In this document: one piece after another, positions 1 to 55,878 of the stretch
Position numbering within the stretch: position 1 is the stretch's first letter
Layout: each line of letters begins with the position of its first letter
Assembly: GCA_017416155.1 (NCBI GenBank)
Contig: JAFQDE010000020.1
Location: forward strand, 1-55,878
From: Tyzzerella sp.
GTDB lineage: Bacteria; Bacillota; Clostridia; Lachnospirales; Lachnospiraceae
DNA length: 55,878 nt
Direction: 5' to 3'
Notes under the pieces: generated by a model
The model's input: only the letters and a program-made list of their open reading frames with translations
Databases searched by the model: none
Told to the model about the DNA's origin: nothing
Position numbers and translations under genes: made by a program

Positions 1-59
1 AGATTACATAGTGTTCTTTAATGAAGAAAGGCCAGCGTATTCTTTGAATTACCTGACCC

Positions 60-96
60 CAAAACAGTATAGGGAGTATTACTCCCTATAGACTGT
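60..96 (-). terminator. Strong hairpin, likely intrinsic terminator
   Basis: Arms TATAGGGAGT (68-77) and ACTCCCTATA (81-90) are perfect 10-base complements around a 3-base loop, and ACAG/CTGT extends the stem outward to 64-96 with a small bulge. On the minus strand the hairpin is followed by a short T run. It lies downstream of the minus-strand gene ending at 275, so it probably ends that transcript. Confidence 0.6.
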
Positions 97-130
97 GCCT
101 AAAAATTAAAAATTGTGTCTACTTTTTGTT

Positions 131-168
131 GACTAGTGCAGTGCGCTACCTACTGCGCCACTTTTAAG
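131..168 (-). other. tRNA-like D-arm fragment (5' part of a tRNA, remnant)
   Basis: Read on the minus strand, 143-158 has the form of a tRNA D-arm: GCGC stem, AGTAGGTA loop, GCGC stem, preceded by GTG as in many tRNA acceptor/D-arm junctions. No matching anticodon stem, T-arm (GGTTCGA) or acceptor 3' strand follows, so this is not a complete tRNA. It may be a tRNA-gene scar left by an integration or deletion event. The rest of 1-274 holds a terminator hairpin (64-96) and a small inverted repeat CGTAAC/GTTACG at 217-231; I see no gene there. Confidence 0.35.
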
Positions 169-274
169 TCAAGCTACCCAATTTAATCAGAATTGGTATT
201 CTTTATCTTCTTGTAACGTAACCCTGTTACGGGAAGCCGGATTCGAGGTTTTCGTAATGCAGACAACAATTCAA

Positions 275-937
275 CTATACTACTTCAATAAAAGTAGTCG
301 CATTTGACACTTTTATCTGTGTATCAAGTTCTGTTAAAAGAGTGTTACGTTTTTCTTCTAATGCCTCTAACTTTTTCTTCACATCAAGCGGGTCAACCAA
401 CTCTGTAGTATTTTCTTTTACATAGGCCTCTACGACGCTCAATGGTTTATCATCTTTTGTCTTAGAATCTCTTCCAAGAATACTTAAACGCATTTCCTCT
501 GCCGTTTGCTGAAGCTGACTGTTCTTATTATCACAGAATCGAACTCTTTCGTTATATTCTGCCTTCATTTTACTCTGAAGGTTACCTTCAAAATCAGCCT
601 CATATTCGTATGCACCCATACCACGCAACCTACTTCTAAGAGAAATAGCACCTGCAACTGTAAAAGTTCCATATGAAGTTGTGATTTCCGTCTGTGCATT
701 CGAAGCCACAATCGCAACATCAATCTTCTGGAAACGATCAATCAAATCCAGAATCTGCTGATATGATGACTCAGCTTCTTTAGTATAATCATCTTTACTG
801 ATACGCTTCGCATAAACCTTTTCCTCATTCGGTTTCATCGTATCAACAAAGCTTGCTTTCGCAATCTTATCTGCAATTTTCTTTACTAACAGGTCTCTTT
901 CATCCAAAGCCTGTGTCACCAACATTTTTTCGCTCAT
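275..937 (-). CDS. Uncharacterised coiled-coil-rich protein (220 aa)
   Basis: I do not recognise a named family with confidence. The 220-residue product has no signal peptide or membrane segment. It is charged and largely helical, with likely coiled coils near residues 5-30, 50-75 and 185-210, and a more globular middle (about 85-120) containing a SYGTFTVAGAISLRSRL-like stretch. The start ATG at 937 has a good AAGGAGG-type ribosome site about 8 bases upstream. It follows the XRE-type regulator (1021-1332) on the same strand with an 83-base gap that holds a perfect inverted repeat, so the two probably form a regulator-effector unit. A strong terminator lies downstream (64-96). A stand-alone accessory or prophage-derived function is possible but unproven. 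Confidence 0.7.
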   Translation of the reverse strand: MSEKMLVTQALDERDLLVKKIADKIAKASFVDTMKPNEEKVYAKRISKDDYTKEAESSYQQILDLIDRFQKIDVAIVASNAQTEITTSYGTFTVAGAISLRSRLRGMGAYEYEADFEGNLQSKMKAEYNERVRFCDNKNSQLQQTAEEMRLSILGRDSKTKDDKPLSVVEAYVKENTTELVDPLDVKKKLEALEEKRNTLLTELDTQIKVSNATTFIEVV

Positions 938-999
938 TTAAAAATCCTCCTTAAAATCTGTTTCTAAAAACAATTCTAAAGGAGGATCCTCTATTTGTC

Positions 1000-1018
1000 A
1001 TTGAACTTGTAGTTCAAT
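1000..1018. promoter_or_regulatory. Inverted repeat ATTGAACT-TGT-AGTTCAAT, possible operator
   Basis: Perfect 8-base arms around a 3-base spacer, sitting between the XRE regulator gene and the downstream 220-aa gene. Size and symmetry suit an XRE-dimer operator, but it could also be a short transcript hairpin just past the regulator's stop codon. It is not followed by a T run, which argues against a terminator. Confidence 0.4.
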
Positions 1019-1020
1019 TC

Positions 1021-1332
1021 TTATGCTGCTCTTAATTTCTGATAGTAGGCAAATAACCTATTGTTACGCAAATCTGTTGAATCAATGGCAAATGTCGGCT
1101 CATTTGCTTCTCGATTTCCACGCACAATTGAGTCAATTGGCAATTGAAACAAAGCACTAAGAGCATATAGGTTATCAATTGTTGGCATATTAACACCATC
1201 AATCCAACGATACACGCTCTGTACACAGCCAAGTCCAAGATATTCTTGCACATCTTTTGCACTTAAGCCACGCTTATCCATGATTGTGCGTAAATTTATT
1301 CCTGTTTCTTTTTTGTTAATTAATGGAAACAT
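1021..1332 (-). CDS. XRE-family helix-turn-helix regulator (103 aa)
   Basis: Small cytoplasmic DNA-binding protein. Residues about 12-72 read as a lambda-repressor-like HTH: an SAKDVQEYLGL first helix, a VQSVYRWIDG recognition-helix region, then IDNLYALSALFQLPIDSIV, the usual closing part of HTH_3 domains. The C-terminal 30 residues are a short tail without a recognisable sensor domain. The start ATG at 1332 is preceded by an AAAGGTG ribosome site. It is upstream of, and in the same direction as, the 220-aa gene, with an inverted repeat between them, suggesting it controls that gene and perhaps itself. The target is inferred from position only. Confidence 0.8.
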   Translation of the reverse strand: MFPLINKKETGINLRTIMDKRGLSAKDVQEYLGLGCVQSVYRWIDGVNMPTIDNLYALSALFQLPIDSIVRGNREANEPTFAIDSTDLRNNRLFAYYQKLRAA

Positions 1333-1391
1333 AAAACACCTTTCTTTCTTGCTACTCTATGCTGATTTACGCCTACACAGTTGACACAAAT

Positions 1392-1958
1392 CTATATCCC
1401 ATGCATCCTCATCATCAACTTCCCGCCATGCTCCTTCAACCATTTACGCGGCCCTCTATAATCTGGCAACACCTTTTCCACCTGCGTCCAGAACCTCGCA
1501 GAATGATTCATCTCCAGCCTATGACTAAGTTCATGAATCACAACATAATCCAGAACCTCCGGTGGCGCCATCATAAGCAAGCAGTTGAAATTCAAGTTTC
1601 CCTCGTGGCTACAACTTCCCCATCTGGTCTTCTGACTGCGAATACTAATACGCCCATACGATACTCCCATCAACCTCGCATAATAGACAACCTTCTCCGG
1701 AATCACCTTCTTACCCAACTCCCGGAGTCTCTCCATCTCCTGCTCAGTAAATGCGCTTTCTTCTTGCAGGGCATCCAGATCCTGTTCTTTCTTTTGCAAA
1801 TATTTCGCAAGCCATGACGACTTCGACTCTACAAATGAACGAATTTCCGCTTCAGGCATAAATCTTGGCGCACGCACCAAGACTTCTCCTGTCGAAGTAA
1901 TTTCCAAAGAAATGGTTCTGCGATTGCTACGAATTATTGCAAAATCTTCTCTTCCCAT
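1392..1958 (-). CDS. YgjP/DUF45 family M48-like metallopeptidase
   Basis: Predicted zinc metalloprotein of 188 residues, the usual family length. The zinc motif HELSH is at residues 142-146 with a following NHS (151-153) that supplies the third ligand in this family, and the conserved RWGSC motif is at 113-117. The N-terminal beta-rich part and the central helical region (about 40-90) are also typical. There is no signal peptide, so it acts in the cytoplasm. The physiological substrate of YgjP-type proteins is poorly known. Its start overlaps the end of the next upstream gene (ArsC/Spx-like) by 25 bases, so the two are translationally linked. Confidence 0.88.
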   Translation of the reverse strand: MGREDFAIIRSNRRTISLEITSTGEVLVRAPRFMPEAEIRSFVESKSSWLAKYLQKKEQDLDALQEESAFTEQEMERLRELGKKVIPEKVVYYARLMGVSYGRISIRSQKTRWGSCSHEGNLNFNCLLMMAPPEVLDYVVIHELSHRLEMNHSARFWTQVEKVLPDYRGPRKWLKEHGGKLMMRMHGI

Positions 1959-2293
1959 TCTTTCTCCTTAAAACCGGTGAGCACATAATCTTCTCCCACC
2001 ACCAATGGACGCTTCACAAGCATTCCATCTGTAGCAAGAAGACGCAGTTGCTCCTCCTCCGACATCTGTGGCAATTTATCCTTCAGTCCCATGTCCTTAT
2101 ACAAAAGTCCACTTGTATTGTAGAACTTCTTCAGCGGCATTCCACTCATCTGATACCAAGCCTTTAACTCTTCGTAAGTTGGATTCTGCTCTTTAATCGG
2201 ACGTTCTTCGAATTCAACATTATTTTCCTCCAGCCAATTAAGTGCTTTCACGCATGTGCTACATTTTCTATATACTAAAACCAACATTTTCAT
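1934..2293 (-). CDS. ArsC/Spx-family thioredoxin-fold protein
   Basis: A 119-residue protein of the arsenate reductase (ArsC)/Spx/YffB family. A CSTC redox motif lies at residues 11-14, followed by the EERPIKEQNPTYEEL segment, the GMPLKKFYNTSG loop and the VKRPLVV strand characteristic of the fold. The family includes glutathione- or thioredoxin-linked arsenate reductases and the RNA-polymerase-binding regulator Spx. The CxxC pair resembles both Spx and the YusI/YffB branches, so the exact role is open. No arsenic-resistance genes are nearby, which argues against a dedicated arsenate reductase. It overlaps the metallopeptidase gene and follows the EFR1-type gene by 6 bases, so 3055-1392 is likely one transcript. 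Confidence 0.82.
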   Translation of the reverse strand: MKMLVLVYRKCSTCVKALNWLEENNVEFEERPIKEQNPTYEELKAWYQMSGMPLKKFYNTSGLLYKDMGLKDKLPQMSEEEQLRLLATDGMLVKRPLVVGEDYVLTGFKEKEWEEKILQ

Positions 2294-2299
2294 TTCCTC

Positions 2300-3055
2300 C
2301 TACTTCTGATACTCTTCACACATATATCTCGGTTTCCCCAGACTCTTCTTCCCATACTCAATCGCCTCCGTCGGACAACCACAAATACACGCCATACAAT
2401 GCGTACATGCATCGCCCCACTCTGGCTTACCATCCTTTATGGAAATGTTATTCATCACACAAGTATTCGCACATTTTCCGCATCCAATACAAGCATCCGT
2501 CGCATAAAATGCGTTTGCTTTTACAAATACCTTATAAAAGAATGGATTCAGTGGTCCGGACTTAAACTTATCTAGCAAATGCACTTTTCGTTCCGGAAAT
2601 CTTTCTCCCTTTTGAATCAACTTTACTGCTCTTATAAGCGAACGCTTTGCAACCAACACAATTCGCTTTGCAATCTCCGACTGTGGCACCTCAAACATCG
2701 CAATGTAGTTTTCCGGCATCACAACAGGTAAAACTCCTTTAAATGTAAGCCCTACTTCCTCGCATAAATTTTGAATCTTATCACCCGCATTTCCAATATC
2801 ACTACCACAGGTCATAACAAAATATGCTTCCTTGCATCCCTCGAAACGCGACCTTCGAATAAAATCTTCGAAAATGTGTGGCAACTGCCAACAGTACGTC
2901 GGTGATACAAACACCCACGGCGTAGATGAACTCAGTTCTGCAGATATTCCATTTTTGATAAACTGAAATGAATCTAGCAATTCATCCTCTAACTTATCCG
3001 CCAGCATCTGCGCACAGTACCTGCTGTTTCCTGTGCCTGTATAATATACAATCAT
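2300..3055 (-). CDS. EFR1-family flavodoxin/ferredoxin fusion
   Basis: A 251-residue soluble electron carrier. The N-terminal half is a flavodoxin-like fold with the FMN phosphate loop YYTGTGNSR at residues 4-12. The C-terminal part is a bacterial 2[4Fe-4S] ferredoxin with CIGCGKCANTC and CTHCMACICGCP cysteine clusters (residues about 190-235). This arrangement is the EFR1 family common in anaerobic Firmicutes, thought to act as a low-potential electron-transfer protein; the partner is unknown. It lies 6 bases upstream of the ArsC/Spx-like gene and 16 bases downstream of the PPOX-family gene, consistent with a small redox operon. Confidence 0.88.
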   Translation of the reverse strand: MIVYYTGTGNSRYCAQMLADKLEDELLDSFQFIKNGISAELSSSTPWVFVSPTYCWQLPHIFEDFIRRSRFEGCKEAYFVMTCGSDIGNAGDKIQNLCEEVGLTFKGVLPVVMPENYIAMFEVPQSEIAKRIVLVAKRSLIRAVKLIQKGERFPERKVHLLDKFKSGPLNPFFYKVFVKANAFYATDACIGCGKCANTCVMNNISIKDGKPEWGDACTHCMACICGCPTEAIEYGKKSLGKPRYMCEEYQK

Positions 3056-3071
3056 GTTACTTTACCTCTTT

Positions 3072-3542
3072 TTACAAATGTTCCTTGCATGCCATATCAG
3101 TCACTTCCAACTTAAATACGCCAACTGCCTTTAACATTTTCTCTGGGAAATCCCAATCTCTTTTCCCTGTATTATGTTCCATGATAATCTGAAGCCCTTG
3201 ACGCTTTTCTTCCATGTCATGCAAAATGCTCATATTACCATTTCCGATAATACTCTGGAAACGCGCAGAATGCGCACATGCAACATCCGCTTCTGTCAAT
3301 TGGTAATTCGTATCCATCTCAAAGCCAACGTATGGACTTCGTTGCATCAACTCCACCTTACGTCCTTCCTGCGCACCATGGAAATAAAATATGTATTTGT
3401 CATTCTCATATGTATAACCGAAATTCATTGGCACAATGTAAACCTCGCCGTCGTCATTGAAACCAAGGCGACAACAATGGCAGCTGTCTATAATTGTACG
3501 TATTTTATCACGGTTTGTGATTTCACGATCTGCTCTTCTCAT
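3072..3542 (-). CDS. Pyridoxamine 5'-phosphate oxidase family flavoprotein (NimA-like)
   Basis: A 156-residue split-barrel flavin-binding protein. MRRADREITN at the start, the CRLGFNDDGEVYIVPMNFGY segment (about 23-42), IYFHGAQEGRKVELMQ and VCxxV-type strands match the PPOX/NimA group, which includes proteins annotated as 5-nitroimidazole reductases as well as many of unknown substrate. It is probably cytoplasmic and binds FMN as a dimer. It is the first gene of a likely four-gene minus-strand run ending at 1392. Nitroimidazole resistance should not be assumed from family membership alone. Confidence 0.83.
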   Translation of the reverse strand: MRRADREITNRDKIRTIIDSCHCCRLGFNDDGEVYIVPMNFGYTYENDKYIFYFHGAQEGRKVELMQRSPYVGFEMDTNYQLTEADVACAHSARFQSIIGNGNMSILHDMEEKRQGLQIIMEHNTGKRDWDFPEKMLKAVGVFKLEVTDMACKEHL

Positions 3543-3608
3543 AGGGGTAACTCCTTTTCAATATTATTTGATAGATTAATAATAGACCAAGAACAGCAAA
3601 AAAAACAA

Positions 3609-3647
3609 TAGCATTTCGGAAGTATTTTTATTTTTTCCGAAATGCTA
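3609..3647 (-). terminator. Intrinsic terminator of the bile salt hydrolase gene
   Basis: Perfect 13-base arms (3609-3621 and 3635-3647, TAGCATTTCGGAA and its complement) enclose a 13-base A/T-rich loop. On the minus strand the hairpin is followed by TTG and eight T residues. It lies 55 bases downstream of the bsh stop codon, so bsh is most likely not co-transcribed with the PPOX-EFR1 genes. Confidence 0.85.
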
Positions 3648-3701
3648 CTATTTTGCTTTACCTCAGTCAGCATGGCTTCGGTTTTCTCTGCTTGAAGGTT
3701 C

Positions 3702-4676
3702 TCAATTCCCCCATCTCACCTCTCCATCTATCTCCAACTTATACATCACTACCTTTTCCCCATCCAAGTCCTCTCGATGCATATCCACGGCTGTCACACA
3801 GCTATTATGATACGTCTTATAATAGTAAATTCCTTTATCCGTGTTGCAGCAGACGCTATAGACCGTATATTCATACGCGCCGCTTTCCACCTGCACACAG
3901 CCCTTATACTGCTTCACGGAATCTAGTATGTGAAAGAACTGGCTGACGCTCTCCATCTCATCTTTTCCATCCACCGAATTCCATTTGATAAATGCAGCAC
4001 GCACGAATCTGGATGGTGAAGACATATCTCCAGGCAAGCCAATGCTTCCCATACCTCTGCTGTATATTTCCAGCGGAAGTTCTTTTGCGAATCGATTGAT
4101 AGGCTCTTTTTTGGTCAGATTCATGTAGTTATTAAGATTGAACAAATGATATGGAAACGGCGGATTATTCGTCAGCACCTTTATCGGATTATCATAGATA
4201 CGAAGCCCGTCATGCATTGGTTCCACCACGATACTATCGAATTTATCGGATATCATGAAATGCAACGGTGTCAAAGGAAGGTCTTTGTGAAAGGAAACTT
4301 TCAAAAGATTTGTCTTCTGCAAAAGTTGTTTTGCCTCCTGCACGTTTTTGCATTGCCCAAGCACCCAAGGAATCAGTTCAAATGGTGTGATATTATACAT
4401 GCCTTCTTTTTCATACTGATATTCTGCATTTCCAGGAAAATTGAGGGACGCCATGCCAAGTCCCTTCTCGTTGACAGCATCGTAATACAACGGATATTCA
4501 GAATGTACGTAAGCAACGCCGATGATTGCATAGTGTTTCTCCATCGTAGGTTCTTTACGAAATACAAATGGAAAGTTTCTCGGCGTAACCGTCACGCTTT
4601 CTTCATAAGAGTACTCGAGATCTAAGTTTCTTCCAAAGTAATGATCCTGTGTTTTATAAGATATTGCTGTACACAT
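3702..4676 (-). CDS. bsh: Bile salt hydrolase (choloylglycine hydrolase)
   Basis: Ntn-hydrolase that cleaves the amide bond of glycine- or taurine-conjugated bile acids, releasing free bile acids. I set the start at ATG 4676, not the longer frame from 4757, because mature enzymes begin with Cys2 after Met and the protein then starts MCTAIS; a GAGG ribosome site precedes it. The product is 324 residues, the normal length. Predicted catalytic and binding residues are visible: Cys2, Arg16, Asp19, Asn79 in LNFPG, Asn170/171 in VLTNNP, and Arg223 in the GLPGDMSSPSRF block. There is no signal peptide, so it is intracellular. It is flanked by terminators on both sides and is probably monocistronic. 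Penicillin V acylases share the fold; these motifs favour the bile salt branch. Confidence 0.93.
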   Translation of the reverse strand: MCTAISYKTQDHYFGRNLDLEYSYEESVTVTPRNFPFVFRKEPTMEKHYAIIGVAYVHSEYPLYYDAVNEKGLGMASLNFPGNAEYQYEKEGMYNITPFELIPWVLGQCKNVQEAKQLLQKTNLLKVSFHKDLPLTPLHFMISDKFDSIVVEPMHDGLRIYDNPIKVLTNNPPFPYHLFNLNNYMNLTKKEPINRFAKELPLEIYSRGMGSIGLPGDMSSPSRFVRAAFIKWNSVDGKDEMESVSQFFHILDSVKQYKGCVQVESGAYEYTVYSVCCNTDKGIYYYKTYHNSCVTAVDMHREDLDGEKVVMYKLEIDGEVRWGN

Positions 4677-4730
4677 AAAAATGCCTCGTTTCTGTTTTTT
4701 CTTAGTATTTCCTACTACAAAATTTTTAAA

Positions 4731-4765
4731 CGAATGACAGCCGTTTCTCACACACATCGAATGAC
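4731..4765 (-). repeat. Direct repeat GTCATTCG x2 upstream of bsh
   Basis: GTCATTCG occurs twice on the minus strand (4731-4738 and 4758-4765), 27 bases apart start to start, about 55 and 82 bases before the bsh start. Two direct half-sites in this position could bind an activator; chance is not excluded. Confidence 0.25.
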
Positions 4766-4776
4766 GTAACTACACA

Positions 4777-4797
4777 AAAAGAGCAGAAAGCTCTTTT
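4777..4797 (-). terminator. Intrinsic terminator after the mgl operon
   Basis: AAAAGAGC (4777-4784) pairs with GCTCTTTT (4790-4797) around AGAAA, giving a hairpin with a TTTTTG tail on the minus strand. It lies 21 bases past the stop of the InlB-repeat gene, so it ends the galactoside operon. Confidence 0.75.
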
Positions 4798-4817
4798 CTG
4801 AACTTCCTGCCCTATGA

Positions 4818-5204
4818 TTATTTCTTTTCCCATCCTGCATATAAAGTGATGTCACTCTGTATTTTATCTTCGTCTTCTTCCCACAACTCTTCACATGCTG
4901 AATCCAAATACCAGCCGGTAAACTCATACCCCTCTCTGGTTGGATCTTCAGGTACTTCCAATAGTTCCCCATACATCTGATTCTGTGAAGCAACATCCGT
5001 TCCTCCTTTAGATTCAAAGGTAATGGTAAAACCTGGATTCCTTAGATCAAGCGCCACCAACAACACGATTACAACAAGACATGTTACTATGATAATATCC
5101 AAGGTTTTTACGGATATTTTCACATGCTTGTATAACCCTCGAAATTCTCTCGGTTGTTTTTCCGGTGTCTGTGATTCTTTTATGTTTTGTTCCATATCAC
5201 TCAT
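4818..5204 (-). CDS. Membrane-anchored single InlB B-repeat protein
   Basis: A 128-residue protein with a charged cytoplasmic N-terminus (1-34), one membrane helix (about 35-53, TLDIIIVTCLVVIVLLVALD) and an extracellular C-terminal part. That part carries one InlB B-repeat/Listeria-Bacteroides repeat: the ITFESKGG opening, EPTREGYEFTGWYLD-type core and TLYAGWEKK ending (about 58-128). Such repeats normally occur in tandem in large surface proteins, so a single anchored copy is unusual. It starts 3 bases after the mglC stop and is followed by a terminator, so it is the last gene of the galactoside transporter operon. The function is unknown; a surface cap or partner of the transporter is speculation. 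Confidence 0.82.
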   Translation of the reverse strand: MSDMEQNIKESQTPEKQPREFRGLYKHVKISVKTLDIIIVTCLVVIVLLVALDLRNPGFTITFESKGGTDVASQNQMYGELLEVPEDPTREGYEFTGWYLDSACEELWEEDEDKIQSDITLYAGWEKK

Positions 5205-5207
5205 GGC

Positions 5208-6290
5208 TTATTTCTTCACTAAGTATTTACGCATATCCAATGCACATGCGCAGAGGATGATTGCTCCTTTGATAATATAAAGTGAAGACGAATCTACACC
5301 TAACATAGTAAGTGCTACGAAAATGATACGTAAGATGAATACACCGAGGATGATACCTGAGATAGAACCTGTACCACCTACAAAGGATACACCACCGATA
5401 ACGCAGGCTGCGATAGCATCACATTCTGCATTCAATCCGGTAGTTGCAGCTACGGAACCACTACGCACACCTTCTACGAAACCAGCATATCCATACATTG
5501 CACCTGCAAGTGTATGTACTAATACAGTTGTCCAGAATACATTTACACCGGATACTTTTGCTGCTTCAGCATTAGAACCTACTGCAAACATATTTTTCCC
5601 GAATGAAGTCTTGTTCCAGATGAACCACATCAGTGCGACAAGAAGCACTGCATATAACACATACTTCGGAACTGCTACGTTTCCTAAACGGAATAATTCT
5701 CCGCCGACAAACTCTTTGTATTCTTTACTCAAACCTGAGAATGGCTGACCATTGTTTCCATTTAAACCAAAGAACCAAAGAATAATACCATATGTAATAA
5801 GTTGTGTAGATAATGTTACAATAAATGGATGTAAGCTAAACTTCGCAACGAAGTAACCATTTACTAAACCAATAATCGCACCTACTAAAACTACACCTAA
5901 CATTACCAATAAGATCCAACCAAGTGTCACTTTTGGAAGCGACTGGAACATTTTATTAGCAAAGTCTGTTTTCTGAAGCATAACTGCCGCAAAAGCAGCT
6001 GTCAAACCGGAAATACGACCAGCTGAAAGGTCAGTACCTGTTAATACGATACATCCGGCAATACCAAGTGCCATTGGTAAGTATGCTGCTACTTGTGTAA
6101 TCAGGTTCGCAAAAGAACCAAGTGTTAAAAAGTTTGGTCTAACGCTTGCTGTATAGATTACAAAAATAGCCATAAGGATATATAAAGCATTGTTCAGAAT
6201 TCCATCTGTCCAAAAACGTTTTTTATCTCTTGCATCTAACAGTTTGTAATCAGCGCTGACTTGTTTTATTTTCTTTAAAGGATTTGTCAT
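5208..6290 (-). CDS. mglC: Galactose/methyl-galactoside ABC transporter permease MglC
   Basis: Inner-membrane permease of a CUT2-type sugar ABC transporter, 360 residues with about ten hydrophobic helices. The order mglB-mglA-mglC, the PNFLTLGSFANLITQVAAYLP-like opening segment, the LTGTDLSAGRISGLTAA motif region and the TGLNAECDAIAACVIGG motif are characteristic of BPD_transp_2 proteins. A slightly longer cytoplasmic N-terminus is usual for the Firmicutes MglC branch. It is expected to form a homodimer with two MglA nucleotide-binding subunits. It lies 14 bases downstream of mglA and 3 bases upstream of the InlB-repeat gene. Confidence 0.93.
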   Translation of the reverse strand: MTNPLKKIKQVSADYKLLDARDKKRFWTDGILNNALYILMAIFVIYTASVRPNFLTLGSFANLITQVAAYLPMALGIAGCIVLTGTDLSAGRISGLTAAFAAVMLQKTDFANKMFQSLPKVTLGWILLVMLGVVLVGAIIGLVNGYFVAKFSLHPFIVTLSTQLITYGIILWFFGLNGNNGQPFSGLSKEYKEFVGGELFRLGNVAVPKYVLYAVLLVALMWFIWNKTSFGKNMFAVGSNAEAAKVSGVNVFWTTVLVHTLAGAMYGYAGFVEGVRSGSVAATTGLNAECDAIAACVIGGVSFVGGTGSISGIILGVFILRIIFVALTMLGVDSSSLYIIKGAIILCACALDMRKYLVKK

Positions 6291-6304
6291 GAATCTCTTC
6301 CTCC

Positions 6305-7804
6305 TTATACATATTTCGCTGCCAGGGTCATAATTTCTTCCTGAGAAGTATTTCTAGCATCTACTTCTCCGGCTACTCTACCACCGGACATAACGATGAT
6401 TCGGTCACAAACACCTAATAACTCTGGCATTTCAGACGAAACCATAAGAACCGTTTTTCCTTTGTTTGCCAAATCCAAAATCAACTGATAGATTTCGTAT
6501 TTTGCACCTACGTCAATACCTCTGGTTGGTTCATCCAAGAGTAATACTTCCGGCTCTGTTAAAAGCCAACGACCAATAATAACCTTCTGTTGGTTACCAC
6601 CTGAGAGGCTTCGAATCTTTGTCTCTTGAGACGGCGTCTTTGTTCGCATTGCATCAATATAATACTGTGTATCTTCACGCTGTGATTTTTCACTTAAGTA
6701 AATTCCAAAGCGTTTGTGTCTCTTTAAACTTGAGATAACAGTGTTCTCCTTGATGCTGAGTACTCCAAAGATACCGGTTGCTCTACGCTCTTCTGTAAGT
6801 AATGCAAATCCATTCTTGATAGACTCTCCTGCATTACGATTTAAACATTGTTTTCCATCTAAAGTAATCGTACCGCTCTTGCGTGTGCGAATACCAAAAA
6901 TACTCTCTAATGTTTCTGTACGACCGGAACTATCCAAACCTGCAATACCTAATACTTCTCCCTTATGAGCTTCAAAGGATACGTCTTTTAAGTGGTTGTA
7001 CTGACCGGTAATATTTTCTACCTTCAATGTAACCTCGCCAACTTTATTATTTTTTGGCGGGAACTGGTTCGTAAGTTCACGACCTACCATCAGACGAATA
7101 ATATCATTCATTTCCAACTTCTCAGCAGGTTCTGTTGCTACCCACTGACCATCTCGCATGATTGTTATTTCATCCGAAATACGTTTAATCTCTGCCATTT
7201 TATGAGAGATATAAATAATACCAACGCCTCTGTCACGAAGCATATTAATAATTTCAAAAAGATGTTCTACTTCTTCTTCTGTTAAAGAAGAGGTTGGCTC
7301 ATCAAATACGATAACCTTGGAATTATAGGAAACGGCTTTTGCGATTTCTACCATCTGTCTCTGAGAAACCGGCATATCGCCCATTATACGATGTACATCT
7401 ACATTGATTCCTAATTCCTTAAAAATCGCCTCTGTGTCTTCACGCATCTTATGTTCGTTTACTACGAGTCCCGCAATTTTTGGATATCTGCCTAGCCAAA
7501 TGTTATCCATAACATTACGTTTCAGAGCCTGATTTAATTCCTGGTGAACCATTGCTACACCATTATCAAGGGCTTCTTTACTACTCTTAAAATCTATTTC
7601 TTTTCCATCCAAGTAGATGTGTCCGGCATCTTTATTATAAATACCGAAAAGGCATTTCATAAGTGTAGATTTTCCGGCACCATTTTCGCCCATTAACGCA
7701 TGCACAGTACCTGCTTTTACTTCCAAATGAACATTGTCAAGCGCTTTTACGCCAGGGAATGTCTTAGAGATTCCCTCCATCCTTAGAAGAACATCATGTG
7801 CCAT
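6305..7804 (-). CDS. mglA: Galactose/methyl-galactoside ABC transporter ATPase MglA
   Basis: A 499-residue tandem ABC ATPase. The first cassette has Walker [10 protein letters not shown] (about 39-47), a variant signature [12 protein letters not shown] and Walker [12 protein letters not shown]. The second has the degenerate nucleotide loop [11 protein letters not shown] usual for CUT2 ATPases, the signature [15 protein letters not shown] and Walker [13 protein letters not shown]. It powers uptake of galactose-type sugars captured by MglB through MglC. It sits between mglB (95-base gap with a hairpin) and mglC (14 bases). The substrate assignment relies on the whole mglBAC set; ribose-type transporters have a similar ATPase. 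Confidence 0.93.
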
Positions 7805-7848
7805 ATCGTGTTCCTCCTTCTTAGTTTTATTTTCTCAATAACATAAAA

Positions 7849-7876
7849 GGCAGCTGCCGCCGATACGACAGCTGCC
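7849..7876 (-). terminator. Intercistronic hairpin between mglB and mglA (attenuator)
   Basis: GGCAGCTG (7849-7856) pairs with CAGCTGCC (7869-7876), followed on the minus strand by TTTTATG. A partial terminator here would give more binding protein than ATPase and permease, as commonly seen in binding-protein-dependent transporters. Confidence 0.65.
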
Positions 7877-7899
7877 CAATATAAAGTTTGTCTTATATA

Positions 7900-9000
7900 C
7901 TATTTTGTATATGGAGCGTAAGCTACGAAAAGTTTAGAGTCGCAATCTTTTGCAACGCTGAAACGATCATCTTTTAATCCTGCTAATGCTGCTACAGGAG
8001 TTGATCCACCTGCGATAGCTTTGGCTGTATTAGCAATAGCTGCTGCCATACCTTCAGCGTCTTGTTTAACTGTACCGATCATAGCACCCTCATTGATTAA
8101 TGCAACTGCGTTTTCTGTAGCATCAACACCGAATACAGGAACTACGTGTCCACCGTCTTTGTTGTAACCCTTATCTTGAAGAGCTGCAACTACACCTTCA
8201 GCCATACCATCGTTGTTACAGATAACAAGCTCGATCATGTTGTTGCTTGCTTCATTGTATGTAACGAAGTTTGTTTCCATATATTCTTTTGCAGCTTTAG
8301 CTGACCAAGCACCATCCTGGTCTACTTGATAGCAATCTTTGTTGTTTGCATCAAAGTATTTAAGTTCTGCTTTACCAGCTGCTTTTAAGATTGCGTTAGC
8401 ATCTTCAACACCATACTGTGTACGATATTCAGCTTCTACATTACCCTCTTGACCTTTCATCATAGCGTAAGAGATAACACCATCGCCATTTTTATCAACT
8501 GTAGCAAAGTTAGCAACAATATAGTCACCAATCATCTTACCTTGCATATGTCCTGCTTCCGGAGCATCTGTTCCGATGAAGCATGCTGTTTCGTTGTCTT
8601 TAAGAACTTTCACATCACTGCCGTCTGTTCCAATTGCACGGTTAAAGAAGATAACTGGGATATCGCCTGCTGCATCGATAATGTCCTGTGCTGTGTCAGG
8701 AGCACCTGATGTAACAATGTTAACGATTAAAAGGTTTGTTCCGCCAGCGATAGCTGTTTTGATCTGGTCGATTTGTTTTGCCTGATCATTTCCTGCGAAC
8801 TGGTTGTCGTATTTGATTCCTGCTGCTTCTAATTCTTTGTTCAATGCTGTACGAACTGAACTCAAATAAACGTCACTTTCTTCGTACCAGAATACAGTAG
8901 CTTTTACTTCATCTTTTTTGTCATCTGTTTTTCCACATCCTACGAATAATGCTGCTGTCATTGCTAAACATAACAATAACGCCATAAGTTTTTTTTGCAT
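7900..9000 (-). CDS. mglB: Galactose/glucose-binding lipoprotein MglB
   Basis: Extracytoplasmic sugar-binding lipoprotein of 366 residues. The signal peptide (1-21) ends in a lipobox with Cys22 (ALFVGC). The mature part is a type-I periplasmic-binding fold (Peripla_BP_4) with KATVFWYEESDVYLSSVR at the start, NLLIVNIVTS, FFNRA and VFGVDATENAVALI strands. An FFNR segment and the DxNxDGVISYAM loop, which resembles the calcium-binding loop of galactose-binding proteins, support MglB. It delivers sugar to MglAC. A separate promoter precedes it (TATAAT at 9050-9055, minus strand), so it is probably induced as the start of the transporter transcript by the sensor system encoded just upstream. Confidence 0.92.
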   Translation of the reverse strand: MQKKLMALLLCLAMTAALFVGCGKTDDKKDEVKATVFWYEESDVYLSSVRTALNKELEAAGIKYDNQFAGNDQAKQIDQIKTAIAGGTNLLIVNIVTSGAPDTAQDIIDAAGDIPVIFFNRAIGTDGSDVKVLKDNETACFIGTDAPEAGHMQGKMIGDYIVANFATVDKNGDGVISYAMMKGQEGNVEAEYRTQYGVEDANAILKAAGKAELKYFDANNKDCYQVDQDGAWSAKAAKEYMETNFVTYNEASNNMIELVICNNDGMAEGVVAALQDKGYNKDGGHVVPVFGVDATENAVALINEGAMIGTVKQDAEGMAAAIANTAKAIAGGSTPVAALAGLKDDRFSVAKDCDSKLFVAYAPYTK

Positions 9001-9024
9001 AATAAATGCCCTCCTATTACTTTT

Positions 9025-9055
9025 TTACGTTTCCGTAATTTATGTCCTAATTATA
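9025..9055 (-). promoter_or_regulatory. mglB: Promoter region of mglB
   Basis: A perfect TATAAT -10 lies at 9050-9055 on the minus strand. The -35 position (near 9073-9078) is poor, as expected for an activator-dependent promoter. Just downstream is an inverted repeat TTACG/CGTAA (9025-9038), a possible operator. The neighbouring AraC-type response regulator is the obvious candidate activator. Confidence 0.5.
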
Positions 9056-9112
9056 TCAACAGAATCAACAAAATAAAATGTGTTTTTTTATGTTTTTTGT
9101 TAAAAATTTTAT

Positions 9113-10096
9113 CTAATCAAACGGGAAAAGCACTTTTTGATTCTCTGGGTTATACATATTTTCTCTTGTAATGAGTGTCGTGGTAGTATCTATATGCGTT
9201 TCTTTTACCTTCTCACCCTTTAAAAGCATCCATGCATATTCCACACCGAGATACCCCATTGCATACGGATTTTGTACAATCAGGGCATCTACTTCCCCTG
9301 TTTCTAGCATTCCTACTGAAACAACGTTGCTGTCAAAAGCAACAACTCTGGTTTTATCCTTCAACTTCAACTCCTGAACTGCATATCCTACGCCGAGGCT
9401 GGTCCACTCATTCAACGTAACTACAATATTGATTTGCGGATTCTCCTTCAGCATCTGAATAGTCGCAGCTTTTGCTTCCTCGATCGTTGAATTTACATTG
9501 ATTGAAGACACAATATTTACTCGTTCATTGTTTGCCACATAATCTCGGAATCCTTTTTCTCTCTTCTGTCCGTTTTCCGAATTTTTATCAAAGTTCACAA
9601 TTCCGACTTGGAGAGATGGTTCTGTGCCGGAGAGCACTGCTTCGCCAACCATTTGTCCTGCTTTATAATTATCGGTACTGATTCTGCAACTAACCAAATC
9701 ACTATTTACATCGCTGTCTATGACAACAACTTTGATTCCTTTTTCAACCGCTGCATTGATCGCCTCCGCATTCGCATTGTAATCGATGGCCGAAAACACA
9801 ATTGCATCCACTCCGCGGTCTATCGCATCGCGAATCATCTGATTCTGTCTCTCGTAGTCTTCTTCATTGCTTGGTCCGTCAAAGCTCAGTTCCAGATTAT
9901 ATTCTGTTCCTGCTGCATTGGCACCTGCAAAAGTTGTTTTCCAATATGCAGATGTTGTAGATTTTGTAATAACCTCAACATACATTTTTTTATGCTTATT
10001 ACTCTCTCCGCTTGTGCCACAAGCAGAAACTAATTGAATCATGAGGCAGATTATCATAAACAAACCTATTATTTTGATTCTGCGACTACCTTTCAT
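9113..10096 (-). CDS. Sugar-binding lipoprotein, likely sensor input for the adjacent two-component system
   Basis: A 327-residue extracytoplasmic lipoprotein: signal peptide 1-25, lipobox Cys26 (QLVSACG), then a Peripla_BP_4 (LacI/RbsB-like) domain with YVEVITKSTTSAYWK at its start, DAIVFSAIDYNANAEAINAA and VVAFDSNVVSVGMLETGEV. No permease or ATPase is paired with it directly. Its start overlaps the end of the histidine-kinase gene by 11 bases, so it is translated together with the kinase. The arrangement regulator-kinase-binding protein is known from three-component sugar-sensing systems, where the loaded binding protein docks on the kinase sensor domain. That role is inferred from context; it could also feed MglAC as a second binding protein. 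Confidence 0.85.
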   Translation of the reverse strand: MKGSRRIKIIGLFMIICLMIQLVSACGTSGESNKHKKMYVEVITKSTTSAYWKTTFAGANAAGTEYNLELSFDGPSNEEDYERQNQMIRDAIDRGVDAIVFSAIDYNANAEAINAAVEKGIKVVVIDSDVNSDLVSCRISTDNYKAGQMVGEAVLSGTEPSLQVGIVNFDKNSENGQKREKGFRDYVANNERVNIVSSINVNSTIEEAKAATIQMLKENPQINIVVTLNEWTSLGVGYAVQELKLKDKTRVVAFDSNVVSVGMLETGEVDALIVQNPYAMGYLGVEYAWMLLKGEKVKETHIDTTTTLITRENMYNPENQKVLFPFD

Positions 10097-11810
10097 AGCA
10101 TTCCTCCAAAATCTTTGGCATTCGTATTTCTACCTTCGTACCTTCATCCAATTCACTGGAAATGGTTAGACCATACTGTTCACCAAAATATATCTTCACT
10201 CTGTCGTTCACATTCTTAATTCCAATTCCGCCTTTGTGGTGAATATCCTTTTGTAAGATTTCCTCACACTGATCTTCAGTCATTCCGATTCCATTATCAC
10301 AAACACTCATTACAATATTTTCATCTTCCTCAAAAACTTCTATAAGAATTTTTCCCTCATCCGACATATCAAGTCCATGAACAATCGCATTTTCTATAAG
10401 AGGCTGAAGCGTTATCTTATTACATAAATATCCCAAACATGATTCACTCACTTTAAACTCATATCTGAACTGACTCTTGTAACGGAATTTTTGAATCTTC
10501 AGATAGCACTCTGCATGCTCTAATTCCTTCTCAACCGTAATTAGTTCATGACCTTTACTGATACTAATACGGAAAAGTCTGGCTAAAGCATTTACCATCT
10601 CGATTGCTTCCTCGGTTCGCCCGACTTCACACATCCATGCAATGGAATCTAACGTATTATATAAAAAGTGTGGATTGATCTGAGCTTGTAATGCATTTAA
10701 CTCCGTTTTACGCAAGGTAATCTCTTCTTGTCGTACCTTCTCCATAAGCTCCTGTATCTGCAATACCATATGCCCAAACGAGTCTGAAAGTGCCACAATC
10801 TCCTCTGTACCCTTTACCGGATAAAACTCAAAGCTTTCCGCTTCACGCACAAATCGTCTCATTGCCGCTGCCAATTGTTTGGCCGGTTTGGAGAAATTCC
10901 TTGCCAAAACGGCTCCTGCCAACGTTGTAGTCAAAATCACCAGCACAACTGCCGAAAGTATGACGCGTACCATATCCATAACTTTCACCGTTACAAGCTC
11001 ATCAAGATAACTGACTCCGACAATTCTCCATTCACAATTATGTAAGGTTCGTATGGTATAGATTACGCCACTGAATGTGTGGCTTCCATCTCTATAATCA
11101 CGAACTTTATCCTCTTGCTCAGACTTTAAGCCCGAATGAATCAACTGCTGCTGTGGGTGATATACAATATTGCCTTCCTTGTCAGCAATAAAACAATATC
11201 CGTGGGCTCCGATTCCAACATTATCAACATAGCTTGCGATATTGGAAAAACGAATATCCATAGAAATCTGCAGAATCTTCCCATCCTCTGCTTTCATTCT
11301 CTGAGAAAATGTAACCACCCAAGGATAATACTCTTTGAAAAGATTTTGCACATGAGGCGCTGAAATAAACAGGTTGTCGTCTTCCAGTTTTGTATATGAC
11401 AAATTATCTCCTGTTTTCTCTTTTAACTCATGTCCGTCGGACCAGCATGCAAGCAACTTTCCTTCTTCGGAGTGAACGGTAATTGCCTCAACATCTTGTC
11501 GAATAGATATAAGATTTTCAAAAAAGTCATTTCGTTCTTCTTCCGTTTTTTTCACACTTTGCTGAACCATTTCCATCATTCCGCTGATATCCTCAGTGTA
11601 ATTAGTAATCATGTTTTCCACCTGGGATACGGCCTGGTCACTATTGGTGATGGCATTCTGCTCCGTTGAGTTTACATAATAATATGCAAAAATTGTTACA
11701 GCAATGATACATGCAGCCAGTACAATGCATACCACTAATCCTGTCATAACCATCGACAAAGAAATTCTTCTCTCTCTAATTCGTTTTAATAAATTATCTT
11801 TAATTATCAT
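10086..11810 (-). CDS. YesM-type sensor histidine kinase
   Basis: A 574-residue membrane kinase. Membrane helix 1 spans about 20-45, an extracellular Cache-like sensor domain about 46-278, helix 2 about 282-302, then a HAMP-like linker (303-365). A His_kinase domain follows with the phosphoacceptor His381 in QINPHFLYNTLDS and a HATPase_c domain whose N-box reads PLIENAIVHG and G-box DNGIGM. This is the LytS/YesM class that pairs with AraC-type response regulators. Its start codon directly follows the regulator's stop, and its end overlaps the sugar-binding lipoprotein gene, which suggests it senses galactose-like sugars through that lipoprotein. Confidence 0.93.
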   Translation of the reverse strand: MIIKDNLLKRIRERRISLSMVMTGLVVCIVLAACIIAVTIFAYYYVNSTEQNAITNSDQAVSQVENMITNYTEDISGMMEMVQQSVKKTEEERNDFFENLISIRQDVEAITVHSEEGKLLACWSDGHELKEKTGDNLSYTKLEDDNLFISAPHVQNLFKEYYPWVVTFSQRMKAEDGKILQISMDIRFSNIASYVDNVGIGAHGYCFIADKEGNIVYHPQQQLIHSGLKSEQEDKVRDYRDGSHTFSGVIYTIRTLHNCEWRIVGVSYLDELVTVKVMDMVRVILSAVVLVILTTTLAGAVLARNFSKPAKQLAAAMRRFVREAESFEFYPVKGTEEIVALSDSFGHMVLQIQELMEKVRQEEITLRKTELNALQAQINPHFLYNTLDSIAWMCEVGRTEEAIEMVNALARLFRISISKGHELITVEKELEHAECYLKIQKFRYKSQFRYEFKVSESCLGYLCNKITLQPLIENAIVHGLDMSDEGKILIEVFEEDENIVMSVCDNGIGMTEDQCEEILQKDIHHKGGIGIKNVNDRVKIYFGEQYGLTISSELDEGTKVEIRMPKILEECYER

Positions 11811-13073
11811 TTATTCGTTTTCCTCTGCACTCCCACGCCTGCAGGCATTTGGAGACATTCCCGTACTTTTCTTAAAACAGTAGCTAAAATAATGTTGGTC
11901 ACTATATCCGCATTGCTCTGCAATTTCTCGGATTTTGTAATTGGAACGAAGCAACAAATCTGTAGCGACGGCAATTCTTTTTTTCGATAACAAATCTATA
12001 AATGTGCATCCCGTTGATTTCTTAATTAATGCACTCAAATAATTAGGGCTTACCGCAATTTCCTTACTCACCGAAACAAGCGAGATATCCGGATCCATAT
12101 ATTGATTATCAATAATCTCCAACGCCTTCTCGCTAATCAGTTCCGCACTATTTTTATATTGTTCCATGTCGGTAATAAAATAGATACCCTTTTTCTTTTG
12201 CGTTGCATATCCGATTGCTTTGATAGACTCTACATAAGCCTTATGAACATTCGAGAGACCATTTTCCAATCTGCCTACTCCAATCAGCGAACTTTTTCCC
12301 ATAATTCGCTTTACCTTTTCATAAATCTCTTCTACCGCAATGTGCAGATATTTGTCATATCCTCTTTTAGATGAAATTAATATAGAAGTAATTTTGCCGT
12401 TAATATAAAAACTCAGTACTTTAAAATATTTCTCCAATACAGAGTTCACGGCATCAACGTTTACTTCTTTTGTCTCGTTTTCTTCATGCTCATTGATAAT
12501 ACTCATAGTCATAACGGTATACATGAATGCTTCGCTGGCACTTTGTACGATTCCTAATCTCACAAACTTATCTAATAATTCGCGATCTCTTTGCAAATCA
12601 TTTTCTATTTGAAACTCATCCAACAAAAGAGACATACTGAGACTGATTGCACTCTCCTTGATTGGTTGATGAACACCCGCAGCAAATGTACGGAACTGTT
12701 CATCTATCTTATTTTTAATTTTTTTCAGTTCCTCTGTAAGCTCTGCTGCAGAAATCGGTTTCAGCATATAACTGATAATATTATATTGGATTGCCTGCTG
12801 TGCATAAGTAAAATCGTCGTGTCCACTGAGAAATGCAATCTGTGTGGACGGATGCACTTCGCGCACCTGTCTCGCCAATTCAATACCAGATACAAAAGGC
12901 ATACGAATATCCGTAAGAAGCAAATCCGGTTTTAGTTGTTCCACAAGTTCTAACGCTTCCACTCCATTTTCGGCTTCTCCTACCAGCTTGAATCCGACGC
13001 TTTCCCAATCTACTTTTTCTATCAGTGCTCTGCGCAGTTCTTCTTCATCGTCTGCTACTATAATTGTATACAT
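11811..13073 (-). CDS. AraC-type response regulator (YesN-like)
   Basis: Receiver plus AraC output regulator, 420 residues from ATG 13073. I prefer that start to the longer frame from 13124, because MYTIIVADDEEELRRA is the natural receiver start, AGGAG lies just upstream, and the longer frame would overlap the alcohol dehydrogenase gene. The receiver spans about 1-120 with phosphoacceptor Asp55 (LLLTDIRMP) and acidic pair DD at 8-9. A middle linker region follows (about 130-310), and two HTH motifs near the C-terminus (about 325-415) end with the AraC signature IAEQCGYSDQHYFSYCFKKSTGMSP. It likely activates mglB and the sensor genes when phosphorylated by the neighbouring kinase. Confidence 0.93.
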   Translation of the reverse strand: MYTIIVADDEEELRRALIEKVDWESVGFKLVGEAENGVEALELVEQLKPDLLLTDIRMPFVSGIELARQVREVHPSTQIAFLSGHDDFTYAQQAIQYNIISYMLKPISAAELTEELKKIKNKIDEQFRTFAAGVHQPIKESAISLSMSLLLDEFQIENDLQRDRELLDKFVRLGIVQSASEAFMYTVMTMSIINEHEENETKEVNVDAVNSVLEKYFKVLSFYINGKITSILISSKRGYDKYLHIAVEEIYEKVKRIMGKSSLIGVGRLENGLSNVHKAYVESIKAIGYATQKKKGIYFITDMEQYKNSAELISEKALEIIDNQYMDPDISLVSVSKEIAVSPNYLSALIKKSTGCTFIDLLSKKRIAVATDLLLRSNYKIREIAEQCGYSDQHYFSYCFKKSTGMSPNACRRGSAEENE

Positions 13074-13093
13074 ATGATTTCTTTCTCCTACAT

Positions 13094-14269
13094 CTACAAC
13101 ATCAATCGATAGATGTTCGTACAATCTTCTTCATTCAACTCTACAAATCCGCTAATTGTTCCAGTTCTACCATTACCATTGCAAAGAACATCAACAAGTT
13201 TTGGAATATCTTCCTCTTTTGCTCCCAGTTCATCGAAATTCTTCGGCATTCCAATCGAAATCAGGAAGTTACGCAATGCTTCAATTCCGGCTTTTGCAGT
13301 CACTTCCGGATGTTCAAAATCCATCTGACATCCCCATACTCGAACAGCCACCTGTGCAAAACGCATTACATTATGTTCCATTACATAAGTAAATACCGCC
13401 GGCATCGTCACTGCAAGACCGGCACCGTGTGCACAGTCATACAATGCTGACAACTCGTGTTCAATGTTATGACTATTCCAATCCTGGCTTCTTCCAACAC
13501 CGCAAGCATTGTTGTGTGCTACCATACCTGCCCACATAATATTTGCTCGTGCTTCGTAATCATTCGGATTCACAATGACACGTGGCCCTTCATGAACCAT
13601 TGTCAAAAGCAATGCTTCTAATAATCGATCTGTAACCTCTACTTCTTTTGTATTGGTAAGATAACGCTCGTACAAATGCGCCATAATATCTGTAATACCG
13701 CACGCTGTCTGATACGCCGGTAATGTTTGTGTCAGTGCAGGATTCAAAATACTGAACTTCGGACGAATTGCATCTCCGGATGCACCACGTTTATACATTC
13801 CTTCTTCATAAGTAATCACGGAATCTGGGCTTCCTTCACTTCCAGCTGCAGAAATGGTAAGAATCGTTCCGATTGGAAGAGCATTCTCTATTGGTTTCCC
13901 ACAATAGAAATCCCAAAAATCTCCATCATATACTACGCCTGCCGCAATTGCCTTTGCAGAGTCAATGGAACTTCCTCCGCCTACAGCTAAGATGAAATCT
14001 ATATCTTCCTTTTTACATAGTTCTATTCCCTCGTAAACAAGACCGCTTCTTGGATTTGGCTGTACTCCACCCAATAAAACATATGCTATTCCTTCTTTAT
14101 CTAATGATGCTTTTACTCTATCAAGAAGACCTGAGCGAACAACGCTTCCTCCTCCATAATGTATAAGCACTTTGTGTCCTCCAAAACGCTTTATGTATGC
14201 TCCCGTCTCATTCTCTGTATCCTTTCCAAATGAAAAGAATGTTGGTGAATAAAAAGTAAAATTATTCAT
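13094..14269 (-). CDS. Iron-containing alcohol dehydrogenase (BdhA/YqhD type)
   Basis: A 391-residue cytoplasmic group III alcohol dehydrogenase that reduces aldehydes to alcohols with NAD(P)H. The nucleotide-binding GGGSSIDSAKA motif is at 97-107. The four metal ligands fall at Asp194, His198, His267 and His281, the same positions as in YqhD. The most similar characterised enzymes are butanol dehydrogenases and the broad aldehyde reductase YqhD; the true substrate is unknown. It ends 20 bases before the response regulator start with no terminator between, so it is probably the first gene of the sugar-sensing and mgl transcript. A palindrome ATATGA-T-TCATAT lies upstream at 14313-14325 and a good ribosome site (AGGAGG) precedes the start. 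Confidence 0.92.
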   Translation of the reverse strand: MNNFTFYSPTFFSFGKDTENETGAYIKRFGGHKVLIHYGGGSVVRSGLLDRVKASLDKEGIAYVLLGGVQPNPRSGLVYEGIELCKKEDIDFILAVGGGSSIDSAKAIAAGVVYDGDFWDFYCGKPIENALPIGTILTISAAGSEGSPDSVITYEEGMYKRGASGDAIRPKFSILNPALTQTLPAYQTACGITDIMAHLYERYLTNTKEVEVTDRLLEALLLTMVHEGPRVIVNPNDYEARANIMWAGMVAHNNACGVGRSQDWNSHNIEHELSALYDCAHGAGLAVTMPAVFTYVMEHNVMRFAQVAVRVWGCQMDFEHPEVTAKAGIEALRNFLISIGMPKNFDELGAKEEDIPKLVDVLCNGNGRTGTISGFVELNEEDCTNIYRLML

Positions 14270-14332
14270 GTGAAATCCTCCTATAAATTTCTCTTATATA
14301 CAATTTTAACGCATATGATTCATATACACAAC

Positions 14333-14372
14333 ATAAAAATGCCCCATCCTGTTTTTTACAGCATGAGGCATA
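14333..14372 (-). terminator. Terminator of the sodium:solute symporter gene
   Basis: Arms 14339-14351 and 14359-14371 are 13 bases long with two mismatches (ATGCCCCATCCTG against CAGCATGAGGCAT) around TTTTTTA. The minus strand then reads five T residues. This separates the symporter transcript from the alcohol dehydrogenase gene. Confidence 0.8.
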
Positions 14373-14379
14373 ATTATCT

Positions 14380-15906
14380 TTATTCTTCAATTGAACGTTT
14401 TCTGTGTACCACTACAGTTTCTTCTAGACACGCAAATGCATCTTCCACATCTTCTTTTTTCATCTTCGAAGTAAATATACTCACAACAGGAACGATAATG
14501 AGTCCCGTAACCATTGCAACTGCACCTGCGTTGATTGGTGATTCTATAAACTTAATAAACATATTTGCCACTGTGATTCCTACTCCGCATGTAAAGCTTG
14601 CCCAAACAGCTGCTTTTGTAACACCCTTCCAATACAAACCATACATGAACGGTGCAAGGAATGCGCCTGCAAGTGCGCCCCAAGAGATACCCATGAGCTG
14701 TGCGATAAAGGTCGGTGGATCCAGTGCGATTACAACGCTGATAACCACAAAAAAAACAAGCATAATGCGCATGCACAGAAGTTGTTTCTTCTCATCCATA
14801 TTTTTAATAATATTACCTTTAATCATGTCAAGTGTCAAAGTTGAACTCGAAGTTAATACAAGCGAAGACAAGGTTGACATAGATGCAGACAATACTAATA
14901 CAATCACGATACCGATTAAAATATCCGGCAATGTCGATAACATAGACGGAATAATTGCATCGTAGATGACAGATCCGTCTTCTCCGTGGATTGCCGTCGT
15001 GTCAAAGAGTCTACCGAATCCGCCGAGGAAATAACATCCTCCTGACACTACAATCGCGAATACAGTCGAAATAATAGTTCCTGACTTGATAGACTTTTCA
15101 TCCTTGATTGCATAGAACTTATGTACCATCTGCGGAAGTCCCCATGTTCCAAGTGATGTTAAGAGAACAACTCCAATGAGGTTCGGTAAATCCGGTCCGA
15201 AGAAAGATGCGAATACACCCTTTTGTCCCATTGTCAAAGGAACATCACTTTCAATCTCAGCAAGCTTCATGACTGCTTCGTAGAATCCCCCCTGTCCATT
15301 CAGAACTGCAACAATAACCGCAACAATGCCAAAGAGCATAATAATTCCCTGGATAAAGTCATTGATTGCAGTCGCCATGTAACCACCAAGAACCACATAT
15401 ACTCCGGTCAATACTGCCATAGCAATAACACACACTGCATAAGGAATGTCAAACGCCATTCCAAAGAGACGTGACAAACCATTATAAACAGATGCTGTAT
15501 ATGGAATTAAAAATATAAATGAAATCGCAGCCGCAACAATACGAAGTGAATTGGAGTTATAGCGTTTCCCAAAGAAGTCCGGCATCGTTGCCGCTGACAA
15601 ATGCTTTGTCATAACTCTGGTTCGCCTTCCTAAGATAACCCATGCAAGAAGCGAACCAATCACCGCGTTACCCAGACCAATCCAAGTTGCTGAAATACCA
15701 TATTTATATCCAAACTGTCCCGCATATCCTACAAACACCACTGCTGAAAAATACGATGTGCCGTAAGCAAACGCCGTAAGCCAAGGACCAACAGTTCTTC
15801 CGCCAAGCACGAAATCATTGACATTCGTCGCATGCTTTCTGGAATAAAGTCCTACACTAATCATTACTGCAAAGAATACTACGAGAAAAATAATTTTTGT
15901 AATCAT
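14380..15906 (-). CDS. Sodium:solute symporter (SSS family)
   Basis: A 508-residue membrane transporter with about thirteen helices. Family features are the FVLGGRTVGPWLTAFAYGTS start (about 32-51), GGYMATAINDFIQGIIM (the sodium-solute symporter signature region, about 176-192), and VLSASMSTLSSLVLTSSS near residues 338-355. The C-terminal tail is short and charged. Substrates in this family range from proline and pantothenate to sugars and sialic acid, and I cannot assign one. Its gene stands alone: terminator downstream at 14339-14371 and, upstream, a pair of 14-bp quasi-palindromic sites (15942-15986) that suggest control by a local repressor not present in this window. Confidence 0.9.
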   Translation of the reverse strand: MITKIIFLVVFFAVMISVGLYSRKHATNVNDFVLGGRTVGPWLTAFAYGTSYFSAVVFVGYAGQFGYKYGISATWIGLGNAVIGSLLAWVILGRRTRVMTKHLSAATMPDFFGKRYNSNSLRIVAAAISFIFLIPYTASVYNGLSRLFGMAFDIPYAVCVIAMAVLTGVYVVLGGYMATAINDFIQGIIMLFGIVAVIVAVLNGQGGFYEAVMKLAEIESDVPLTMGQKGVFASFFGPDLPNLIGVVLLTSLGTWGLPQMVHKFYAIKDEKSIKSGTIISTVFAIVVSGGCYFLGGFGRLFDTTAIHGEDGSVIYDAIIPSMLSTLPDILIGIVIVLVLSASMSTLSSLVLTSSSTLTLDMIKGNIIKNMDEKKQLLCMRIMLVFFVVISVVIALDPPTFIAQLMGISWGALAGAFLAPFMYGLYWKGVTKAAVWASFTCGVGITVANMFIKFIESPINAGAVAMVTGLIIVPVVSIFTSKMKKEDVEDAFACLEETVVVHRKRSIEE

Positions 15907-15941
15907 GTCTTTTCACTCCTGTCTAATATAATCGAAACCAC

Positions 15942-15986
15942 TTTAACGCTTTAAACTTTTACGCCACAGCACTTTAAAGCGTTAAA
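15942..15986. promoter_or_regulatory. Paired 14-bp operator sites upstream of the symporter
   Basis: TTTAACGCTTTAAA (15942-15955) and TTTAAAGCGTTAAA (15973-15986) are exact reverse complements, starting 31 bp apart, about three helical turns. Each copy is itself nearly palindromic around a central GC with one mismatched pair, which is the form of a LacI-type operator. They lie 36-80 bases before the symporter start. Same-face spacing suits co-operative binding or looping by a dimeric repressor. Confidence 0.65.
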
Positions 15987-16025
15987 TTAATTATATTATA
16001 CATGGACGATTATGAAAATGCAATC

Positions 16026-16166
16026 CTATTTTTTCATAAAATCAGGATTTTCTTCCATAAATTTCTTCAACTTTTCTTTCGGCAAATCTTTCAAAAATTG
16101 TTCATAGAACTCTTCGTCACTCCCCATTACCAGTCTTAAAAATCTTTCATGTTTAGTTTCTTCCAT
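16026..16166 (-). CDS. Small charged protein (46 aa), divergent from an XRE regulator
   Basis: A 46-residue open frame beginning MEETKHERFLRLVMG and ending NPDFMKK. It has a near-ideal GGAGG ribosome site six bases before its ATG at 16166. The sequence is rich in Lys and Glu with regularly spaced Phe/Leu and reads as two amphipathic helices; there is no signal peptide, membrane segment or cysteine. I recognise no family. It is transcribed away from the XRE gene at 16286, with two inverted repeats between the two starts. The good ribosome site and shared control region argue that it is real. A small regulator or partner of the XRE protein is possible. Confidence 0.65.
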   Translation of the reverse strand: MEETKHERFLRLVMGSDEEFYEQFLKDLPKEKLKKFMEENPDFMKK

Positions 16167-16197
16167 ACAGCGCCTCCAATGTTTATTTTTTTCACTT

Positions 16198-16255
16198 TAC
16201 AGTTTAGTCTATCTGTGACTGTATTTCAATAGTCAAATTTTGACTTTTCTATAAT
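16198..16255. promoter_or_regulatory. Divergent promoter/operator region of the XRE gene and small-protein gene
   Basis: A perfect 15-bp palindrome AGTCAAA-T-TTTGACT is at 16231-16245. The plus-strand -10 TATAAT follows at 16250-16255. On the minus strand the same palindrome supplies a TTGACT -35 for the small-protein gene. A second inverted repeat TACAGT/ACTGTA spans 16198-16223. One XRE dimer bound to 16231-16245 could therefore control both promoters. Confidence 0.65.
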
Positions 16256-16285
16256 TTATTTAAAAATTTTAGGAAGGTGTTTTTT

Positions 16286-16504
16286 ATGAAAAGATTTGAG
16301 AACATACGAAATCTTCGCGAGGATAATGACAAATTACAAGTGGAGTTGGCTGCATATTTGGATATAAAACAGACAACATATTCCAAATATGAACTTGGGA
16401 AAATCAATATTCCTGTAGAAGTTCTGATTAAACTGGCTGATTACTATGATGTAAGTATTGATTATCTTGTTGGACGTTCAAAAGTTAAAAAATGGGATGC
16501 GTAA
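16286..16504 (+). CDS. XRE-family helix-turn-helix regulator (72 aa)
   Basis: Compact Cro/CI-type DNA-binding protein beginning MKRFENIRNLRED. The start ATG at 16286 is chosen because an AGGAAGGTG ribosome site lies 7 bases before it; the in-frame GTG at 16277 is inside that site. The whole protein is one HTH_3 domain: first helix IRNLREDNDKLQVELAAYL, turn and recognition helix DIKQTTYSKYELGK, then IPVEVLIKLADYYDVSIDYLVGR. The last residues are a short basic tail. It probably binds the palindrome at 16231-16245 and regulates itself and the divergent 46-aa gene. A bidirectional terminator follows directly. Confidence 0.88.
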   Translation: MKRFENIRNLREDNDKLQVELAAYLDIKQTTYSKYELGKINIPVEVLIKLADYYDVSIDYLVGRSKVKKWDA

Positions 16505-16520
16505 AGCACCCCATTTTTTT
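16486..16520. terminator. Bidirectional terminator between convergent genes
   Basis: TGGG-a-TGC pairs with GCA-c-CCCA around GTAAA, flanked by AAAAAA on the left and TTTTTTT on the right. It serves the plus-strand XRE gene and the minus-strand DUF4234/SHOCT gene, whose 3' ends meet here. Confidence 0.75.
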
Positions 16521-17709
16521 ATAATCCAAGTATTTGTTTTTTCTTTGCATCAAATTCTTCCTGTGTAATCACACCTGAATCCAATAAATCTTTATATTTT
16601 TTCAACAACTCCGTCTCATCTACAGCAGATTTCTCAGGTTCTGCTTGTGCAGGTGCCTGCTGTGTGTATGTGACTGGTTGTACAGGAGCGTTTTGCTGTA
16701 CAGGTGTTCCGGGAAACACAATTGCATTTACTTTATCCTGCATCAAAATCGGCGGAATAATCGGAACAAAGATTGCCAGAATCAAGCAAAGTGTAGATAA
16801 ATCTGATTGTATTCCCTTTGTTCTTGCCAATTTATCAATTCTTATTGCACTCTTATAGGTCCAATAAATCGAGTAAAATGGAACAAACATACATAATAAT
16901 AACTTCGTTGTAGGATTACGATACTCTTCGTCTTCTACACAATTCAGATATCCTGTCATACGATATGTCCAAATATAAAGCCATACACCACATGTAAATA
17001 ACAGTAGCAGAATATGTTTTACAAGGCTGCAATAAATCAAATCTGTGGATACAATGTTTGCACTGGCAGACGGATTGTTCACATTCGTTGCCTGATGTTC
17101 CTCTTTTTTAGGAGCACCAACCGGATAAACAAGCCATCTAGCCACCAAAAAGAACCCCACTGCCAAAAGAATCGTTGTCAATACTCCGGTCCCTGTTGTA
17201 AAACGATACAAGCCGTATATTTTACGCAAGAAAATGTTTGCAACACTTGACAAAATGAAAGACGCCATGATACATACAGCCGGAATAACCCATAATCCTT
17301 TAACTGTTTCTTTAAACTTTTCCATATATTTTGTTGTGTAAGCAGCAACCAAAACAGCGATACCAACATATCCAACTAAAGTTATGAAAGCAGGCAAAAA
17401 TAGAAACAGATTAAATTTAGGTCCCGAAAAACCAACTACATGATAACTGTGAAATCTAAATCCCATAAGAAAAGAGTATAGTTGTATCAACATCAATATA
17501 CCAAATCCAACAGTTAGCAAAATGTCTCTTTTCTCTTCATACAAAGCATAGGTAATGATTGAGGTGCCTGCAAGCAATAAAACTGTTATAAATTGAAAAT
17601 TTCCGTTAAAGCAAAAACGCATAAAATTCAATGTATGAAATAATGCACAGATTGCAAAAACAATCGAAGCAATCTTAGCGCATGATAATTTTTTATTATT
17701 TACTTCCAT
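16519..17709 (-). CDS. Multipass membrane protein with DUF4234 and C-terminal SHOCT domain
   Basis: A 396-residue protein from ATG 17709, which has GAGGAA seven bases upstream; the longer frame from 17754 lacks such a site. About five hydrophobic helices occupy residues 8-200. A DUF4234-like block (YCSLVKHILLLLFTCGVWLYIW, around 230-300) adds two or three more helices. A proline/alanine/glutamine-rich linker leads to a C-terminal SHOCT motif: LLKKYKDLLDSGVITQEEF followed by DAKKKQILGL, a short domain often found at the ends of membrane proteins. The function is unknown. It is a single-gene transcript between two terminators, convergent with the small XRE regulator. Confidence 0.8.
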   Translation of the reverse strand: MEVNNKKLSCAKIASIVFAICALFHTLNFMRFCFNGNFQFITVLLLAGTSIITYALYEEKRDILLTVGFGILMLIQLYSFLMGFRFHSYHVVGFSGPKFNLFLFLPAFITLVGYVGIAVLVAAYTTKYMEKFKETVKGLWVIPAVCIMASFILSSVANIFLRKIYGLYRFTTGTGVLTTILLAVGFFLVARWLVYPVGAPKKEEHQATNVNNPSASANIVSTDLIYCSLVKHILLLLFTCGVWLYIWTYRMTGYLNCVEDEEYRNPTTKLLLCMFVPFYSIYWTYKSAIRIDKLARTKGIQSDLSTLCLILAIFVPIIPPILMQDKVNAIVFPGTPVQQNAPVQPVTYTQQAPAQAEPEKSAVDETELLKKYKDLLDSGVITQEEFDAKKKQILGL

Positions 17710-17735
17710 CTTACAATTCCTCACTTTTAAAATCA

Positions 17736-17756
17736 GGGTGCTGTTTATCAGCACCC
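17736..17756 (-). terminator. Terminator hairpin after the GGGtGRT gene
   Basis: GGGTGCTG (17736-17743) pairs with CAGCACCC (17749-17756) around TTTAT. The T tail on the minus strand is weak (TGATTTT). It lies 23 bases past the stop at 17779. Confidence 0.7.
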
Positions 17757-17778
17757 CCTTAATTCTGGTATAAATTTT

Positions 17779-18789
17779 CTAGAATTTACCTGCATCTGCT
17801 GCTTCTTGGATAGAAACTGCAACTGCAACTGTCATACCAACCATTGGGTTGTTACCTGCACCGATAAGTCCCATCATTTCTACATGGGCAGGAACTGATG
17901 AAGAACCGGCGAACTGTGCATCACTGTGCATACGTCCCATAGTATCTGTCATACCATAAGAAGCCGGACCTGCTGCCATGTTGTCCGGGTGAAGTGTACG
18001 TCCTGTACCACCACCTGATGCAACTGAGAAATATTTCTTTCCTTGTTCGATACATTCTTTTTTGTATGTACCTGCAACCGGATGTTGGAAACGAGTTGGG
18101 TTTGTTGAGTTACCTGTGATAGATACATCAACTTTTTCTTTGTGCATGATTGCTACACCTTCTGTTACGTCATTAGCACCGTAGCAGTTAACTTTTGAAC
18201 GAAGTCCTGTAGAATAAGCTTTTCTGCTGATTTCTTTTACTTCGCCCGTGTAGTAATCCATCTCTGTCTCAACGAATGTGAATCCATTAATTCTGGAGAT
18301 AATCTGAGCAGCGTCTTTTCCAAGTCCATTTAAGATGACGCGAAGTGGTTTTTGACGTACCTTGTTTGCTTTTTCAGCGATACCGATAGCACCTTCAGCA
18401 GCTGCGAATGATTCGTGACCTGCTAAGAATGCGAAACAGTCTGTCTCTTCTTCCAATAACATTTTTCCAAGGTTACCATGTCCAAGACCTACTTTACGTT
18501 GATCAGCAACTGAACCCGGGATACAGAAAGCCTGAAGACCTTCACCGATTGCTGCCGCAGCGTCAGCAGCTCTTCTGCAGTCTTTCTTAATTGCGATTGC
18601 CGCACCTACGATGTAAGCCCAGCAAGCATTTTCAAAACAGATTGGCTGAATACCTTTTACTTGATTATAAACATCTAATCCAGCATCTTTTGTAATTTTT
18701 TCAGCTTCTTCAATAGAAGCGATTCCATAACTATTTAATACCGCATTAATCTGATTAATACGTCTTTCATATGATTCAAATAAAGCCAT
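17779..18789 (-). CDS. GGGtGRT protein
   Basis: A 336-residue cytoplasmic protein of the family named after its GGGTGRT motif, visible here as ASGGGTGRTLHPDN near residues 257-270. Other conserved blocks are the FAFLAGHESFAAAEGAIG segment (about 118-136) and GLIGAGNNPMVGMTVAVAVS near the C-terminus. The biochemical role is not established. The gene follows a NifU-like scaffold gene by 19 bases, and this pairing recurs in anaerobes, which points to iron-sulfur or related cofactor handling. It is soluble, with no membrane segment. Conserved Cys in PICFENACWAY and AFCIPG could be cofactor ligands; this is inference. Confidence 0.88.
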   Translation of the reverse strand: MALFESYERRINQINAVLNSYGIASIEEAEKITKDAGLDVYNQVKGIQPICFENACWAYIVGAAIAIKKDCRRAADAAAAIGEGLQAFCIPGSVADQRKVGLGHGNLGKMLLEEETDCFAFLAGHESFAAAEGAIGIAEKANKVRQKPLRVILNGLGKDAAQIISRINGFTFVETEMDYYTGEVKEISRKAYSTGLRSKVNCYGANDVTEGVAIMHKEKVDVSITGNSTNPTRFQHPVAGTYKKECIEQGKKYFSVASGGGTGRTLHPDNMAAGPASYGMTDTMGRMHSDAQFAGSSSVPAHVEMMGLIGAGNNPMVGMTVAVAVSIQEAADAGKF

Positions 18790-18808
18790 TATGTATGTCC
18801 TCCTTCTA

Positions 18809-19501
18809 TTACTCTTGTCTTGGGTCGATAATCTTAACAGCGTCAGCTACACGTCCATATTGACCTTTTGCTTTTTCCCATGCTGTTGTAGGATCATCAC
18901 CTTTTTTGATGAAGTCTGTTAATTTTCCAAGGCTTACGAACTGGTAACCGATGATTTCGTCGTTCTCATCCAATGCGATTCCTGTTACATAACCTTCTGC
19001 CATTTCAAGGTAACGAGGACCTTTTGCCAATGTACCGTACATTGTACCAACCTGTGAACGAAGTCCTTTTCCTAAGTCTTCAAGTCCGGCACCGATTGGC
19101 AGTCCGTCTTCAGAGAATGCGCTCTGTGTTCTACCGTAAACGATCTGTAAGAATAATTCTCTCATTGCTGTGTTGATAGCATCACAAACCAAGTCTGTGT
19201 TAAGTGCTTCTAAAATTGTTTTACCAGGAAGAATCTCTGATGCCATAGCTGCAGAGTGAGTCATACCTGAACATCCGATTGTCTCAACCAAAGCTTCTTG
19301 GATGATACCTTCTTTAACGTTAAGTGTTAATTTACAAGCTCCTTGTTGAGGTGCACACCAGCCAATACCGTGTGTCAAACCAGAAATATCTTTTACTTCT
19401 TTTGCTTTTACCCATTTTGCTTCTTCTGGGATTGGAGCCGGTCCGTGATTAGCACCAATTGCTACAGGACACATTGTTTTTACTTCATGTGAATAAATCA
19501 T
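18809..19501 (-). CDS. NifU-like iron-sulfur scaffold protein (GGGtGRT partner)
   Basis: A 230-residue protein from ATG 19501. An upstream TTG at 19519 opens a longer frame but lies inside the GAAAGGAG ribosome site, so it is rejected. Sequence features of the NifU_N/IscU fold include GWCAPQQGACKLTL, VETIGCSGMTHSAAMASEIL, and Cys in LVCDAINTAM, giving the three-cysteine set expected of a cluster scaffold, with N-terminal and C-terminal extensions. It probably builds or delivers an iron-sulfur cluster in the cytoplasm. It is co-transcribed with the GGGtGRT gene 19 bases downstream. No cysteine desulfurase is adjacent. Confidence 0.85.
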   Translation of the reverse strand: MIYSHEVKTMCPVAIGANHGPAPIPEEAKWVKAKEVKDISGLTHGIGWCAPQQGACKLTLNVKEGIIQEALVETIGCSGMTHSAAMASEILPGKTILEALNTDLVCDAINTAMRELFLQIVYGRTQSAFSEDGLPIGAGLEDLGKGLRSQVGTMYGTLAKGPRYLEMAEGYVTGIALDENDEIIGYQFVSLGKLTDFIKKGDDPTTAWEKAKGQYGRVADAVKIIDPRQE

Positions 19502-19599
19502 GATTAAAACTCCTTTCAAGTATATGTAATTTCTTATAGGGTATTTGTTATATGTAACATCCCATACAAATTTATTTTCTCACAAAGTTAGTCATTAGT

Positions 19600-20235
19600 C
19601 TAGTTTTTTTTACATTTTTTGCTCAACAACCATTCAATTAATTCATGAGTATATGCATATTCCCATACATTATGACCAACGCCATCCATTCTAGTATACG
19701 TAATGTCTCTATTTAACTGTTTTAAGTTCGCAACCATCTCATCAGATTGAGTTACACTGACAACATTGTCTTCAGCACCATGAAACGCCCATATTGGCAT
19801 TGTTAGTGTACCAACATTCCAAGCCATACCGCCACCACAAACAGGAGCAATTGCTGCAAACAAATCCGGTCTTGCCATCGAGGTATACCATGTGCCGTAG
19901 CCTCCCATACTCAATCCTGTTAAATAAACTCTGTCTGGGTCAATATCGAATTCTGTCTTTATCTGCTCAATAAAATTCACAATTGACTCCACCCGTGCTG
20001 CCCAAAATGTGTCAATAGGACATTGCGGCATAACAAACATGCATTCATAATCTTTTGTTTGCAAGACTTTTGAAAACCCATGGACATCAACTAATTTCAA
20101 GTCCTCTTTACCAGTGCCTCTTTCCCCTGCACCGTGCAGTTGAATAATCAGCGGCAATTTTTTATTTCCTTCTTTATAACTGTATTCAACGAAAGGAAAT
20201 ATCCATTTTTCTTCTCTGTGTTCTATACGTTCCAT
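19600..20235 (-). CDS. Alpha/beta hydrolase (esterase/PHB-depolymerase-like)
   Basis: A 211-residue alpha/beta hydrolase. The oxyanion-hole strand reads LPLIIQLHGAGERG (about 28-41). The nucleophile elbow is GLSMGGYG (Ser near 110), the acid is Asp in FHGAEDNVV, and the catalytic His is in DGVGHNVWEYAY. This combination fits the LpqC/dienelactone-type carboxylesterase group, some members of which cleave feruloyl or short polyester bonds. There is no signal peptide, so the substrate is presumably taken up or intracellular. It follows the pncC gene by 27 bases on the same strand and may share its transcript. The exact substrate is unknown. Confidence 0.82.
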   Translation of the reverse strand: MERIEHREEKWIFPFVEYSYKEGNKKLPLIIQLHGAGERGTGKEDLKLVDVHGFSKVLQTKDYECMFVMPQCPIDTFWAARVESIVNFIEQIKTEFDIDPDRVYLTGLSMGGYGTWYTSMARPDLFAAIAPVCGGGMAWNVGTLTMPIWAFHGAEDNVVSVTQSDEMVANLKQLNRDITYTRMDGVGHNVWEYAYTHELIEWLLSKKCKKN

Positions 20236-20262
20236 ATATAATCCTCCTAATCTTTTTCATAC

Positions 20263-20736
20263 CTACAAATTCATTAACCTTCTCCAAAGTAACTGCAAGG
20301 CCGCTTCTACTGCCGCATTGCGATTCCCTTCTCTACTACCCTGAAAACGACACTCCTCCACTGTTACTTCTCCATTATAGTAGCATCCGACATATACTAA
20401 GCCAACCGGTTTCTCCGGCGTCCCGCCTGTCGGTCCGGCAATTCCGGTTGTGCTAAGGCAAACATCTGCATTAGCCACTCGTGCTGCACCCTTTGCCATC
20501 TCTACTGCCGTCTGCTCACTCACTGCGCCGTAAGTCTCTAGAGTTTCATGTGCCACCCCTAAAAGTCGTTCCTTCGCTTCGTTGGAATATGTAATGTGTC
20601 CTTCGTTGTATACCGAAGATGCTCCCGATACATTGAGAATTCTTCCTGCCAGAAGTCCGCCAGTGCAGGATTCTGCAGTGGTAATAGTGAGATTTCTTTT
20701 TTGTAACTCATGTACAATCTTTACTTCTACATGCAT
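20263..20736 (-). CDS. pncC: Nicotinamide-nucleotide amidohydrolase (CinA C-terminal domain, PncC)
   Basis: A 157-residue stand-alone CinA C-terminal domain. Hallmarks are TTAESCTGGLLAGRI (about 17-31), GHITYSNEAKERLLGV, the GAVSEQTAVEMA block, and TGIAGPTGGTPEKPVG. The enzyme deamidates NMN to nicotinate mononucleotide in the pyridine nucleotide salvage cycle. The N-terminal MoCF-like domain of full CinA is absent, which is normal for PncC. A terminator hairpin lies just upstream (20756-20779), between it and pgsA, so it has its own promoter or relies on read-through. Confidence 0.9.
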   Translation of the reverse strand: MHVEVKIVHELQKRNLTITTAESCTGGLLAGRILNVSGASSVYNEGHITYSNEAKERLLGVAHETLETYGAVSEQTAVEMAKGAARVANADVCLSTTGIAGPTGGTPEKPVGLVYVGCYYNGEVTVEECRFQGSREGNRNAAVEAALQLLWRRLMNL

Positions 20737-20749
20737 AAACTATCTCCCC

Positions 20750-20780
20750 AAAAAACTGACAAGAATTGCTTCCTGTCAGG
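20750..20780 (-). terminator. Terminator at the end of the yicC-gmk-rpoZ-rimO-pgsA operon
   Basis: CTGACA (20756-20761) pairs with TGTCAG (20774-20779), followed on the minus strand by TTTTTT. It lies 10 bases past the pgsA stop codon. Confidence 0.8.
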
Positions 20781-20789
20781 TTATTTCTT

Positions 20790-21329
20790 TTACATTCCAC
20801 CCTGTGTCAACACTTGCTTATTTTTCCAAATATAATCAACAAGAGAAACTATTGTAAGTGCAAGTCCTAACCCTACGACTACACCTGTAATAAACTGCAT
20901 AACATGACTCTGGAAATCTAAGATCATTAAGATAACCATTGCCATATGAGAAACTGTTTTAAATTTGCCCCAGTAGCTTGCTGCAATAACAATTCCGTTA
21001 TCAGAAGCAACCAAGCGGAAGCCACTGATGATGAATTCACGTGCGATAATAATCAGTACAATCCATGCCGGCAATCTTGGAATCAGGCAAATTAATGCAG
21101 AGCAAACCAAAAGTTTGTCCGCCAATGGGTCCATAAACTTTCCGAAGTTTGTTACTAAGTTGTTCTTTCTTGCAATGTGACCATCCAGATAATCTGTAAA
21201 ACTTGCAACACAGAAGATTGCGAGTGCAATATATTTGCTTGCTGCCCCTGCCCAGTCAGTCAACATAAACAGTACAAAAAACGGAATCATAATTACACGA
21301 AGTACAGTTAATTTATTTGGTAAATTCAT
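20790..21329 (-). CDS. pgsA: CDP-diacylglycerol-glycerol-3-phosphate 3-phosphatidyltransferase
   Basis: Integral membrane enzyme of phosphatidylglycerol synthesis, 179 residues with about four to five helices. It has the CDP-alcohol phosphatidyltransferase signature D-G-x2-A-R-x8-G-x3-D-x3-D, seen from DGHIAR to KFMDPLADK (about 49-70). It transfers a phosphatidyl group from CDP-diacylglycerol to glycerol-3-phosphate. Its start overlaps the last base of the rimO stop, and it is the final gene before a terminator. The link of pgsA with rimO, gmk and yicC is usual in Clostridia. Confidence 0.93.
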   Translation of the reverse strand: MNLPNKLTVLRVIMIPFFVLFMLTDWAGAASKYIALAIFCVASFTDYLDGHIARKNNLVTNFGKFMDPLADKLLVCSALICLIPRLPAWIVLIIIAREFIISGFRLVASDNGIVIAASYWGKFKTVSHMAMVILMILDFQSHVMQFITGVVVGLGLALTIVSLVDYIWKNKQVLTQGGM

Positions 21330-22651
21330 TATATTATCTCTCCTATCAAATCATATTCCAATGCTCCGGTTACTTTAACTTTTGCAAAATCACCTGACAT
21401 CAGTTCCTCATTTGTCTCTACAAAGATAAGCCCATCCACATTCGGAGCATCCATGTAAGTTCTTCCTACATAGGCATTCTCATCTGCAACCTTACCTTCA
21501 ATCATGACCATAACTTCTTTTCCAATCATGTTTTCAGCTAGTTCAAATGCAATCTCCTGTTGCAGTTCCATAAGGTCTGCCTGACGGTCTTCTTTCACGC
21601 TCTCCTCTATCTGATTCTGCATGTTGGCTGCCGGTGTATCCTCTTCCGGTGAATATGTGAATACTCCTAATCGGTCAAATTCCATCGTATCAACGAACTC
21701 CATCAGTTCCTCGTGTTGTTCCTCAGTTTCACCTGGAAATCCGGTAATCAATGTGGTTCGAAGTGCAATCTCCGGAATCTCTCTGCGAAGCTTCTCAATA
21801 ATCTCTATGAGTTGTGCTCTGGAAGTTCTTCTTCCCATCCTCTTAAGCACATCATCGCAGGCATGTTGGATTGGAAGGTCAAGGTATTTACATATCTTGT
21901 CCTCTTCCTTTATCACTTGGATTAATTCATCGTAGATTTCCTCCGGATAACAATACAGAATACGAATCCAGCGAATTCCATTGATTTTACACAACTCCTT
22001 TAACAAGATATGCAACGATTTTTCACCGTAAATATCTTTTCCGTAAAGAGTCGTCTCCTGTGCAACCAGAATCAGCTCCTTCACGCCCTGCTCTGCAAGT
22101 TCATTTGCTTCTCTTAAAAGACGCTCCATCGGAACACTTCTGAAATTCCCTCGAATCTTCGGGATAATGCAATACGTACAGTGCTTATCGCACCCTTCTG
22201 CAATTTTCAGATATGCGAAATGTCCGCCTGTAGTCACAAGACGTTTTGCCTCAACCACAGGAAGCGCATCAATATCTTCAAGTTCTAATGACTTGTGCCC
22301 TTTCAGTGCCTCCTCGATAGCATCTACAATCTTATCATAAGAAGTAGTTCCAAGTACGGCATCCACTTCCTCAATCTCGTCCAAAATCTCCTGCTTGTAT
22401 CTCTGCGCAAGACATCCTGTTACAATCAGTGCTTTTAAGGTGCCTTCTTTTTTGTATTCAGCCATTTCTAAAATGGTCTGGATACTCTCTTCCTTCGCAT
22501 CATGAATAAAACAACAGGTATTGACAACAATGACATCTGCCATCTCTTCACTGTCAACCATCTGATGTCCCTTTTGTGCAAGAAGCCCCAGCATGACCTC
22601 CGTATCTACCAGGTTCTTATCGCATCCTAATGAAACGAATAAAATATTCAT
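21329..22651 (-). CDS. rimO: Ribosomal protein S12 methylthiotransferase RimO
   Basis: Radical SAM methylthiotransferase of 440 residues that adds a methylthio group to the conserved Asp of ribosomal protein S12. The N-terminal UPF0004 domain binds one cluster through Cys10 (SLGCDKN), Cys46 (NTCCF) and Cys80 (VTGCLAQ). The radical SAM cluster is held by Cys154, Cys158 and Cys161 in EGCDKHCTYC. A TRAM domain ends the protein (about 375-440). NLVDTE near the N-terminus is typical of RimO rather than MiaB. It lies 17 bases after rpoZ and overlaps pgsA. Confidence 0.95.
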   Translation of the reverse strand: MNILFVSLGCDKNLVDTEVMLGLLAQKGHQMVDSEEMADVIVVNTCCFIHDAKEESIQTILEMAEYKKEGTLKALIVTGCLAQRYKQEILDEIEEVDAVLGTTSYDKIVDAIEEALKGHKSLELEDIDALPVVEAKRLVTTGGHFAYLKIAEGCDKHCTYCIIPKIRGNFRSVPMERLLREANELAEQGVKELILVAQETTLYGKDIYGEKSLHILLKELCKINGIRWIRILYCYPEEIYDELIQVIKEEDKICKYLDLPIQHACDDVLKRMGRRTSRAQLIEIIEKLRREIPEIALRTTLITGFPGETEEQHEELMEFVDTMEFDRLGVFTYSPEEDTPAANMQNQIEESVKEDRQADLMELQQEIAFELAENMIGKEVMVMIEGKVADENAYVGRTYMDAPNVDGLIFVETNEELMSGDFAKVKVTGALEYDLIGEII

Positions 22652-22668
22652 CGTCTCTTGTCTCCTAA

Positions 22669-22911
22669 TTATTCTTCTGTCTCTTCGCCGACAATCTTTA
22701 TCTTTGCCTGATTTACTTCTTCAATGGCGATAGAAAGTGGCTTTGCGCCCGGTTTTGCTGAAACCAATGGTTCTTTTTTATCAATAATCTGTCTTGCTCT
22801 CTTTGCTGTTGCAAGCACGATAGAGTAACGGCTGTTTACAATCTTTGTTGCGCCTTCCTCAACATCCGAATTCACTACTTTCATTAAATCTGTATAAGAT
22901 GGGTGTAACAT
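22669..22911 (-). CDS. rpoZ: DNA-directed RNA polymerase omega subunit
   Basis: An 80-residue omega subunit that helps assemble RNA polymerase. It begins MLHPSYTDLMKVVN and has the conserved SRYSIVLATAKRARQIID helix (about 27-44) that contacts the beta-prime subunit, followed by KPLSIAIEEVNQAKIKIV. It starts 3 bases after the gmk stop, the standard gmk-rpoZ arrangement. Confidence 0.95.
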   Translation of the reverse strand: MLHPSYTDLMKVVNSDVEEGATKIVNSRYSIVLATAKRARQIIDKKEPLVSAKPGAKPLSIAIEEVNQAKIKIVGEETEE

Positions 22912-22914
22912 ATA

Positions 22915-23547
22915 TTATTCTCCTTTCAAATTCCCTTTTAATTCTTTTTCAATCTGGCTTATAAATGCTTTGTTGCGAGATGTCTTGTAATGCTCGCTCT
23001 GAATGATGTGGTGCATCTGCTTCACACAGGTCTGCAAATCATCATTGACTAAAATGTAGTCGTAAGATAGAATGCCTTCTGCCTCCTCGGAAGCACGCTT
23101 CATTCGCTGTTCCACAACTTCCATTGTCTCCGTTCCTCGTCCTACCAAACGTTCTTTCAAGATTGTCACATTTGGCGGCGTCACGAAAAGAAGCAATGTC
23201 TCCGGAAATTTTTCTTTCACTTTTAAAGCTCCCTGTATCTCGATTTCCAAGATAACATCTTTTCCGGATGCAAGCTGTTCCTCCACATAAGCCCTTGGTG
23301 TACCATAGTAATTGCCCACGTAGTTAGCATACTCTATTAACTCACCTTGTGCAATCATTTTTTCAAATTCTTCGGTGCTTTTAAAGAAATATTCTCTGCC
23401 ATCCACTTCTGCTCCACGAGGCTTTCTTGTCGTTGCGGAAATAGACAGTGCATAGTTATCATATTGCTCCATAATCTCTTTCATTAGGGTTCCTTTTCCT
23501 GAACCTGCGAATCCGGAAACTACGATTAAAATTCCTCTTGTCTGCAT
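22915..23547 (-). CDS. gmk: Guanylate kinase
   Basis: A 210-residue kinase converting GMP and ATP to GDP and ADP. The P-loop SGFAGSGKGTLMKEI is at about 11-25. The GMP-binding region follows with SATTRKPRGAEVDGREYFF, and then the YGTP and EIEIQGA motifs. The C-terminal end is charged. It follows yicC by 11 bases and precedes rpoZ by 3. The remA (DUF370) gene often found between yicC and gmk in Firmicutes is not present here. Confidence 0.95.
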   Translation of the reverse strand: MQTRGILIVVSGFAGSGKGTLMKEIMEQYDNYALSISATTRKPRGAEVDGREYFFKSTEEFEKMIAQGELIEYANYVGNYYGTPRAYVEEQLASGKDVILEIEIQGALKVKEKFPETLLLFVTPPNVTILKERLVGRGTETMEVVEQRMKRASEEAEGILSYDYILVNDDLQTCVKQMHHIIQSEHYKTSRNKAFISQIEKELKGNLKGE

Positions 23548-23558
23548 GTTAATCCCCT

Positions 23559-24437
23559 TTATTCAATGTTTTGAATCTGCTCACGAACTTTTTCGATACC
23601 GGTTTTCAAATCAATCGCATAATTTGACGTCTCAAGATCATTTGCCTTTGACAAAATTGTATTTGCTTCGCGGTTCATCTCCTGTGCAATAAAATCAAGC
23701 TTACGTCCAATTCCCTCCGAGGCATCTAATGTAGACTTCATATGTTCGATGTGGCTTCTGAGACGCACAGTTTCTTCGTCAGTACATATCTTGTCTGCAA
23801 AAAGAACAACCTCTGCAGCAAGCCTTCCTTCATCAATCTGAGTATTTTCCAAAAGTTCTTTCACCTTTGCGTCTAATTTTGCACGATACTCTGCTACAAT
23901 CTCAGGTGAACGATTCTCAACACAATCAACCAAATCCAACATTTCATTCAGCTTTTCAACAATATCTTTTTTGAGATTTTCACCTTCTACAATTCTTGTA
24001 TCACGGAACTGCTCGAATGCACCCTTCAACGCTTTCTCAAGTCCATTCCAAAGTTCTTCCTCGTCCATCACCTGTTCTTCCATCGTTAATACTTCCGGAC
24101 AACGCGATAAGGTGGATACACGAATGTCATAATCCAATTCAAATGCTTCCTGCATTTGTTTGAAATATGTAAGATATTCCTGAGCCAAAGTCGGATTGTA
24201 TTTGAGCGAAACCTGATTCTCAGACAGATCCTCATAGGTAATAAAGATATCTACTTTACCTCTCTGTGCATACTGTTTCAGTAGATTCCGAATCGACGAC
24301 TCGAAAAAATTAAGTTTCTTCGGCATCCGAATGTTTACATCTAGGTATCTGTGGTTGACGCCTTTGAGCTCCACCGTAAATTTGCGGTCCCCGTCTGCAA
24401 TTTCACATCTGCCGAAACCTGTCATACTTTTAATCAT
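23559..24437 (-). CDS. yicC: YicC-family endoribonuclease
   Basis: A 292-residue YicC/YloC protein from ATG 24437, where it reads MIKSMTGFGR, the canonical family start; a GAGG ribosome site lies about 11 bases upstream, and the longer frame from 24464 is rejected. The N-terminal YicC_N domain spans about 1-155. A DUF1732 domain ends the protein with IGRKLDFIAQEMNREANTI and SKANDLETSNYAIDLK, the most conserved block. Members have been described as endoribonucleases involved in RNA turnover. It is the first gene of yicC-gmk-rpoZ-rimO-pgsA, divergent from rqcH. Confidence 0.93.
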   Translation of the reverse strand: MIKSMTGFGRCEIADGDRKFTVELKGVNHRYLDVNIRMPKKLNFFESSIRNLLKQYAQRGKVDIFITYEDLSENQVSLKYNPTLAQEYLTYFKQMQEAFELDYDIRVSTLSRCPEVLTMEEQVMDEEELWNGLEKALKGAFEQFRDTRIVEGENLKKDIVEKLNEMLDLVDCVENRSPEIVAEYRAKLDAKVKELLENTQIDEGRLAAEVVLFADKICTDEETVRLRSHIEHMKSTLDASEGIGRKLDFIAQEMNREANTILSKANDLETSNYAIDLKTGIEKVREQIQNIE

Positions 24438-24519
24438 AATGTTTAACCTCTTCATCTTTCTCATATGTGTTTGTTAAAACCTATAATATTATAATTCATT
24501 TGAATGTTTACGTCAATGT

Positions 24520-24549
24520 TTGGACAAACATTCTGTTTCATGTTATACT
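24520..24549 (+). promoter_or_regulatory. SigA-type promoter of rqcH
   Basis: TTGGAC (24520-24525) and TATACT (24544-24549) are separated by 18 bases. The start codon of the RqcH/NFACT gene follows 34 bases later. Confidence 0.7.
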
Positions 24550-24583
24550 TTGTACATTATAAGTTTGAAGGGAAATATATCTC

Positions 24584-26320
24584 ATGGCATTTGATGGAAT
24601 TACCATTGCAAATATTGTAAAAGAACTAAAGGAAAATCTACTAGATGGACGTATCAACAAAATCGCGCAGCCGGAAGCAGATGAACTTCTCCTTACTATC
24701 AAAACACCGACCGGGCAAAAGCGTCTCTATATATCAGCCAGTGCATCTTTGCCGCTCATCTATCTGACAGAGACGAACAAACCAAGTCCGATGACGGCGC
24801 CGAACTTCTGTATGCTTCTTCGTAAGCACATTAATAATGGTCGTATTACAGATATTACGCAGCCAAAGTTAGAGCGAATCATTCGTTTTGAAATTGAGCA
24901 TCTCGACGAACTCGGTGACTTGTGCAAGAAATATCTCATTGTAGAAATCATGGGCAAGCACTCAAACATTATCTTCTGCAATGACAATGATAGAATTATT
25001 GACAGCATCAAACATGTCTCTGCACAGATGAGTTCTGTGCGTGAAGTGTTACCCGGACGTGATTACTTTATACCGGATACAATGGATAAATTAAATCCTC
25101 TGAATGTAACATTTACTGACTTTACTGAGACACTCGCTGCTAAACCAACCGGACTTGCAAAAGCAATCTATACATCTTTCACAGGAATAAGTCCTGTTGT
25201 TGCTGAAGAAATCTGCCACATCGCCGGAGCAGATTCGGACACTACACCGAAAGAACTCTCAGAAGATGTAGTGATACATCTCTATAAACAATTTGTTCTG
25301 TTTTTTGAACGTGTAAACAAAGGAGTGTTCACTCCGCAGATCTACTATTACAACGGAGAGCCAAAAGAATTCTCTTCATTGCCACTCTCACATTTTGGCA
25401 ATTACACCGAAAATCCTTACGAAAGCATGTCTCTTCTGTTAGAGAACTATTATGCAACGAAAAACACTGTGACACGTATTCGTCAGAAATCAGTTGACCT
25501 TCGCAAGATTGTTCAGACTGCGTTAGAGCGTAACCGAAAGAAATATGACCTGCAGTTCAAACAGCTTCGCGATACGGAAAGCCGAGACATATACCGCATC
25601 TACGGTGAGTTAATTAATACTTATGGATATGGACTTGAACCAAATGCAAAGCATTTGGAATGTCTCAACTATTATACGAACGAAAACATTATGATTCCTT
25701 TGGATAGTACCATGACGCCTCAGGAAAATGCTCAGAAATATTTTGACAAATACAACAAACAAAAACGTACCTTTGAGGCATTAACGGGCCTTATTCAGGA
25801 AACACAGGATGAAATTGAGTATCTGGAATCGGTAAGTAACTCGTTAGATATTGCTATGAGCGAGGATGATCTTACCCAGATAAAAGAAGAATTGATTCAA
25901 GCCGGCTATGTGAGACGTAAATTTACAAAACAAAAGGTGAAAATCACAAGCAAGCCACTTCACTATCTTTCAAGCGATGGCTACCATATGTATGTTGGGA
26001 AAAATAATATCCAAAACGAAGAACTCACCTTCCACTTTGCAAACGGTAATGACTGGTGGTTCCATGCGAAAGGCTGCCCGGGTTCTCATGTGATTGTAAA
26101 AACAGAAGGAAATGAACTTCCTGACAGAACTTTTGAGGAAGCCGGAAGATTAGCTGCATATTATTCTAAGAACCGTGAAAATGAAAAGGTTGAGATTGAT
26201 TATATTGAGAAAAAACATGTCAAAAAACCGAACGGCGGAAAACCCGGATTTGTAGTGTACTACACCAACTTTTCTCTGATGATTGATTCAGATATCTCAA
26301 AGATAAAGCAAATAAACTGA
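24584..26320 (+). CDS. rqcH: RqcH/NFACT-family ribosome quality control protein
   Basis: A 578-residue NFACT protein, the bacterial Rqc2/NEMF homologue that binds stalled 50S subunits and adds C-terminal alanine tails to the incomplete peptide. The older label is fibronectin-binding protein. NFACT-N begins MAFDGITIANIVKEL. The acidic-Arg pair needed for tailing in B. subtilis (Asp97-Arg98) appears as Glu97-Arg98 in PKLERIIRF. Then come a helical region (about 290-440) and NFACT-R with NDWWFHAKGCPGSHVI (about 485-500). The length is normal. It is one of few plus-strand genes, divergent from yicC with its own promoter, and ends at a bidirectional terminator. Confidence 0.92.
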   Translation: MAFDGITIANIVKELKENLLDGRINKIAQPEADELLLTIKTPTGQKRLYISASASLPLIYLTETNKPSPMTAPNFCMLLRKHINNGRITDITQPKLERIIRFEIEHLDELGDLCKKYLIVEIMGKHSNIIFCNDNDRIIDSIKHVSAQMSSVREVLPGRDYFIPDTMDKLNPLNVTFTDFTETLAAKPTGLAKAIYTSFTGISPVVAEEICHIAGADSDTTPKELSEDVVIHLYKQFVLFFERVNKGVFTPQIYYYNGEPKEFSSLPLSHFGNYTENPYESMSLLLENYYATKNTVTRIRQKSVDLRKIVQTALERNRKKYDLQFKQLRDTESRDIYRIYGELINTYGYGLEPNAKHLECLNYYTNENIMIPLDSTMTPQENAQKYFDKYNKQKRTFEALTGLIQETQDEIEYLESVSNSLDIAMSEDDLTQIKEELIQAGYVRRKFTKQKVKITSKPLHYLSSDGYHMYVGKNNIQNEELTFHFANGNDWWFHAKGCPGSHVIVKTEGNELPDRTFEEAGRLAAYYSKNRENEKVEIDYIEKKHVKKPNGGKPGFVVYYTNFSLMIDSDISKIKQIN

Positions 26321-26327
26321 AAATAAA

Positions 26328-26350
26328 GGAATAGGCTCCGAACCTATTCC
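26328..26350. terminator. Bidirectional terminator between rqcH and the ASKHA gene
   Basis: GGAATAGG (26328-26335) pairs with CCTATTCC (26343-26350) around CTCCGAA. The flanks are A-rich on the left and T-rich on the right. The right arm overlaps the last codons of the convergent minus-strand gene. Confidence 0.7.
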
Positions 26351-27756
26351 TCTATTTCAAACATCATATTTTCAACAAATAAATCTGTAAAAATTGGATT
26401 TGAAGACAAATCTATATATTTCGCATCTTCAAGATACCCCGAAAGTTCATTCTGCTCACATGCATACTTCACTGTTCCTAAGAAGCTACTGTTATTGATT
26501 GCAATACATTTATCTGCAACCTCTCTTGGCAACAATCCTGTCTTCTTTGCATTCTCTAAATTAATCTTTGCCGAAAACCCACCTGATATATATACATTTT
26601 CTATATCCTCAAAGGATAAATTCCTGATTTTCATGAGTGTTTGGATTGCAGAACAAACCGCTGATTTTGCAAGCTGATATTCACGCACATCATTTTGGCT
26701 TAAAGAGATCTCTTCTGTAATTGAAAAAATCTCATCCTCCATATAACCTGTTTCATCAATGATTTCATTTTGAACAAGCTCAGCAACGATATCAATGATA
26801 CCTGTTCCGCATATTCCCTTTGCAGGTGCATCTCCCACGGTGTGATACTCCTCCGGAAAAGCATAAGAACAGATTGCACCATTTGTTGCACTCATTCCAC
26901 ACGAAATCCCTGCTCCTTCAAAACAAGGACCCGCAGCTGCAGCAGTACATAAAATATCATGTTTCGAAAACAGAACTGTCTCAGCGTTCGTTCCCAAATC
27001 TATGAGAAGACTGTAAGTATCTTCCTTAGGCATCTCCACGTAATTCAGTCCTGCAACCAGGTCTGCACCCACAAAAGTTGCAATAGACGGTAGCGTAACA
27101 ACTTCATTCACACAGCGGATACCAATTTCATCTGCGTTTACACACCTGCTCTCTAAAAAAACAGGAGTATATGGTGCCATGCCCATTGATGTACAATCTA
27201 CACCAAGAAACAAATGAAGCATAGTAGTATTTCCTGCAACGTACAATTGCTCTACTTGATAATCCGCTTGCAAATCAGAAATCATCTGATTAACACAAGT
27301 GATTATCGTGGAATGGAGATCTTGCACCCCATTTTTTTGACAATAATCAATACGCGACATTACGTCCGCGCCAAAAGCTCTCTGCGGATTCGTAGCTGTA
27401 ATTGTTCTGATAATCTGATGTGTATCCAAAGACACAAGACCCAGAGCCAACGTTGTAGTACCAATATCAAGCACCAAACACATATGGTCTGTCAAACTAC
27501 CATTCTCTTTGGCTCCTGTCTCGGAGATAATGTGTTCTACATTTATCGTCTCCACCGTAATATCGCTATGCACAACATAGCGGCAAGACAATTCCACTTT
27601 ACCATTTACAATTACTTTACACTTCTTACATGTTCCTCTTCCACCACAAGGATGTTCCACCTTCTTTTCCGATTTCATCAAAAATTCCGATAGAACTGTC
27701 CCGTCACTGACATGAAATGTCTCTCCATTAATGATTATCTGATGCATATAATTCAT
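26344..27756 (-). CDS. RACo-like ASKHA ATPase with N-terminal 2Fe-2S domain (DUF4445)
   Basis: A 470-residue soluble protein. The N-terminal ferredoxin domain (about 1-75) has the plant-type cysteine pattern HPCGGRGTCKKCK plus a later Cys in LSCRYV. The rest is an ASKHA-fold ATPase: LVLDIGTTTLALGLV phosphate-1 motif (about 92-106), LLIDLGTNAETVLF, and KGICGTGIIDIVAELV. This is the family of reductive activators of corrinoid proteins (RACo, RamA), which use ATP to drive an uphill one-electron reduction. No corrinoid protein or methyltransferase is nearby, so the target is unknown. It is shorter than RACo because the linker domain is reduced. Either ATG 27756 or 27747 could be the start; ribosome spacing does not decide. 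Confidence 0.85.
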   Translation of the reverse strand: MNYMHQIIINGETFHVSDGTVLSEFLMKSEKKVEHPCGGRGTCKKCKVIVNGKVELSCRYVVHSDITVETINVEHIISETGAKENGSLTDHMCLVLDIGTTTLALGLVSLDTHQIIRTITATNPQRAFGADVMSRIDYCQKNGVQDLHSTIITCVNQMISDLQADYQVEQLYVAGNTTMLHLFLGVDCTSMGMAPYTPVFLESRCVNADEIGIRCVNEVVTLPSIATFVGADLVAGLNYVEMPKEDTYSLLIDLGTNAETVLFSKHDILCTAAAAGPCFEGAGISCGMSATNGAICSYAFPEEYHTVGDAPAKGICGTGIIDIVAELVQNEIIDETGYMEDEIFSITEEISLSQNDVREYQLAKSAVCSAIQTLMKIRNLSFEDIENVYISGGFSAKINLENAKKTGLLPREVADKCIAINNSSFLGTVKYACEQNELSGYLEDAKYIDLSSNPIFTDLFVENMMFEIEE

Positions 27757-27799
27757 TTACCTTTTTAAAACATTTCCCTATTATAAGAAGAAATCTTTA

Positions 27800-28177
27800 T
27801 TATGAAACCACTTCAATCCCTGCAACGCGAACATTGACATCTGCAACTTTAAGTCCTGTCATGTTCTCAATTGCAACCTTCACTTTTTCCTGTACCTTTA
27901 CAGAAACGTCTTTTACATTATATCCATACTTGAGATTCAGTGCTGCTTCTACTGTTACAACATCTTCCAGTACGTCTACTGATACGCCTTTAGAAAGTGA
28001 CTTTATACCAATCTTACTGATAAGCTCTCTTGTTGCATTTCCCGCCATAGAAGCAACTCCTTCTACTTCCATCGCCGCAAGTCCTGTAATTACTGCAATC
28101 ACCTCGTCAGCAATGACGATCTCACCACGGTTATTTTCCAACTGAATTGTATATTCATTACTGATTTCTTTTCCCAT
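27800..28177 (-). CDS. Asp23/Gls24 family envelope stress protein
   Basis: A 125-residue protein starting MGKEISNEYTIQLENNRGE at ATG 28177, which has AGGAGG nine bases upstream. The longer frame from 28300 would run into the prfC stop region and lacks a ribosome site. The Asp23 domain covers nearly all of it: EIVIADEVIAVITGLAAMEV and VSVDVLEDVVTVEAALNLKYG, ending VADVNVRVAGIEVV. The family is linked to cell-envelope homeostasis and alkaline stress in Firmicutes. It follows prfC on the same strand with an 85-base gap. Confidence 0.9.
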   Translation of the reverse strand: MGKEISNEYTIQLENNRGEIVIADEVIAVITGLAAMEVEGVASMAGNATRELISKIGIKSLSKGVSVDVLEDVVTVEAALNLKYGYNVKDVSVKVQEKVKVAIENMTGLKVADVNVRVAGIEVVS

Positions 28178-28262
28178 ACTCCAAAACCTCCTAGTTTGGT
28201 TAGCTACTTTCTTGATTATAACAAATTTATGAGCGTTTGCAAATAAAAACTTTTCAATATAT

Positions 28263-29855
28263 TTAAGAGCGACCAAACTCGGATAAAAGCAATCCTTCAT
28301 TTCGTTCCAAAGTCATTCGTACGCTCCAACTGTTAACAAATAATAACAGTGGTCTGCCCTTTAAGTCCTTAATCTTCTTCATATCTGAAGTTCCGACTAA
28401 TTTATCCAAATTAATCTCTTCGTTTTCAATCCAGCGAATATGCTCATATGGCAAGTTCTCAAGCTTAATCTCAACGTTGTACTCGTTTTCCAGACGATAC
28501 TTGAGCACGTCAAACTGGAGCACACCTACCACACCTACTATGATTTCCTCCATACCGGTATTGTATTCCTGGAAAATCTGAATCGCACCTTCCTGCGCAA
28601 TCTGATTGATACCTTTTATAAACTGTTTACGTTTCATCGTATCTACCTGTCGTACTCTCGCAAAATGCTCAGGTGCAAAGGTCGGAATACCCTCGTATGC
28701 AAATTTATTGGCTGAAGTTGTCAGTGTGTCTCCGATAGAGAAAATGCCCGGGTCAAAGATTCCAATAACATCACCTGCATATGCTTTATCAATCATCTTA
28801 CGCTCACTTGCCATCATCTGCTGTGGCTGAGAGAGACGAACTTTCTTACCACCTTGTATGTGGAACACATCCATACCTGCCTCAAATTCTCCGGAGCAGA
28901 TACGCATGAATGCAATTCGGTCACGATGAGCCTTATTCATATTTGCCTGAATCTTAAATACAAATGCCGAAAAATCCTTTTCTTCCATCGGGTCAATACT
29001 CCCCTGATCTGACATTCTCGGGAGCGGTGAGCTTGTCATTGCGAGGAAGTGTTGCAAAAATGTCTCTACCCCGAAGTTCGTAAGTGCTGAGCCAAAAAAT
29101 ACCGGCGAAAGTTCACCTTTGCTTACCATATCTAAATCAAACTCTGCACTTGCTCCATCCAAAAGTTCTATCTCATCTAAAAGTTGTGCTTTTTGATCTT
29201 CTGTAATCAGGTTATCCACTTCAGGTGCTGCAAGTGCTATCTTTCTCACATCACCCATCTTTGTGCCCTTCTGTGTGTCCGAAAAGAGTTCAATCTCCTG
29301 ATGCTCTCGATCAAATACACCGCGAAATTCTTTTCCGCACCCAATCGGCCAGTTGATTGGACAGGTTGCAATGCCAAGTTCTTTTTCGATGTCATCCAAA
29401 AGTTCAAATGTATCGCGAGCTTCGCGGTCCATCTTATTAATAAATGTAAATATCGGAATGTGGCGCATCACACATACTTTAAAAAGTTTTCTCGTCTGCG
29501 CCTCAACACCCTTGGATGCATCGATTACCATTACCGCTGAGTCAGCAGCCATTAGTGTACGATATGTATCCTCTGAGAAGTCCTGATGTCCCGGTGTGTC
29601 CAATATATTAATGCAATACCCATCATAGTTAAACTGAAGAACAGAAGAAGTAACAGAGATACCTCTCTCCTTCTCAATCTCCATCCAGTCAGAGACAGCA
29701 TGCTTTGCAGTTGCTTTTCCTTTTACAGAACCTGCTTGATTGATTGCGCCACCATAAAGCAGAAACTTCTCTGTCAACGTTGTTTTACCTGCATCGGGAT
29801 GGGAAATAATTGCAAATGTTCTTCTTTTCTTTATCTCATTCGTAATCTGTGACAT
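28263..29855 (-). CDS. prfC: Peptide chain release factor 3
   Basis: A 530-residue translational GTPase that recycles release factors 1 and 2 from the ribosome after termination. GTPase motifs are G1 SHPDAGKTTLTE (about 18-29), G2 in the ERGISVTSSVLQF segment, G3 DTPGHQDF (about 86-93) and G4 NKMD (about 140-143). Domain 2 begins with FSAFVFKIQANMNKAHRDR, and the C-terminal RF3_C domain ends at residue 530. The length is standard. An AGGAG ribosome site precedes the ATG. It sits upstream of the asp23-like gene and downstream of sporulation genes with no shared function apparent. Confidence 0.95.
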   Translation of the reverse strand: MSQITNEIKKRRTFAIISHPDAGKTTLTEKFLLYGGAINQAGSVKGKATAKHAVSDWMEIEKERGISVTSSVLQFNYDGYCINILDTPGHQDFSEDTYRTLMAADSAVMVIDASKGVEAQTRKLFKVCVMRHIPIFTFINKMDREARDTFELLDDIEKELGIATCPINWPIGCGKEFRGVFDREHQEIELFSDTQKGTKMGDVRKIALAAPEVDNLITEDQKAQLLDEIELLDGASAEFDLDMVSKGELSPVFFGSALTNFGVETFLQHFLAMTSSPLPRMSDQGSIDPMEEKDFSAFVFKIQANMNKAHRDRIAFMRICSGEFEAGMDVFHIQGGKKVRLSQPQQMMASERKMIDKAYAGDVIGIFDPGIFSIGDTLTTSANKFAYEGIPTFAPEHFARVRQVDTMKRKQFIKGINQIAQEGAIQIFQEYNTGMEEIIVGVVGVLQFDVLKYRLENEYNVEIKLENLPYEHIRWIENEEINLDKLVGTSDMKKIKDLKGRPLLLFVNSWSVRMTLERNEGLLLSEFGRS

Positions 29856-29932
29856 ATTTATCTCCTAATTTTATACAATTCTTTGCATACTAAGTTAGTT
29901 TATCACATCTAGTATTTCTCTGCAAACAGATT

Positions 29933-30514
29933 TTAATGCATCGGAGTAATTACAATATTTTTTGCTTCCACACCTGTTTTTCTCGTCACAATATCCTCAA
30001 TTTGTGCGCGATGTGCATCTGTAAGTTCCGAAGCATTTACAACCACATCCACACCTGTTTCTGTAATGGTAACTACTGATTGCGAGAATCCCTTTGATAG
30101 CAGCATGGTTTCAACGCTCGTCTCAAGTTCTGCTGTTTTCGTCATCTCTATCATCTCAGCTACCGCTTCACTTTTTTGTTCTTCAGAAAGATTTTTGTTG
30201 TCGATAATTCCCTGTAACACTTCTTTATTCTCCGCACGCACTTGTTCACGTGCAACCTTCGCTTCAGCCACAACTTTGCTACCACTTGTAAGCACTGCTT
30301 CACCCGGCGTTTCATTCACTTCACTGTCAAGGCTGTCAATATCGGCAGTGTCTTCCAAACTAATGTCAAGAAGTTCTTGATTTACAAGCTCATTGTCCAC
30401 CTTTTTACTGCTATCCCCAAACAGTTTTCCCGAATAGTTGAGATACCCCGCAACAGCAATCATAACTGCCAGTGCCGATATCATAATCTGATTTTTTTTT
30501 AATATACGTTTCAA
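29933..30514 (-). CDS. spoIIIAH: Stage III sporulation protein AH
   Basis: A 193-residue bitopic protein made in the mother cell. A short cytoplasmic N-terminus and one helix (about 9-27) are followed by an acidic linker and a C-terminal ring-building (YscJ/FliF-like) domain, with GFSQSVVTITETGVDVVV and IEDIVTRKTGVEAKNIVITPM. It interacts with forespore SpoIIQ and forms the channel across the intermembrane space during engulfment. It is the last gene of the complete spoIIIA operon, 11 bases after spoIIIAG. Confidence 0.93.
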   Translation of the reverse strand: MKRILKKNQIMISALAVMIAVAGYLNYSGKLFGDSSKKVDNELVNQELLDISLEDTADIDSLDSEVNETPGEAVLTSGSKVVAEAKVAREQVRAENKEVLQGIIDNKNLSEEQKSEAVAEMIEMTKTAELETSVETMLLSKGFSQSVVTITETGVDVVVNASELTDAHRAQIEDIVTRKTGVEAKNIVITPMH

Positions 30515-30525
30515 AACACGCCCTC

Positions 30526-30906
30526 CTATTGATTTTGATTTTTCTCTATCACCTTAATCTTATGCGAGTCTACATCAAATAATGCCCGCACAACCTCTGT
30601 AATATTTCGGACAATAACCGCATCTCCTCCACCATCTGCTATGATTACAATACCTTCCACCTGTTTGTCTTCCCGGTAGGTAATCATAGTATGTACTTCT
30701 CCCACCCCGTGCATTTGCTGAAGCAGGTTTTCTAAACGTTTCTCCATATCTGTCTCATTTTGATTGCTTTCACTATAAATATCCAATGTTCCTGTTTTTG
30801 ATTCAGTCTTTGTCGGAATTGCAATTACAACAAGCAGTACACCTACCAGAAGAAGAATCATCCAAGTGTTTTTCTTTGGTAATGACTTTAGCAAACTAAT
30901 CCCCAA
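30526..30906 (-). CDS. spoIIIAG: Stage III sporulation protein AG
   Basis: A ring-forming component of the SpoIIIA-SpoIIQ channel. I choose the TTG at 30906 as start (126 residues): AGGAGG lies six bases upstream, whereas the longer ATG frame from 30951 would overlap spoIIIAF by more than 50 bases and has no ribosome site. After a short N-terminus there is one membrane helix (NTWMILLLVGVLLVVIAI), then a ring-building motif domain with LENLLQQMHGVGEVHTMITY and VVRALFDVDSHKIKVI. It is shorter than the B. subtilis protein, mostly in the linker. It overlaps spoIIIAF by 11 bases. Confidence 0.88.
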   Translation of the reverse strand: MGISLLKSLPKKNTWMILLLVGVLLVVIAIPTKTESKTGTLDIYSESNQNETDMEKRLENLLQQMHGVGEVHTMITYREDKQVEGIVIIADGGGDAVIVRNITEVVRALFDVDSHKIKVIEKNQNQ

Positions 30907-31171
30907 TGACACCCTCCTCTCCAATGATACTCTCCATATATCCGGCTGCATTCTCTATTTCCTGCATTGCATTCTGATATTCATCATTATGAAAATCTGT
31001 CATACCAAAAATTTTCAGTATTGGACCGCAAAGCATCAATATCAGAATCATTCCTGCAAAAAAACGAATGTATTTCTGATAACTGTTCTTTGGTATCATC
31101 TGCATCACTGCAACCAGGATCACAAGATAAAATGCAATATTTTCCATCCAGTCATAAATAAATGTAATCAT
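30896..31171 (-). CDS. spoIIIAF: Stage III sporulation protein AF (short form)
   Basis: A 91-residue protein with two membrane helices (about 10-28 and 34-53) separated by NSYQKYIRFF, the conserved SpoIIIAF N-terminal arrangement. The remaining 35 residues are acidic. B. subtilis SpoIIIAF has a much longer soluble C-terminal domain, which is missing here. The stop codon overlaps the spoIIIAG start and the ribosome site for spoIIIAG lies inside this gene, so the short form looks settled rather than a recent frameshift. It belongs to the membrane platform of the channel complex. Confidence 0.86.
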   Translation of the reverse strand: MITFIYDWMENIAFYLVILVAVMQMIPKNSYQKYIRFFAGMILILMLCGPILKIFGMTDFHNDEYQNAMQEIENAAGYMESIIGEEGVIGD

Positions 31172-31174
31172 GTC

Positions 31175-32386
31175 TTACCCTCCGGTTGTCGTCGCAACCA
31201 CTGCAATCGTAAGTAAAAACAACATTCCCGTTGTAAATACAATTCGAAGCAACATCTTTGATCCATCCGCTATACTGCTCACGCAGTCCACCATTCGTTT
31301 ATCAGATATAGGCTGGATGAGTGCCGCAATTACCTGATATAGAAGTGCTGTTACTGCCATCTGGATGAGCGGTGCCAAACAAATAACAAAACAAACAATC
31401 ATACCCACCACGCCGATTCCATTTCGTATAAGGACTGCTGTTCCTAGCACAACCTCCGCTGCACCGCTAATTGCATCACCGATAATCGGAATTGCACCAC
31501 TCCCCTTAGTGATAAGACTTCGTTTCACTGCATCTATTGCCGGTGACAACAAACCTTGAATGATATTAAGCCCCATAACTCCGGCAAGTAATGTCTTTAG
31601 CGTCCAAGAAACAATTGTTTCAATTAACTCTGCAAATTTTGTCAAATGAACTTCCGGTGAAAGTTCGCTCAGGATACGTATCATTACATAAATCTGCGTA
31701 ACCGGTATTAGAAAATTCAGAATCAACATTTCCACAAAGAAAATGAGCATTAACACTAATTGATAAAACATGACGGATGTACTGCTTCCCGTTGCAAGTG
31801 CTACCGCAAAAAAGTAGACAGGCCCCAATAACTTCATGAACTCCAGCAGTCGTTCCAGATTCATAGCCGCTGCATCTACTAAGATACGAAAGTTGCTTAA
31901 GGCTATCGTGATGAGAAACATATAAAGCATTGAGAAACTAATCTCCGCCACCTGCGTAGACTTAAACACACTCGAAAAGTTTGTAAATATAGCTGCCACA
32001 ATCACAAGTATTAAAATATGTATCATACCCGAGCGACTATTCTTAAGTTCATAAGTAAACTGGTCCACAATCAACTGTTTGATTAATTTAAACGAGAACT
32101 CCAAATCTCCGGTTATTAGATCGCTAAGCACTTCCCGGATATTTAGCTTTTCATTCGGAAATATTTCGTCAAGCATGCCGTCTATTTCTGAGAAGTCAAA
32201 TTTATCCATCAGCGAATCCTGTATTTCTTCCTGCGAGATTGTCTCTTCTGCTTCGCCTGTTTCTGAAGCATGCTTTTCGCTTTGTGTTTCTTGTTTGATG
32301 GGCGTTGATTCTTGAATGTGTGAAGCCTGTACAGTCATCGGAAACATGATACAGATAATTAGTATTAGTACTTTCCATCTTCTCAT
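31175..32386 (-). CDS. spoIIIAE: Stage III sporulation protein AE
   Basis: A 403-residue polytopic membrane protein with a predicted signal peptide (1-21, cleavage near VQAS), an extracytoplasmic acidic segment (about 22-115) and seven or eight helices. Typical blocks are FSFKLIKQLIVDQF, GLLSPAIDAVKRSLITKGSGA and ISGAAEVVLGTAVLIRNGIG. It is part of the mother-cell membrane export platform with AB, AC and AD. Its ATG overlaps the spoIIIAD stop (ATGA), and spoIIIAF follows 3 bases later. Confidence 0.94.
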   Translation of the reverse strand: MRRWKVLILIICIMFPMTVQASHIQESTPIKQETQSEKHASETGEAEETISQEEIQDSLMDKFDFSEIDGMLDEIFPNEKLNIREVLSDLITGDLEFSFKLIKQLIVDQFTYELKNSRSGMIHILILVIVAAIFTNFSSVFKSTQVAEISFSMLYMFLITIALSNFRILVDAAAMNLERLLEFMKLLGPVYFFAVALATGSSTSVMFYQLVLMLIFFVEMLILNFLIPVTQIYVMIRILSELSPEVHLTKFAELIETIVSWTLKTLLAGVMGLNIIQGLLSPAIDAVKRSLITKGSGAIPIIGDAISGAAEVVLGTAVLIRNGIGVVGMIVCFVICLAPLIQMAVTALLYQVIAALIQPISDKRMVDCVSSIADGSKMLLRIVFTTGMLFLLTIAVVATTTGG

Positions 32387-32769
32387 TGCAAAAACTCCTG
32401 TATCGTCCGAAGAAGTGCAAGTAAAATCGGTAAACTAAGTACCAGTATCGTCAATTTACCAAACATCTCAATCTGCGTCGCAATCGCTGAATAGCCGGCA
32501 TCTTTACAAAGCCCTGCGGAAAACTCTGCAATATATGTAATTCCTAACATTTTAATTAAGGTCCAAATATAGGAACTGTCTATCTGAATAAAGTTACTGA
32601 TGTCCTTCACCGTTGCAACCAAGACTTCAAGGCTGTCCAATATTCCAAAGAAAATCAGAAGGCTAATACCTATACTGAGATATACTGCCACTTCTGATTT
32701 TTCTTGTTTTAGTTGTGCTGCCAACAAGATTCCTGCAACTCCTAAAATTCCAACTCGAATGATATTCAT
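32383..32769 (-). CDS. spoIIIAD: Stage III sporulation protein AD
   Basis: A 128-residue membrane protein with about four helices, resembling flagellar and type III export components. Conserved segments include GVAGILLAAQLKQEKSEVA, SSYIWTLIKMLGITYIAEFSAGLCKDAGY, and ATQIEMFGKLTILVLSLPILLALL near the C-terminus. It acts in the mother-cell outer forespore membrane channel. It overlaps spoIIIAE by 4 bases and follows spoIIIAC by 11. Confidence 0.93.
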   Translation of the reverse strand: MNIIRVGILGVAGILLAAQLKQEKSEVAVYLSIGISLLIFFGILDSLEVLVATVKDISNFIQIDSSYIWTLIKMLGITYIAEFSAGLCKDAGYSAIATQIEMFGKLTILVLSLPILLALLRTIQEFLQ

Positions 32770-32780
32770 AGTACAAACCT

Positions 32781-32975
32781 CTAGAATTCAAATAACCTTT
32801 GAATCTGTTCAAACAACTCCACAACGTAAGGAAGCACCCAAAACAGAACTAATAGAAGTCCTGCAAAACTTGTTAAAAACGCCTGTTCCTCTCTCCCACT
32901 ATGCTTTAACACCTGGCTCAGGACAGACACCAATATTCCCACTGCAGCAATTTTAAAAATCAGACTGACACCCAT
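32781..32975 (-). CDS. spoIIIAC: Stage III sporulation protein AC
   Basis: A 64-residue protein with two membrane helices (about 5-23 and 31-52). It begins MGVSLIFKIAAVGILVSV and contains LKHSGREEQAFLTSFAGL between and into the second helix, as in other SpoIIIAC proteins. With SpoIIIAD it resembles parts of type III secretion export gates. It lies between spoIIIAB (12 bases) and spoIIIAD (11 bases). Confidence 0.93.
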   Translation of the reverse strand: MGVSLIFKIAAVGILVSVLSQVLKHSGREEQAFLTSFAGLLLVLFWVLPYVVELFEQIQRLFEF

Positions 32976-32987
32976 GTTTTCCTCCTG

Positions 32988-33488
32988 TTACAGCAAAAGA
33001 ATAACAAGGAAGATTCCTCCCATAATTCCCATGCTCTGACATAATTTTCGTTTTGACCGATAGACCTCTCTTGTGTTTTTTATCCGATATTCCAACTGTT
33101 CGATGAACAAATCCAGACTTTCTATGTACTCCATGTTCTTTCCTACGTTTTTTAGTTCTTCTAACTCGTCCGCTTTTAAGTTTGTTTCAATTAAATCCTC
33201 TGTGATGGACAAGCACCAGATTTCCCAAAAGGAACCTCTTGTTTTGTTCTTTAACCTCTGACTCAGGTGCGACATCCACTCCTGATAAGTCGTGCTTGTC
33301 TTTGTGCTGATTTTAGAAAATACTTCTGCAAAAGGTGCATGAGTGTATTGTAGTTCGCTTCGTAATAGAGAAAAAAGTTTTTTTAGTTCTTCTAATGTAT
33401 TCAAATGACTCTGCAACTCCTTGCTTTTTGAAAAACCAATTCCGGTTGTTGCAGAAATAATGAAAATACTTCCTATGAGTTTTAACAT
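32988..33488 (-). CDS. spoIIIAB: Stage III sporulation protein AB
   Basis: A 166-residue protein with an N-terminal helix (about 3-20), a long helical cytoplasmic or intermembrane domain, and a C-terminal helix (about 148-166). Conserved segments are SKSKELQSHLNTLEELKKLF, LLRSELQYTHAPFAEVF and YRSKRKLCQSMGIMGGIFLVI. Its fold relates to type II/IV secretion GspF-like proteins and it partners the ATPase SpoIIIAA. It begins one base after the spoIIIAA stop. Confidence 0.93.
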   Translation of the reverse strand: MLKLIGSIFIISATTGIGFSKSKELQSHLNTLEELKKLFSLLRSELQYTHAPFAEVFSKISTKTSTTYQEWMSHLSQRLKNKTRGSFWEIWCLSITEDLIETNLKADELEELKNVGKNMEYIESLDLFIEQLEYRIKNTREVYRSKRKLCQSMGIMGGIFLVILLL

Positions 33489-33489
33489 A

Positions 33490-34413
33490 TCAAACGCTCC
33501 TACTTCCCGTAGATATCATGACACCATCCTTATTGTAAATATTTGCAATCTCGCCTACACGTTTCTTGTTACATAAAATTACATACCGTTCAAAACACTG
33601 CTCTTTTATCATCTGTTCTAAAAGCGGTTTTCTTTGAATTTCTTCTAACGACTCACCATGTACCGTAGCAATCATCTTGCATCCACAGTGCATGGCATAT
33701 TTGATAGCCTGTACCTCCTCCGGAGCACCAATTTCATCCACTGCGATTATCTGTGGTGACATAGAGCGAATCAGCATCAACATCCCTTCTGCTTTCGGAC
33801 ATCCATCCAGTACATCCGTCCTCATTCCCATATGATTCTGCGGTATTCCCTGATAGCAGCCTGCAAGTTCCGAACGTTCATCTACAACACCTACTGTGCA
33901 ACCCTTTACATACTCATTTCCATCTGAAATTTGACGAATCATATCACGAAGTAACGTAGTCTTTCCGCAGCGAGGCGGTGAAATAATTAGCGTGTGATAC
34001 ATCTGCTTGTTGTGTGTTATGTATGGAAACAACTTGTCTGCACAACCAACAATTTCATGGGATACGCGAATATTTAGTGAAGATATATACTTTAAGTTCT
34101 TAACTCGTCCATTTTCAACGAGAACCTGGCCTGCCATTCCTACGCGATGACCACCCTCAATTGTGATAAAGCCTTGTTTGAGTTCATTTTCATAAGCATA
34201 CAGTGAGTAGTTGCTGACATAATCCAGTGTTTCCCGAATGCTACGCTCAGTTGCCTTGATGGACAATATCTTTTCTTTTCCAGCATAGAGCAATATAATC
34301 GGATAGCCTGCGCGCAATCTGATTTCCTGTAAGTAATCAAATTGCAGTTTTTCTCGCTCTAAAATACTTTTTATATCATTTGAAAGGATATTCATGATCT
34401 GCTTGTACTTCAC
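33490..34413 (-). CDS. spoIIIAA: Stage III sporulation protein AA (ATPase)
   Basis: AAA+/secretion-type ATPase of the sporulation channel, 307 residues from GTG 34413, the same length as the B. subtilis protein. The longer frame starts with TTG 34434, which lies inside the predicted SigE -10 element, so it cannot be used. GAGGTG six bases before GTG 34413 is a good ribosome site. Walker A reads ISPPRCGKTTLLRD, Walker B IIAVDEIGAPEEV, and the N-terminal part has EIRLRAGYPIIL. It probably powers assembly or transport through the SpoIIIA-SpoIIQ complex during engulfment. First gene of the operon. Confidence 0.92.
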   Translation of the reverse strand: MKYKQIMNILSNDIKSILEREKLQFDYLQEIRLRAGYPIILLYAGKEKILSIKATERSIRETLDYVSNYSLYAYENELKQGFITIEGGHRVGMAGQVLVENGRVKNLKYISSLNIRVSHEIVGCADKLFPYITHNKQMYHTLIISPPRCGKTTLLRDMIRQISDGNEYVKGCTVGVVDERSELAGCYQGIPQNHMGMRTDVLDGCPKAEGMLMLIRSMSPQIIAVDEIGAPEEVQAIKYAMHCGCKMIATVHGESLEEIQRKPLLEQMIKEQCFERYVILCNKKRVGEIANIYNKDGVMISTGSRSV

Positions 34414-34432
34414 TTGCCTCACCTCTTTAGAC

Positions 34433-34460
34433 AATATATGTACAAGTTGTGGAAATATGC
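34433..34460 (-). promoter_or_regulatory. Likely SigE promoter of the spoIIIA operon
   Basis: On the minus strand GCATATT (34454-34460) matches the SigE -35 consensus KMATATT. CATATATT (34433-34440) matches the -10 consensus CATACAMT at six of eight positions. The spacer is 13 bases. Mother-cell SigE control of spoIIIA is established in B. subtilis. Confidence 0.65.
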
Positions 34461-34493
34461 AAAAAGAGACGTAGCAAATTTTGCTACGCCTCT
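34461..34493 (-). terminator. Terminator after the Rpn-type pseudogene
   Basis: CGTAGCAA (34470-34477) pairs with TTGCTACG (34481-34488), extended by GAG/CTC outside one mismatch. On the minus strand TTTTTG follows. It insulates spoIIIA from the broken gene upstream. Confidence 0.8.
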
Positions 34494-34506
34494 CAGTAAT
34501 TCAATA

Positions 34507-35234
34507 TTATTTTTCTAAATCTGCAAAAAGTTCATCTACATCTGTGTAATCTTTCACTTCTGGGTCCTTTGCAATCCTTTCTGCTTCTTCAAGTGCCGAC
34601 TGTAACTCCTCCTTAATTTCAAGAACATCTTCCAACGAAACACCTGTCGCTTTTGCTATTCTTTCATCAGTTATATCCCCTAATTCAAGAAGATTTTCTA
34701 CTATCTCTAATTTTTCCTCATAAATCATATCTTCAACTGCTTTACACATAATTTGAACTCCTTTCGTATCTCTTTTAAAGTAATGAACTCTTTTCGCTAA
34801 TTTTGAATAATACATGTCCTCAGGATTGGTACATGCAAAATCTGCCATCAAACGTCCCAATGGTGTTTCATCTTTAACTTCTGCATTCACATATATAATA
34901 TGTGCCTCGTCACCAAACAATTTACCGGTCTCTGATATATATCTATCAATATGATAAGTTGTATCTCTATATTATATTTTTTATTAAGATTATCTGTAGC
35001 ATAGATATCCAATCGTACAGAGCGTCCGTGTATGTTTTTAACTGTATATTGAGTTTTTACATTAATTACATGTAAATCACTTTTCTCCATGATGATTCGT
35101 ATAATTAGTTCCGTTGCCTCAATATTATCTTGAAAACATACTGTCATAAAATCATCATCAAGAAGCCTGAAGTTCTTTATTCGTTCTAAATTTTTCTGCT
35201 GTTTCTGTTCTTTCGTTATTCTTTTTCTTGCCAT
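34507..35234 (-). pseudogene. Rpn-family PD-(D/E)XK nuclease/transposase-like gene, broken by internal deletion
   Basis: Two overlapping frames together read as one Rpn/PDDEXK_2 family protein. The upstream frame (35234 to about 34960) begins MARKRITKEQKQQKNLERIK and carries the nuclease strands RLDIYATD and NIEIQ, the D and E-x-Q residues of the active site. It then shifts into nonsense. The downstream frame resumes with YHIDRYISETGKLFGDEAHIIYV and runs to 34507. In intact members roughly 50-60 residues (the region after IEIQ with RADAGAGxKRARYHSS-type sequence) lie between these blocks, so an internal deletion near 34972-34980 removed them and changed frame. It keeps a consensus promoter (35310-35339), a ribosome site and a terminator. 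The intact-family comparison is from memory. Confidence 0.82.
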
Positions 35235-35309
35235 ATTTTCTCCTTTCTCTGTCTGTTAATCATCAGAACAAAGATTGGTACAAAAATGGCTTAAATTTTT
35301 CATACTTAT

Positions 35310-35339
35310 ATTATAGTTTGTAAAACACAAACCTGTCAA
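35310..35339 (-). promoter_or_regulatory. Consensus SigA promoter with inverted repeat, upstream of the Rpn-type pseudogene
   Basis: TTGACA (35334-35339) and TATAAT (35310-35315) on the minus strand are both perfect, 18 bases apart. The spacer holds an inverted repeat GTTTGT/ACAAAC (35316-35332). The predicted transcript starts about 70 bases before the pseudogene's ATG. The rest of 35235-35600 contains no gene I can support. Confidence 0.75.
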
Positions 35340-35604
35340 CAAGCCTTTCACTCTTTCTTCCTGTATTAACTTTGTTTTGTTGTAATTTAAAGCATGAATT
35401 TTCTTGATTGTAGTTTGAATTTCAAATAGATAGTTCATATAGACATACCGATTAATTTAAATAATCGTATAATGAAAATTTGCTTTGATATGAGACTAGC
35501 ACAATATCATAGAAAATACAATAGAAAACAAATGAATTATTATTTGAGGAAAATGAAACTCCATTTGAGTAATTATTACGAACATATTTTGGATATAAAT
35601 TGTA

Positions 35605-35633
35605 TTGCGTTTGTATGTACATTTGTATATAAT
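35605..35633 (+). promoter_or_regulatory. Promoter of the toxin-antitoxin operon
   Basis: TTGCGT (35605-35610) and TATAAT (35628-35633) are 17 bases apart. GTATGTAC and ATATGTAAC segments around the -10 form imperfect symmetry that the antitoxin could bind. The antitoxin start lies 35 bases downstream. Confidence 0.65.
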
Positions 35634-35667
35634 ATATGTAACACAACTTTGAAAGGAGTCTAATTAT

Positions 35668-35973
35668 ATGGCAAAAACAGCTAATTTGTACGCAAGAATT
35701 GAGCCTGATGTTAAAGAGGAAGCAGAACAAATCTTATCTTCACTTGGAATTTCAGTATCTAATGCAATTAACATGTTTTATAAACAAATTATTTTGCAAA
35801 AGGGAATTCCATTTGAACTAAAACTTCCTGATAATCATCCACTCAACATGCAGGCAATGACAACTGAACAATTGAATATAGAACTAGAGAAAGGATACAC
35901 GGATATGCTCGAAGGAAGAACTGAAAATGCAAAGGTTGTATTTGATAATATCCGTAGGGATTATGAACTATGA
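35668..35973 (+). CDS. RelB/DinJ-family antitoxin
   Basis: A 101-residue antitoxin. The N-terminal ribbon-helix-helix part reads TANLYARIEPDVKEEAEQIL followed by SSLGISVSNAINMFYKQI, the classical RelB/DinJ signature. Residues after about 60 form the toxin-binding tail (MTTEQLNIELEKGYTDMLEG). GAAAGGAG lies about 9 bases before the start. It neutralises the toxin encoded by the next gene, overlaps it by 4 bases (ATGA), and likely represses its own promoter. The local A+T content is higher than in flanking genes, in keeping with an acquired module. Confidence 0.9.
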   Translation: MAKTANLYARIEPDVKEEAEQILSSLGISVSNAINMFYKQIILQKGIPFELKLPDNHPLNMQAMTTEQLNIELEKGYTDMLEGRTENAKVVFDNIRRDYEL

Positions 35974-36299
35974 TATATCAAATAAAACTCTCAAAACAAG
36001 CTAACATGGATTTAAGAGACATATATGAATATATAGCATTCACACTAATGTCTCCCGAAAATGCAAAAAAGCTACTAAATACCATTGAGAAAAAAATTCA
36101 ATCTCTAGAAAATTTTCCAAATCGTTTTAAACTCTACCATGACGAACTATGGCATGACCAAGAGTTACGAGTCATGCCAGTCAATAACTTTTTAGTATTT
36201 TATATTTCAAATCACAAAAAACAACTCATTACAATCCTTCGTATTATGTACCACGGTCGTAATATTTCCAATGAATTACTTACATTCCCACTAGATTAA
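35970..36299 (+). CDS. RelE/ParE-family toxin
   Basis: A 109-residue toxin of the RelE/ParE superfamily. It starts MIYQIKLSKQANMDLRDIYEYIAF, typical of the ParE branch, followed by ENAKKLLNTIEKKIQSLENFPNR and LRVMPVNNFLVFYISN, ending with ITILRIMYHGRNI. Depending on the branch it either cuts mRNA on the ribosome or poisons gyrase; this sequence looks closer to ParE/YafQ-like mixed families and I cannot decide. It overlaps the antitoxin gene by 4 bases and is followed by a terminator. Confidence 0.88.
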   Translation: MIYQIKLSKQANMDLRDIYEYIAFTLMSPENAKKLLNTIEKKIQSLENFPNRFKLYHDELWHDQELRVMPVNNFLVFYISNHKKQLITILRIMYHGRNISNELLTFPLD

Positions 36300-36325
36300 G
36301 AATAGAATAGTTTGAAGGCACAAAA

Positions 36326-36355
36326 ATACTGCCCTAACAAACTTGGGCAGTATTT
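36326..36355 (+). terminator. Terminator of the toxin-antitoxin operon
   Basis: ATACTGCCC (36326-36334) and GGGCAGTAT (36345-36353) form a perfect 9-base stem, followed by TTT. It lies 27 bases after the toxin stop. Between it and the purL terminator I see no gene. Confidence 0.85.
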
Positions 36356-36557
36356 CTCTGTTATATCGTATTTAAAACATTTCAAACAAGATTGTATTCA
36401 AGAGTCAGTCATTCAGTGCAGCAAACGTAATACTTTTTATCTCTTCAAATGTAAGATTCATCCTTCTTATCCCCTATATCATTTTATTGTTCTTATACAA
36501 TTCATTTTATCATGTTGCCTCAATCTCAAAAACTCGAAAATTGTGTGATAAGTACGA

Positions 36558-36592
36558 AAAAAAGTTGCAATGCCGAAGCATTACAACTTTTT
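36558..36592 (-). terminator. Terminator of purL
   Basis: AAAAAGTTG-c-AATG pairs with CATT-a-CAACTTTTT around CCGAAG. On the minus strand the stem ends in a T-rich arm just 11 bases past the purL stop. A-rich and T-rich flanks could make it bidirectional. Confidence 0.8.
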
Positions 36593-36602
36593 CTTTATCA
36601 TC

Positions 36603-39600
36603 CTATTTAAAATATTTCACACCAGATTCAAAGATCTTCAAATCTTGTTCTCCGTAAATGTTAATTGCAACAGATTCTCCACGACGTTCTGAATGAGCCA
36701 TCTTACCAAGTACGCGTCCATCCGGACTTGTGATACCTTCGATTGCTCTATAAGAACCGTTTGGATTCCATTCTTCATCCATTGTAATCACACCGTCTAA
36801 GTTACAGTACTGTGTTGCAACTTGTCCGTTAGCAAAAAGTTCATCAAGAACTGCTTCCGGTGCTACAAAACGTCCTTCACCGTGTGATGCAGGGTTCGTA
36901 TATACTCCACCAAGCTCAGCACCTTGTAACCATGGTGACTTATTTGTCACAACTTTTGTGTAAACCATCTTTGAAATATGACGACCGATGGTGTTGTAAG
37001 TAAGTGTCGGTGAACCTGCTGTCTGTCCGCAAATCTTTCCGTATGGTACAAGACCAAGCTTGATGAGTGCCTGGAAACCATTACAGATGCCAAGTGCAAG
37101 ACCATCGCGTTCATTGAGGAGCTTTTCAACTGCTTCTTTCATCTTCGCGTTCTGGAATGCAGTAGCAAAGAATTTTGCAGAACCGTCCGGTTCATCACCT
37201 GCACTAAATCCACCTGGGAACATGATAATCTGCGCCTGATTGATTGCCTTTTCGAATTCAGCAACAGACTCACGAATATCGTCAGCACTTAAGTTCTTGA
37301 ACACTTTTGTGATAACATTAGCGCCTGCACGTTCAAATGCTTTACGGCTGTCGTACTCACAGTTTGTTCCCGGGAATACAGGAATAAATACCGTTGGTTT
37401 CGCAACCTTATTCTTACATACATAAATGCTATCTGCATTGTATAATTTTTCTTCTACAGCTACCGGTGCATCTACACCTGCAACAGATGCAAATACTTTT
37501 TCAAGTGGTGCTTTCCATGTATCAACTGCGTCTGCTAACGAGATTGTCATGTCGCCGTAAGCGATTGCAGCATCTGCTGTCACTTCACCGATAACAACTG
37601 CGTCGATTGTAAGCGCATCTACTTTGTCAGCAGGAACTTCAGCGATGATATCGCCAAATGCCGGTGCAAACAAGTCTTTCTTATCTACACAGTCACAAAT
37701 CTTAACACCCATGCCATTACCGAATGCCATCTTACTTACGGCTGCCGCAATACCATGTCTATCTAAAGTGTAAGCAGATACGATGTTTCCGTTTTGAACA
37801 TCATCATGGAATTTCCCGTATGCGTCCATTACTTGTGCATATACCGGCAAATCAAATTCATCCTTTTCGATACGCATCCATATTAATTTGTTTCCGGCCG
37901 CTTTTAATTCTGGTGTAATAATATCTTTCTGTGTAGCAACGTCTACTGCAAATGATACTAATGTAGGTGGTACGTCGATATCCTGGAAAGTACCTGACAT
38001 ACTGTCTTTACCACCGATTGACGGAAGTCCAAGGCCGAGCTGTACATCGTATGCACCGAGAAGTGCTGCGAATGGCTGACTCCATCTTGATGGATCTTCT
38101 GTCATACGTCTGAAATATTCTTGGAATGTCAGACGAATCTTGCTGTAATCACCACCGTTAGCAACTATTTTTGCAACAGATTCTAATACTGCATAGACTG
38201 CACCGTGGTATGGACTCCAGCTTGAGAGGTATGGGTCATATCCGTAACTCATCATTGTTACGGTATCACATTTACCTGTAAGTACAGGCAGTTTTGCGAC
38301 CATAGCCTGCGTCTCTGTCATCTGGTATTTTCCACCGTGTGGCATAAATACAGATCCTGCACCGATAGAACCGTCAAACATTTCTACAAGACCTTTCTGT
38401 GAACATACGTTAAGGTCAGAAAGTGTCTCAAGCCATTTTGCTTTTACATCTGTAACTTCTTCTTTAACTAAAATGCTGTCTGCTCTGTTCGGAATATCAA
38501 CTGCGACAGCTGTTTCCTGATGAGCACCGTTTGTATCGAGGAATGCACGAGAAATGTTAACAATCTCTTTTCCTCTCCATGAAAGAACAAGTCTTGGGTC
38601 TTCTGTAACAACAGCAACCTCAACTGCCTCTAAGTTCTCTTCTTTTGCATAACCCATAAATTCTGCAACGTCTTTCGGATCGATTACAACAGCCATACGC
38701 TCTTGTGATTCAGAAATTGCAATTTCTGTTCCGTCAAGACCTGCATATTTCTTAGGTACTTTATCTAAGTTGATTTGAAGTCCGTCAGCTAATTCACCGA
38801 TAGCAACGGAAACACCGCCTGCACCGAAGTCATTACATTTCTTAATTAACTTACTAACTTCTTCTCTTCTGAACAAACGTTGAATCTTACGTTCTGTAGG
38901 TGGGTTACCCTTTTGAACCTCTGCACCACAAGTTTCAATAGATTCCTCCGTATGAACCTTAGAAGAACCTGTAGCACCGCCACAGCCGTCACGTCCGGTA
39001 CGTCCACCTAATAAAATGATGATATCGCCCGGATCAGATGTCTCGCGGATAACTGCTCTTCTTGGAGCTGCACCTAATACTGCACCGATTTCCATACGTT
39101 TTGCAACGTAGTTTGGATGATAAATCTCCTTAACAGCACCTGTTGCAAGACCAATCTGGTTACCATATGAACTGTAGCCGTGAGCCGCCTCGCGCACTAA
39201 TTTCTTCTGAGGAAGTTTTCCTTTTAATGTGTCTTTTACAGATACAGTTGGGTCTGCCGCACCTGTTACACGCATTGCCTGATATACATAAGTACGTCCT
39301 GATAATGGGTCACGGATACATCCGCCAAGACAAGTAGCCGCACCACCGAATGGTTCGATTTCTGTCGGATGGTTGTGTGTCTCATTCTTGAAGTTTACAA
39401 GCCACTCTTCTTCTACACCATCAACAACAACCGGAACAACAATACTACAAGCATTGATTTCGTCTGATTTTTCCTGATCTTCTAATTTACCCTCCAGTTT
39501 GAGTCTTCTCATCGCCATAAGCGCAAGGTCCATAAGACACACAAATTTGTCCTCTCTACCTTTGAAGATTTCACTGTGGTCATTCAAATATTTCTTATAA

Positions 39601-40358
39601 GCATTCACAATTGGTTCTTTGTAATCGCCCTCACCAAATGTGATTTCTGTCAATTCTGTCGCAAATGTTGTGTGACGGCAGTGGTCTGACCAATATGTAT
39701 CAAGCACGCGAATCTCTGTCATAGAAGGATCTCTGTCTTCTTCGTTCTTGAAGTAGTTCTGGATATGTAAGAAATCCTTGAATGTCATAGCCATTCCAAG
39801 TGAACCGTACAGTTCTTTTAATTCAGCTTCATTCATGTCCTTGAATCCGTCAAAAATCTTGACATCTGCAGGTTCATCAAATACCGTGATCAAAGTCTCC
39901 GGTTTCTCCATTCCTGTTTCTCTGGAATCCACTGGGTTGATGCAGTGTGCTTTTACTGCTTCAAACTCTTCGTCTGTAAGTTCTCCCTCAATTACATATG
40001 TTGTCGCAGACTTAATAACAGGAAGCTCCTCCTCTTTAATGAACTGCACACACTGAACAGCTGAGTCTGCTCTCTGGTCAAATTGACCCGGAAGGTATTC
40101 TACTGAAAATACTCTGCTTCCTTCTTTCATATCAAATGATTCTTTATATAACGTATCTACCGGTGGTTCTGAAAAGATTCCGTTACATGCGGTCTCAAAT
40201 GTCGCATCAGAAATGTTCTCAATATCATAACGAATTAACACGCGAACATTTTCTACATTCTTAATTCCCAAATAGCTTTTCATCTCGCTCTTCAATGCTT
40301 TTGCCTGAACAGCATACTCTGGTTTCTTCTCCACATAAACACGCTTTACACTACTCAT
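36603..40358 (-). CDS. purL: Phosphoribosylformylglycinamidine synthase (single-chain PurL)
   Basis: A 1251-residue cytoplasmic enzyme of purine synthesis that converts FGAR, glutamine and ATP to FGAM. It is the large single-chain form with the synthetase and glutaminase parts fused. The FGAM synthase linker region ends near FGDYSK-like LNDHSEIFKG; ATP- and substrate-binding blocks include KNETHNHPTEIEPFGGAATCLGG and FGAGGVSVAIGELADG. The C-terminal glutaminase has FPGTNCEYD, the nucleophile Cys in LGICNGFQALIKLG and the His/Glu of SHGEGRFVAP. No other pur gene is adjacent. A promoter (40395-40424) and terminator frame it as one transcript, with AGGAGGG before the ATG. Confidence 0.96.
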   Translation of the reverse strand: MSSVKRVYVEKKPEYAVQAKALKSEMKSYLGIKNVENVRVLIRYDIENISDATFETACNGIFSEPPVDTLYKESFDMKEGSRVFSVEYLPGQFDQRADSAVQCVQFIKEEELPVIKSATTYVIEGELTDEEFEAVKAHCINPVDSRETGMEKPETLITVFDEPADVKIFDGFKDMNEAELKELYGSLGMAMTFKDFLHIQNYFKNEEDRDPSMTEIRVLDTYWSDHCRHTTFATELTEITFGEGDYKEPIVNAYKKYLNDHSEIFKGREDKFVCLMDLALMAMRRLKLEGKLEDQEKSDEINACSIVVPVVVDGVEEEWLVNFKNETHNHPTEIEPFGGAATCLGGCIRDPLSGRTYVYQAMRVTGAADPTVSVKDTLKGKLPQKKLVREAAHGYSSYGNQIGLATGAVKEIYHPNYVAKRMEIGAVLGAAPRRAVIRETSDPGDIIILLGGRTGRDGCGGATGSSKVHTEESIETCGAEVQKGNPPTERKIQRLFRREEVSKLIKKCNDFGAGGVSVAIGELADGLQINLDKVPKKYAGLDGTEIAISESQERMAVVIDPKDVAEFMGYAKEENLEAVEVAVVTEDPRLVLSWRGKEIVNISRAFLDTNGAHQETAVAVDIPNRADSILVKEEVTDVKAKWLETLSDLNVCSQKGLVEMFDGSIGAGSVFMPHGGKYQMTETQAMVAKLPVLTGKCDTVTMMSYGYDPYLSSWSPYHGAVYAVLESVAKIVANGGDYSKIRLTFQEYFRRMTEDPSRWSQPFAALLGAYDVQLGLGLPSIGGKDSMSGTFQDIDVPPTLVSFAVDVATQKDIITPELKAAGNKLIWMRIEKDEFDLPVYAQVMDAYGKFHDDVQNGNIVSAYTLDRHGIAAAVSKMAFGNGMGVKICDCVDKKDLFAPAFGDIIAEVPADKVDALTIDAVVIGEVTADAAIAYGDMTISLADAVDTWKAPLEKVFASVAGVDAPVAVEEKLYNADSIYVCKNKVAKPTVFIPVFPGTNCEYDSRKAFERAGANVITKVFKNLSADDIRESVAEFEKAINQAQIIMFPGGFSAGDEPDGSAKFFATAFQNAKMKEAVEKLLNERDGLALGICNGFQALIKLGLVPYGKICGQTAGSPTLTYNTIGRHISKMVYTKVVTNKSPWLQGAELGGVYTNPASHGEGRFVAPEAVLDELFANGQVATQYCNLDGVITMDEEWNPNGSYRAIEGITSPDGRVLGKMAHSERRGESVAINIYGEQDLKIFESGVKYFK

Positions 40359-40394
40359 AGTACCCTCCTACGATTTTCGTCTTGTATTTTCTAT

Positions 40395-40424
40395 ATCATA
40401 TCATACTTTATATCATTAGTACAA
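40395..40424 (-). promoter_or_regulatory. purL: Promoter of purL
   Basis: On the minus strand TTGTAC (40419-40424) and TATGAT (40395-40400) are 18 bases apart, 37 bases before the start. I see no purine riboswitch or PurBox pair in the short leader. Confidence 0.5.
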
Positions 40425-40446
40425 TTAATATATCTTAAATGTTTTA

Positions 40447-41139
40447 TTAGTTATTCTTATTTCTGTATCTATGCAATGCAATGATGCCTATAACGACTCC
40501 TACAGATAAGAATATAAGAAAAATAATTCCGATACGTGTGACCATATCTAAAAAGAATCCTTCGGGTAACATTCGGATAAGTAAATCTGTCCTCGGATCT
40601 AAAAGCCACAAGTCGTTTGTAAAAAACACCTTATGAAACAGTGTAAAATATTTATTAAAATCAGACATGAACAAAATCCCTGCACCTGCCGTAATGCCAA
40701 TGATACTTCCAAGTCCAACTAAAAAAGACTTTAGCAAAACACGTTTCCAATCAGCCTTTATTTTTATTAGCACTATGATTGCAACACACAACAGGCACAC
40801 TGCAATTCTCCGAATCCAAAGGCCACTAACAAACAGATTCTTTACATCAATCATGTGTGCTTTTTCCCTGTCATTAAAAAATTCCCTTTCTATACCATCT
40901 ACGTTTATTAAAACCACCAAGTCCGCTCGATTTCCCCGCAAATATGACATCATCTCTTTTGTGACATGCATGACATCAGCCATCTCCATATTAAGTTCTT
41001 CTAAGACATTATATTTCACATAGGTCTTCTCATACCAGCCATAATCACTATATGCCCCGATTTCAAATGATGTAATTAATAGAATTACAATGACTGTGAC
41101 ACTTATAATTATCGACAGTACTTGCTGTGATTTTTTCAT
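40447..41139 (-). CDS. TIGR01906 family integral membrane protein
   Basis: A 230-residue protein with four predicted helices (about 8-27, 107-127, 134-156 and 200-221). The extracytoplasmic loop after helix 1 contains the family motif region EREFFNDREKAHMIDVKNLF. After helix 3 the segment DFNKYFTLFHKVFFTNDLWLLDPRTDLLIRMLPEGFF is the most conserved part of TIGR01906 proteins. The function of the family is unknown. It has AAAGGGG before its ATG and is divergent from the LysR regulator with only 75 bases between starts, so it is a candidate target of that regulator. Confidence 0.85.
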   Translation of the reverse strand: MKKSQQVLSIIISVTVIVILLITSFEIGAYSDYGWYEKTYVKYNVLEELNMEMADVMHVTKEMMSYLRGNRADLVVLINVDGIEREFFNDREKAHMIDVKNLFVSGLWIRRIAVCLLCVAIIVLIKIKADWKRVLLKSFLVGLGSIIGITAGAGILFMSDFNKYFTLFHKVFFTNDLWLLDPRTDLLIRMLPEGFFLDMVTRIGIIFLIFLSVGVVIGIIALHRYRNKNN

Positions 41140-41155
41140 ATTTTTCCCCTTTCTA

Positions 41156-41184
41156 TTGCATTATCATTTTATTTTACTTATAAT
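41156..41184 (+). promoter_or_regulatory. Promoter of the LysR-type regulator
   Basis: TTGCAT (41156-41161) and TATAAT (41179-41184) are separated by 17 bases, 30 bases before the LysR start. The region is shared with the divergent TIGR01906 gene. Confidence 0.65.
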
Positions 41185-41214
41185 AAACTCATAACTTTAT
41201 AAGGAGTTCTAATA

Positions 41215-42090
41215 ATGGATATTAATTACGAATTGTACAAAGTATTTTATTATGTTGCCTCGACTCTAAGTTTTTCAGAGGCTTCCAAACAGCTATACAT
41301 TTCACAGTCTGCTGTCAGTCAGTCCATTAAAGCATTGGAGACAAAATTGGATCAGACGTTGTTTATTCGCAGCACTAAAAAGGTTCAGCTTACACCGGAG
41401 GGCGAAATCCTTCTTCGCCACATTGAGCCTGCCATGAATCTCATCCGACGAGGTGAGGCGCAATTGGTAGATACAACCTCCACCGGTGGTCAACTTCGCA
41501 TCGGTGCGAGCGATACTATCTGTAGGTATTTTTTAGTACCTTACCTCGAAAAATTTCATAAAGAGTTCCCGAATGCACATATCAAAGTAACAAACGAAAC
41601 CTCAGTAAAATGTATAGGATTGTTAGAATCCGGTCAAGTGGATTGTATAGTAATCAATTATCCAAATTCACACCTCTCTAATCTATATTCTATTAAAAAA
41701 ATTAAAAGTTTTAAAGATGTTTTTGTTGCAAACAATGCTTTTTCGAAACTTCAAGACAAAAAAGTGTCATTCCGTGAAATGCTGAAATATCCGATTCTTA
41801 TGTTGGAAAAAAATACAACAACAAGTGAATTTTTACACTCTTTGTTCCAGCAACATGAATTAGACTTGGTTCCCGAGATTGAACTTACCAGCAATGACCT
41901 TTTGTTAGACCTTGCCAAAATCGGACTTGGTATTGCTTTCGTTCCAGACTATTGTCTACCAAAAACCTCCGAGGAGTTGTTCTGTCTTGATATGGAAGAA
42001 GAACTTCCAAGCCGCGAACTCGCAATTGTATATAATACTCGTGTCCCTGTGTCTAGGGCAACTCTCGAATTTTTAAACTATTTTGAATAA
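41215..42090 (+). CDS. LysR-family transcriptional regulator
   Basis: A 291-residue regulator. The winged HTH occupies residues 1-60: YELYKVFYYVASTLSFSEASKQLYISQSAVSQSIKALE, given here as two adjoining blocks, is the standard LysR start. A LysR substrate-binding domain follows (about 88-290), with GQLRIGASDTICRYFLVPYL and LGIAFVPDYCLP. The effector cannot be predicted. It is divergent from the TIGR01906 membrane protein gene, which may be its target, and is followed by a bidirectional terminator shared with the convergent helicase gene. AAGGAG lies 8 bases before the start. Confidence 0.9.
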   Translation: MDINYELYKVFYYVASTLSFSEASKQLYISQSAVSQSIKALETKLDQTLFIRSTKKVQLTPEGEILLRHIEPAMNLIRRGEAQLVDTTSTGGQLRIGASDTICRYFLVPYLEKFHKEFPNAHIKVTNETSVKCIGLLESGQVDCIVINYPNSHLSNLYSIKKIKSFKDVFVANNAFSKLQDKKVSFREMLKYPILMLEKNTTTSEFLHSLFQQHELDLVPEIELTSNDLLLDLAKIGLGIAFVPDYCLPKTSEELFCLDMEEELPSRELAIVYNTRVPVSRATLEFLNYFE

Positions 42091-42099
42091 GTGTTTATG

Positions 42100-42133
42100 G
42101 ACTGTCATGTATTTAATCATGACAGTCTTTTTT
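42100..42133. terminator. Bidirectional terminator between LysR and helicase genes
   Basis: GACTGTCATG (42100-42109) and CATGACAGTC (42118-42127) form a perfect 10-base stem around TATTTAAT, followed by TTTTTT on the plus strand. Its right arm overlaps the last codons of the convergent helicase gene. Confidence 0.85.
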
Positions 42134-44468
42134 GGTTCCAAAATTCTTCTACAGACTGGCTAATCGTTTCCAACGTCACCGTCTCAATATCTTTCCATTC
42201 TCGCGGAAATGTTTTCTGATATTCTCTGCCGCGAAAACGTTCATCTAAAAGTGCAACAATGCCAATATCATTCTCGGTACGAATGACACGACCCGCGGCT
42301 TGTAACACTTTATTCATACCCGGATATAAATAAGCATAATCAAATCCGTGTTCATCATGCCTGTCAAAATATTGCTTAAGAATTTGACGTTCACTACAGA
42401 CTTGCGGAAGTCCCGTGCCCACAATGATGGCTCCTATCAGACAGTCCTCTGTCAAATCGATTCCCTCTGAAAATACACCTCCAAGCACACAGAAACCTAC
42501 AAGACTGTTCCCCTGTTCTCCTTCAAACTTCTGTAGAAATTCTTCCCTGTCCTGCTCACGCATATTCTGTCCTTGTAAAATACAATCTACATCCTGAAGC
42601 CTTAGTTCGTCAAAGTATTCCTTGACATGCTCCATAAGGAGATACGATGGAAAAAATGCAAGATAATTTCCTTTCCGCGCCTGTACAATATTAGCAATAT
42701 AAGCCGCATATCTGCGATATGTCGCCTCTCCTCGCTGCGTATATCTTGTACTTACATCATTTCCAATTAGGAGTAGACGATTCTTTTCATCAAACGTGGA
42801 TTCTGCATAGATAGCATAATCATCTGCGTCCACACTAAGTAACTTTTTGTAATATGCTATTGGAAGTAAAGTCGCGGAAAAGAAAATTGTACTGTTTCCA
42901 TACTCTAAATATTTTCCTAGGTTTGCAGACGGATTGACACAGTATAACTTCATCTTGAATTCGCCTTGCTCATCCAGTTCTGTGTATATCTCATAATTCT
43001 CATCCAAATTCTCATAGACTTCCAGAAAGAATCGTACATTAAAATAAAAATCTAATATCTCATCATCTACACGACGATTCTCTTGCAGCAGTTTCTCTAA
43101 CTGACTATAGACATTTACCAGTTTGATATAAAAATGAGAGACATTTTCATGAAGCTGATACGTTGCACATTCCCTCTTCATTTCAAGCAAAATCTTATTA
43201 CATGCATCCATCTGACAGACGAGTTTTTGATGCTCCTTCACCTTCTTTTTCACACTTAGAAAATCCTCTTTGATAAGCGTAGCGCTGTACATTTCGCGCC
43301 CACGCTCTACCAAATTGTGAGCCTCATCAATCAGGAAGAGATAATTACCCTTTTTGCCCTCAGAAAAGAACCGTTTCAAATGCGCTTTCGGATCAAATAC
43401 ATAGTTATAATCACAGATAACTGCATCCACCCAAAGAGACACATCTAACGCCATCTCAAAAGGGCAAACTATATGTTTATTCGCATATTCCTCAACCAGT
43501 TCTCTCGTAATATCGTCTGCTGTTATCAGCAAATCATAGACAGCATCATTGACACGGTCAAAATGACCTTTTGCATACGGACACGCATCCGGATTACATT
43601 CTGTCTTCTCACAGAAACAGATTTTCTCCTTTGCAGTCAATGTAATTGTTTTCATCCGAAGACCTTGATAGCGCATATGAGAAAATGCCTGCTCAGCCAC
43701 AGTCCTCGTAATAGTCTTGGCTGTCAGATAAAACAACTTATTTCCCAGACCTTCTCCAATCGCTTTTACGGCCGGGAAAATGGTTGCAATCGTTTTCCCC
43801 ACGCCGGTCGGTGCCTGAATAAAAAGTTTCTTTTTACGCAGTATCGTCTTATAAACAGACGTTACAAGTTCTTTTTGGCCTTTTCGATATTCGTAAGGAA
43901 ACTCTGTCTGCTTAATCGACTTGGTTCTCTCTTTCTCCCAATCTATTTGGAAATTCGCCCACTTCTCATATCTACCCACAAGATTTATGAACCACTCCTC
44001 TAATTCATCCATCCCGTAGATTTCTTGAAATCGAATAATCGCTTCCGTTTCCAACTGACAATAAGTCATCTGAACTGTAATCTTCTTCAAATTCTGTTCA
44101 TTTCCATAGATGTAGGCATAACACTTCGCCTGTGCGAGATGAACCCCCACCGGCTTTTCAATACGCTCAATTTCACGCTGAACACCCTTAATCTCGTCAA
44201 TCAGTGCACCATTTTCATCTACTTGAATGCCGTCTGCTCTGCCTTCCACCTGTAAGGTGAATTTGTCAAATGGAATCTGTATTTTTAACGGAACTTCTGC
44301 ACAATAATTAGAACCCATCTGACGCTGTATCTTACGATGGACTTTACTTCCGAGTTGCATCGCATCCTTTTCCGATGTTCCGGCTATTCGATTGTCAATG
44401 TCTCCCTCGCGTAAGATGAATTCCACCAAATTACGCACGGAGATTCGGATTAGTTTCTTATCACTCAT
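42117..44468 (-). CDS. XPD/DinG-type helicase with N-terminal Cas4-like nuclease domain
   Basis: A 783-residue protein from ATG 44468 (MSDKKLIRISVRNLVEF). The longer frame from 44582 would run back through a hairpin and a TATAAT element. The N-terminal domain (about 1-150) has PD-(D/E)XK nuclease residues: His44 (GSKVHRK), Asp79 (EGRAD), Glu92-x-Lys94 (DEIKG) and QAKCYAY (113-119). The helicase part has Walker A APTGVGKT, an iron-sulfur cysteine set CFCEKTECNPDACPY as in XPD and DinG, DEAH box LIDEAHN, and motif VI AAGRVIRT. It likely unwinds and cuts DNA in repair. It appears to be monocistronic. Confidence 0.9.
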   Translation of the reverse strand: MSDKKLIRISVRNLVEFILREGDIDNRIAGTSEKDAMQLGSKVHRKIQRQMGSNYCAEVPLKIQIPFDKFTLQVEGRADGIQVDENGALIDEIKGVQREIERIEKPVGVHLAQAKCYAYIYGNEQNLKKITVQMTYCQLETEAIIRFQEIYGMDELEEWFINLVGRYEKWANFQIDWEKERTKSIKQTEFPYEYRKGQKELVTSVYKTILRKKKLFIQAPTGVGKTIATIFPAVKAIGEGLGNKLFYLTAKTITRTVAEQAFSHMRYQGLRMKTITLTAKEKICFCEKTECNPDACPYAKGHFDRVNDAVYDLLITADDITRELVEEYANKHIVCPFEMALDVSLWVDAVICDYNYVFDPKAHLKRFFSEGKKGNYLFLIDEAHNLVERGREMYSATLIKEDFLSVKKKVKEHQKLVCQMDACNKILLEMKRECATYQLHENVSHFYIKLVNVYSQLEKLLQENRRVDDEILDFYFNVRFFLEVYENLDENYEIYTELDEQGEFKMKLYCVNPSANLGKYLEYGNSTIFFSATLLPIAYYKKLLSVDADDYAIYAESTFDEKNRLLLIGNDVSTRYTQRGEATYRRYAAYIANIVQARKGNYLAFFPSYLLMEHVKEYFDELRLQDVDCILQGQNMREQDREEFLQKFEGEQGNSLVGFCVLGGVFSEGIDLTEDCLIGAIIVGTGLPQVCSERQILKQYFDRHDEHGFDYAYLYPGMNKVLQAAGRVIRTENDIGIVALLDERFRGREYQKTFPREWKDIETVTLETISQSVEEFWNQKRLS

Positions 44469-44495
44469 AGCACTTTGTCCATTCATACATATTAT

Positions 44496-44525
44496 AAAAC
44501 AAAAAGGACATCTATTGATGTCCTC
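44496..44525 (-). terminator. Terminator-like hairpin just upstream of the helicase gene
   Basis: GGACATC (44506-44512) pairs with GATGTCC (44517-44523), followed on the minus strand by TTTTTG and TTTT. A TATAAT lies at 44491-44496 right after it. It may end transcription from the upstream MazF-like remnant or act as an attenuator in the helicase leader. Confidence 0.6.
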
Positions 44526-44677
44526 TTGTAACAAAATAAATTTCATATTGGGGATTATGCCATCCCAAACCAAATCAATCATAAACTCTCGAACATCTAA
44601 CTTTTAAGATAAACTCAAAAATCTGAAGAAGAGTAAAATAAAAACGTATCTTGTTATTAATATTATATGAAACATCA

Positions 44678-45008
44678 TTAAACTTGTAAAGTCTTTTTTA
44701 TCCTTTTTTTGATTTCTCCTAAATCATATGTATCAATCATACAAATGAATTTTCCAAATCTTGCTTTTGACACACAACGCATATCCTCACATTGAACTGC
44801 TGAATCGAAATTTAATTTTGAATACTTCTCCTTTTTCTAACCTACTCTTTTCATGTCCAATATTCTCGCCCAAGTGACAAGTATAAATTGCTCCTCGCGG
44901 ATATTTCACACTTCTTTGGTCATTTTTATAAAATTTATCCTGCAGTCTTAATTTGTTAGACATCCATCTAAATAAATTTTCATACTTGTTGTTTATTGTT
45001 CTTGCCAT
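44678..45008 (-). pseudogene. MazF/PemK-like toxin gene, broken by internal deletion
   Basis: The frame from ATG 45008 reads MARTINNKYENLFRWMSNKLR and then VKYPRGAIYTCHLGENIGHE, the typical N-terminus of an unusual MazF/PemK-like family with an extra helical leader. It ends soon after at KGEVFKIKFRF. In another frame the sequence continues VQCEDMRCVSKARFGKFI to IKKRIKKTLQV and a stop at 44678-44680, which fits the C-terminal end of the same family. The middle of the MazF barrel is therefore deleted and the frame shifted. AGGAG before the ATG is intact. It lies downstream of the DNA-repair pair; no antitoxin gene is visible. The family comparison is from memory. Confidence 0.72.
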
Positions 45009-45075
45009 ATTAATATTCTCCTATCATTCGTAGAATTAGGTTAGTTTCAAAATAACTGCGACGAATTCGACACAG

Positions 45076-45846
45076 TTAAATTTCTTGGAATTCTGTCACA
45101 TACTTTCGGTAATGCAGCGGCAAGTGCTGCCGTTGTCTTTCATAACTTTCTCGCTCTTTTATCGCGACACTATCAAAGAAGCCTTTCCATAGTTTCACGT
45201 ACATAGTCTCTTTCACAGAACAATTCGTTATCAATTTTTCATCTATTTGCTCTCCGTGTACAAGAATCCACTGTTTTCCTGCCTCATGCACCATAACCAT
45301 CTGGTGTGTCCTGTCGTATATCATCCAATTCTCAAGTGGAAACCGATCCGAAAAATGTTCTCCCAAGCAACTCAACATTCGATTCCGCGGTTCTATCTCA
45401 GAGAACAGAATTCCATTTTGTAGCTCTCGAAATCGTACAATCTCTCGATAATAATGTGCTTCATTCGAAACCTTTCGACTAATCTCAAACATTCTTCGAA
45501 CCTTTGGATGCGACAAATGTTCCATGATACGTGTACTATCCGGAATCTTTCTTGCTTCCAGCATCATCCCTAGAATCACATCCGCCTTCTTACTATCGTG
45601 CGAAAGTATCGTATGATAAATATTCCAATATGCATACTCTCCCAAATGGCGCTTAATCAGATTCTCTACTGCAATTGCTTTCTTCTCGTTATCTCGAATC
45701 TCCACATACTCGCAAAAGAGTTCCTGCTCCACACTCCCGCGCAGTGCAATTCCAACCTCATTCTCTCCTAGTTTTGTCTTCCACGCATCATAAATTGCAG
45801 AGAAAATGCCTGTCAAACTGTCTGTACATACATAAACTCGTTTCAT
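45076..45846 (-). CDS. TIGR03915 family putative DNA repair protein
   Basis: A 256-residue protein of the TIGR03915/DUF4130 family, which is nearly always encoded beside the TIGR03916 radical SAM protein, as here (10-base gap). It begins MKRVYVCTDSLTGIFSAIYDAW. Other conserved blocks are HDSKKADVILGMMLEAR, HPKVRRMFEISRKVSNEAHYYREIVRF, and NWMIYDRTHQMVMVHEAG toward the C-terminus. Some relatives are fused to uracil-DNA-glycosylase domains, which is why a DNA repair role is proposed; the activity is not established. It shares the LexA-boxed promoter upstream of its partner. Confidence 0.9.
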   Translation of the reverse strand: MKRVYVCTDSLTGIFSAIYDAWKTKLGENEVGIALRGSVEQELFCEYVEIRDNEKKAIAVENLIKRHLGEYAYWNIYHTILSHDSKKADVILGMMLEARKIPDSTRIMEHLSHPKVRRMFEISRKVSNEAHYYREIVRFRELQNGILFSEIEPRNRMLSCLGEHFSDRFPLENWMIYDRTHQMVMVHEAGKQWILVHGEQIDEKLITNCSVKETMYVKLWKGFFDSVAIKERESYERQRQHLPLHYRKYVTEFQEI

Positions 45847-45856
45847 TTCATTACAC

Positions 45857-47212
45857 CTACCCTAAATATTGCTCAATGGGTGCTTTTTTTCCTTGCTGCG
45901 TGGCAAATTGCTCCTGACGGAAGTTCACATCATCAAATAACGAAATCTGTTTGTAGTTCATCTCCCGCACAGAGATGGGAACTTTATCCCCCACACTTAA
46001 AAGATTACGCAAAATGTAATCCTGTTCTATCTTTGTATGATACATCATTCTCCCTTTACAGGTAATAAAGTATAATGCCCTCTTTAGTACAACACCCATC
46101 TTCTTTAAATCATCAAAATCAAGCACACCCATTCTTCTCGCCTTGACAATTCTAGCTGCCGACTTGTATCCAATGCCTGGCACACGAAGTAACATCTGAT
46201 AATCAGCCAGATTCACTTCCAGCGGAAACAATTCCAAATGCTCCAATGCCCAATTGCACTTCGGATCAATCAGCACATTAAAGTTTGGATTCTTTTCCGA
46301 TAATAACTCCTTTGCCTCAAACCCATAGTATCGAAGCAACCAGTCTGCCTGATACAATCGGTGTTCCCGAAGAAGCGGAGGCCCCGCATCCGTCCTTACG
46401 GGCAAATTCGAATCGTCATTCACATGAATAAATGCAGAGTAAAATACTCTCTTGAGATCAAAATTCTTGTAAAGTGCCTCTGCAACATTCAAAATCTGAA
46501 AGTCATTTTCCGGAGTTGCTCCGATAATCATCTGTGTACTCTGTCCGGCAGGAACAAAACGCGGTGCATTGCGGTACACCATGAGTTCCTGTTTGTTCTC
46601 CTTCATGCTATTTTGCACAAGGCGCATTGGCGTTAAAATTGTTTTTCTGTTCTTATGAGGCGCCAGCTTACGAAGTCCCTCCGCTGTCGGCAATTCCAGA
46701 TTAATACTCATTCTGTCAGCTAAAAATCCCACTCTTTGAATCAGCTCCTGCGATGCACCCGGTATTGCTTTTACGTGAATATAGCCTTGAAAACGGTACT
46801 CTGTACGTAATTTGTAAATCGTCTGATAAATCATCTCCATCGTAAAATCGGGACTCTTCCACACTCCCGAACTCAAGAATAAGCCCTCAATATAATTTCG
46901 ACGATAAAATTCAATTGTTAAATCACATACTTCATCCGGCGTAAACGATGCACGTGGCACATCATTCGACGAACGATTAATACAATACTTACAATCATAT
47001 ATGCATTCGTTTGTAAACAGTATCTTGAGAAGCGAAATACATCTTCCATCCGCCGAAAAACTGTGACAGATTCCGGCTTTCGCACAATTGCCAATACCGG
47101 TACCATCATTTTTTCGGTCGGTTCCGCTGGATGTACAGGCAACATCATACTTAGCTGCGTCAGATAAAATATTCAGTTTTTCTGCAAGACTCATGTTCTG
47201 TGTGATACGCAT
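45857..47212 (-). CDS. TIGR03916 family radical SAM protein, putative DNA modification/repair
   Basis: A 451-residue radical SAM enzyme. The SAM cluster motif is Cys70, Cys74, Cys77 (CIYDCKYC), and extra cysteines at 26, 43, 49 and 58 could hold an auxiliary cluster. The C-terminal half contains a helix-hairpin-helix element MLLRVPGIGYKSAARIV (about 355-375), a DNA-binding motif that supports a DNA substrate. The reaction is unknown. AGGAGGG precedes the ATG. Two LexA-type boxes overlap its promoter (47230-47274), which suggests SOS induction together with the TIGR03915 gene. Confidence 0.91.
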   Translation of the reverse strand: MRITQNMSLAEKLNILSDAAKYDVACTSSGTDRKNDGTGIGNCAKAGICHSFSADGRCISLLKILFTNECIYDCKYCINRSSNDVPRASFTPDEVCDLTIEFYRRNYIEGLFLSSGVWKSPDFTMEMIYQTIYKLRTEYRFQGYIHVKAIPGASQELIQRVGFLADRMSINLELPTAEGLRKLAPHKNRKTILTPMRLVQNSMKENKQELMVYRNAPRFVPAGQSTQMIIGATPENDFQILNVAEALYKNFDLKRVFYSAFIHVNDDSNLPVRTDAGPPLLREHRLYQADWLLRYYGFEAKELLSEKNPNFNVLIDPKCNWALEHLELFPLEVNLADYQMLLRVPGIGYKSAARIVKARRMGVLDFDDLKKMGVVLKRALYFITCKGRMMYHTKIEQDYILRNLLSVGDKVPISVREMNYKQISLFDDVNFRQEQFATQQGKKAPIEQYLG

Positions 47213-47229
47213 ATATCCCTCCTTTTAAC

Positions 47230-47274
47230 CGAACTTGTGTTCTATTTCATACTATCATACTGAACACATGTTTG
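47230..47274. promoter_or_regulatory. Two LexA (SOS) boxes and promoter of the TIGR03916/TIGR03915 pair
   Basis: CGAACTTGTGTTCT (47230-47243) matches the Firmicutes LexA consensus CGAAC-N4-GTTCG at nine of ten fixed positions. TGAACACATGTTTG (47261-47274) matches at eight. On the minus strand TTTACA (near 47273-47278) and TAGTAT (near 47249-47254) could be the -35 and -10, with the second box in the spacer and the first near the transcript start, the expected layout for LexA repression. Confidence 0.7.
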
Positions 47275-47324
47275 TAAACGTTTTTTTGTAAATAACAGTG
47301 CAGATACATGGACCCTTATTTCAC

Positions 47325-47465
47325 ACCGTAAAATTTCACTCCAATTCATGCTTGCTACGGTATTATTACGGTGCAAGCATAACTATTACTCTTATGAACC
47401 GTAACGAATACAACAAGAAACAAAAAAATACGGTGCAAGCAACATGACATGCTGCTCACACCGTA
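47325..47465. repeat. Regular array of six ACCGTA/TACGGT hexamers
   Basis: The hexamer starts at 47325 (ACCGTA), 47356 (TACGGT), 47367 (TACGGT), 47398 (ACCGTA), 47429 (TACGGT) and 47460 (ACCGTA). The steps are 31, 11, 31, 31 and 31 bp, so all lie on about the same face of the helix. Three copies carry an adjoining GCAAGCA. The first four and last two sites form three inverted pairs, each 37 bp long. TACGGTGCAAGCA occurs as an exact direct repeat at 47367 and 47429. The region lies between the fumarase stop and the SOS promoter. Possible roles are a regulator-binding array or a set of transcript hairpins. Confidence 0.7.
47429..47465 (-). terminator. Terminator of the fumarate operon
   Basis: TACGGTG pairs with CACCGTA at the ends, with inner GCA/TGC and CATG/ATG pairs, giving a long near-palindrome. 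T runs flank it on both strands. It lies 19 bases past the fumarase beta-subunit stop. It is also the last unit of the hexamer array. Confidence 0.8.
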
Positions 47466-47484
47466 AAAAATATAATAACTAGAT

Positions 47485-48039
47485 TTATTTCTGCGCCAAA
47501 TAAGCTGCTCTTCCGCTTTCGTAAAGGTTATTTCCTTCGCTGTCGATAATAACAACTAACGGCATATCCTCTACATACAATTTACGAAGTGCTTCTGCTC
47601 CCAAATCTTCATAAGCAATAAGCTCAGCTTTTTTGATACATTTTGCAAGGAGTGCACCGGCACCGCCGATTGCTCCGAAGTATACGCCAGAGTATTTCTT
47701 CATAGCGTCTACTACTTCCGGAAGACGGGCTCCTTTACCAATCATACCTCTTGCACCAACGCTCATCATAGTTGGAGCATAAGCGTCCATACGTCCACTT
47801 GTTGTAGGGCCTGCCGAACCGATAACCTGTCCTGGTTTTGCAGGTGTTGGTCCAACATAGTAGATGGTTGCATCCTTTGGATCAATTGGAAGTTCTTCTC
47901 CTCTTGCAAGAGCCTCACACATACGTTTGTGACCTGCGTCACGTGATGTGTAGATTGTTCCTGTTACTAATACAGAATCTCCTGCTTTTAATGTTTTTGC
48001 TAATTCTTCTGTCAATGGTAATGTGATACGTCTTTCCAT
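47485..48039 (-). CDS. Class I fumarate hydratase, beta subunit
   Basis: A 184-residue C-terminal (beta) subunit of the two-subunit, 4Fe-4S fumarase/tartrate dehydratase family. It starts MERRITLPLTEELAKTLKAGD and has the conserved GPTTSGRMDAYAPTM (about 78-92) and GKGARLPEVVDAMKKY blocks, with EDMPLVVIIDSEGNNLYE at the end. With the alpha subunit it interconverts malate and fumarate. Here it probably supplies fumarate from malate for the reductase encoded upstream. Tartrate dehydratase is the alternative, but the operon favours fumarase. It follows the alpha gene by one base. Confidence 0.92.
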   Translation of the reverse strand: MERRITLPLTEELAKTLKAGDSVLVTGTIYTSRDAGHKRMCEALARGEELPIDPKDATIYYVGPTPAKPGQVIGSAGPTTSGRMDAYAPTMMSVGARGMIGKGARLPEVVDAMKKYSGVYFGAIGGAGALLAKCIKKAELIAYEDLGAEALRKLYVEDMPLVVIIDSEGNNLYESGRAAYLAQK

Positions 48040-48040
48040 A

Positions 48041-48883
48041 CTAAATTACCTCCGATTTATGACGAGTTACATGGCAGTTAATGTTGACTGCACATGGCAT
48101 ACCTGCAATGTGTGTTGGAAGTGTCTCAATGTTAAGACCGATTGCTGTAGTCTTTCCACCAAAACCTTGTGGTCCAATACCTAACTCATTCACTTTTTCA
48201 AGCATTTCTTTTTCCAAATCAGCATAGAATGGATCCGGATTCTCTGAATCAATCGGTCTCATTAACGCTTTCTTTGCAAGCAACGCAGATTTATCAAATG
48301 TTCCACCGATACCTACACCGATAACCATAGGTGGGCATGGATTCGGACCTGCTGTTTCTACCACTTCAAGGATGAAATCTTTGATTCCCTGAAGTCCTGC
48401 AGATGGTTTGAACATACGAATCTGGCTCATGTTTTCGCTACCGAAACCTTTTGGTCCAACAGTAACTTTAATCTCTTCGCCCGGTACAATCTCTGTGTAA
48501 AGCATTGCCGGTGTGTTATCACCTGTGTTTCCACGGCGTACAGGATCTCCTACTACGGATTTACGAAGGTATCCGTTTGTGTAACCACGTCTAACACCTT
48601 CATCTACAGCTTCTGCAAGATTGCCACCAACTAAGTGAACATCCTGACCGATTTCAAGAAATACACATGCCATACCTGTATCCTGACAAATCGGCACGTT
48701 TTCTGAATCTGCGATTTCAAAGTTTGTAATAATGTTATCCAATACACCTTTTGCAATATCCCAGTCTTCGCAAGCTCTGCAATCTTTAATTGCACACTTT
48801 ACGTCACTTGGAAGATGTGTATTGGCTTCAATACATAATCTTTCTACAACGTCAGTAATCTGACTTACATTAATTTCACGCAT
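48041..48883 (-). CDS. Class I fumarate hydratase, alpha subunit
   Basis: A 280-residue alpha subunit carrying the 4Fe-4S cluster of oxygen-sensitive fumarase. Likely cluster ligands are Cys in [12 protein letters not shown] (about 63-74), and Cys in the [19 protein letters not shown] region (near 185). [18 protein letters not shown] and [20 protein letters not shown] follow. It is cytoplasmic. It begins 17 bases after the exchanger gene stop with GGAG before the start, and is part of the fumarate reductase operon. Confidence 0.93.
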
Positions 48884-48900
48884 ATTTGTTTCTCTCCTAA

Positions 48901-50136
48901 TTAGCTAAAAAAGATGATTAAGAACTGTGACACCAATACAACTGCGATAAGTGCGATTGGGTATGTAGATGCATAAGCTGCTGCCACGTCCTCTGTTCCT
49001 GCTGTTCCAATCAAGGTTCCAAGAGCCGGTGTACTTGTCATACCACCTGTGATAGAACCAAGGTTGTTTAAAAGGCTTAGTTTGAGTACATATTTTGCAA
49101 ACAGGAATCCGATAATCATTGGAACGATTGTCATGATTACGCCATATACAAAATACATAATATCAAAATATTCTACAAATTCTGCTCCACCTGGGATACC
49201 TGCACCAACAAGGAACAACATAAGACCTAATTCTCTAAATACCTTCAAAGTTCCTTCCTGTGGCATCAGGCTTACTTTTCCGATTCTTCCGAAATGACCG
49301 AATACCAATGCTACAAGAAGACATCCACCTGTTGTTGTAAGTGAAAATGTTGGTCCGAACTTAATCATACCCACGAAGATACCTACGATAGCTGCAAGTG
49401 AAAATGCCGCAAATCCAAATCCATCCAATTCAATTAATTTGCCTACTGTTTTCTTCTCTGTTGCCCCATCATCAATCTGTGTAAGTTTTGCTCTCTCTTC
49501 TTCCATGTTAGCCTTTGTAAGCTTTGGAATCAACTGAACAAATAATACTACACCAACAACTCCGAAGAGGTACGCAATACCATGTCCAACTGCTACTGCA
49601 TTTACATATTCCGGTGCAACAGTATCTTTTGCAGCCGAAAATGCCGGTGTTGATGTAAGTGAACCTGAAAGAAGACCTACAATCATAGCTGTGAATTCAG
49701 CATAATTTGTTTCTCCTAATGCTCTTCCAAGGTAAATACATCCAATTGCAGAGACTCCACCTGCAACAATAATCAATACACCCAAAAGAATGTAAGACTT
49801 GAAATTCTTTTTCATGTTACCGAAGAATTTCGGTCCTGCAATAAATCCTACCGATGTTACAAATAGGATTAAGCCCAAACTTTCAATTACTTTTAATGCA
49901 TTGTCTACGTATGAAACTGCCTCACCAGATTCCCCCGTAACCATAAGCTGTGCCTTAAGTGGTTCAAAGAAGAAGCATCCGAAAAGCAAAGCGATAATAA
50001 ATACACCTGCTGTTCCGAGGTTTACACCTTTAACTGAAACACGTCCAAGTGCATAACCAACCACTGCGATTGCCAACACGCAAAACAGTAAGAAGGTAAC
50101 GCCTTTTACAGCAATTAATCCACCAAAAAGTGACAT
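48901..50136 (-). CDS. AAE-family (AspT/YidE-like) exchanger, probable C4-dicarboxylate or amino-acid antiporter
   Basis: A 411-residue membrane protein with about eleven helices arranged as two similar halves. Each half has the family motif: GLLSGSLTSTPAFSAAKD (about 152-169) and GSITGGMTSTPALGTLIG (about 365-382). This is the aspartate:alanine exchanger superfamily, which also includes a bacterial succinate exporter. The regulatory TrkA_C domains often found between the halves are absent; a short charged cytoplasmic loop (about 212-232) takes their place. Its position between fumarate reductase and fumarase suggests exchange of succinate with malate, fumarate or aspartate. The substrate is inferred from the neighbours. 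Confidence 0.85.
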   Translation of the reverse strand: MSLFGGLIAVKGVTFLLFCVLAIAVVGYALGRVSVKGVNLGTAGVFIIALLFGCFFFEPLKAQLMVTGESGEAVSYVDNALKVIESLGLILFVTSVGFIAGPKFFGNMKKNFKSYILLGVLIIVAGGVSAIGCIYLGRALGETNYAEFTAMIVGLLSGSLTSTPAFSAAKDTVAPEYVNAVAVGHGIAYLFGVVGVVLFVQLIPKLTKANMEEERAKLTQIDDGATEKKTVGKLIELDGFGFAAFSLAAIVGIFVGMIKFGPTFSLTTTGGCLLVALVFGHFGRIGKVSLMPQEGTLKVFRELGLMLFLVGAGIPGGAEFVEYFDIMYFVYGVIMTIVPMIIGFLFAKYVLKLSLLNNLGSITGGMTSTPALGTLIGTAGTEDVAAAYASTYPIALIAVVLVSQFLIIFFS

Positions 50137-50164
50137 TTTATTTTCCTCCTAATTTACAGCATGA

Positions 50165-50196
50165 TTTCCAACATCAGATTGCTCTAATGTTGGAAA
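50165..50196 (-). other. Intercistronic hairpin between fumarate reductase and exchanger genes
   Basis: TTTCCAACAT (50165-50174) and ATGTTGGAAA (50187-50196) are perfect complements around 12 bases. No T run follows on the minus strand, so it is more likely an mRNA-processing or stabilising hairpin than a terminator. Confidence 0.55.
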
Positions 50197-50219
50197 TCCC
50201 ATGCCTTTTTATCTCATTC

Positions 50220-51839
50220 CTAGTTTAATCTTGTTACGCCTTCCGGTCTGTAATCCGGTAATAACTTCGGAGATACAACTGTAGGCTCAATACCTGCATC
50301 TGCAAGTGTCTTAGAGAAATCATCCACATGAGAAAGTGTAAGTTCCTTAAGTTCAACTTCCTTGCACTTAGCACCAGCTTGTTGTCCGGCATTACGTCCG
50401 AATACGATGATGTCTAAGAGTGAGTTACCCATAAGTCTGTTTCTTCCGTGGATTCCTCCGATAGCTTCTCCTGCTACGTAAAGGTTTTCAACCTCTGACA
50501 TACCATTTACACCAACTTTGATACCACCGTTTTGGTAGTGAAGTGTTGGATAGATAACGATTGGAACCTTTCTCATATCGATTCCGCATCTTAAGTACAT
50601 ACGAAGCATACCCGGTAATCTCTTTTCAAGAGTACCTTCTCCATGAATCATATCGATCATTGGAGTATCAAGCCAAATACCATCAGCTACAGGTGTTGGA
50701 ACACCTTTTCCTCTCTCTTTACATTCACGAATGATTCCTGACGCTGCAACGTCACGTGTTTCCAATGGATGCATGAATACTTCACCGTCAACGTTTACGA
50801 ACATTGCGCCCATAGAACGTACTTTTTCTGTTACGAGTGCACCGTAAATCTGTGAAGGGAATGCAACACCTGTTGGGTGATATTGCAAAGTATCTTGGTA
50901 TAACAATGGAGCTCCTGCGCGGTATGCAAGTACAAGACCGTCAGCTGTTGCACCATAGTGGTTTGATGTTGGGAAACCTTGATAGTGCATACGTCCGGCA
51001 CCACCTGTTGCGATAATCACAGTTTTTGCTCTTGCAATCTGGATTTCGTTTGTTTCCATGTTGAGAAGAACAGCACCTGCTGCTTTTCCGTCTGTATCTT
51101 TGATAATTTCGATCGCTGCTGTAAAGTCAACAACCGGAATCTTTCTGTTGTATACTTCATCACGAAGTGTTCTCATAATCTCAGCACCTGAGTAGTCAGC
51201 TGCAGCATGCATTCTCTTACGAGATGTTCCACCACCGTGTGTTGTAACCATTCTTCCGTCTTCGTCTTTATCAAATAATACACCTAATTTATCAAGCCAG
51301 TTGATAGCGATTGGACCGTCGCAAACAAGTTTTTCAACAAGTTCCGGTACGTTCGCAAAATGTCCGCCACCCATTACATCAAGGTAATGTTGAGCCGGCG
51401 AATCGTTTTCTTTGTCAGCAGCCTGGATACCACCTTCTGCCATCATGGTATTAGCATCACCGATACGGAGTTTTGTAACGATCATAACATTAGCACCAGC
51501 TTCGTTTGCTTCGATAGCTGCTGAAGAACCAGCTCCGCCACCACCAATTACTAATACGTCTACATCATAGTCAGGATTAGTTAAATCCAAATCCATTCCT
51601 TTGATTCTACTTTCGCCCTGAAGAATCTCTACTAATTCTTTTGGAGCTTTTTGTCCTGCGTTAGGACCAACTTTGATTTCCTCAAAGCTGTCAAGGTTAT
51701 AGTCTGGATGGAAAGCCTGAAGGAGAGCTGTCTTTTCGTCAGCTGTCATACGTCTTGGTTCGAAACCAATACGTGCCGCTCTACCTGCTTCAACCTTTTT
51801 AATGGATTCCATCATCTCGGCTGTATATGGTAAACTCAT
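50220..51839 (-). CDS. Soluble fumarate reductase flavoprotein subunit (FrdA/TfrA-like)
   Basis: A 539-residue FAD protein from ATG 51839 (GGAGGAG upstream). Residues 1-92 are an N-terminal extension before the FAD-binding strand DVDVLVIGGGGAGSSAA (92-108). The motif that carries covalent FAD in SdhA/FrdA (SHT) reads ANT here (129-131, GDANTMMAEGG), so FAD should be non-covalent, as in TfrA and L-aspartate oxidase. Substrate and catalytic elements are YHPTGVAFP, the acid-catalyst Arg in ETRDVAASGI, His in LHYQNGGI, and AGEAIGGIHGRNRLMG near the C-terminus. It reduces fumarate to succinate with electrons from the next-upstream iron-sulfur subunit. No membrane anchor gene exists in the operon. 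Confidence 0.9.
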   Translation of the reverse strand: MSLPYTAEMMESIKKVEAGRAARIGFEPRRMTADEKTALLQAFHPDYNLDSFEEIKVGPNAGQKAPKELVEILQGESRIKGMDLDLTNPDYDVDVLVIGGGGAGSSAAIEANEAGANVMIVTKLRIGDANTMMAEGGIQAADKENDSPAQHYLDVMGGGHFANVPELVEKLVCDGPIAINWLDKLGVLFDKDEDGRMVTTHGGGTSRKRMHAAADYSGAEIMRTLRDEVYNRKIPVVDFTAAIEIIKDTDGKAAGAVLLNMETNEIQIARAKTVIIATGGAGRMHYQGFPTSNHYGATADGLVLAYRAGAPLLYQDTLQYHPTGVAFPSQIYGALVTEKVRSMGAMFVNVDGEVFMHPLETRDVAASGIIRECKERGKGVPTPVADGIWLDTPMIDMIHGEGTLEKRLPGMLRMYLRCGIDMRKVPIVIYPTLHYQNGGIKVGVNGMSEVENLYVAGEAIGGIHGRNRLMGNSLLDIIVFGRNAGQQAGAKCKEVELKELTLSHVDDFSKTLADAGIEPTVVSPKLLPDYRPEGVTRLN

Positions 51840-51852
51840 GTCTTTCTCCTCC

Positions 51853-52527
51853 TTATTTCTCAATCTCTCTTGTGTTGTAAAGTTCTTTTAATTCTTCGAT
51901 TGGTTTTTGCATGATTGCTTCCATCATTGCTTTGCAATCACCTTTTTCAATCTCTTCCACTCTTGTTGTCAAGTGTTTTGCTTCCGGTCTGATATATTTT
52001 CCTGTTAATCTTCTTGCAAGAAGAGCAACTTGTGGATGTGAGATGCCAGCCGGACAACGTGATGAACATACGCCACACATTACACAGTCAAATGAAAGTT
52101 CTGCACATTTTTCGAACTCTCCCCTCTGTGCATGAGCGATGTACTGCATAACGTTAAGGTCTTGTGTACAGGCCTTTGTACAAGCGTTACATCCTACACA
52201 AGCGTAGATTTCCGGATACAATTGCATCATAACCTGTTGTGTCGGTTTGATTTCTGTAATATCGTAAACCTTTTTTTCTAACGGGAAGAATGGTAATGTT
52301 GCTACACACATATCATTTTCTACTTTTGTAGAACATGCTAAACATCCGTGTAATTCATTTTTCCCTTTGATTCTGTAGATTGTAGCACAAGCTCCGCAGA
52401 AACCGTTTCTACATCCGCAACCGCGAACCAATTGGTATCCGGCATATTCGAAAGCTTCCATAATTGTTAAGTTTGATGGAACTTCATATTTTTTACCGTA
52501 TAAATATACGTTAATCATATCTGCCAT
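51853..52527 (-). CDS. Fumarate reductase iron-sulfur subunit (FrdB/TfrB-N-like)
   Basis: A 224-residue electron-transfer protein. An N-terminal 2Fe-2S ferredoxin domain has cysteines in RGCGCRNGFCGAC (36-47) and GCLAC (61-65). The C-terminal half has two 4Fe-4S motifs, CVGCNACTKAC (about 109-119) and CVMCGVCSSRCP (about 148-159). This matches the B subunit of succinate dehydrogenase/fumarate reductases and the first part of methanogen TfrB, but lacks the HdrB-like CCG domain of TfrB. It hands electrons to the FAD subunit encoded 13 bases downstream, and must receive them from the Flx-like proteins or an unseen partner, because there is no quinone-binding subunit. Confidence 0.91.
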   Translation of the reverse strand: MADMINVYLYGKKYEVPSNLTIMEAFEYAGYQLVRGCGCRNGFCGACATIYRIKGKNELHGCLACSTKVENDMCVATLPFFPLEKKVYDITEIKPTQQVMMQLYPEIYACVGCNACTKACTQDLNVMQYIAHAQRGEFEKCAELSFDCVMCGVCSSRCPAGISHPQVALLARRLTGKYIRPEAKHLTTRVEEIEKGDCKAMMEAIMQKPIEELKELYNTREIEK

Positions 52528-52554
52528 TTTTCTTTTTTCCTTTCTCTTGTAATC

Positions 52555-53409
52555 CTAGTACTCAGGTGGCAATTCGCCGATTTCGTCGTAACGGAATACC
52601 GGGCCGTCTTTACAAACATATTTAGAACCGATGTTACAACGTCCACATTTACCAACGCCACACTTCATACGAAGTTCAAATGTTGTATAGATTTGCTCAT
52701 CTGTGAAGCCTAATTCTTTTAAACCAGCCAATACGAACTTAATCATAATCGGAGGACCGCAGATAAGAGCAACTTTGTTAGTGTCAAGATTTAATTCTTT
52801 TACATAAGCAGGTACGAATCCTACATGTCCGTCCCATCCTTCTTGTGGACGGTCGATTGTAAGGTGTACGTTGATGCCTTCTGTCTTCATCCAAACTTCC
52901 TGGATTTCTTTTAACTGAACCAAATCGTCTGCTGAACGAGAACCGTAAACGATATCTACTGTTCCGTAGTTTTCGCGGTTATCAATTACATAGTTGATAA
53001 CAGAACGAAGTGGTGCAAGACCGATACCACCGGCGATGAATAAAAGGTTCTTACCTTTCAATTCTGTTTCCACCGGAAAATGATTACCGTATGGTCCACG
53101 AACTGTGATCTCTGAACCTACTTCTAAGCTGTGAAGATAATCAGTAAGTTCACCACATTTCTTAATACTAAATTCTTGGTATTCTTTGTTTGTTGGTGAA
53201 GATGTAATAGAGAACATTGCTTCACTCACACCAGGAGCACAAACCATTGCGCACTGTCCTGGCATATGTTCAAATAATTTTCCGCCCTCCGGAGCATTTA
53301 CACGGAATGTTTTTACATCCGGTGTCTCCTGACGGATATCTGTAATGATACCTACCTTTGGAATCAATGTGTCCAAAGTGTATCCATCATGACAATGACA
53401 TTCGCACAT
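52555..53409 (-). CDS. FAD/NAD(P)-binding oxidoreductase with C-terminal 2Fe-2S site (FlxA/HydG/AsrB-like)
   Basis: A 284-residue ferredoxin-NADP reductase-type protein. The N-terminus is Cys/His rich (MCECHCHDG). The FAD domain (about 15-110) includes PGQCAMVCAPG and AMFSITSSP. The NAD(P) domain begins LLFIAGGIGLAPLRSVI (about 126-142) and has ALICGPPIMIKFVLAGL. A C-terminal 2Fe-2S site reads CGVGKCGRCNIGSKYVC. Relatives are the NAD(P)H-oxidising subunits of sulfhydrogenases, anaerobic sulfite reductase AsrB and FlxA. It probably takes electrons from NADH or NADPH into the complex. It overlaps the next-upstream gene by one base. Confidence 0.9.
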   Translation of the reverse strand: MCECHCHDGYTLDTLIPKVGIITDIRQETPDVKTFRVNAPEGGKLFEHMPGQCAMVCAPGVSEAMFSITSSPTNKEYQEFSIKKCGELTDYLHSLEVGSEITVRGPYGNHFPVETELKGKNLLFIAGGIGLAPLRSVINYVIDNRENYGTVDIVYGSRSADDLVQLKEIQEVWMKTEGINVHLTIDRPQEGWDGHVGFVPAYVKELNLDTNKVALICGPPIMIKFVLAGLKELGFTDEQIYTTFELRMKCGVGKCGRCNIGSKYVCKDGPVFRYDEIGELPPEY

Positions 53410-54440
53410 TAGTTTTCACCTCCCTGATTTTCAAAAGCCTTAATTACTTTGACGATATTAAGTGCTGATGGACATTTTTCAATACAACGTCCGCAACCTA
53501 CACATGAGTACATTCCGTTGTTGTTTGCAGGGAAGTACACAAGTTTGTGCATGAATCTCTGACGGAATCTCTGCATCTGGCTTGTACGGTTGTTACCGTG
53601 AGCCATCATTGTGAAGTCAGAATACATACATGAATCCCAGCAACGATAACGTTTTACGCCATGTCCTGTATCGTAATCCTTGATATCATAGCACTGGCAG
53701 GTTGGGCACACGAATGTACATGTTCCACAAGCCAAGCATGGTTTGTAAAGTTCTTCCCATACAGGAGAGTTGAATTTCTCTAAGAGAACATCTCCATTCC
53801 ATCCTTCTAAAGAAATATTAGAGTATGGAAGTTTCTCTACGATTGCACGGATTGCAGTTTTCTCTTCTTCTACTTTTGCTTCATCGGCATCTGTAAGAAG
53901 ACCTGCTACTTTCGCTGTCAAAGCCTCACCCTTTTCAGTCAAGGCCTTCCAATACATTTCTCCGTCAATCATCCATGTAGCTACGTCAGCTACAGGCTCT
54001 GCACAGTCTACACCGAAGACTTTACAGAAACATGTCTCTTCCGGCTCATGACAAGCCATAACAACGATGGTTCCGTGTGCGCGTCTTGCTGCGTAGAATG
54101 TATCAACCGGGTCAACTAAAAATACTTTGTCAAGTACCTCAAGACCTTTTACGTCGCAGGCTTTCATACCGAATACTACGAAATCCTGGTCTTTTAAAGC
54201 TTCCGGCTCGATTTTTAATTTTTTATCTTCTTTTTTAACAGTATATAAGTTCTCGCTTTGTGGGAAGAATGCATCTTTTGGTGATTTTACAGTCTTAAGA
54301 GTGTCTAAATCAACATTTGCGCCTTCTGTCCATGCTGCGAAGTTCACCTGTCCGTTATTGTTAACAGGTACATATAATTCTTGCTCTCCGGCAATTGCTT
54401 GGAATAATGCCGAAAGATTTTCTTTTGCTATCTTATACAT
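53409..54440 (-). CDS. 4Fe-4S dicluster electron-transfer protein (FlxB/HydB/AsrA-like)
   Basis: A 343-residue protein from ATG 54440, which has AAAGGGG eight bases upstream; a GTG three bases earlier is possible. The N-terminal part has FVVFGMKACDVKGLEVLDKV and MACHEPEETCFCKVFG, typical of the AsrA/HydB group. Two 4Fe-4S motifs follow in the C-terminal half: CLACGTCTFVCPTCQCYD and CVGCGRCIEKCPSALNIV. It likely relays electrons between the FAD/NAD subunit and the other iron-sulfur proteins. The ribosome site overlaps the stop of the previous gene, and its own stop overlaps the next gene, so expression is tightly coupled. Confidence 0.88.
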   Translation of the reverse strand: MYKIAKENLSALFQAIAGEQELYVPVNNNGQVNFAAWTEGANVDLDTLKTVKSPKDAFFPQSENLYTVKKEDKKLKIEPEALKDQDFVVFGMKACDVKGLEVLDKVFLVDPVDTFYAARRAHGTIVVMACHEPEETCFCKVFGVDCAEPVADVATWMIDGEMYWKALTEKGEALTAKVAGLLTDADEAKVEEEKTAIRAIVEKLPYSNISLEGWNGDVLLEKFNSPVWEELYKPCLACGTCTFVCPTCQCYDIKDYDTGHGVKRYRCWDSCMYSDFTMMAHGNNRTSQMQRFRQRFMHKLVYFPANNNGMYSCVGCGRCIEKCPSALNIVKVIKAFENQGGEN

Positions 54441-54444
54441 CACA

Positions 54445-55419
54445 TTATCCCCTTTCTGTTACGATGCTTGGTTCCACATCATCAAATGTATAGTTTGTAA
54501 GTGGTCCTCTTGAATCTGTGTCAGCACCTGCCTGATATTCACCATAGAACTCATTGATGTCCTTGATGTATTTGCGGTTAAATAAGTGGAGACGGATGCC
54601 CTGTGGACATACTCTGCTACACTCACCGCAGTCTGTACATCTTCCTGCAACGTGAAATGCACGGATTACATGGAACATCTTTTCTTCAAATGAATCTACA
54701 TTTGCTTTCTGTGCACTGTCAAACTTTGTGCTGTCAAATACACATTTGCGGCAACTACAAGCCGGACATACGTTACGGCACGCATTACAACGGATACATT
54801 TGCTTAATTCTTCTTGGAAGAATGCAAATTTTTCTGCCGGGCTCATTGCTTCAATCATTTCAACCTCTGCAAAACGCTCTGCATCTTTTGTATCTCTTGA
54901 TTCACCGATGATTTCATCATAAATCATGTGATCCTTGCCTTTACATACGTGACATCTTTCTAACATTGCATCGCCGTATGCGCAAGTCTTTTCACCATAG
55001 ATGGTTTGGAATGTCAGTGTATCGCATGCATCAGTCATCTCTGCGCCAGACACGCTCTCGATACCTTTAATTCCTAATCTTTTCGCTTTTTCAATGTCCA
55101 ATTTACCTTTACATCCAACACCAACGATGTAAGCTTTCTCTCTGTCTACGCGGTGTTCTTTGATTAATTGGTTAAAGCTGTATGTATCACATGGCTTCAG
55201 GCAAACCATTGTCTTGCCTTCTAACTTAGAAGCTTCAATCATGTACTTGCTAAGGTTAGCGCCACAGAATCCGTTATAAACGAAATCTTTTAATTCTTCT
55301 ACTGTATTGAAGTAAGCTGGTTCTGGATTGTATGGAAGATCGCCCGCTTTCCAGCCAAGAACACGTGCTACTTCGCCACTTTCAAGAAGCTCTTTTGCAC
55401 GATTCACTAATTCTTGCAT
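54445..55419 (-). CDS. 4Fe-4S dicluster protein (FlxC-like)
   Basis: A 324-residue soluble protein. The N-terminal part has KTMVCLKPCDTYSFNQLI and VGVGCKGKLDIEKAKRLG, resembling the F420-hydrogenase/formate dehydrogenase beta family seen in FlxC. A cysteine pair CHVCKGKDH follows at about 152. Two 4Fe-4S sites come next: CIRCNACRNVCPACSC (about 207-222) and CTDCGECSRVCPQG (about 262-275). It is probably an electron relay between the MvhD-like subunit and the FAD/NAD branch. It overlaps the mvhD-like gene by 13 bases. Confidence 0.86.
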   Translation of the reverse strand: MQELVNRAKELLESGEVARVLGWKAGDLPYNPEPAYFNTVEELKDFVYNGFCGANLSKYMIEASKLEGKTMVCLKPCDTYSFNQLIKEHRVDREKAYIVGVGCKGKLDIEKAKRLGIKGIESVSGAEMTDACDTLTFQTIYGEKTCAYGDAMLERCHVCKGKDHMIYDEIIGESRDTKDAERFAEVEMIEAMSPAEKFAFFQEELSKCIRCNACRNVCPACSCRKCVFDSTKFDSAQKANVDSFEEKMFHVIRAFHVAGRCTDCGECSRVCPQGIRLHLFNRKYIKDINEFYGEYQAGADTDSRGPLTNYTFDDVEPSIVTERG

Positions 55420-55850
55420 CTCAAATCCCCCAATCTTACGTTTTTACCAAGTGAGTGAATCTTTTCTACAAACTCATTCATAGTCTGAGAGAATTTCACA
55501 CCTTCGGCTGCTGATACCCATTCAACACGTGTACGTCCGTTTTCTACGCCGATGTAATCTAACATAGAGAACAATAATGTCATACGTCTTCTTGCATAGA
55601 AGTTACCACTTGTGTAGTGGCAGTCTCCCGGGTGACATCCACACATGATAACGCCGTCAGCACCTTTTTCGAATGCTCTTAAGATGAACATTGGGTTTAC
55701 ACGACATGAACATGGTACACGGATGATTTTAACATCTGCAGGGTATGCCAAACGGCTGCTTCCTGCAAGGTCAGCGCCTGCATAACTACACCAGTTACAG
55801 CAGAACGCTACAATTTTCGGTCTGAATTCGTTGTTGTTTTCTATCGACAT
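55407..55850 (-). CDS. MvhD/FlxD-like hydrogenase iron-sulfur subunit
   Basis: A 147-residue 2Fe-2S protein. The cysteine set is typical of MvhD: CCNWC (17-21), VPCSC, and CGCHPGDCHY. MvhD-type proteins bridge an electron donor module to HdrA, the flavin-bifurcating subunit of heterodisulfide-reductase-type complexes. GGAGGT lies 10 bases before the ATG. Just before it, near the right edge, an in-frame TAG (55867-55869) preceded by three sense codons could be the end of an upstream gene coupled to this one; an HdrA-like gene would be expected there but is outside the window. Confidence 0.9.
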   Translation of the reverse strand: MSIENNNEFRPKIVAFCCNWCSYAGADLAGSSRLAYPADVKIIRVPCSCRVNPMFILRAFEKGADGVIMCGCHPGDCHYTSGNFYARRRMTLLFSMLDYIGVENGRTRVEWVSAAEGVKFSQTMNEFVEKIHSLGKNVRLGDLRCKN

Positions 55851-55878
55851 ATTGCATCTACCTCCGCTATAATCTGTC

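Follow-up and report, generated by a model that had tools for sequence, protein, structure and literature searches.

Fumarate reduction is usually viewed as a membrane-associated, quinone-linked process. The operon described here, in which a fumarate reductase lies among Hdr and Flx genes, raises the question of where such an enzyme obtains its electrons and whether part of the energy is kept. The window, meaning the whole stretch of DNA analyzed, comprises 55,878 nucleotides and is an entire contig of Tyzzerella sp. (assembly GCA_017416155.1, contig JAFQDE010000020.1).

Layout and conservation of the operon

Nine genes lie on the minus strand of the window from 47485 to 55850, and all of these open reading frames are real, with ends exactly as listed in the preliminary description. 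A second contig of the same genome, C50, shares a terminal exact overlap of 122 bases with the window contig and carries mdh-hdrB-hdrC-hdrA directly upstream of the window genes. The HdrA-like gene, which if present had been expected outside the window, was thus located, together with HdrB and HdrC. On a single contig of a relative, the same order from mdh-hdrBCA to mvhD runs across the junction. The joined operon reads mdh-hdrBCA-mvhD-flxCBA-frdBA-exchanger-fumAB. As judged from sequence, it encodes a complete HdrABC-FlxABCD set, a fumarate reductase with no membrane anchor gene among the genes of the operon, a malate-type dehydrogenase, and a fumarase. With the sole exception of frdA and the exchanger gene, which are separated by 83 bases, neighboring genes overlap by up to 13 bases or lie at most 27 bases apart. 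Past the last gene, a terminator-like hairpin of 17 pairs and a T run (47429..47465, minus strand) begins 19 bases after the final stop codon; this pattern had 1 site in 951 bases against 0.6 expected in shuffles, a count that is not significant by itself. Upstream (5') of mdh, with both strands counted, the promoter consensus had 5 matches where 4.6 would be expected, which gives no evidence of a promoter.

Each of the 80 related loci holds the core order over the stretch that its DNA covers. The nine-gene core is whole, in one order and on one strand, in 55 of these loci, and contig ends truncate the remaining 25. The locus of Blautia glucerasea, for example, reads mdh-hdrBCA-mvhD-flxCBA-frdBA-fumAB (L053). 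It can be seen that the system is widespread in gut Clostridia, a breadth that is new here. The frdBA pair of the Tyzzerella operon has a different history from its Hdr-Flx genes, and evidence was found that frdBA is traded as a two-gene cassette, which is also new.

The Hdr-Flx module and the proposed route of electrons

An MvhD-like subunit, two iron-sulfur proteins, and an FAD/NAD(P) oxidoreductase had been listed for the window as separate parts. The families hold, but the listing as separate parts does not, as the four adjacent genes together make up a full FlxABCD; the assignment of each Flx name to its domain is our assumption. All four lie on the minus strand. FlxA (52555..53409), an FAD/NAD(P) oxidoreductase with a DHODB-type Fe-S domain (PF00175, PF00970, PF10418), is the expected entry point of electrons. 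FlxB (53409..54443) is a sulfhydrogenase beta-like iron-sulfur subunit, matching 9nez_B over 3-332 in phmmer (E 1.3e-44). FlxC (54445..55419), a 4Fe-4S dicluster protein with Fer4-type domains only in Pfam, matches 9t1s_M, the beta subunit of an Hdr-associated F420 formate dehydrogenase, in two stretches (phmmer, E 2.8e-21 for the whole protein), the match at its N-terminus being weak. The MvhD-like FlxD (55407..55850), of the FlpD family (PF02662, 181.8 bits), is the putative linker to HdrA, and the start of its gene overlaps the end of hdrA on C50. HdrA matches the solved HdrA 5odc_A over 3-660 with 683 bits and is full-length, with FAD and Fe-S domains. The annotations of solved HdrA relatives name heterodisulfide reductase subunits and, for several, also ferredoxin reductases. 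HdrB matches a solved HdrB along its whole length, and HdrC has two 4Fe-4S motifs in 55/55 loci.

The reading judged likely is that the operon serves to reduce fumarate with NAD(P)H, probably coupled to ferredoxin by bifurcation. The operon would represent the reductive branch from oxaloacetate through malate and fumarate to succinate, with a single redox machine in the cytoplasm at its center. NAD(P)H would deliver electrons to FlxA, from which FlxB, FlxC, and MvhD would carry them on to the FAD in HdrA, and HdrA most likely bifurcates. One branch would reduce ferredoxin, which could feed the Rnf encoded in this genome. The other would pass via HdrC, HdrB, and FrdB, in this order, to FrdA, which would reduce fumarate, so that the high-potential acceptor would be FrdAB in place of heterodisulfide. 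The fumarate would come from Mdh and fumarase, and the exchanger would move dicarboxylates. It is the homology of HdrA that suggests electron bifurcation, in which a low- and a high-potential acceptor are reduced together. Complex formation, the electron route, ferredoxin coupling, the choice between NADH and NADPH, and the reaction direction we infer as well. From generally used potentials, the coupled reaction has a standard free energy change of about -33 to -49 kJ/mol.

The potential drop from NADH to fumarate requires no coupling, and a linear NAD(P)H:fumarate reductase could be envisaged, in which Flx-Hdr wires NAD(P)H to FrdAB and ferredoxin is not reduced. In the available part of a paper from 2026 on Blautia luti, an acetogen of the gut, fumarate reductase was assayed with reduced viologen, frdAB transcription was high, and ATP yields were calculated by modeling a plain NADH-dependent enzyme; the main text of that paper contains neither 'hdr' nor 'heterodisulfide' (PMC12773636). 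However, in a linear route HdrA, HdrB, HdrC, and MvhD would be superfluous, yet HdrA is present in every locus whose DNA reaches hdrA, although in two pieces in L063, one of the 55 whole loci. The linear route is considered unlikely. If the ferredoxin-coupled reading is true, a membrane-free enzyme stores part of the energy as reduced ferredoxin, and the ATP yields of B. luti need revision if that species carries the operon as B. glucerasea does.

A two-step thiol route, in which HdrB reduces a disulfide and FrdAB oxidizes the resulting dithiol, draws on the conservation of HdrB. Its ten CCG cysteines are kept in 56/56 rows, so that both CCG cluster sites are retained, and in heterodisulfide reductase these sites form the disulfide-reducing site. 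The second step would resemble methanogen TfrAB, which oxidizes CoM-SH and CoB-SH. Against this, FrdB (51853..52527, minus strand, 224 aa) has no CCG domain match in Pfam with which to oxidize thiols, the CCG domain sitting on the separate HdrB, and a direct relay through HdrBC is simpler. The thiol route is therefore regarded as quite improbable. What FrdB does carry is a [2Fe-2S] site (cysteines 39, 44, 47, and 65 in 78/79 rows, with one gap) and two CxxCxxCxxxC sites (110-120 and 148-158, conserved in 79/79 rows). All residue counts for FrdB, HdrB, FrdA, and Mdh are taken from alignment columns. A fold search with a poor AF2 model of FrdB (pTM 0.47) gave weak hits, with a best E of 1.1e-4 and TM of 0.30. 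HdrB of Frd operons slightly prefers the SdhE model of fumarate reductase to the HdrB model (4/4 proteins, by 6-13 bits); this preference was dropped as a marker of Frd linkage because 2/7 control HdrB proteins show the same.

The fumarate reductase, its partners, and its carriers

FrdA (50220..51839, minus strand, 539 aa) is a flavoprotein of PF00890. The open reading frame list starts it at a TTG at 51863, while conservation starts at the ATG at 51839. Residues H321, T337, E338, R362, H434, and R468 are kept in 81/81 rows and align with SdhA residues that we take to be its catalytic His/Arg/Thr/Glu set. The dicarboxylate active site is thus kept, which agrees with the earlier naming of this protein as a fumarate reductase. 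The flavinylation histidine is absent, with Asn130 in its place in 81/81 rows, although the 80 loci lean to Asn130 because one of the two scan patterns included that Asn; the FAD is expected to be non-covalent. An N-terminal domain of about 94 residues (51558..51839, minus strand) was matched 25 times, in 24 of 249 genomes, and each match sits at an FrdA gene that a separate search also listed. Among the genomes searched, this domain is found only in this FrdA, which is a new observation.

Flavoproteins of PF00890 are diverse in substrate, and FrdA might act on another unsaturated acid or be an L-aspartate oxidase. The L-aspartate oxidase models (273 bits) nearly equal the general SdhA/FrdA model (276 bits), all far under cut-off; the NadB cut-offs are failed at 272.7 vs 639 and 271.1 vs 452.75 bits. 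However, the best-scoring family model is the fumarate reductase TfrA (330.2 bits, under its cut-off of 718), and the best Foldseek match is E. coli FrdA (1kf6_A). The neighboring fumarase also speaks for fumarate. Its class I alpha subunit (48041..48883, minus strand; NF004885, 418.7 bits) and beta subunit (47485..48039, minus strand; NF005310, an Fe-S hydro-lyase model, 297.5 bits, and TIGR00723) both score above cut-off. Related operons swap fumAB for an unrelated class II fumarase, which is new here: fumC occurs in 26 of the 80 loci, fumAB in 35, and both in none, and the three fumC proteins tested were all above the class II cut-off. Replacement by a non-homologous fumarase in an unchanged context points to fumarate as the probable substrate of FrdA, and another substrate is very improbable.

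The leading dehydrogenase has Arg at the substrate-selecting position in 44/44 rows, which presumably selects malate over lactate, so it is probably malate-specific. It scores above the cut-offs of the L-lactate dehydrogenase model TIGR01771 and of one malate model, and under that of another malate model; in L044 and L077 it is just 36-37% identical. The exchanger (48901..50136, minus strand, 411 aa) belongs to the AAE family of AspT/YidE type (PF06826 and TIGR01625, above cut-off) and scores under the cut-offs of named antiporters; its context suggests that it moves dicarboxylates or succinate. Among the 44 full-flank loci, the dehydrogenase is missing from 10, a same-strand fumarase from 5, and the exchanger from 12.

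The source genome contains rnfC and PEP carboxykinase. It is 84% complete, which weakens statements of absence, and in it neither menD nor MqnA/D had a match above cut-off and methylmalonyl-CoA mutase had no match. Neither menD nor MqnA/D was above cut-off in 54 of 68 FrdA-positive genomes, and no SdhA/FrdA was above the TIGR01812 cut-off in 60, although 27 of the 68 do match that model at E 1e-100 or better. These findings imply that the operon is a likely route to succinate in many FrdA-positive genomes. As rnfC above cut-off is missing from 23/68, carriers differ in what becomes of ferredoxin. In principle, flavin-based bifurcation can also run in reverse. Succinate oxidation by confurcation with reduced ferredoxin would suit the 19/68 genomes with a methylmalonyl-CoA mutase match, where propionate-succinate interconversion is possible, but with PEP carboxykinase and no mutase match in the source genome, and succinate production by the characterized relative Pseudoclostridium thermosuccinogenes (PMC7282089, in its available part), it is the least probable of the alternatives.

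The overall reading of the preliminary description is supported by HdrA upstream, the conserved order, and the dicarboxylate active site, with ferredoxin coupling still a prediction. More tentatively, and with slightly more doubt than belief, HdrABC-FlxABCD-FrdAB may be a soluble, modular bifurcating supercomplex of gut Clostridia. FrdBA would be a plug-in acceptor, binding HdrB/HdrC by means of its own N-terminal domain and moving as a two-gene cassette from one Hdr-Flx backbone to another, and mostly quinone-free bacteria would gain ferredoxin, with ion-gradient ATP through Rnf, per succinate.

Comparison with known systems

The FlxABCD-HdrABC of Desulfovibrio vulgaris was reportedly described by Ramos in 2015. 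All seven of its subunits belong to the same families as those of the Tyzzerella operon, and the two have the HdrA module and the entry of NAD(P)H electrons in common. The proposed acceptor there is DsrC, according to the available part of PMC4759654, whereas here a fumarate reductase lies in the same operon. Methanogen TfrAB likewise combines FrdA-like, FrdB-like, and CCG parts, but TfrB is a single polypeptide (NF004898, 488 positions), and FrdB, FlxC, HdrC, and HdrB each correspond to one piece of it. TfrAB is soluble. In the Tyzzerella operon the CCG part forms a subunit of its own, next to HdrA and Flx, and FrdA stays far under the TfrA cut-off (330 vs 718 bits). With quinol:fumarate reductase and succinate dehydrogenase, FrdA shares active site and fold; unlike them, it lacks the histidine for flavinylation and any PF02910 match, has the extra N-terminal domain, and is encoded in an operon without an anchor gene.

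A literature search found no paper on 'bifurcating fumarate reductase', and the gene set was found described only in PMC7282089, in the part available. The earlier view that no well-described system has exactly this set is overturned by that paper, which describes it in P. thermosuccinogenes, a heat-loving Clostridium (Koendjbiharie 2020, PMC7282089), and cites a 2019 preprint proposing bifurcation (Koendjbiharie and van Kranenburg). In the same available part, the operon is up about 4-fold under CO2 limitation, not significantly for all subunits. An older study of this species is also cited, in which H2 nearly abolished succinate formation, read by the authors as fitting ferredoxin coupling, while sulfide had the opposite effect, which the authors termed confusing. 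As in the Tyzzerella operon, P. thermosuccinogenes has a fumarase clustered with seven Flx-Hdr genes (a number taken from the range of locus tags), the two genes of a fumarate reductase, and a transporter putatively for succinate, the likeness being one of gene lists. Its fumarase is listed at the Flx-Hdr end, whereas in the Tyzzerella operon class I fumAB follow the exchanger, a malate-type dehydrogenase leads, and frdBA has a history apart from its Hdr-Flx genes.

The operon and its upstream genes

The Tyzzerella sp. genome measures 2.07 Mb in 56 contigs and is 84% complete; the window is all of contig C38. The nine-gene run placed by the preliminary description at 47485-55850 is present in the ORF listing with identical ends, on the minus strand. 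Family searches assigned its products as MvhD (an FlpD/MvhD protein), FlxC (a second 4Fe-4S protein), FlxB (sulfhydrogenase-beta-like), FlxA (an FAD/NAD(P) oxidoreductase with a DHODB-type cluster domain), FrdB (a [2Fe-2S]/2x[4Fe-4S] protein), FrdA (50220-51839, an FAD_binding_2 flavoprotein, fumarate reductase-like), an AspT/YidE-type exchanger, and the alpha and beta subunits of class I fumarase, both over curated cut-offs. FrdA probably starts at the ATG at 51839 (539 aa) rather than at the TTG at 51863. A terminator-like hairpin of 17 pairs lies 3' of fumB, one such site being found against 0.6 expected. Also on the 3' side, the interval 45076-47212 carries two genes with matches over cut-off: first one matching TIGR03916 (707.9 bits; putative DNA modification/repair radical SAM protein), then one matching TIGR03915 (237.2 bits; putative DNA repair protein).

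When the same genome was searched for the MvhD family, the truncated start of a second such gene was found at the end of contig C50. The final 122 bases of C50 are the first 122 bases of the reverse complement of the window. Just ahead of this overlap C50 encodes an Ldh/Mdh-type dehydrogenase, hdrB, hdrC and hdrA; the hdrA stop lies inside the overlap, and hdrA overlaps mvhD. The contig of a related MAG (L040), whose FrdA is 98% identical, runs collinear with both contigs across the join, at 84% and 87% DNA identity, so the join is very probably the real gene order. HdrA aligns to a solved HdrA (5odc_A) along its entire length (683 bits), and HdrB aligns to a solved HdrB. Therefore, the full operon is mdh-hdrB-hdrC-hdrA-mvhD-flxC-flxB-flxA-frdB-frdA-aae-fumA-fumB, and all seven HdrABC-FlxABCD subunits are encoded. 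The original interpretation as a Flx-MvhD-linked fumarate reductase stands, completed by hdrA and the other upstream genes on C50. Further 5' of mdh, at 7491-9348 of the C50 locus (L003), are two adjoining genes without an NCBIfam match at E 1e-20, a pair presumably resembling IbrA/IbrB (PAPS-reductase-like and ParB-like).

Distribution and probable mosaic history

Relatives of FrdA were found in 40 of the 291 class-sample genomes (E 1e-60) and in 39 of the 398 phylum-sample genomes (E 1e-120), the Tyzzerella genome counted in each; within the class sample, all nine other genomes of its family and all three of its order lack one. Seven class-sample matches (L017-L020, L031, L034 and one in G174) contain one in-frame stop each; as the query was taken from an upstream TTG, these stops probably fall within a few codons 5' of the genuine start. 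In one single-contig genome (G379) FrdA is present twice, the copies separated by about 90 kb. At least 559 loci encoding a relative came from a scan of named genomes, and the counts of Hdr-linked operons below hold for the best 80 of these. In all 80, hdrBCA-mvhD-flxCBA-frdBA keep the same order and strand as far as each contig extends; all nine core genes are present in 55, and the other 25 are interrupted by contig ends. Only one of the 55 complete cores (L063) has hdrA (about 4024-6010) in two ORFs, either a sequencing error or a broken gene. By title, the described species among the 80 are Blautia glucerasea (L053) and Mordavella massiliensis (L070); the rest are mostly MAGs, many titled as animal gut samples.

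Many related loci carry fumC, a class II fumarase gene, ahead of hdrB, and behind mdh where mdh exists; three of its products were tested and all were over the class II cut-off. Across the 80 loci, fumC occurs in 26 and fumAB in 35, never together. In the subset of 44 whose flanks are long at both ends, the numbers are fumC 23, fumAB on the operon strand 16 and neither 5. One of these five, L105, from a record titled Planctomycetaceae, has an Hdr-Flx-Frd core that is divergent but complete, and its fumAB lie on the opposite strand, reflecting either transfer or a binning error.

Hdr-Flx of the window is 77-88% identical to that of fumAB-type operons (closer in L035, 90%, and L040, 95%), against 64-68% for fumC-type operons and 63% for the long-branch L105. 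With L035 and L040 set aside, fumAB-type operons are 72-75% identical to the window in FrdBA; among fumC-type loci, L038 reaches 85% and the remainder 72-76%. Gene by gene, the pattern changes at two points, the flxA-frdB junction and the frdA-exchanger junction (50220-52527 versus 52555-55850 plus the C50 end). In trees of 55 operons, the window, L035 and L040 group with L038 for FrdBA and lie inside the fumAB group for Hdr-Flx, each with SH-aLRT 100. When the Hdr-Flx tree is constrained to unite these four, the fit falls by 392 log units (AU p 4e-6); when the FrdBA tree is constrained to unite the fumAB group, counted to include L085 but not L105, it falls by 74 (AU p 1.6e-5). These p-values are indicative, because the groups were named after the identities were known and quick trees were used. 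Thus, judged from these sequence comparisons, FrdBA was most likely exchanged as one two-gene cassette, as expected for a separable acceptor module.

Substrate and proposed electron route

All 81 alignment rows keep the FrdA residues that correspond to SdhA H242, T254, E255, R286, H354 and R399, and have Asn at the site of covalent FAD attachment in SdhA. Its AF2 model (pLDDT 78, pTM 0.82) best matches E. coli FrdA (1kf6). The dehydrogenase, present in 34 of the 44 long-flank loci, has Arg in 44 of 44 alignment rows at the position which we take to select malate over lactate. It scores over the cut-offs of L-lactate dehydrogenase TIGR01771 and malate model NF004863 and under that of malate model TIGR01763; taken together, these scores speak against the malate reading that the Arg favours. 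The exchanger is found in 32 of the 44, and starts less than 400 bases 3' of frdA in 52 of the 56 loci with an exchanger match. Fumarase replacement, the dehydrogenase Arg, and the residues and fold of FrdA are evidence for fumarate as the predicted substrate.

By homology, electrons would pass from NAD(P)H through FlxA, FlxB, FlxC and MvhD to HdrA. There the flow most likely divides, one part going to ferredoxin and the other through HdrC, HdrB, FrdB and FrdA to fumarate. Calculated from standard potentials, the coupled reaction yields about 33-49 kJ/mol. HdrB is the plausible donor to FrdB, because FrdB, HdrC and HdrB, and also FlxC, each match one piece of methanogen TfrB. About 94 residues ahead of the FrdA FAD domain (51558-51839) match no Pfam family; a profile built from them hit 25 times across 24 of 249 genomes, every hit coinciding with an FrdA of this family, and this domain is a candidate docking element.

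Further searches covered 68 of 78 FrdA-positive genomes, the ten left out being class-sample genomes, mostly less complete or more contaminated. Over cut-off, rnfC was found in 45, the Tyzzerella genome among them, menD in 1 and the MqnA/D family in 13; neither menD nor MqnA/D was over cut-off in 54, again including Tyzzerella. The SdhA/FrdA model TIGR01812 was over cut-off in 8 and reached E 1e-100 or better in 27, Tyzzerella not among the 27. Methylmalonyl-CoA mutase occurs in 19 (none in Tyzzerella) and ATP-type PEP carboxykinase in 27 (Tyzzerella included). As a control, 17 of 70 FrdA-negative genomes have HdrB, at 28-41% identity, with none in the 28 from the same family, order and class; in 30 control loci, flanks of up to 1.5 kb held no match to frd, flx or mvhD at E 1e-10. 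A slight HdrB preference for the SdhE model, considered as a marker of Frd linkage, is not diagnostic.

Comparison with known systems

Passages of one paper describe the same gene set as the succinate operon of Pseudoclostridium thermosuccinogenes (PMC7282089); therefore, the Hdr-Flx-Frd kind was known beforehand, as a proposal. In passages of a paper on B. luti, the enzyme is handled as a plain NADH-dependent fumarate reductase (PMC12773636). No biochemical test of ferredoxin coupling was found in the portions of the open-access literature searched. Compared with these accounts, the new elements are the breadth of the family with its fumarase replacement, the FrdA-specific N-terminal domain, and the likely cassette exchange of frdBA.
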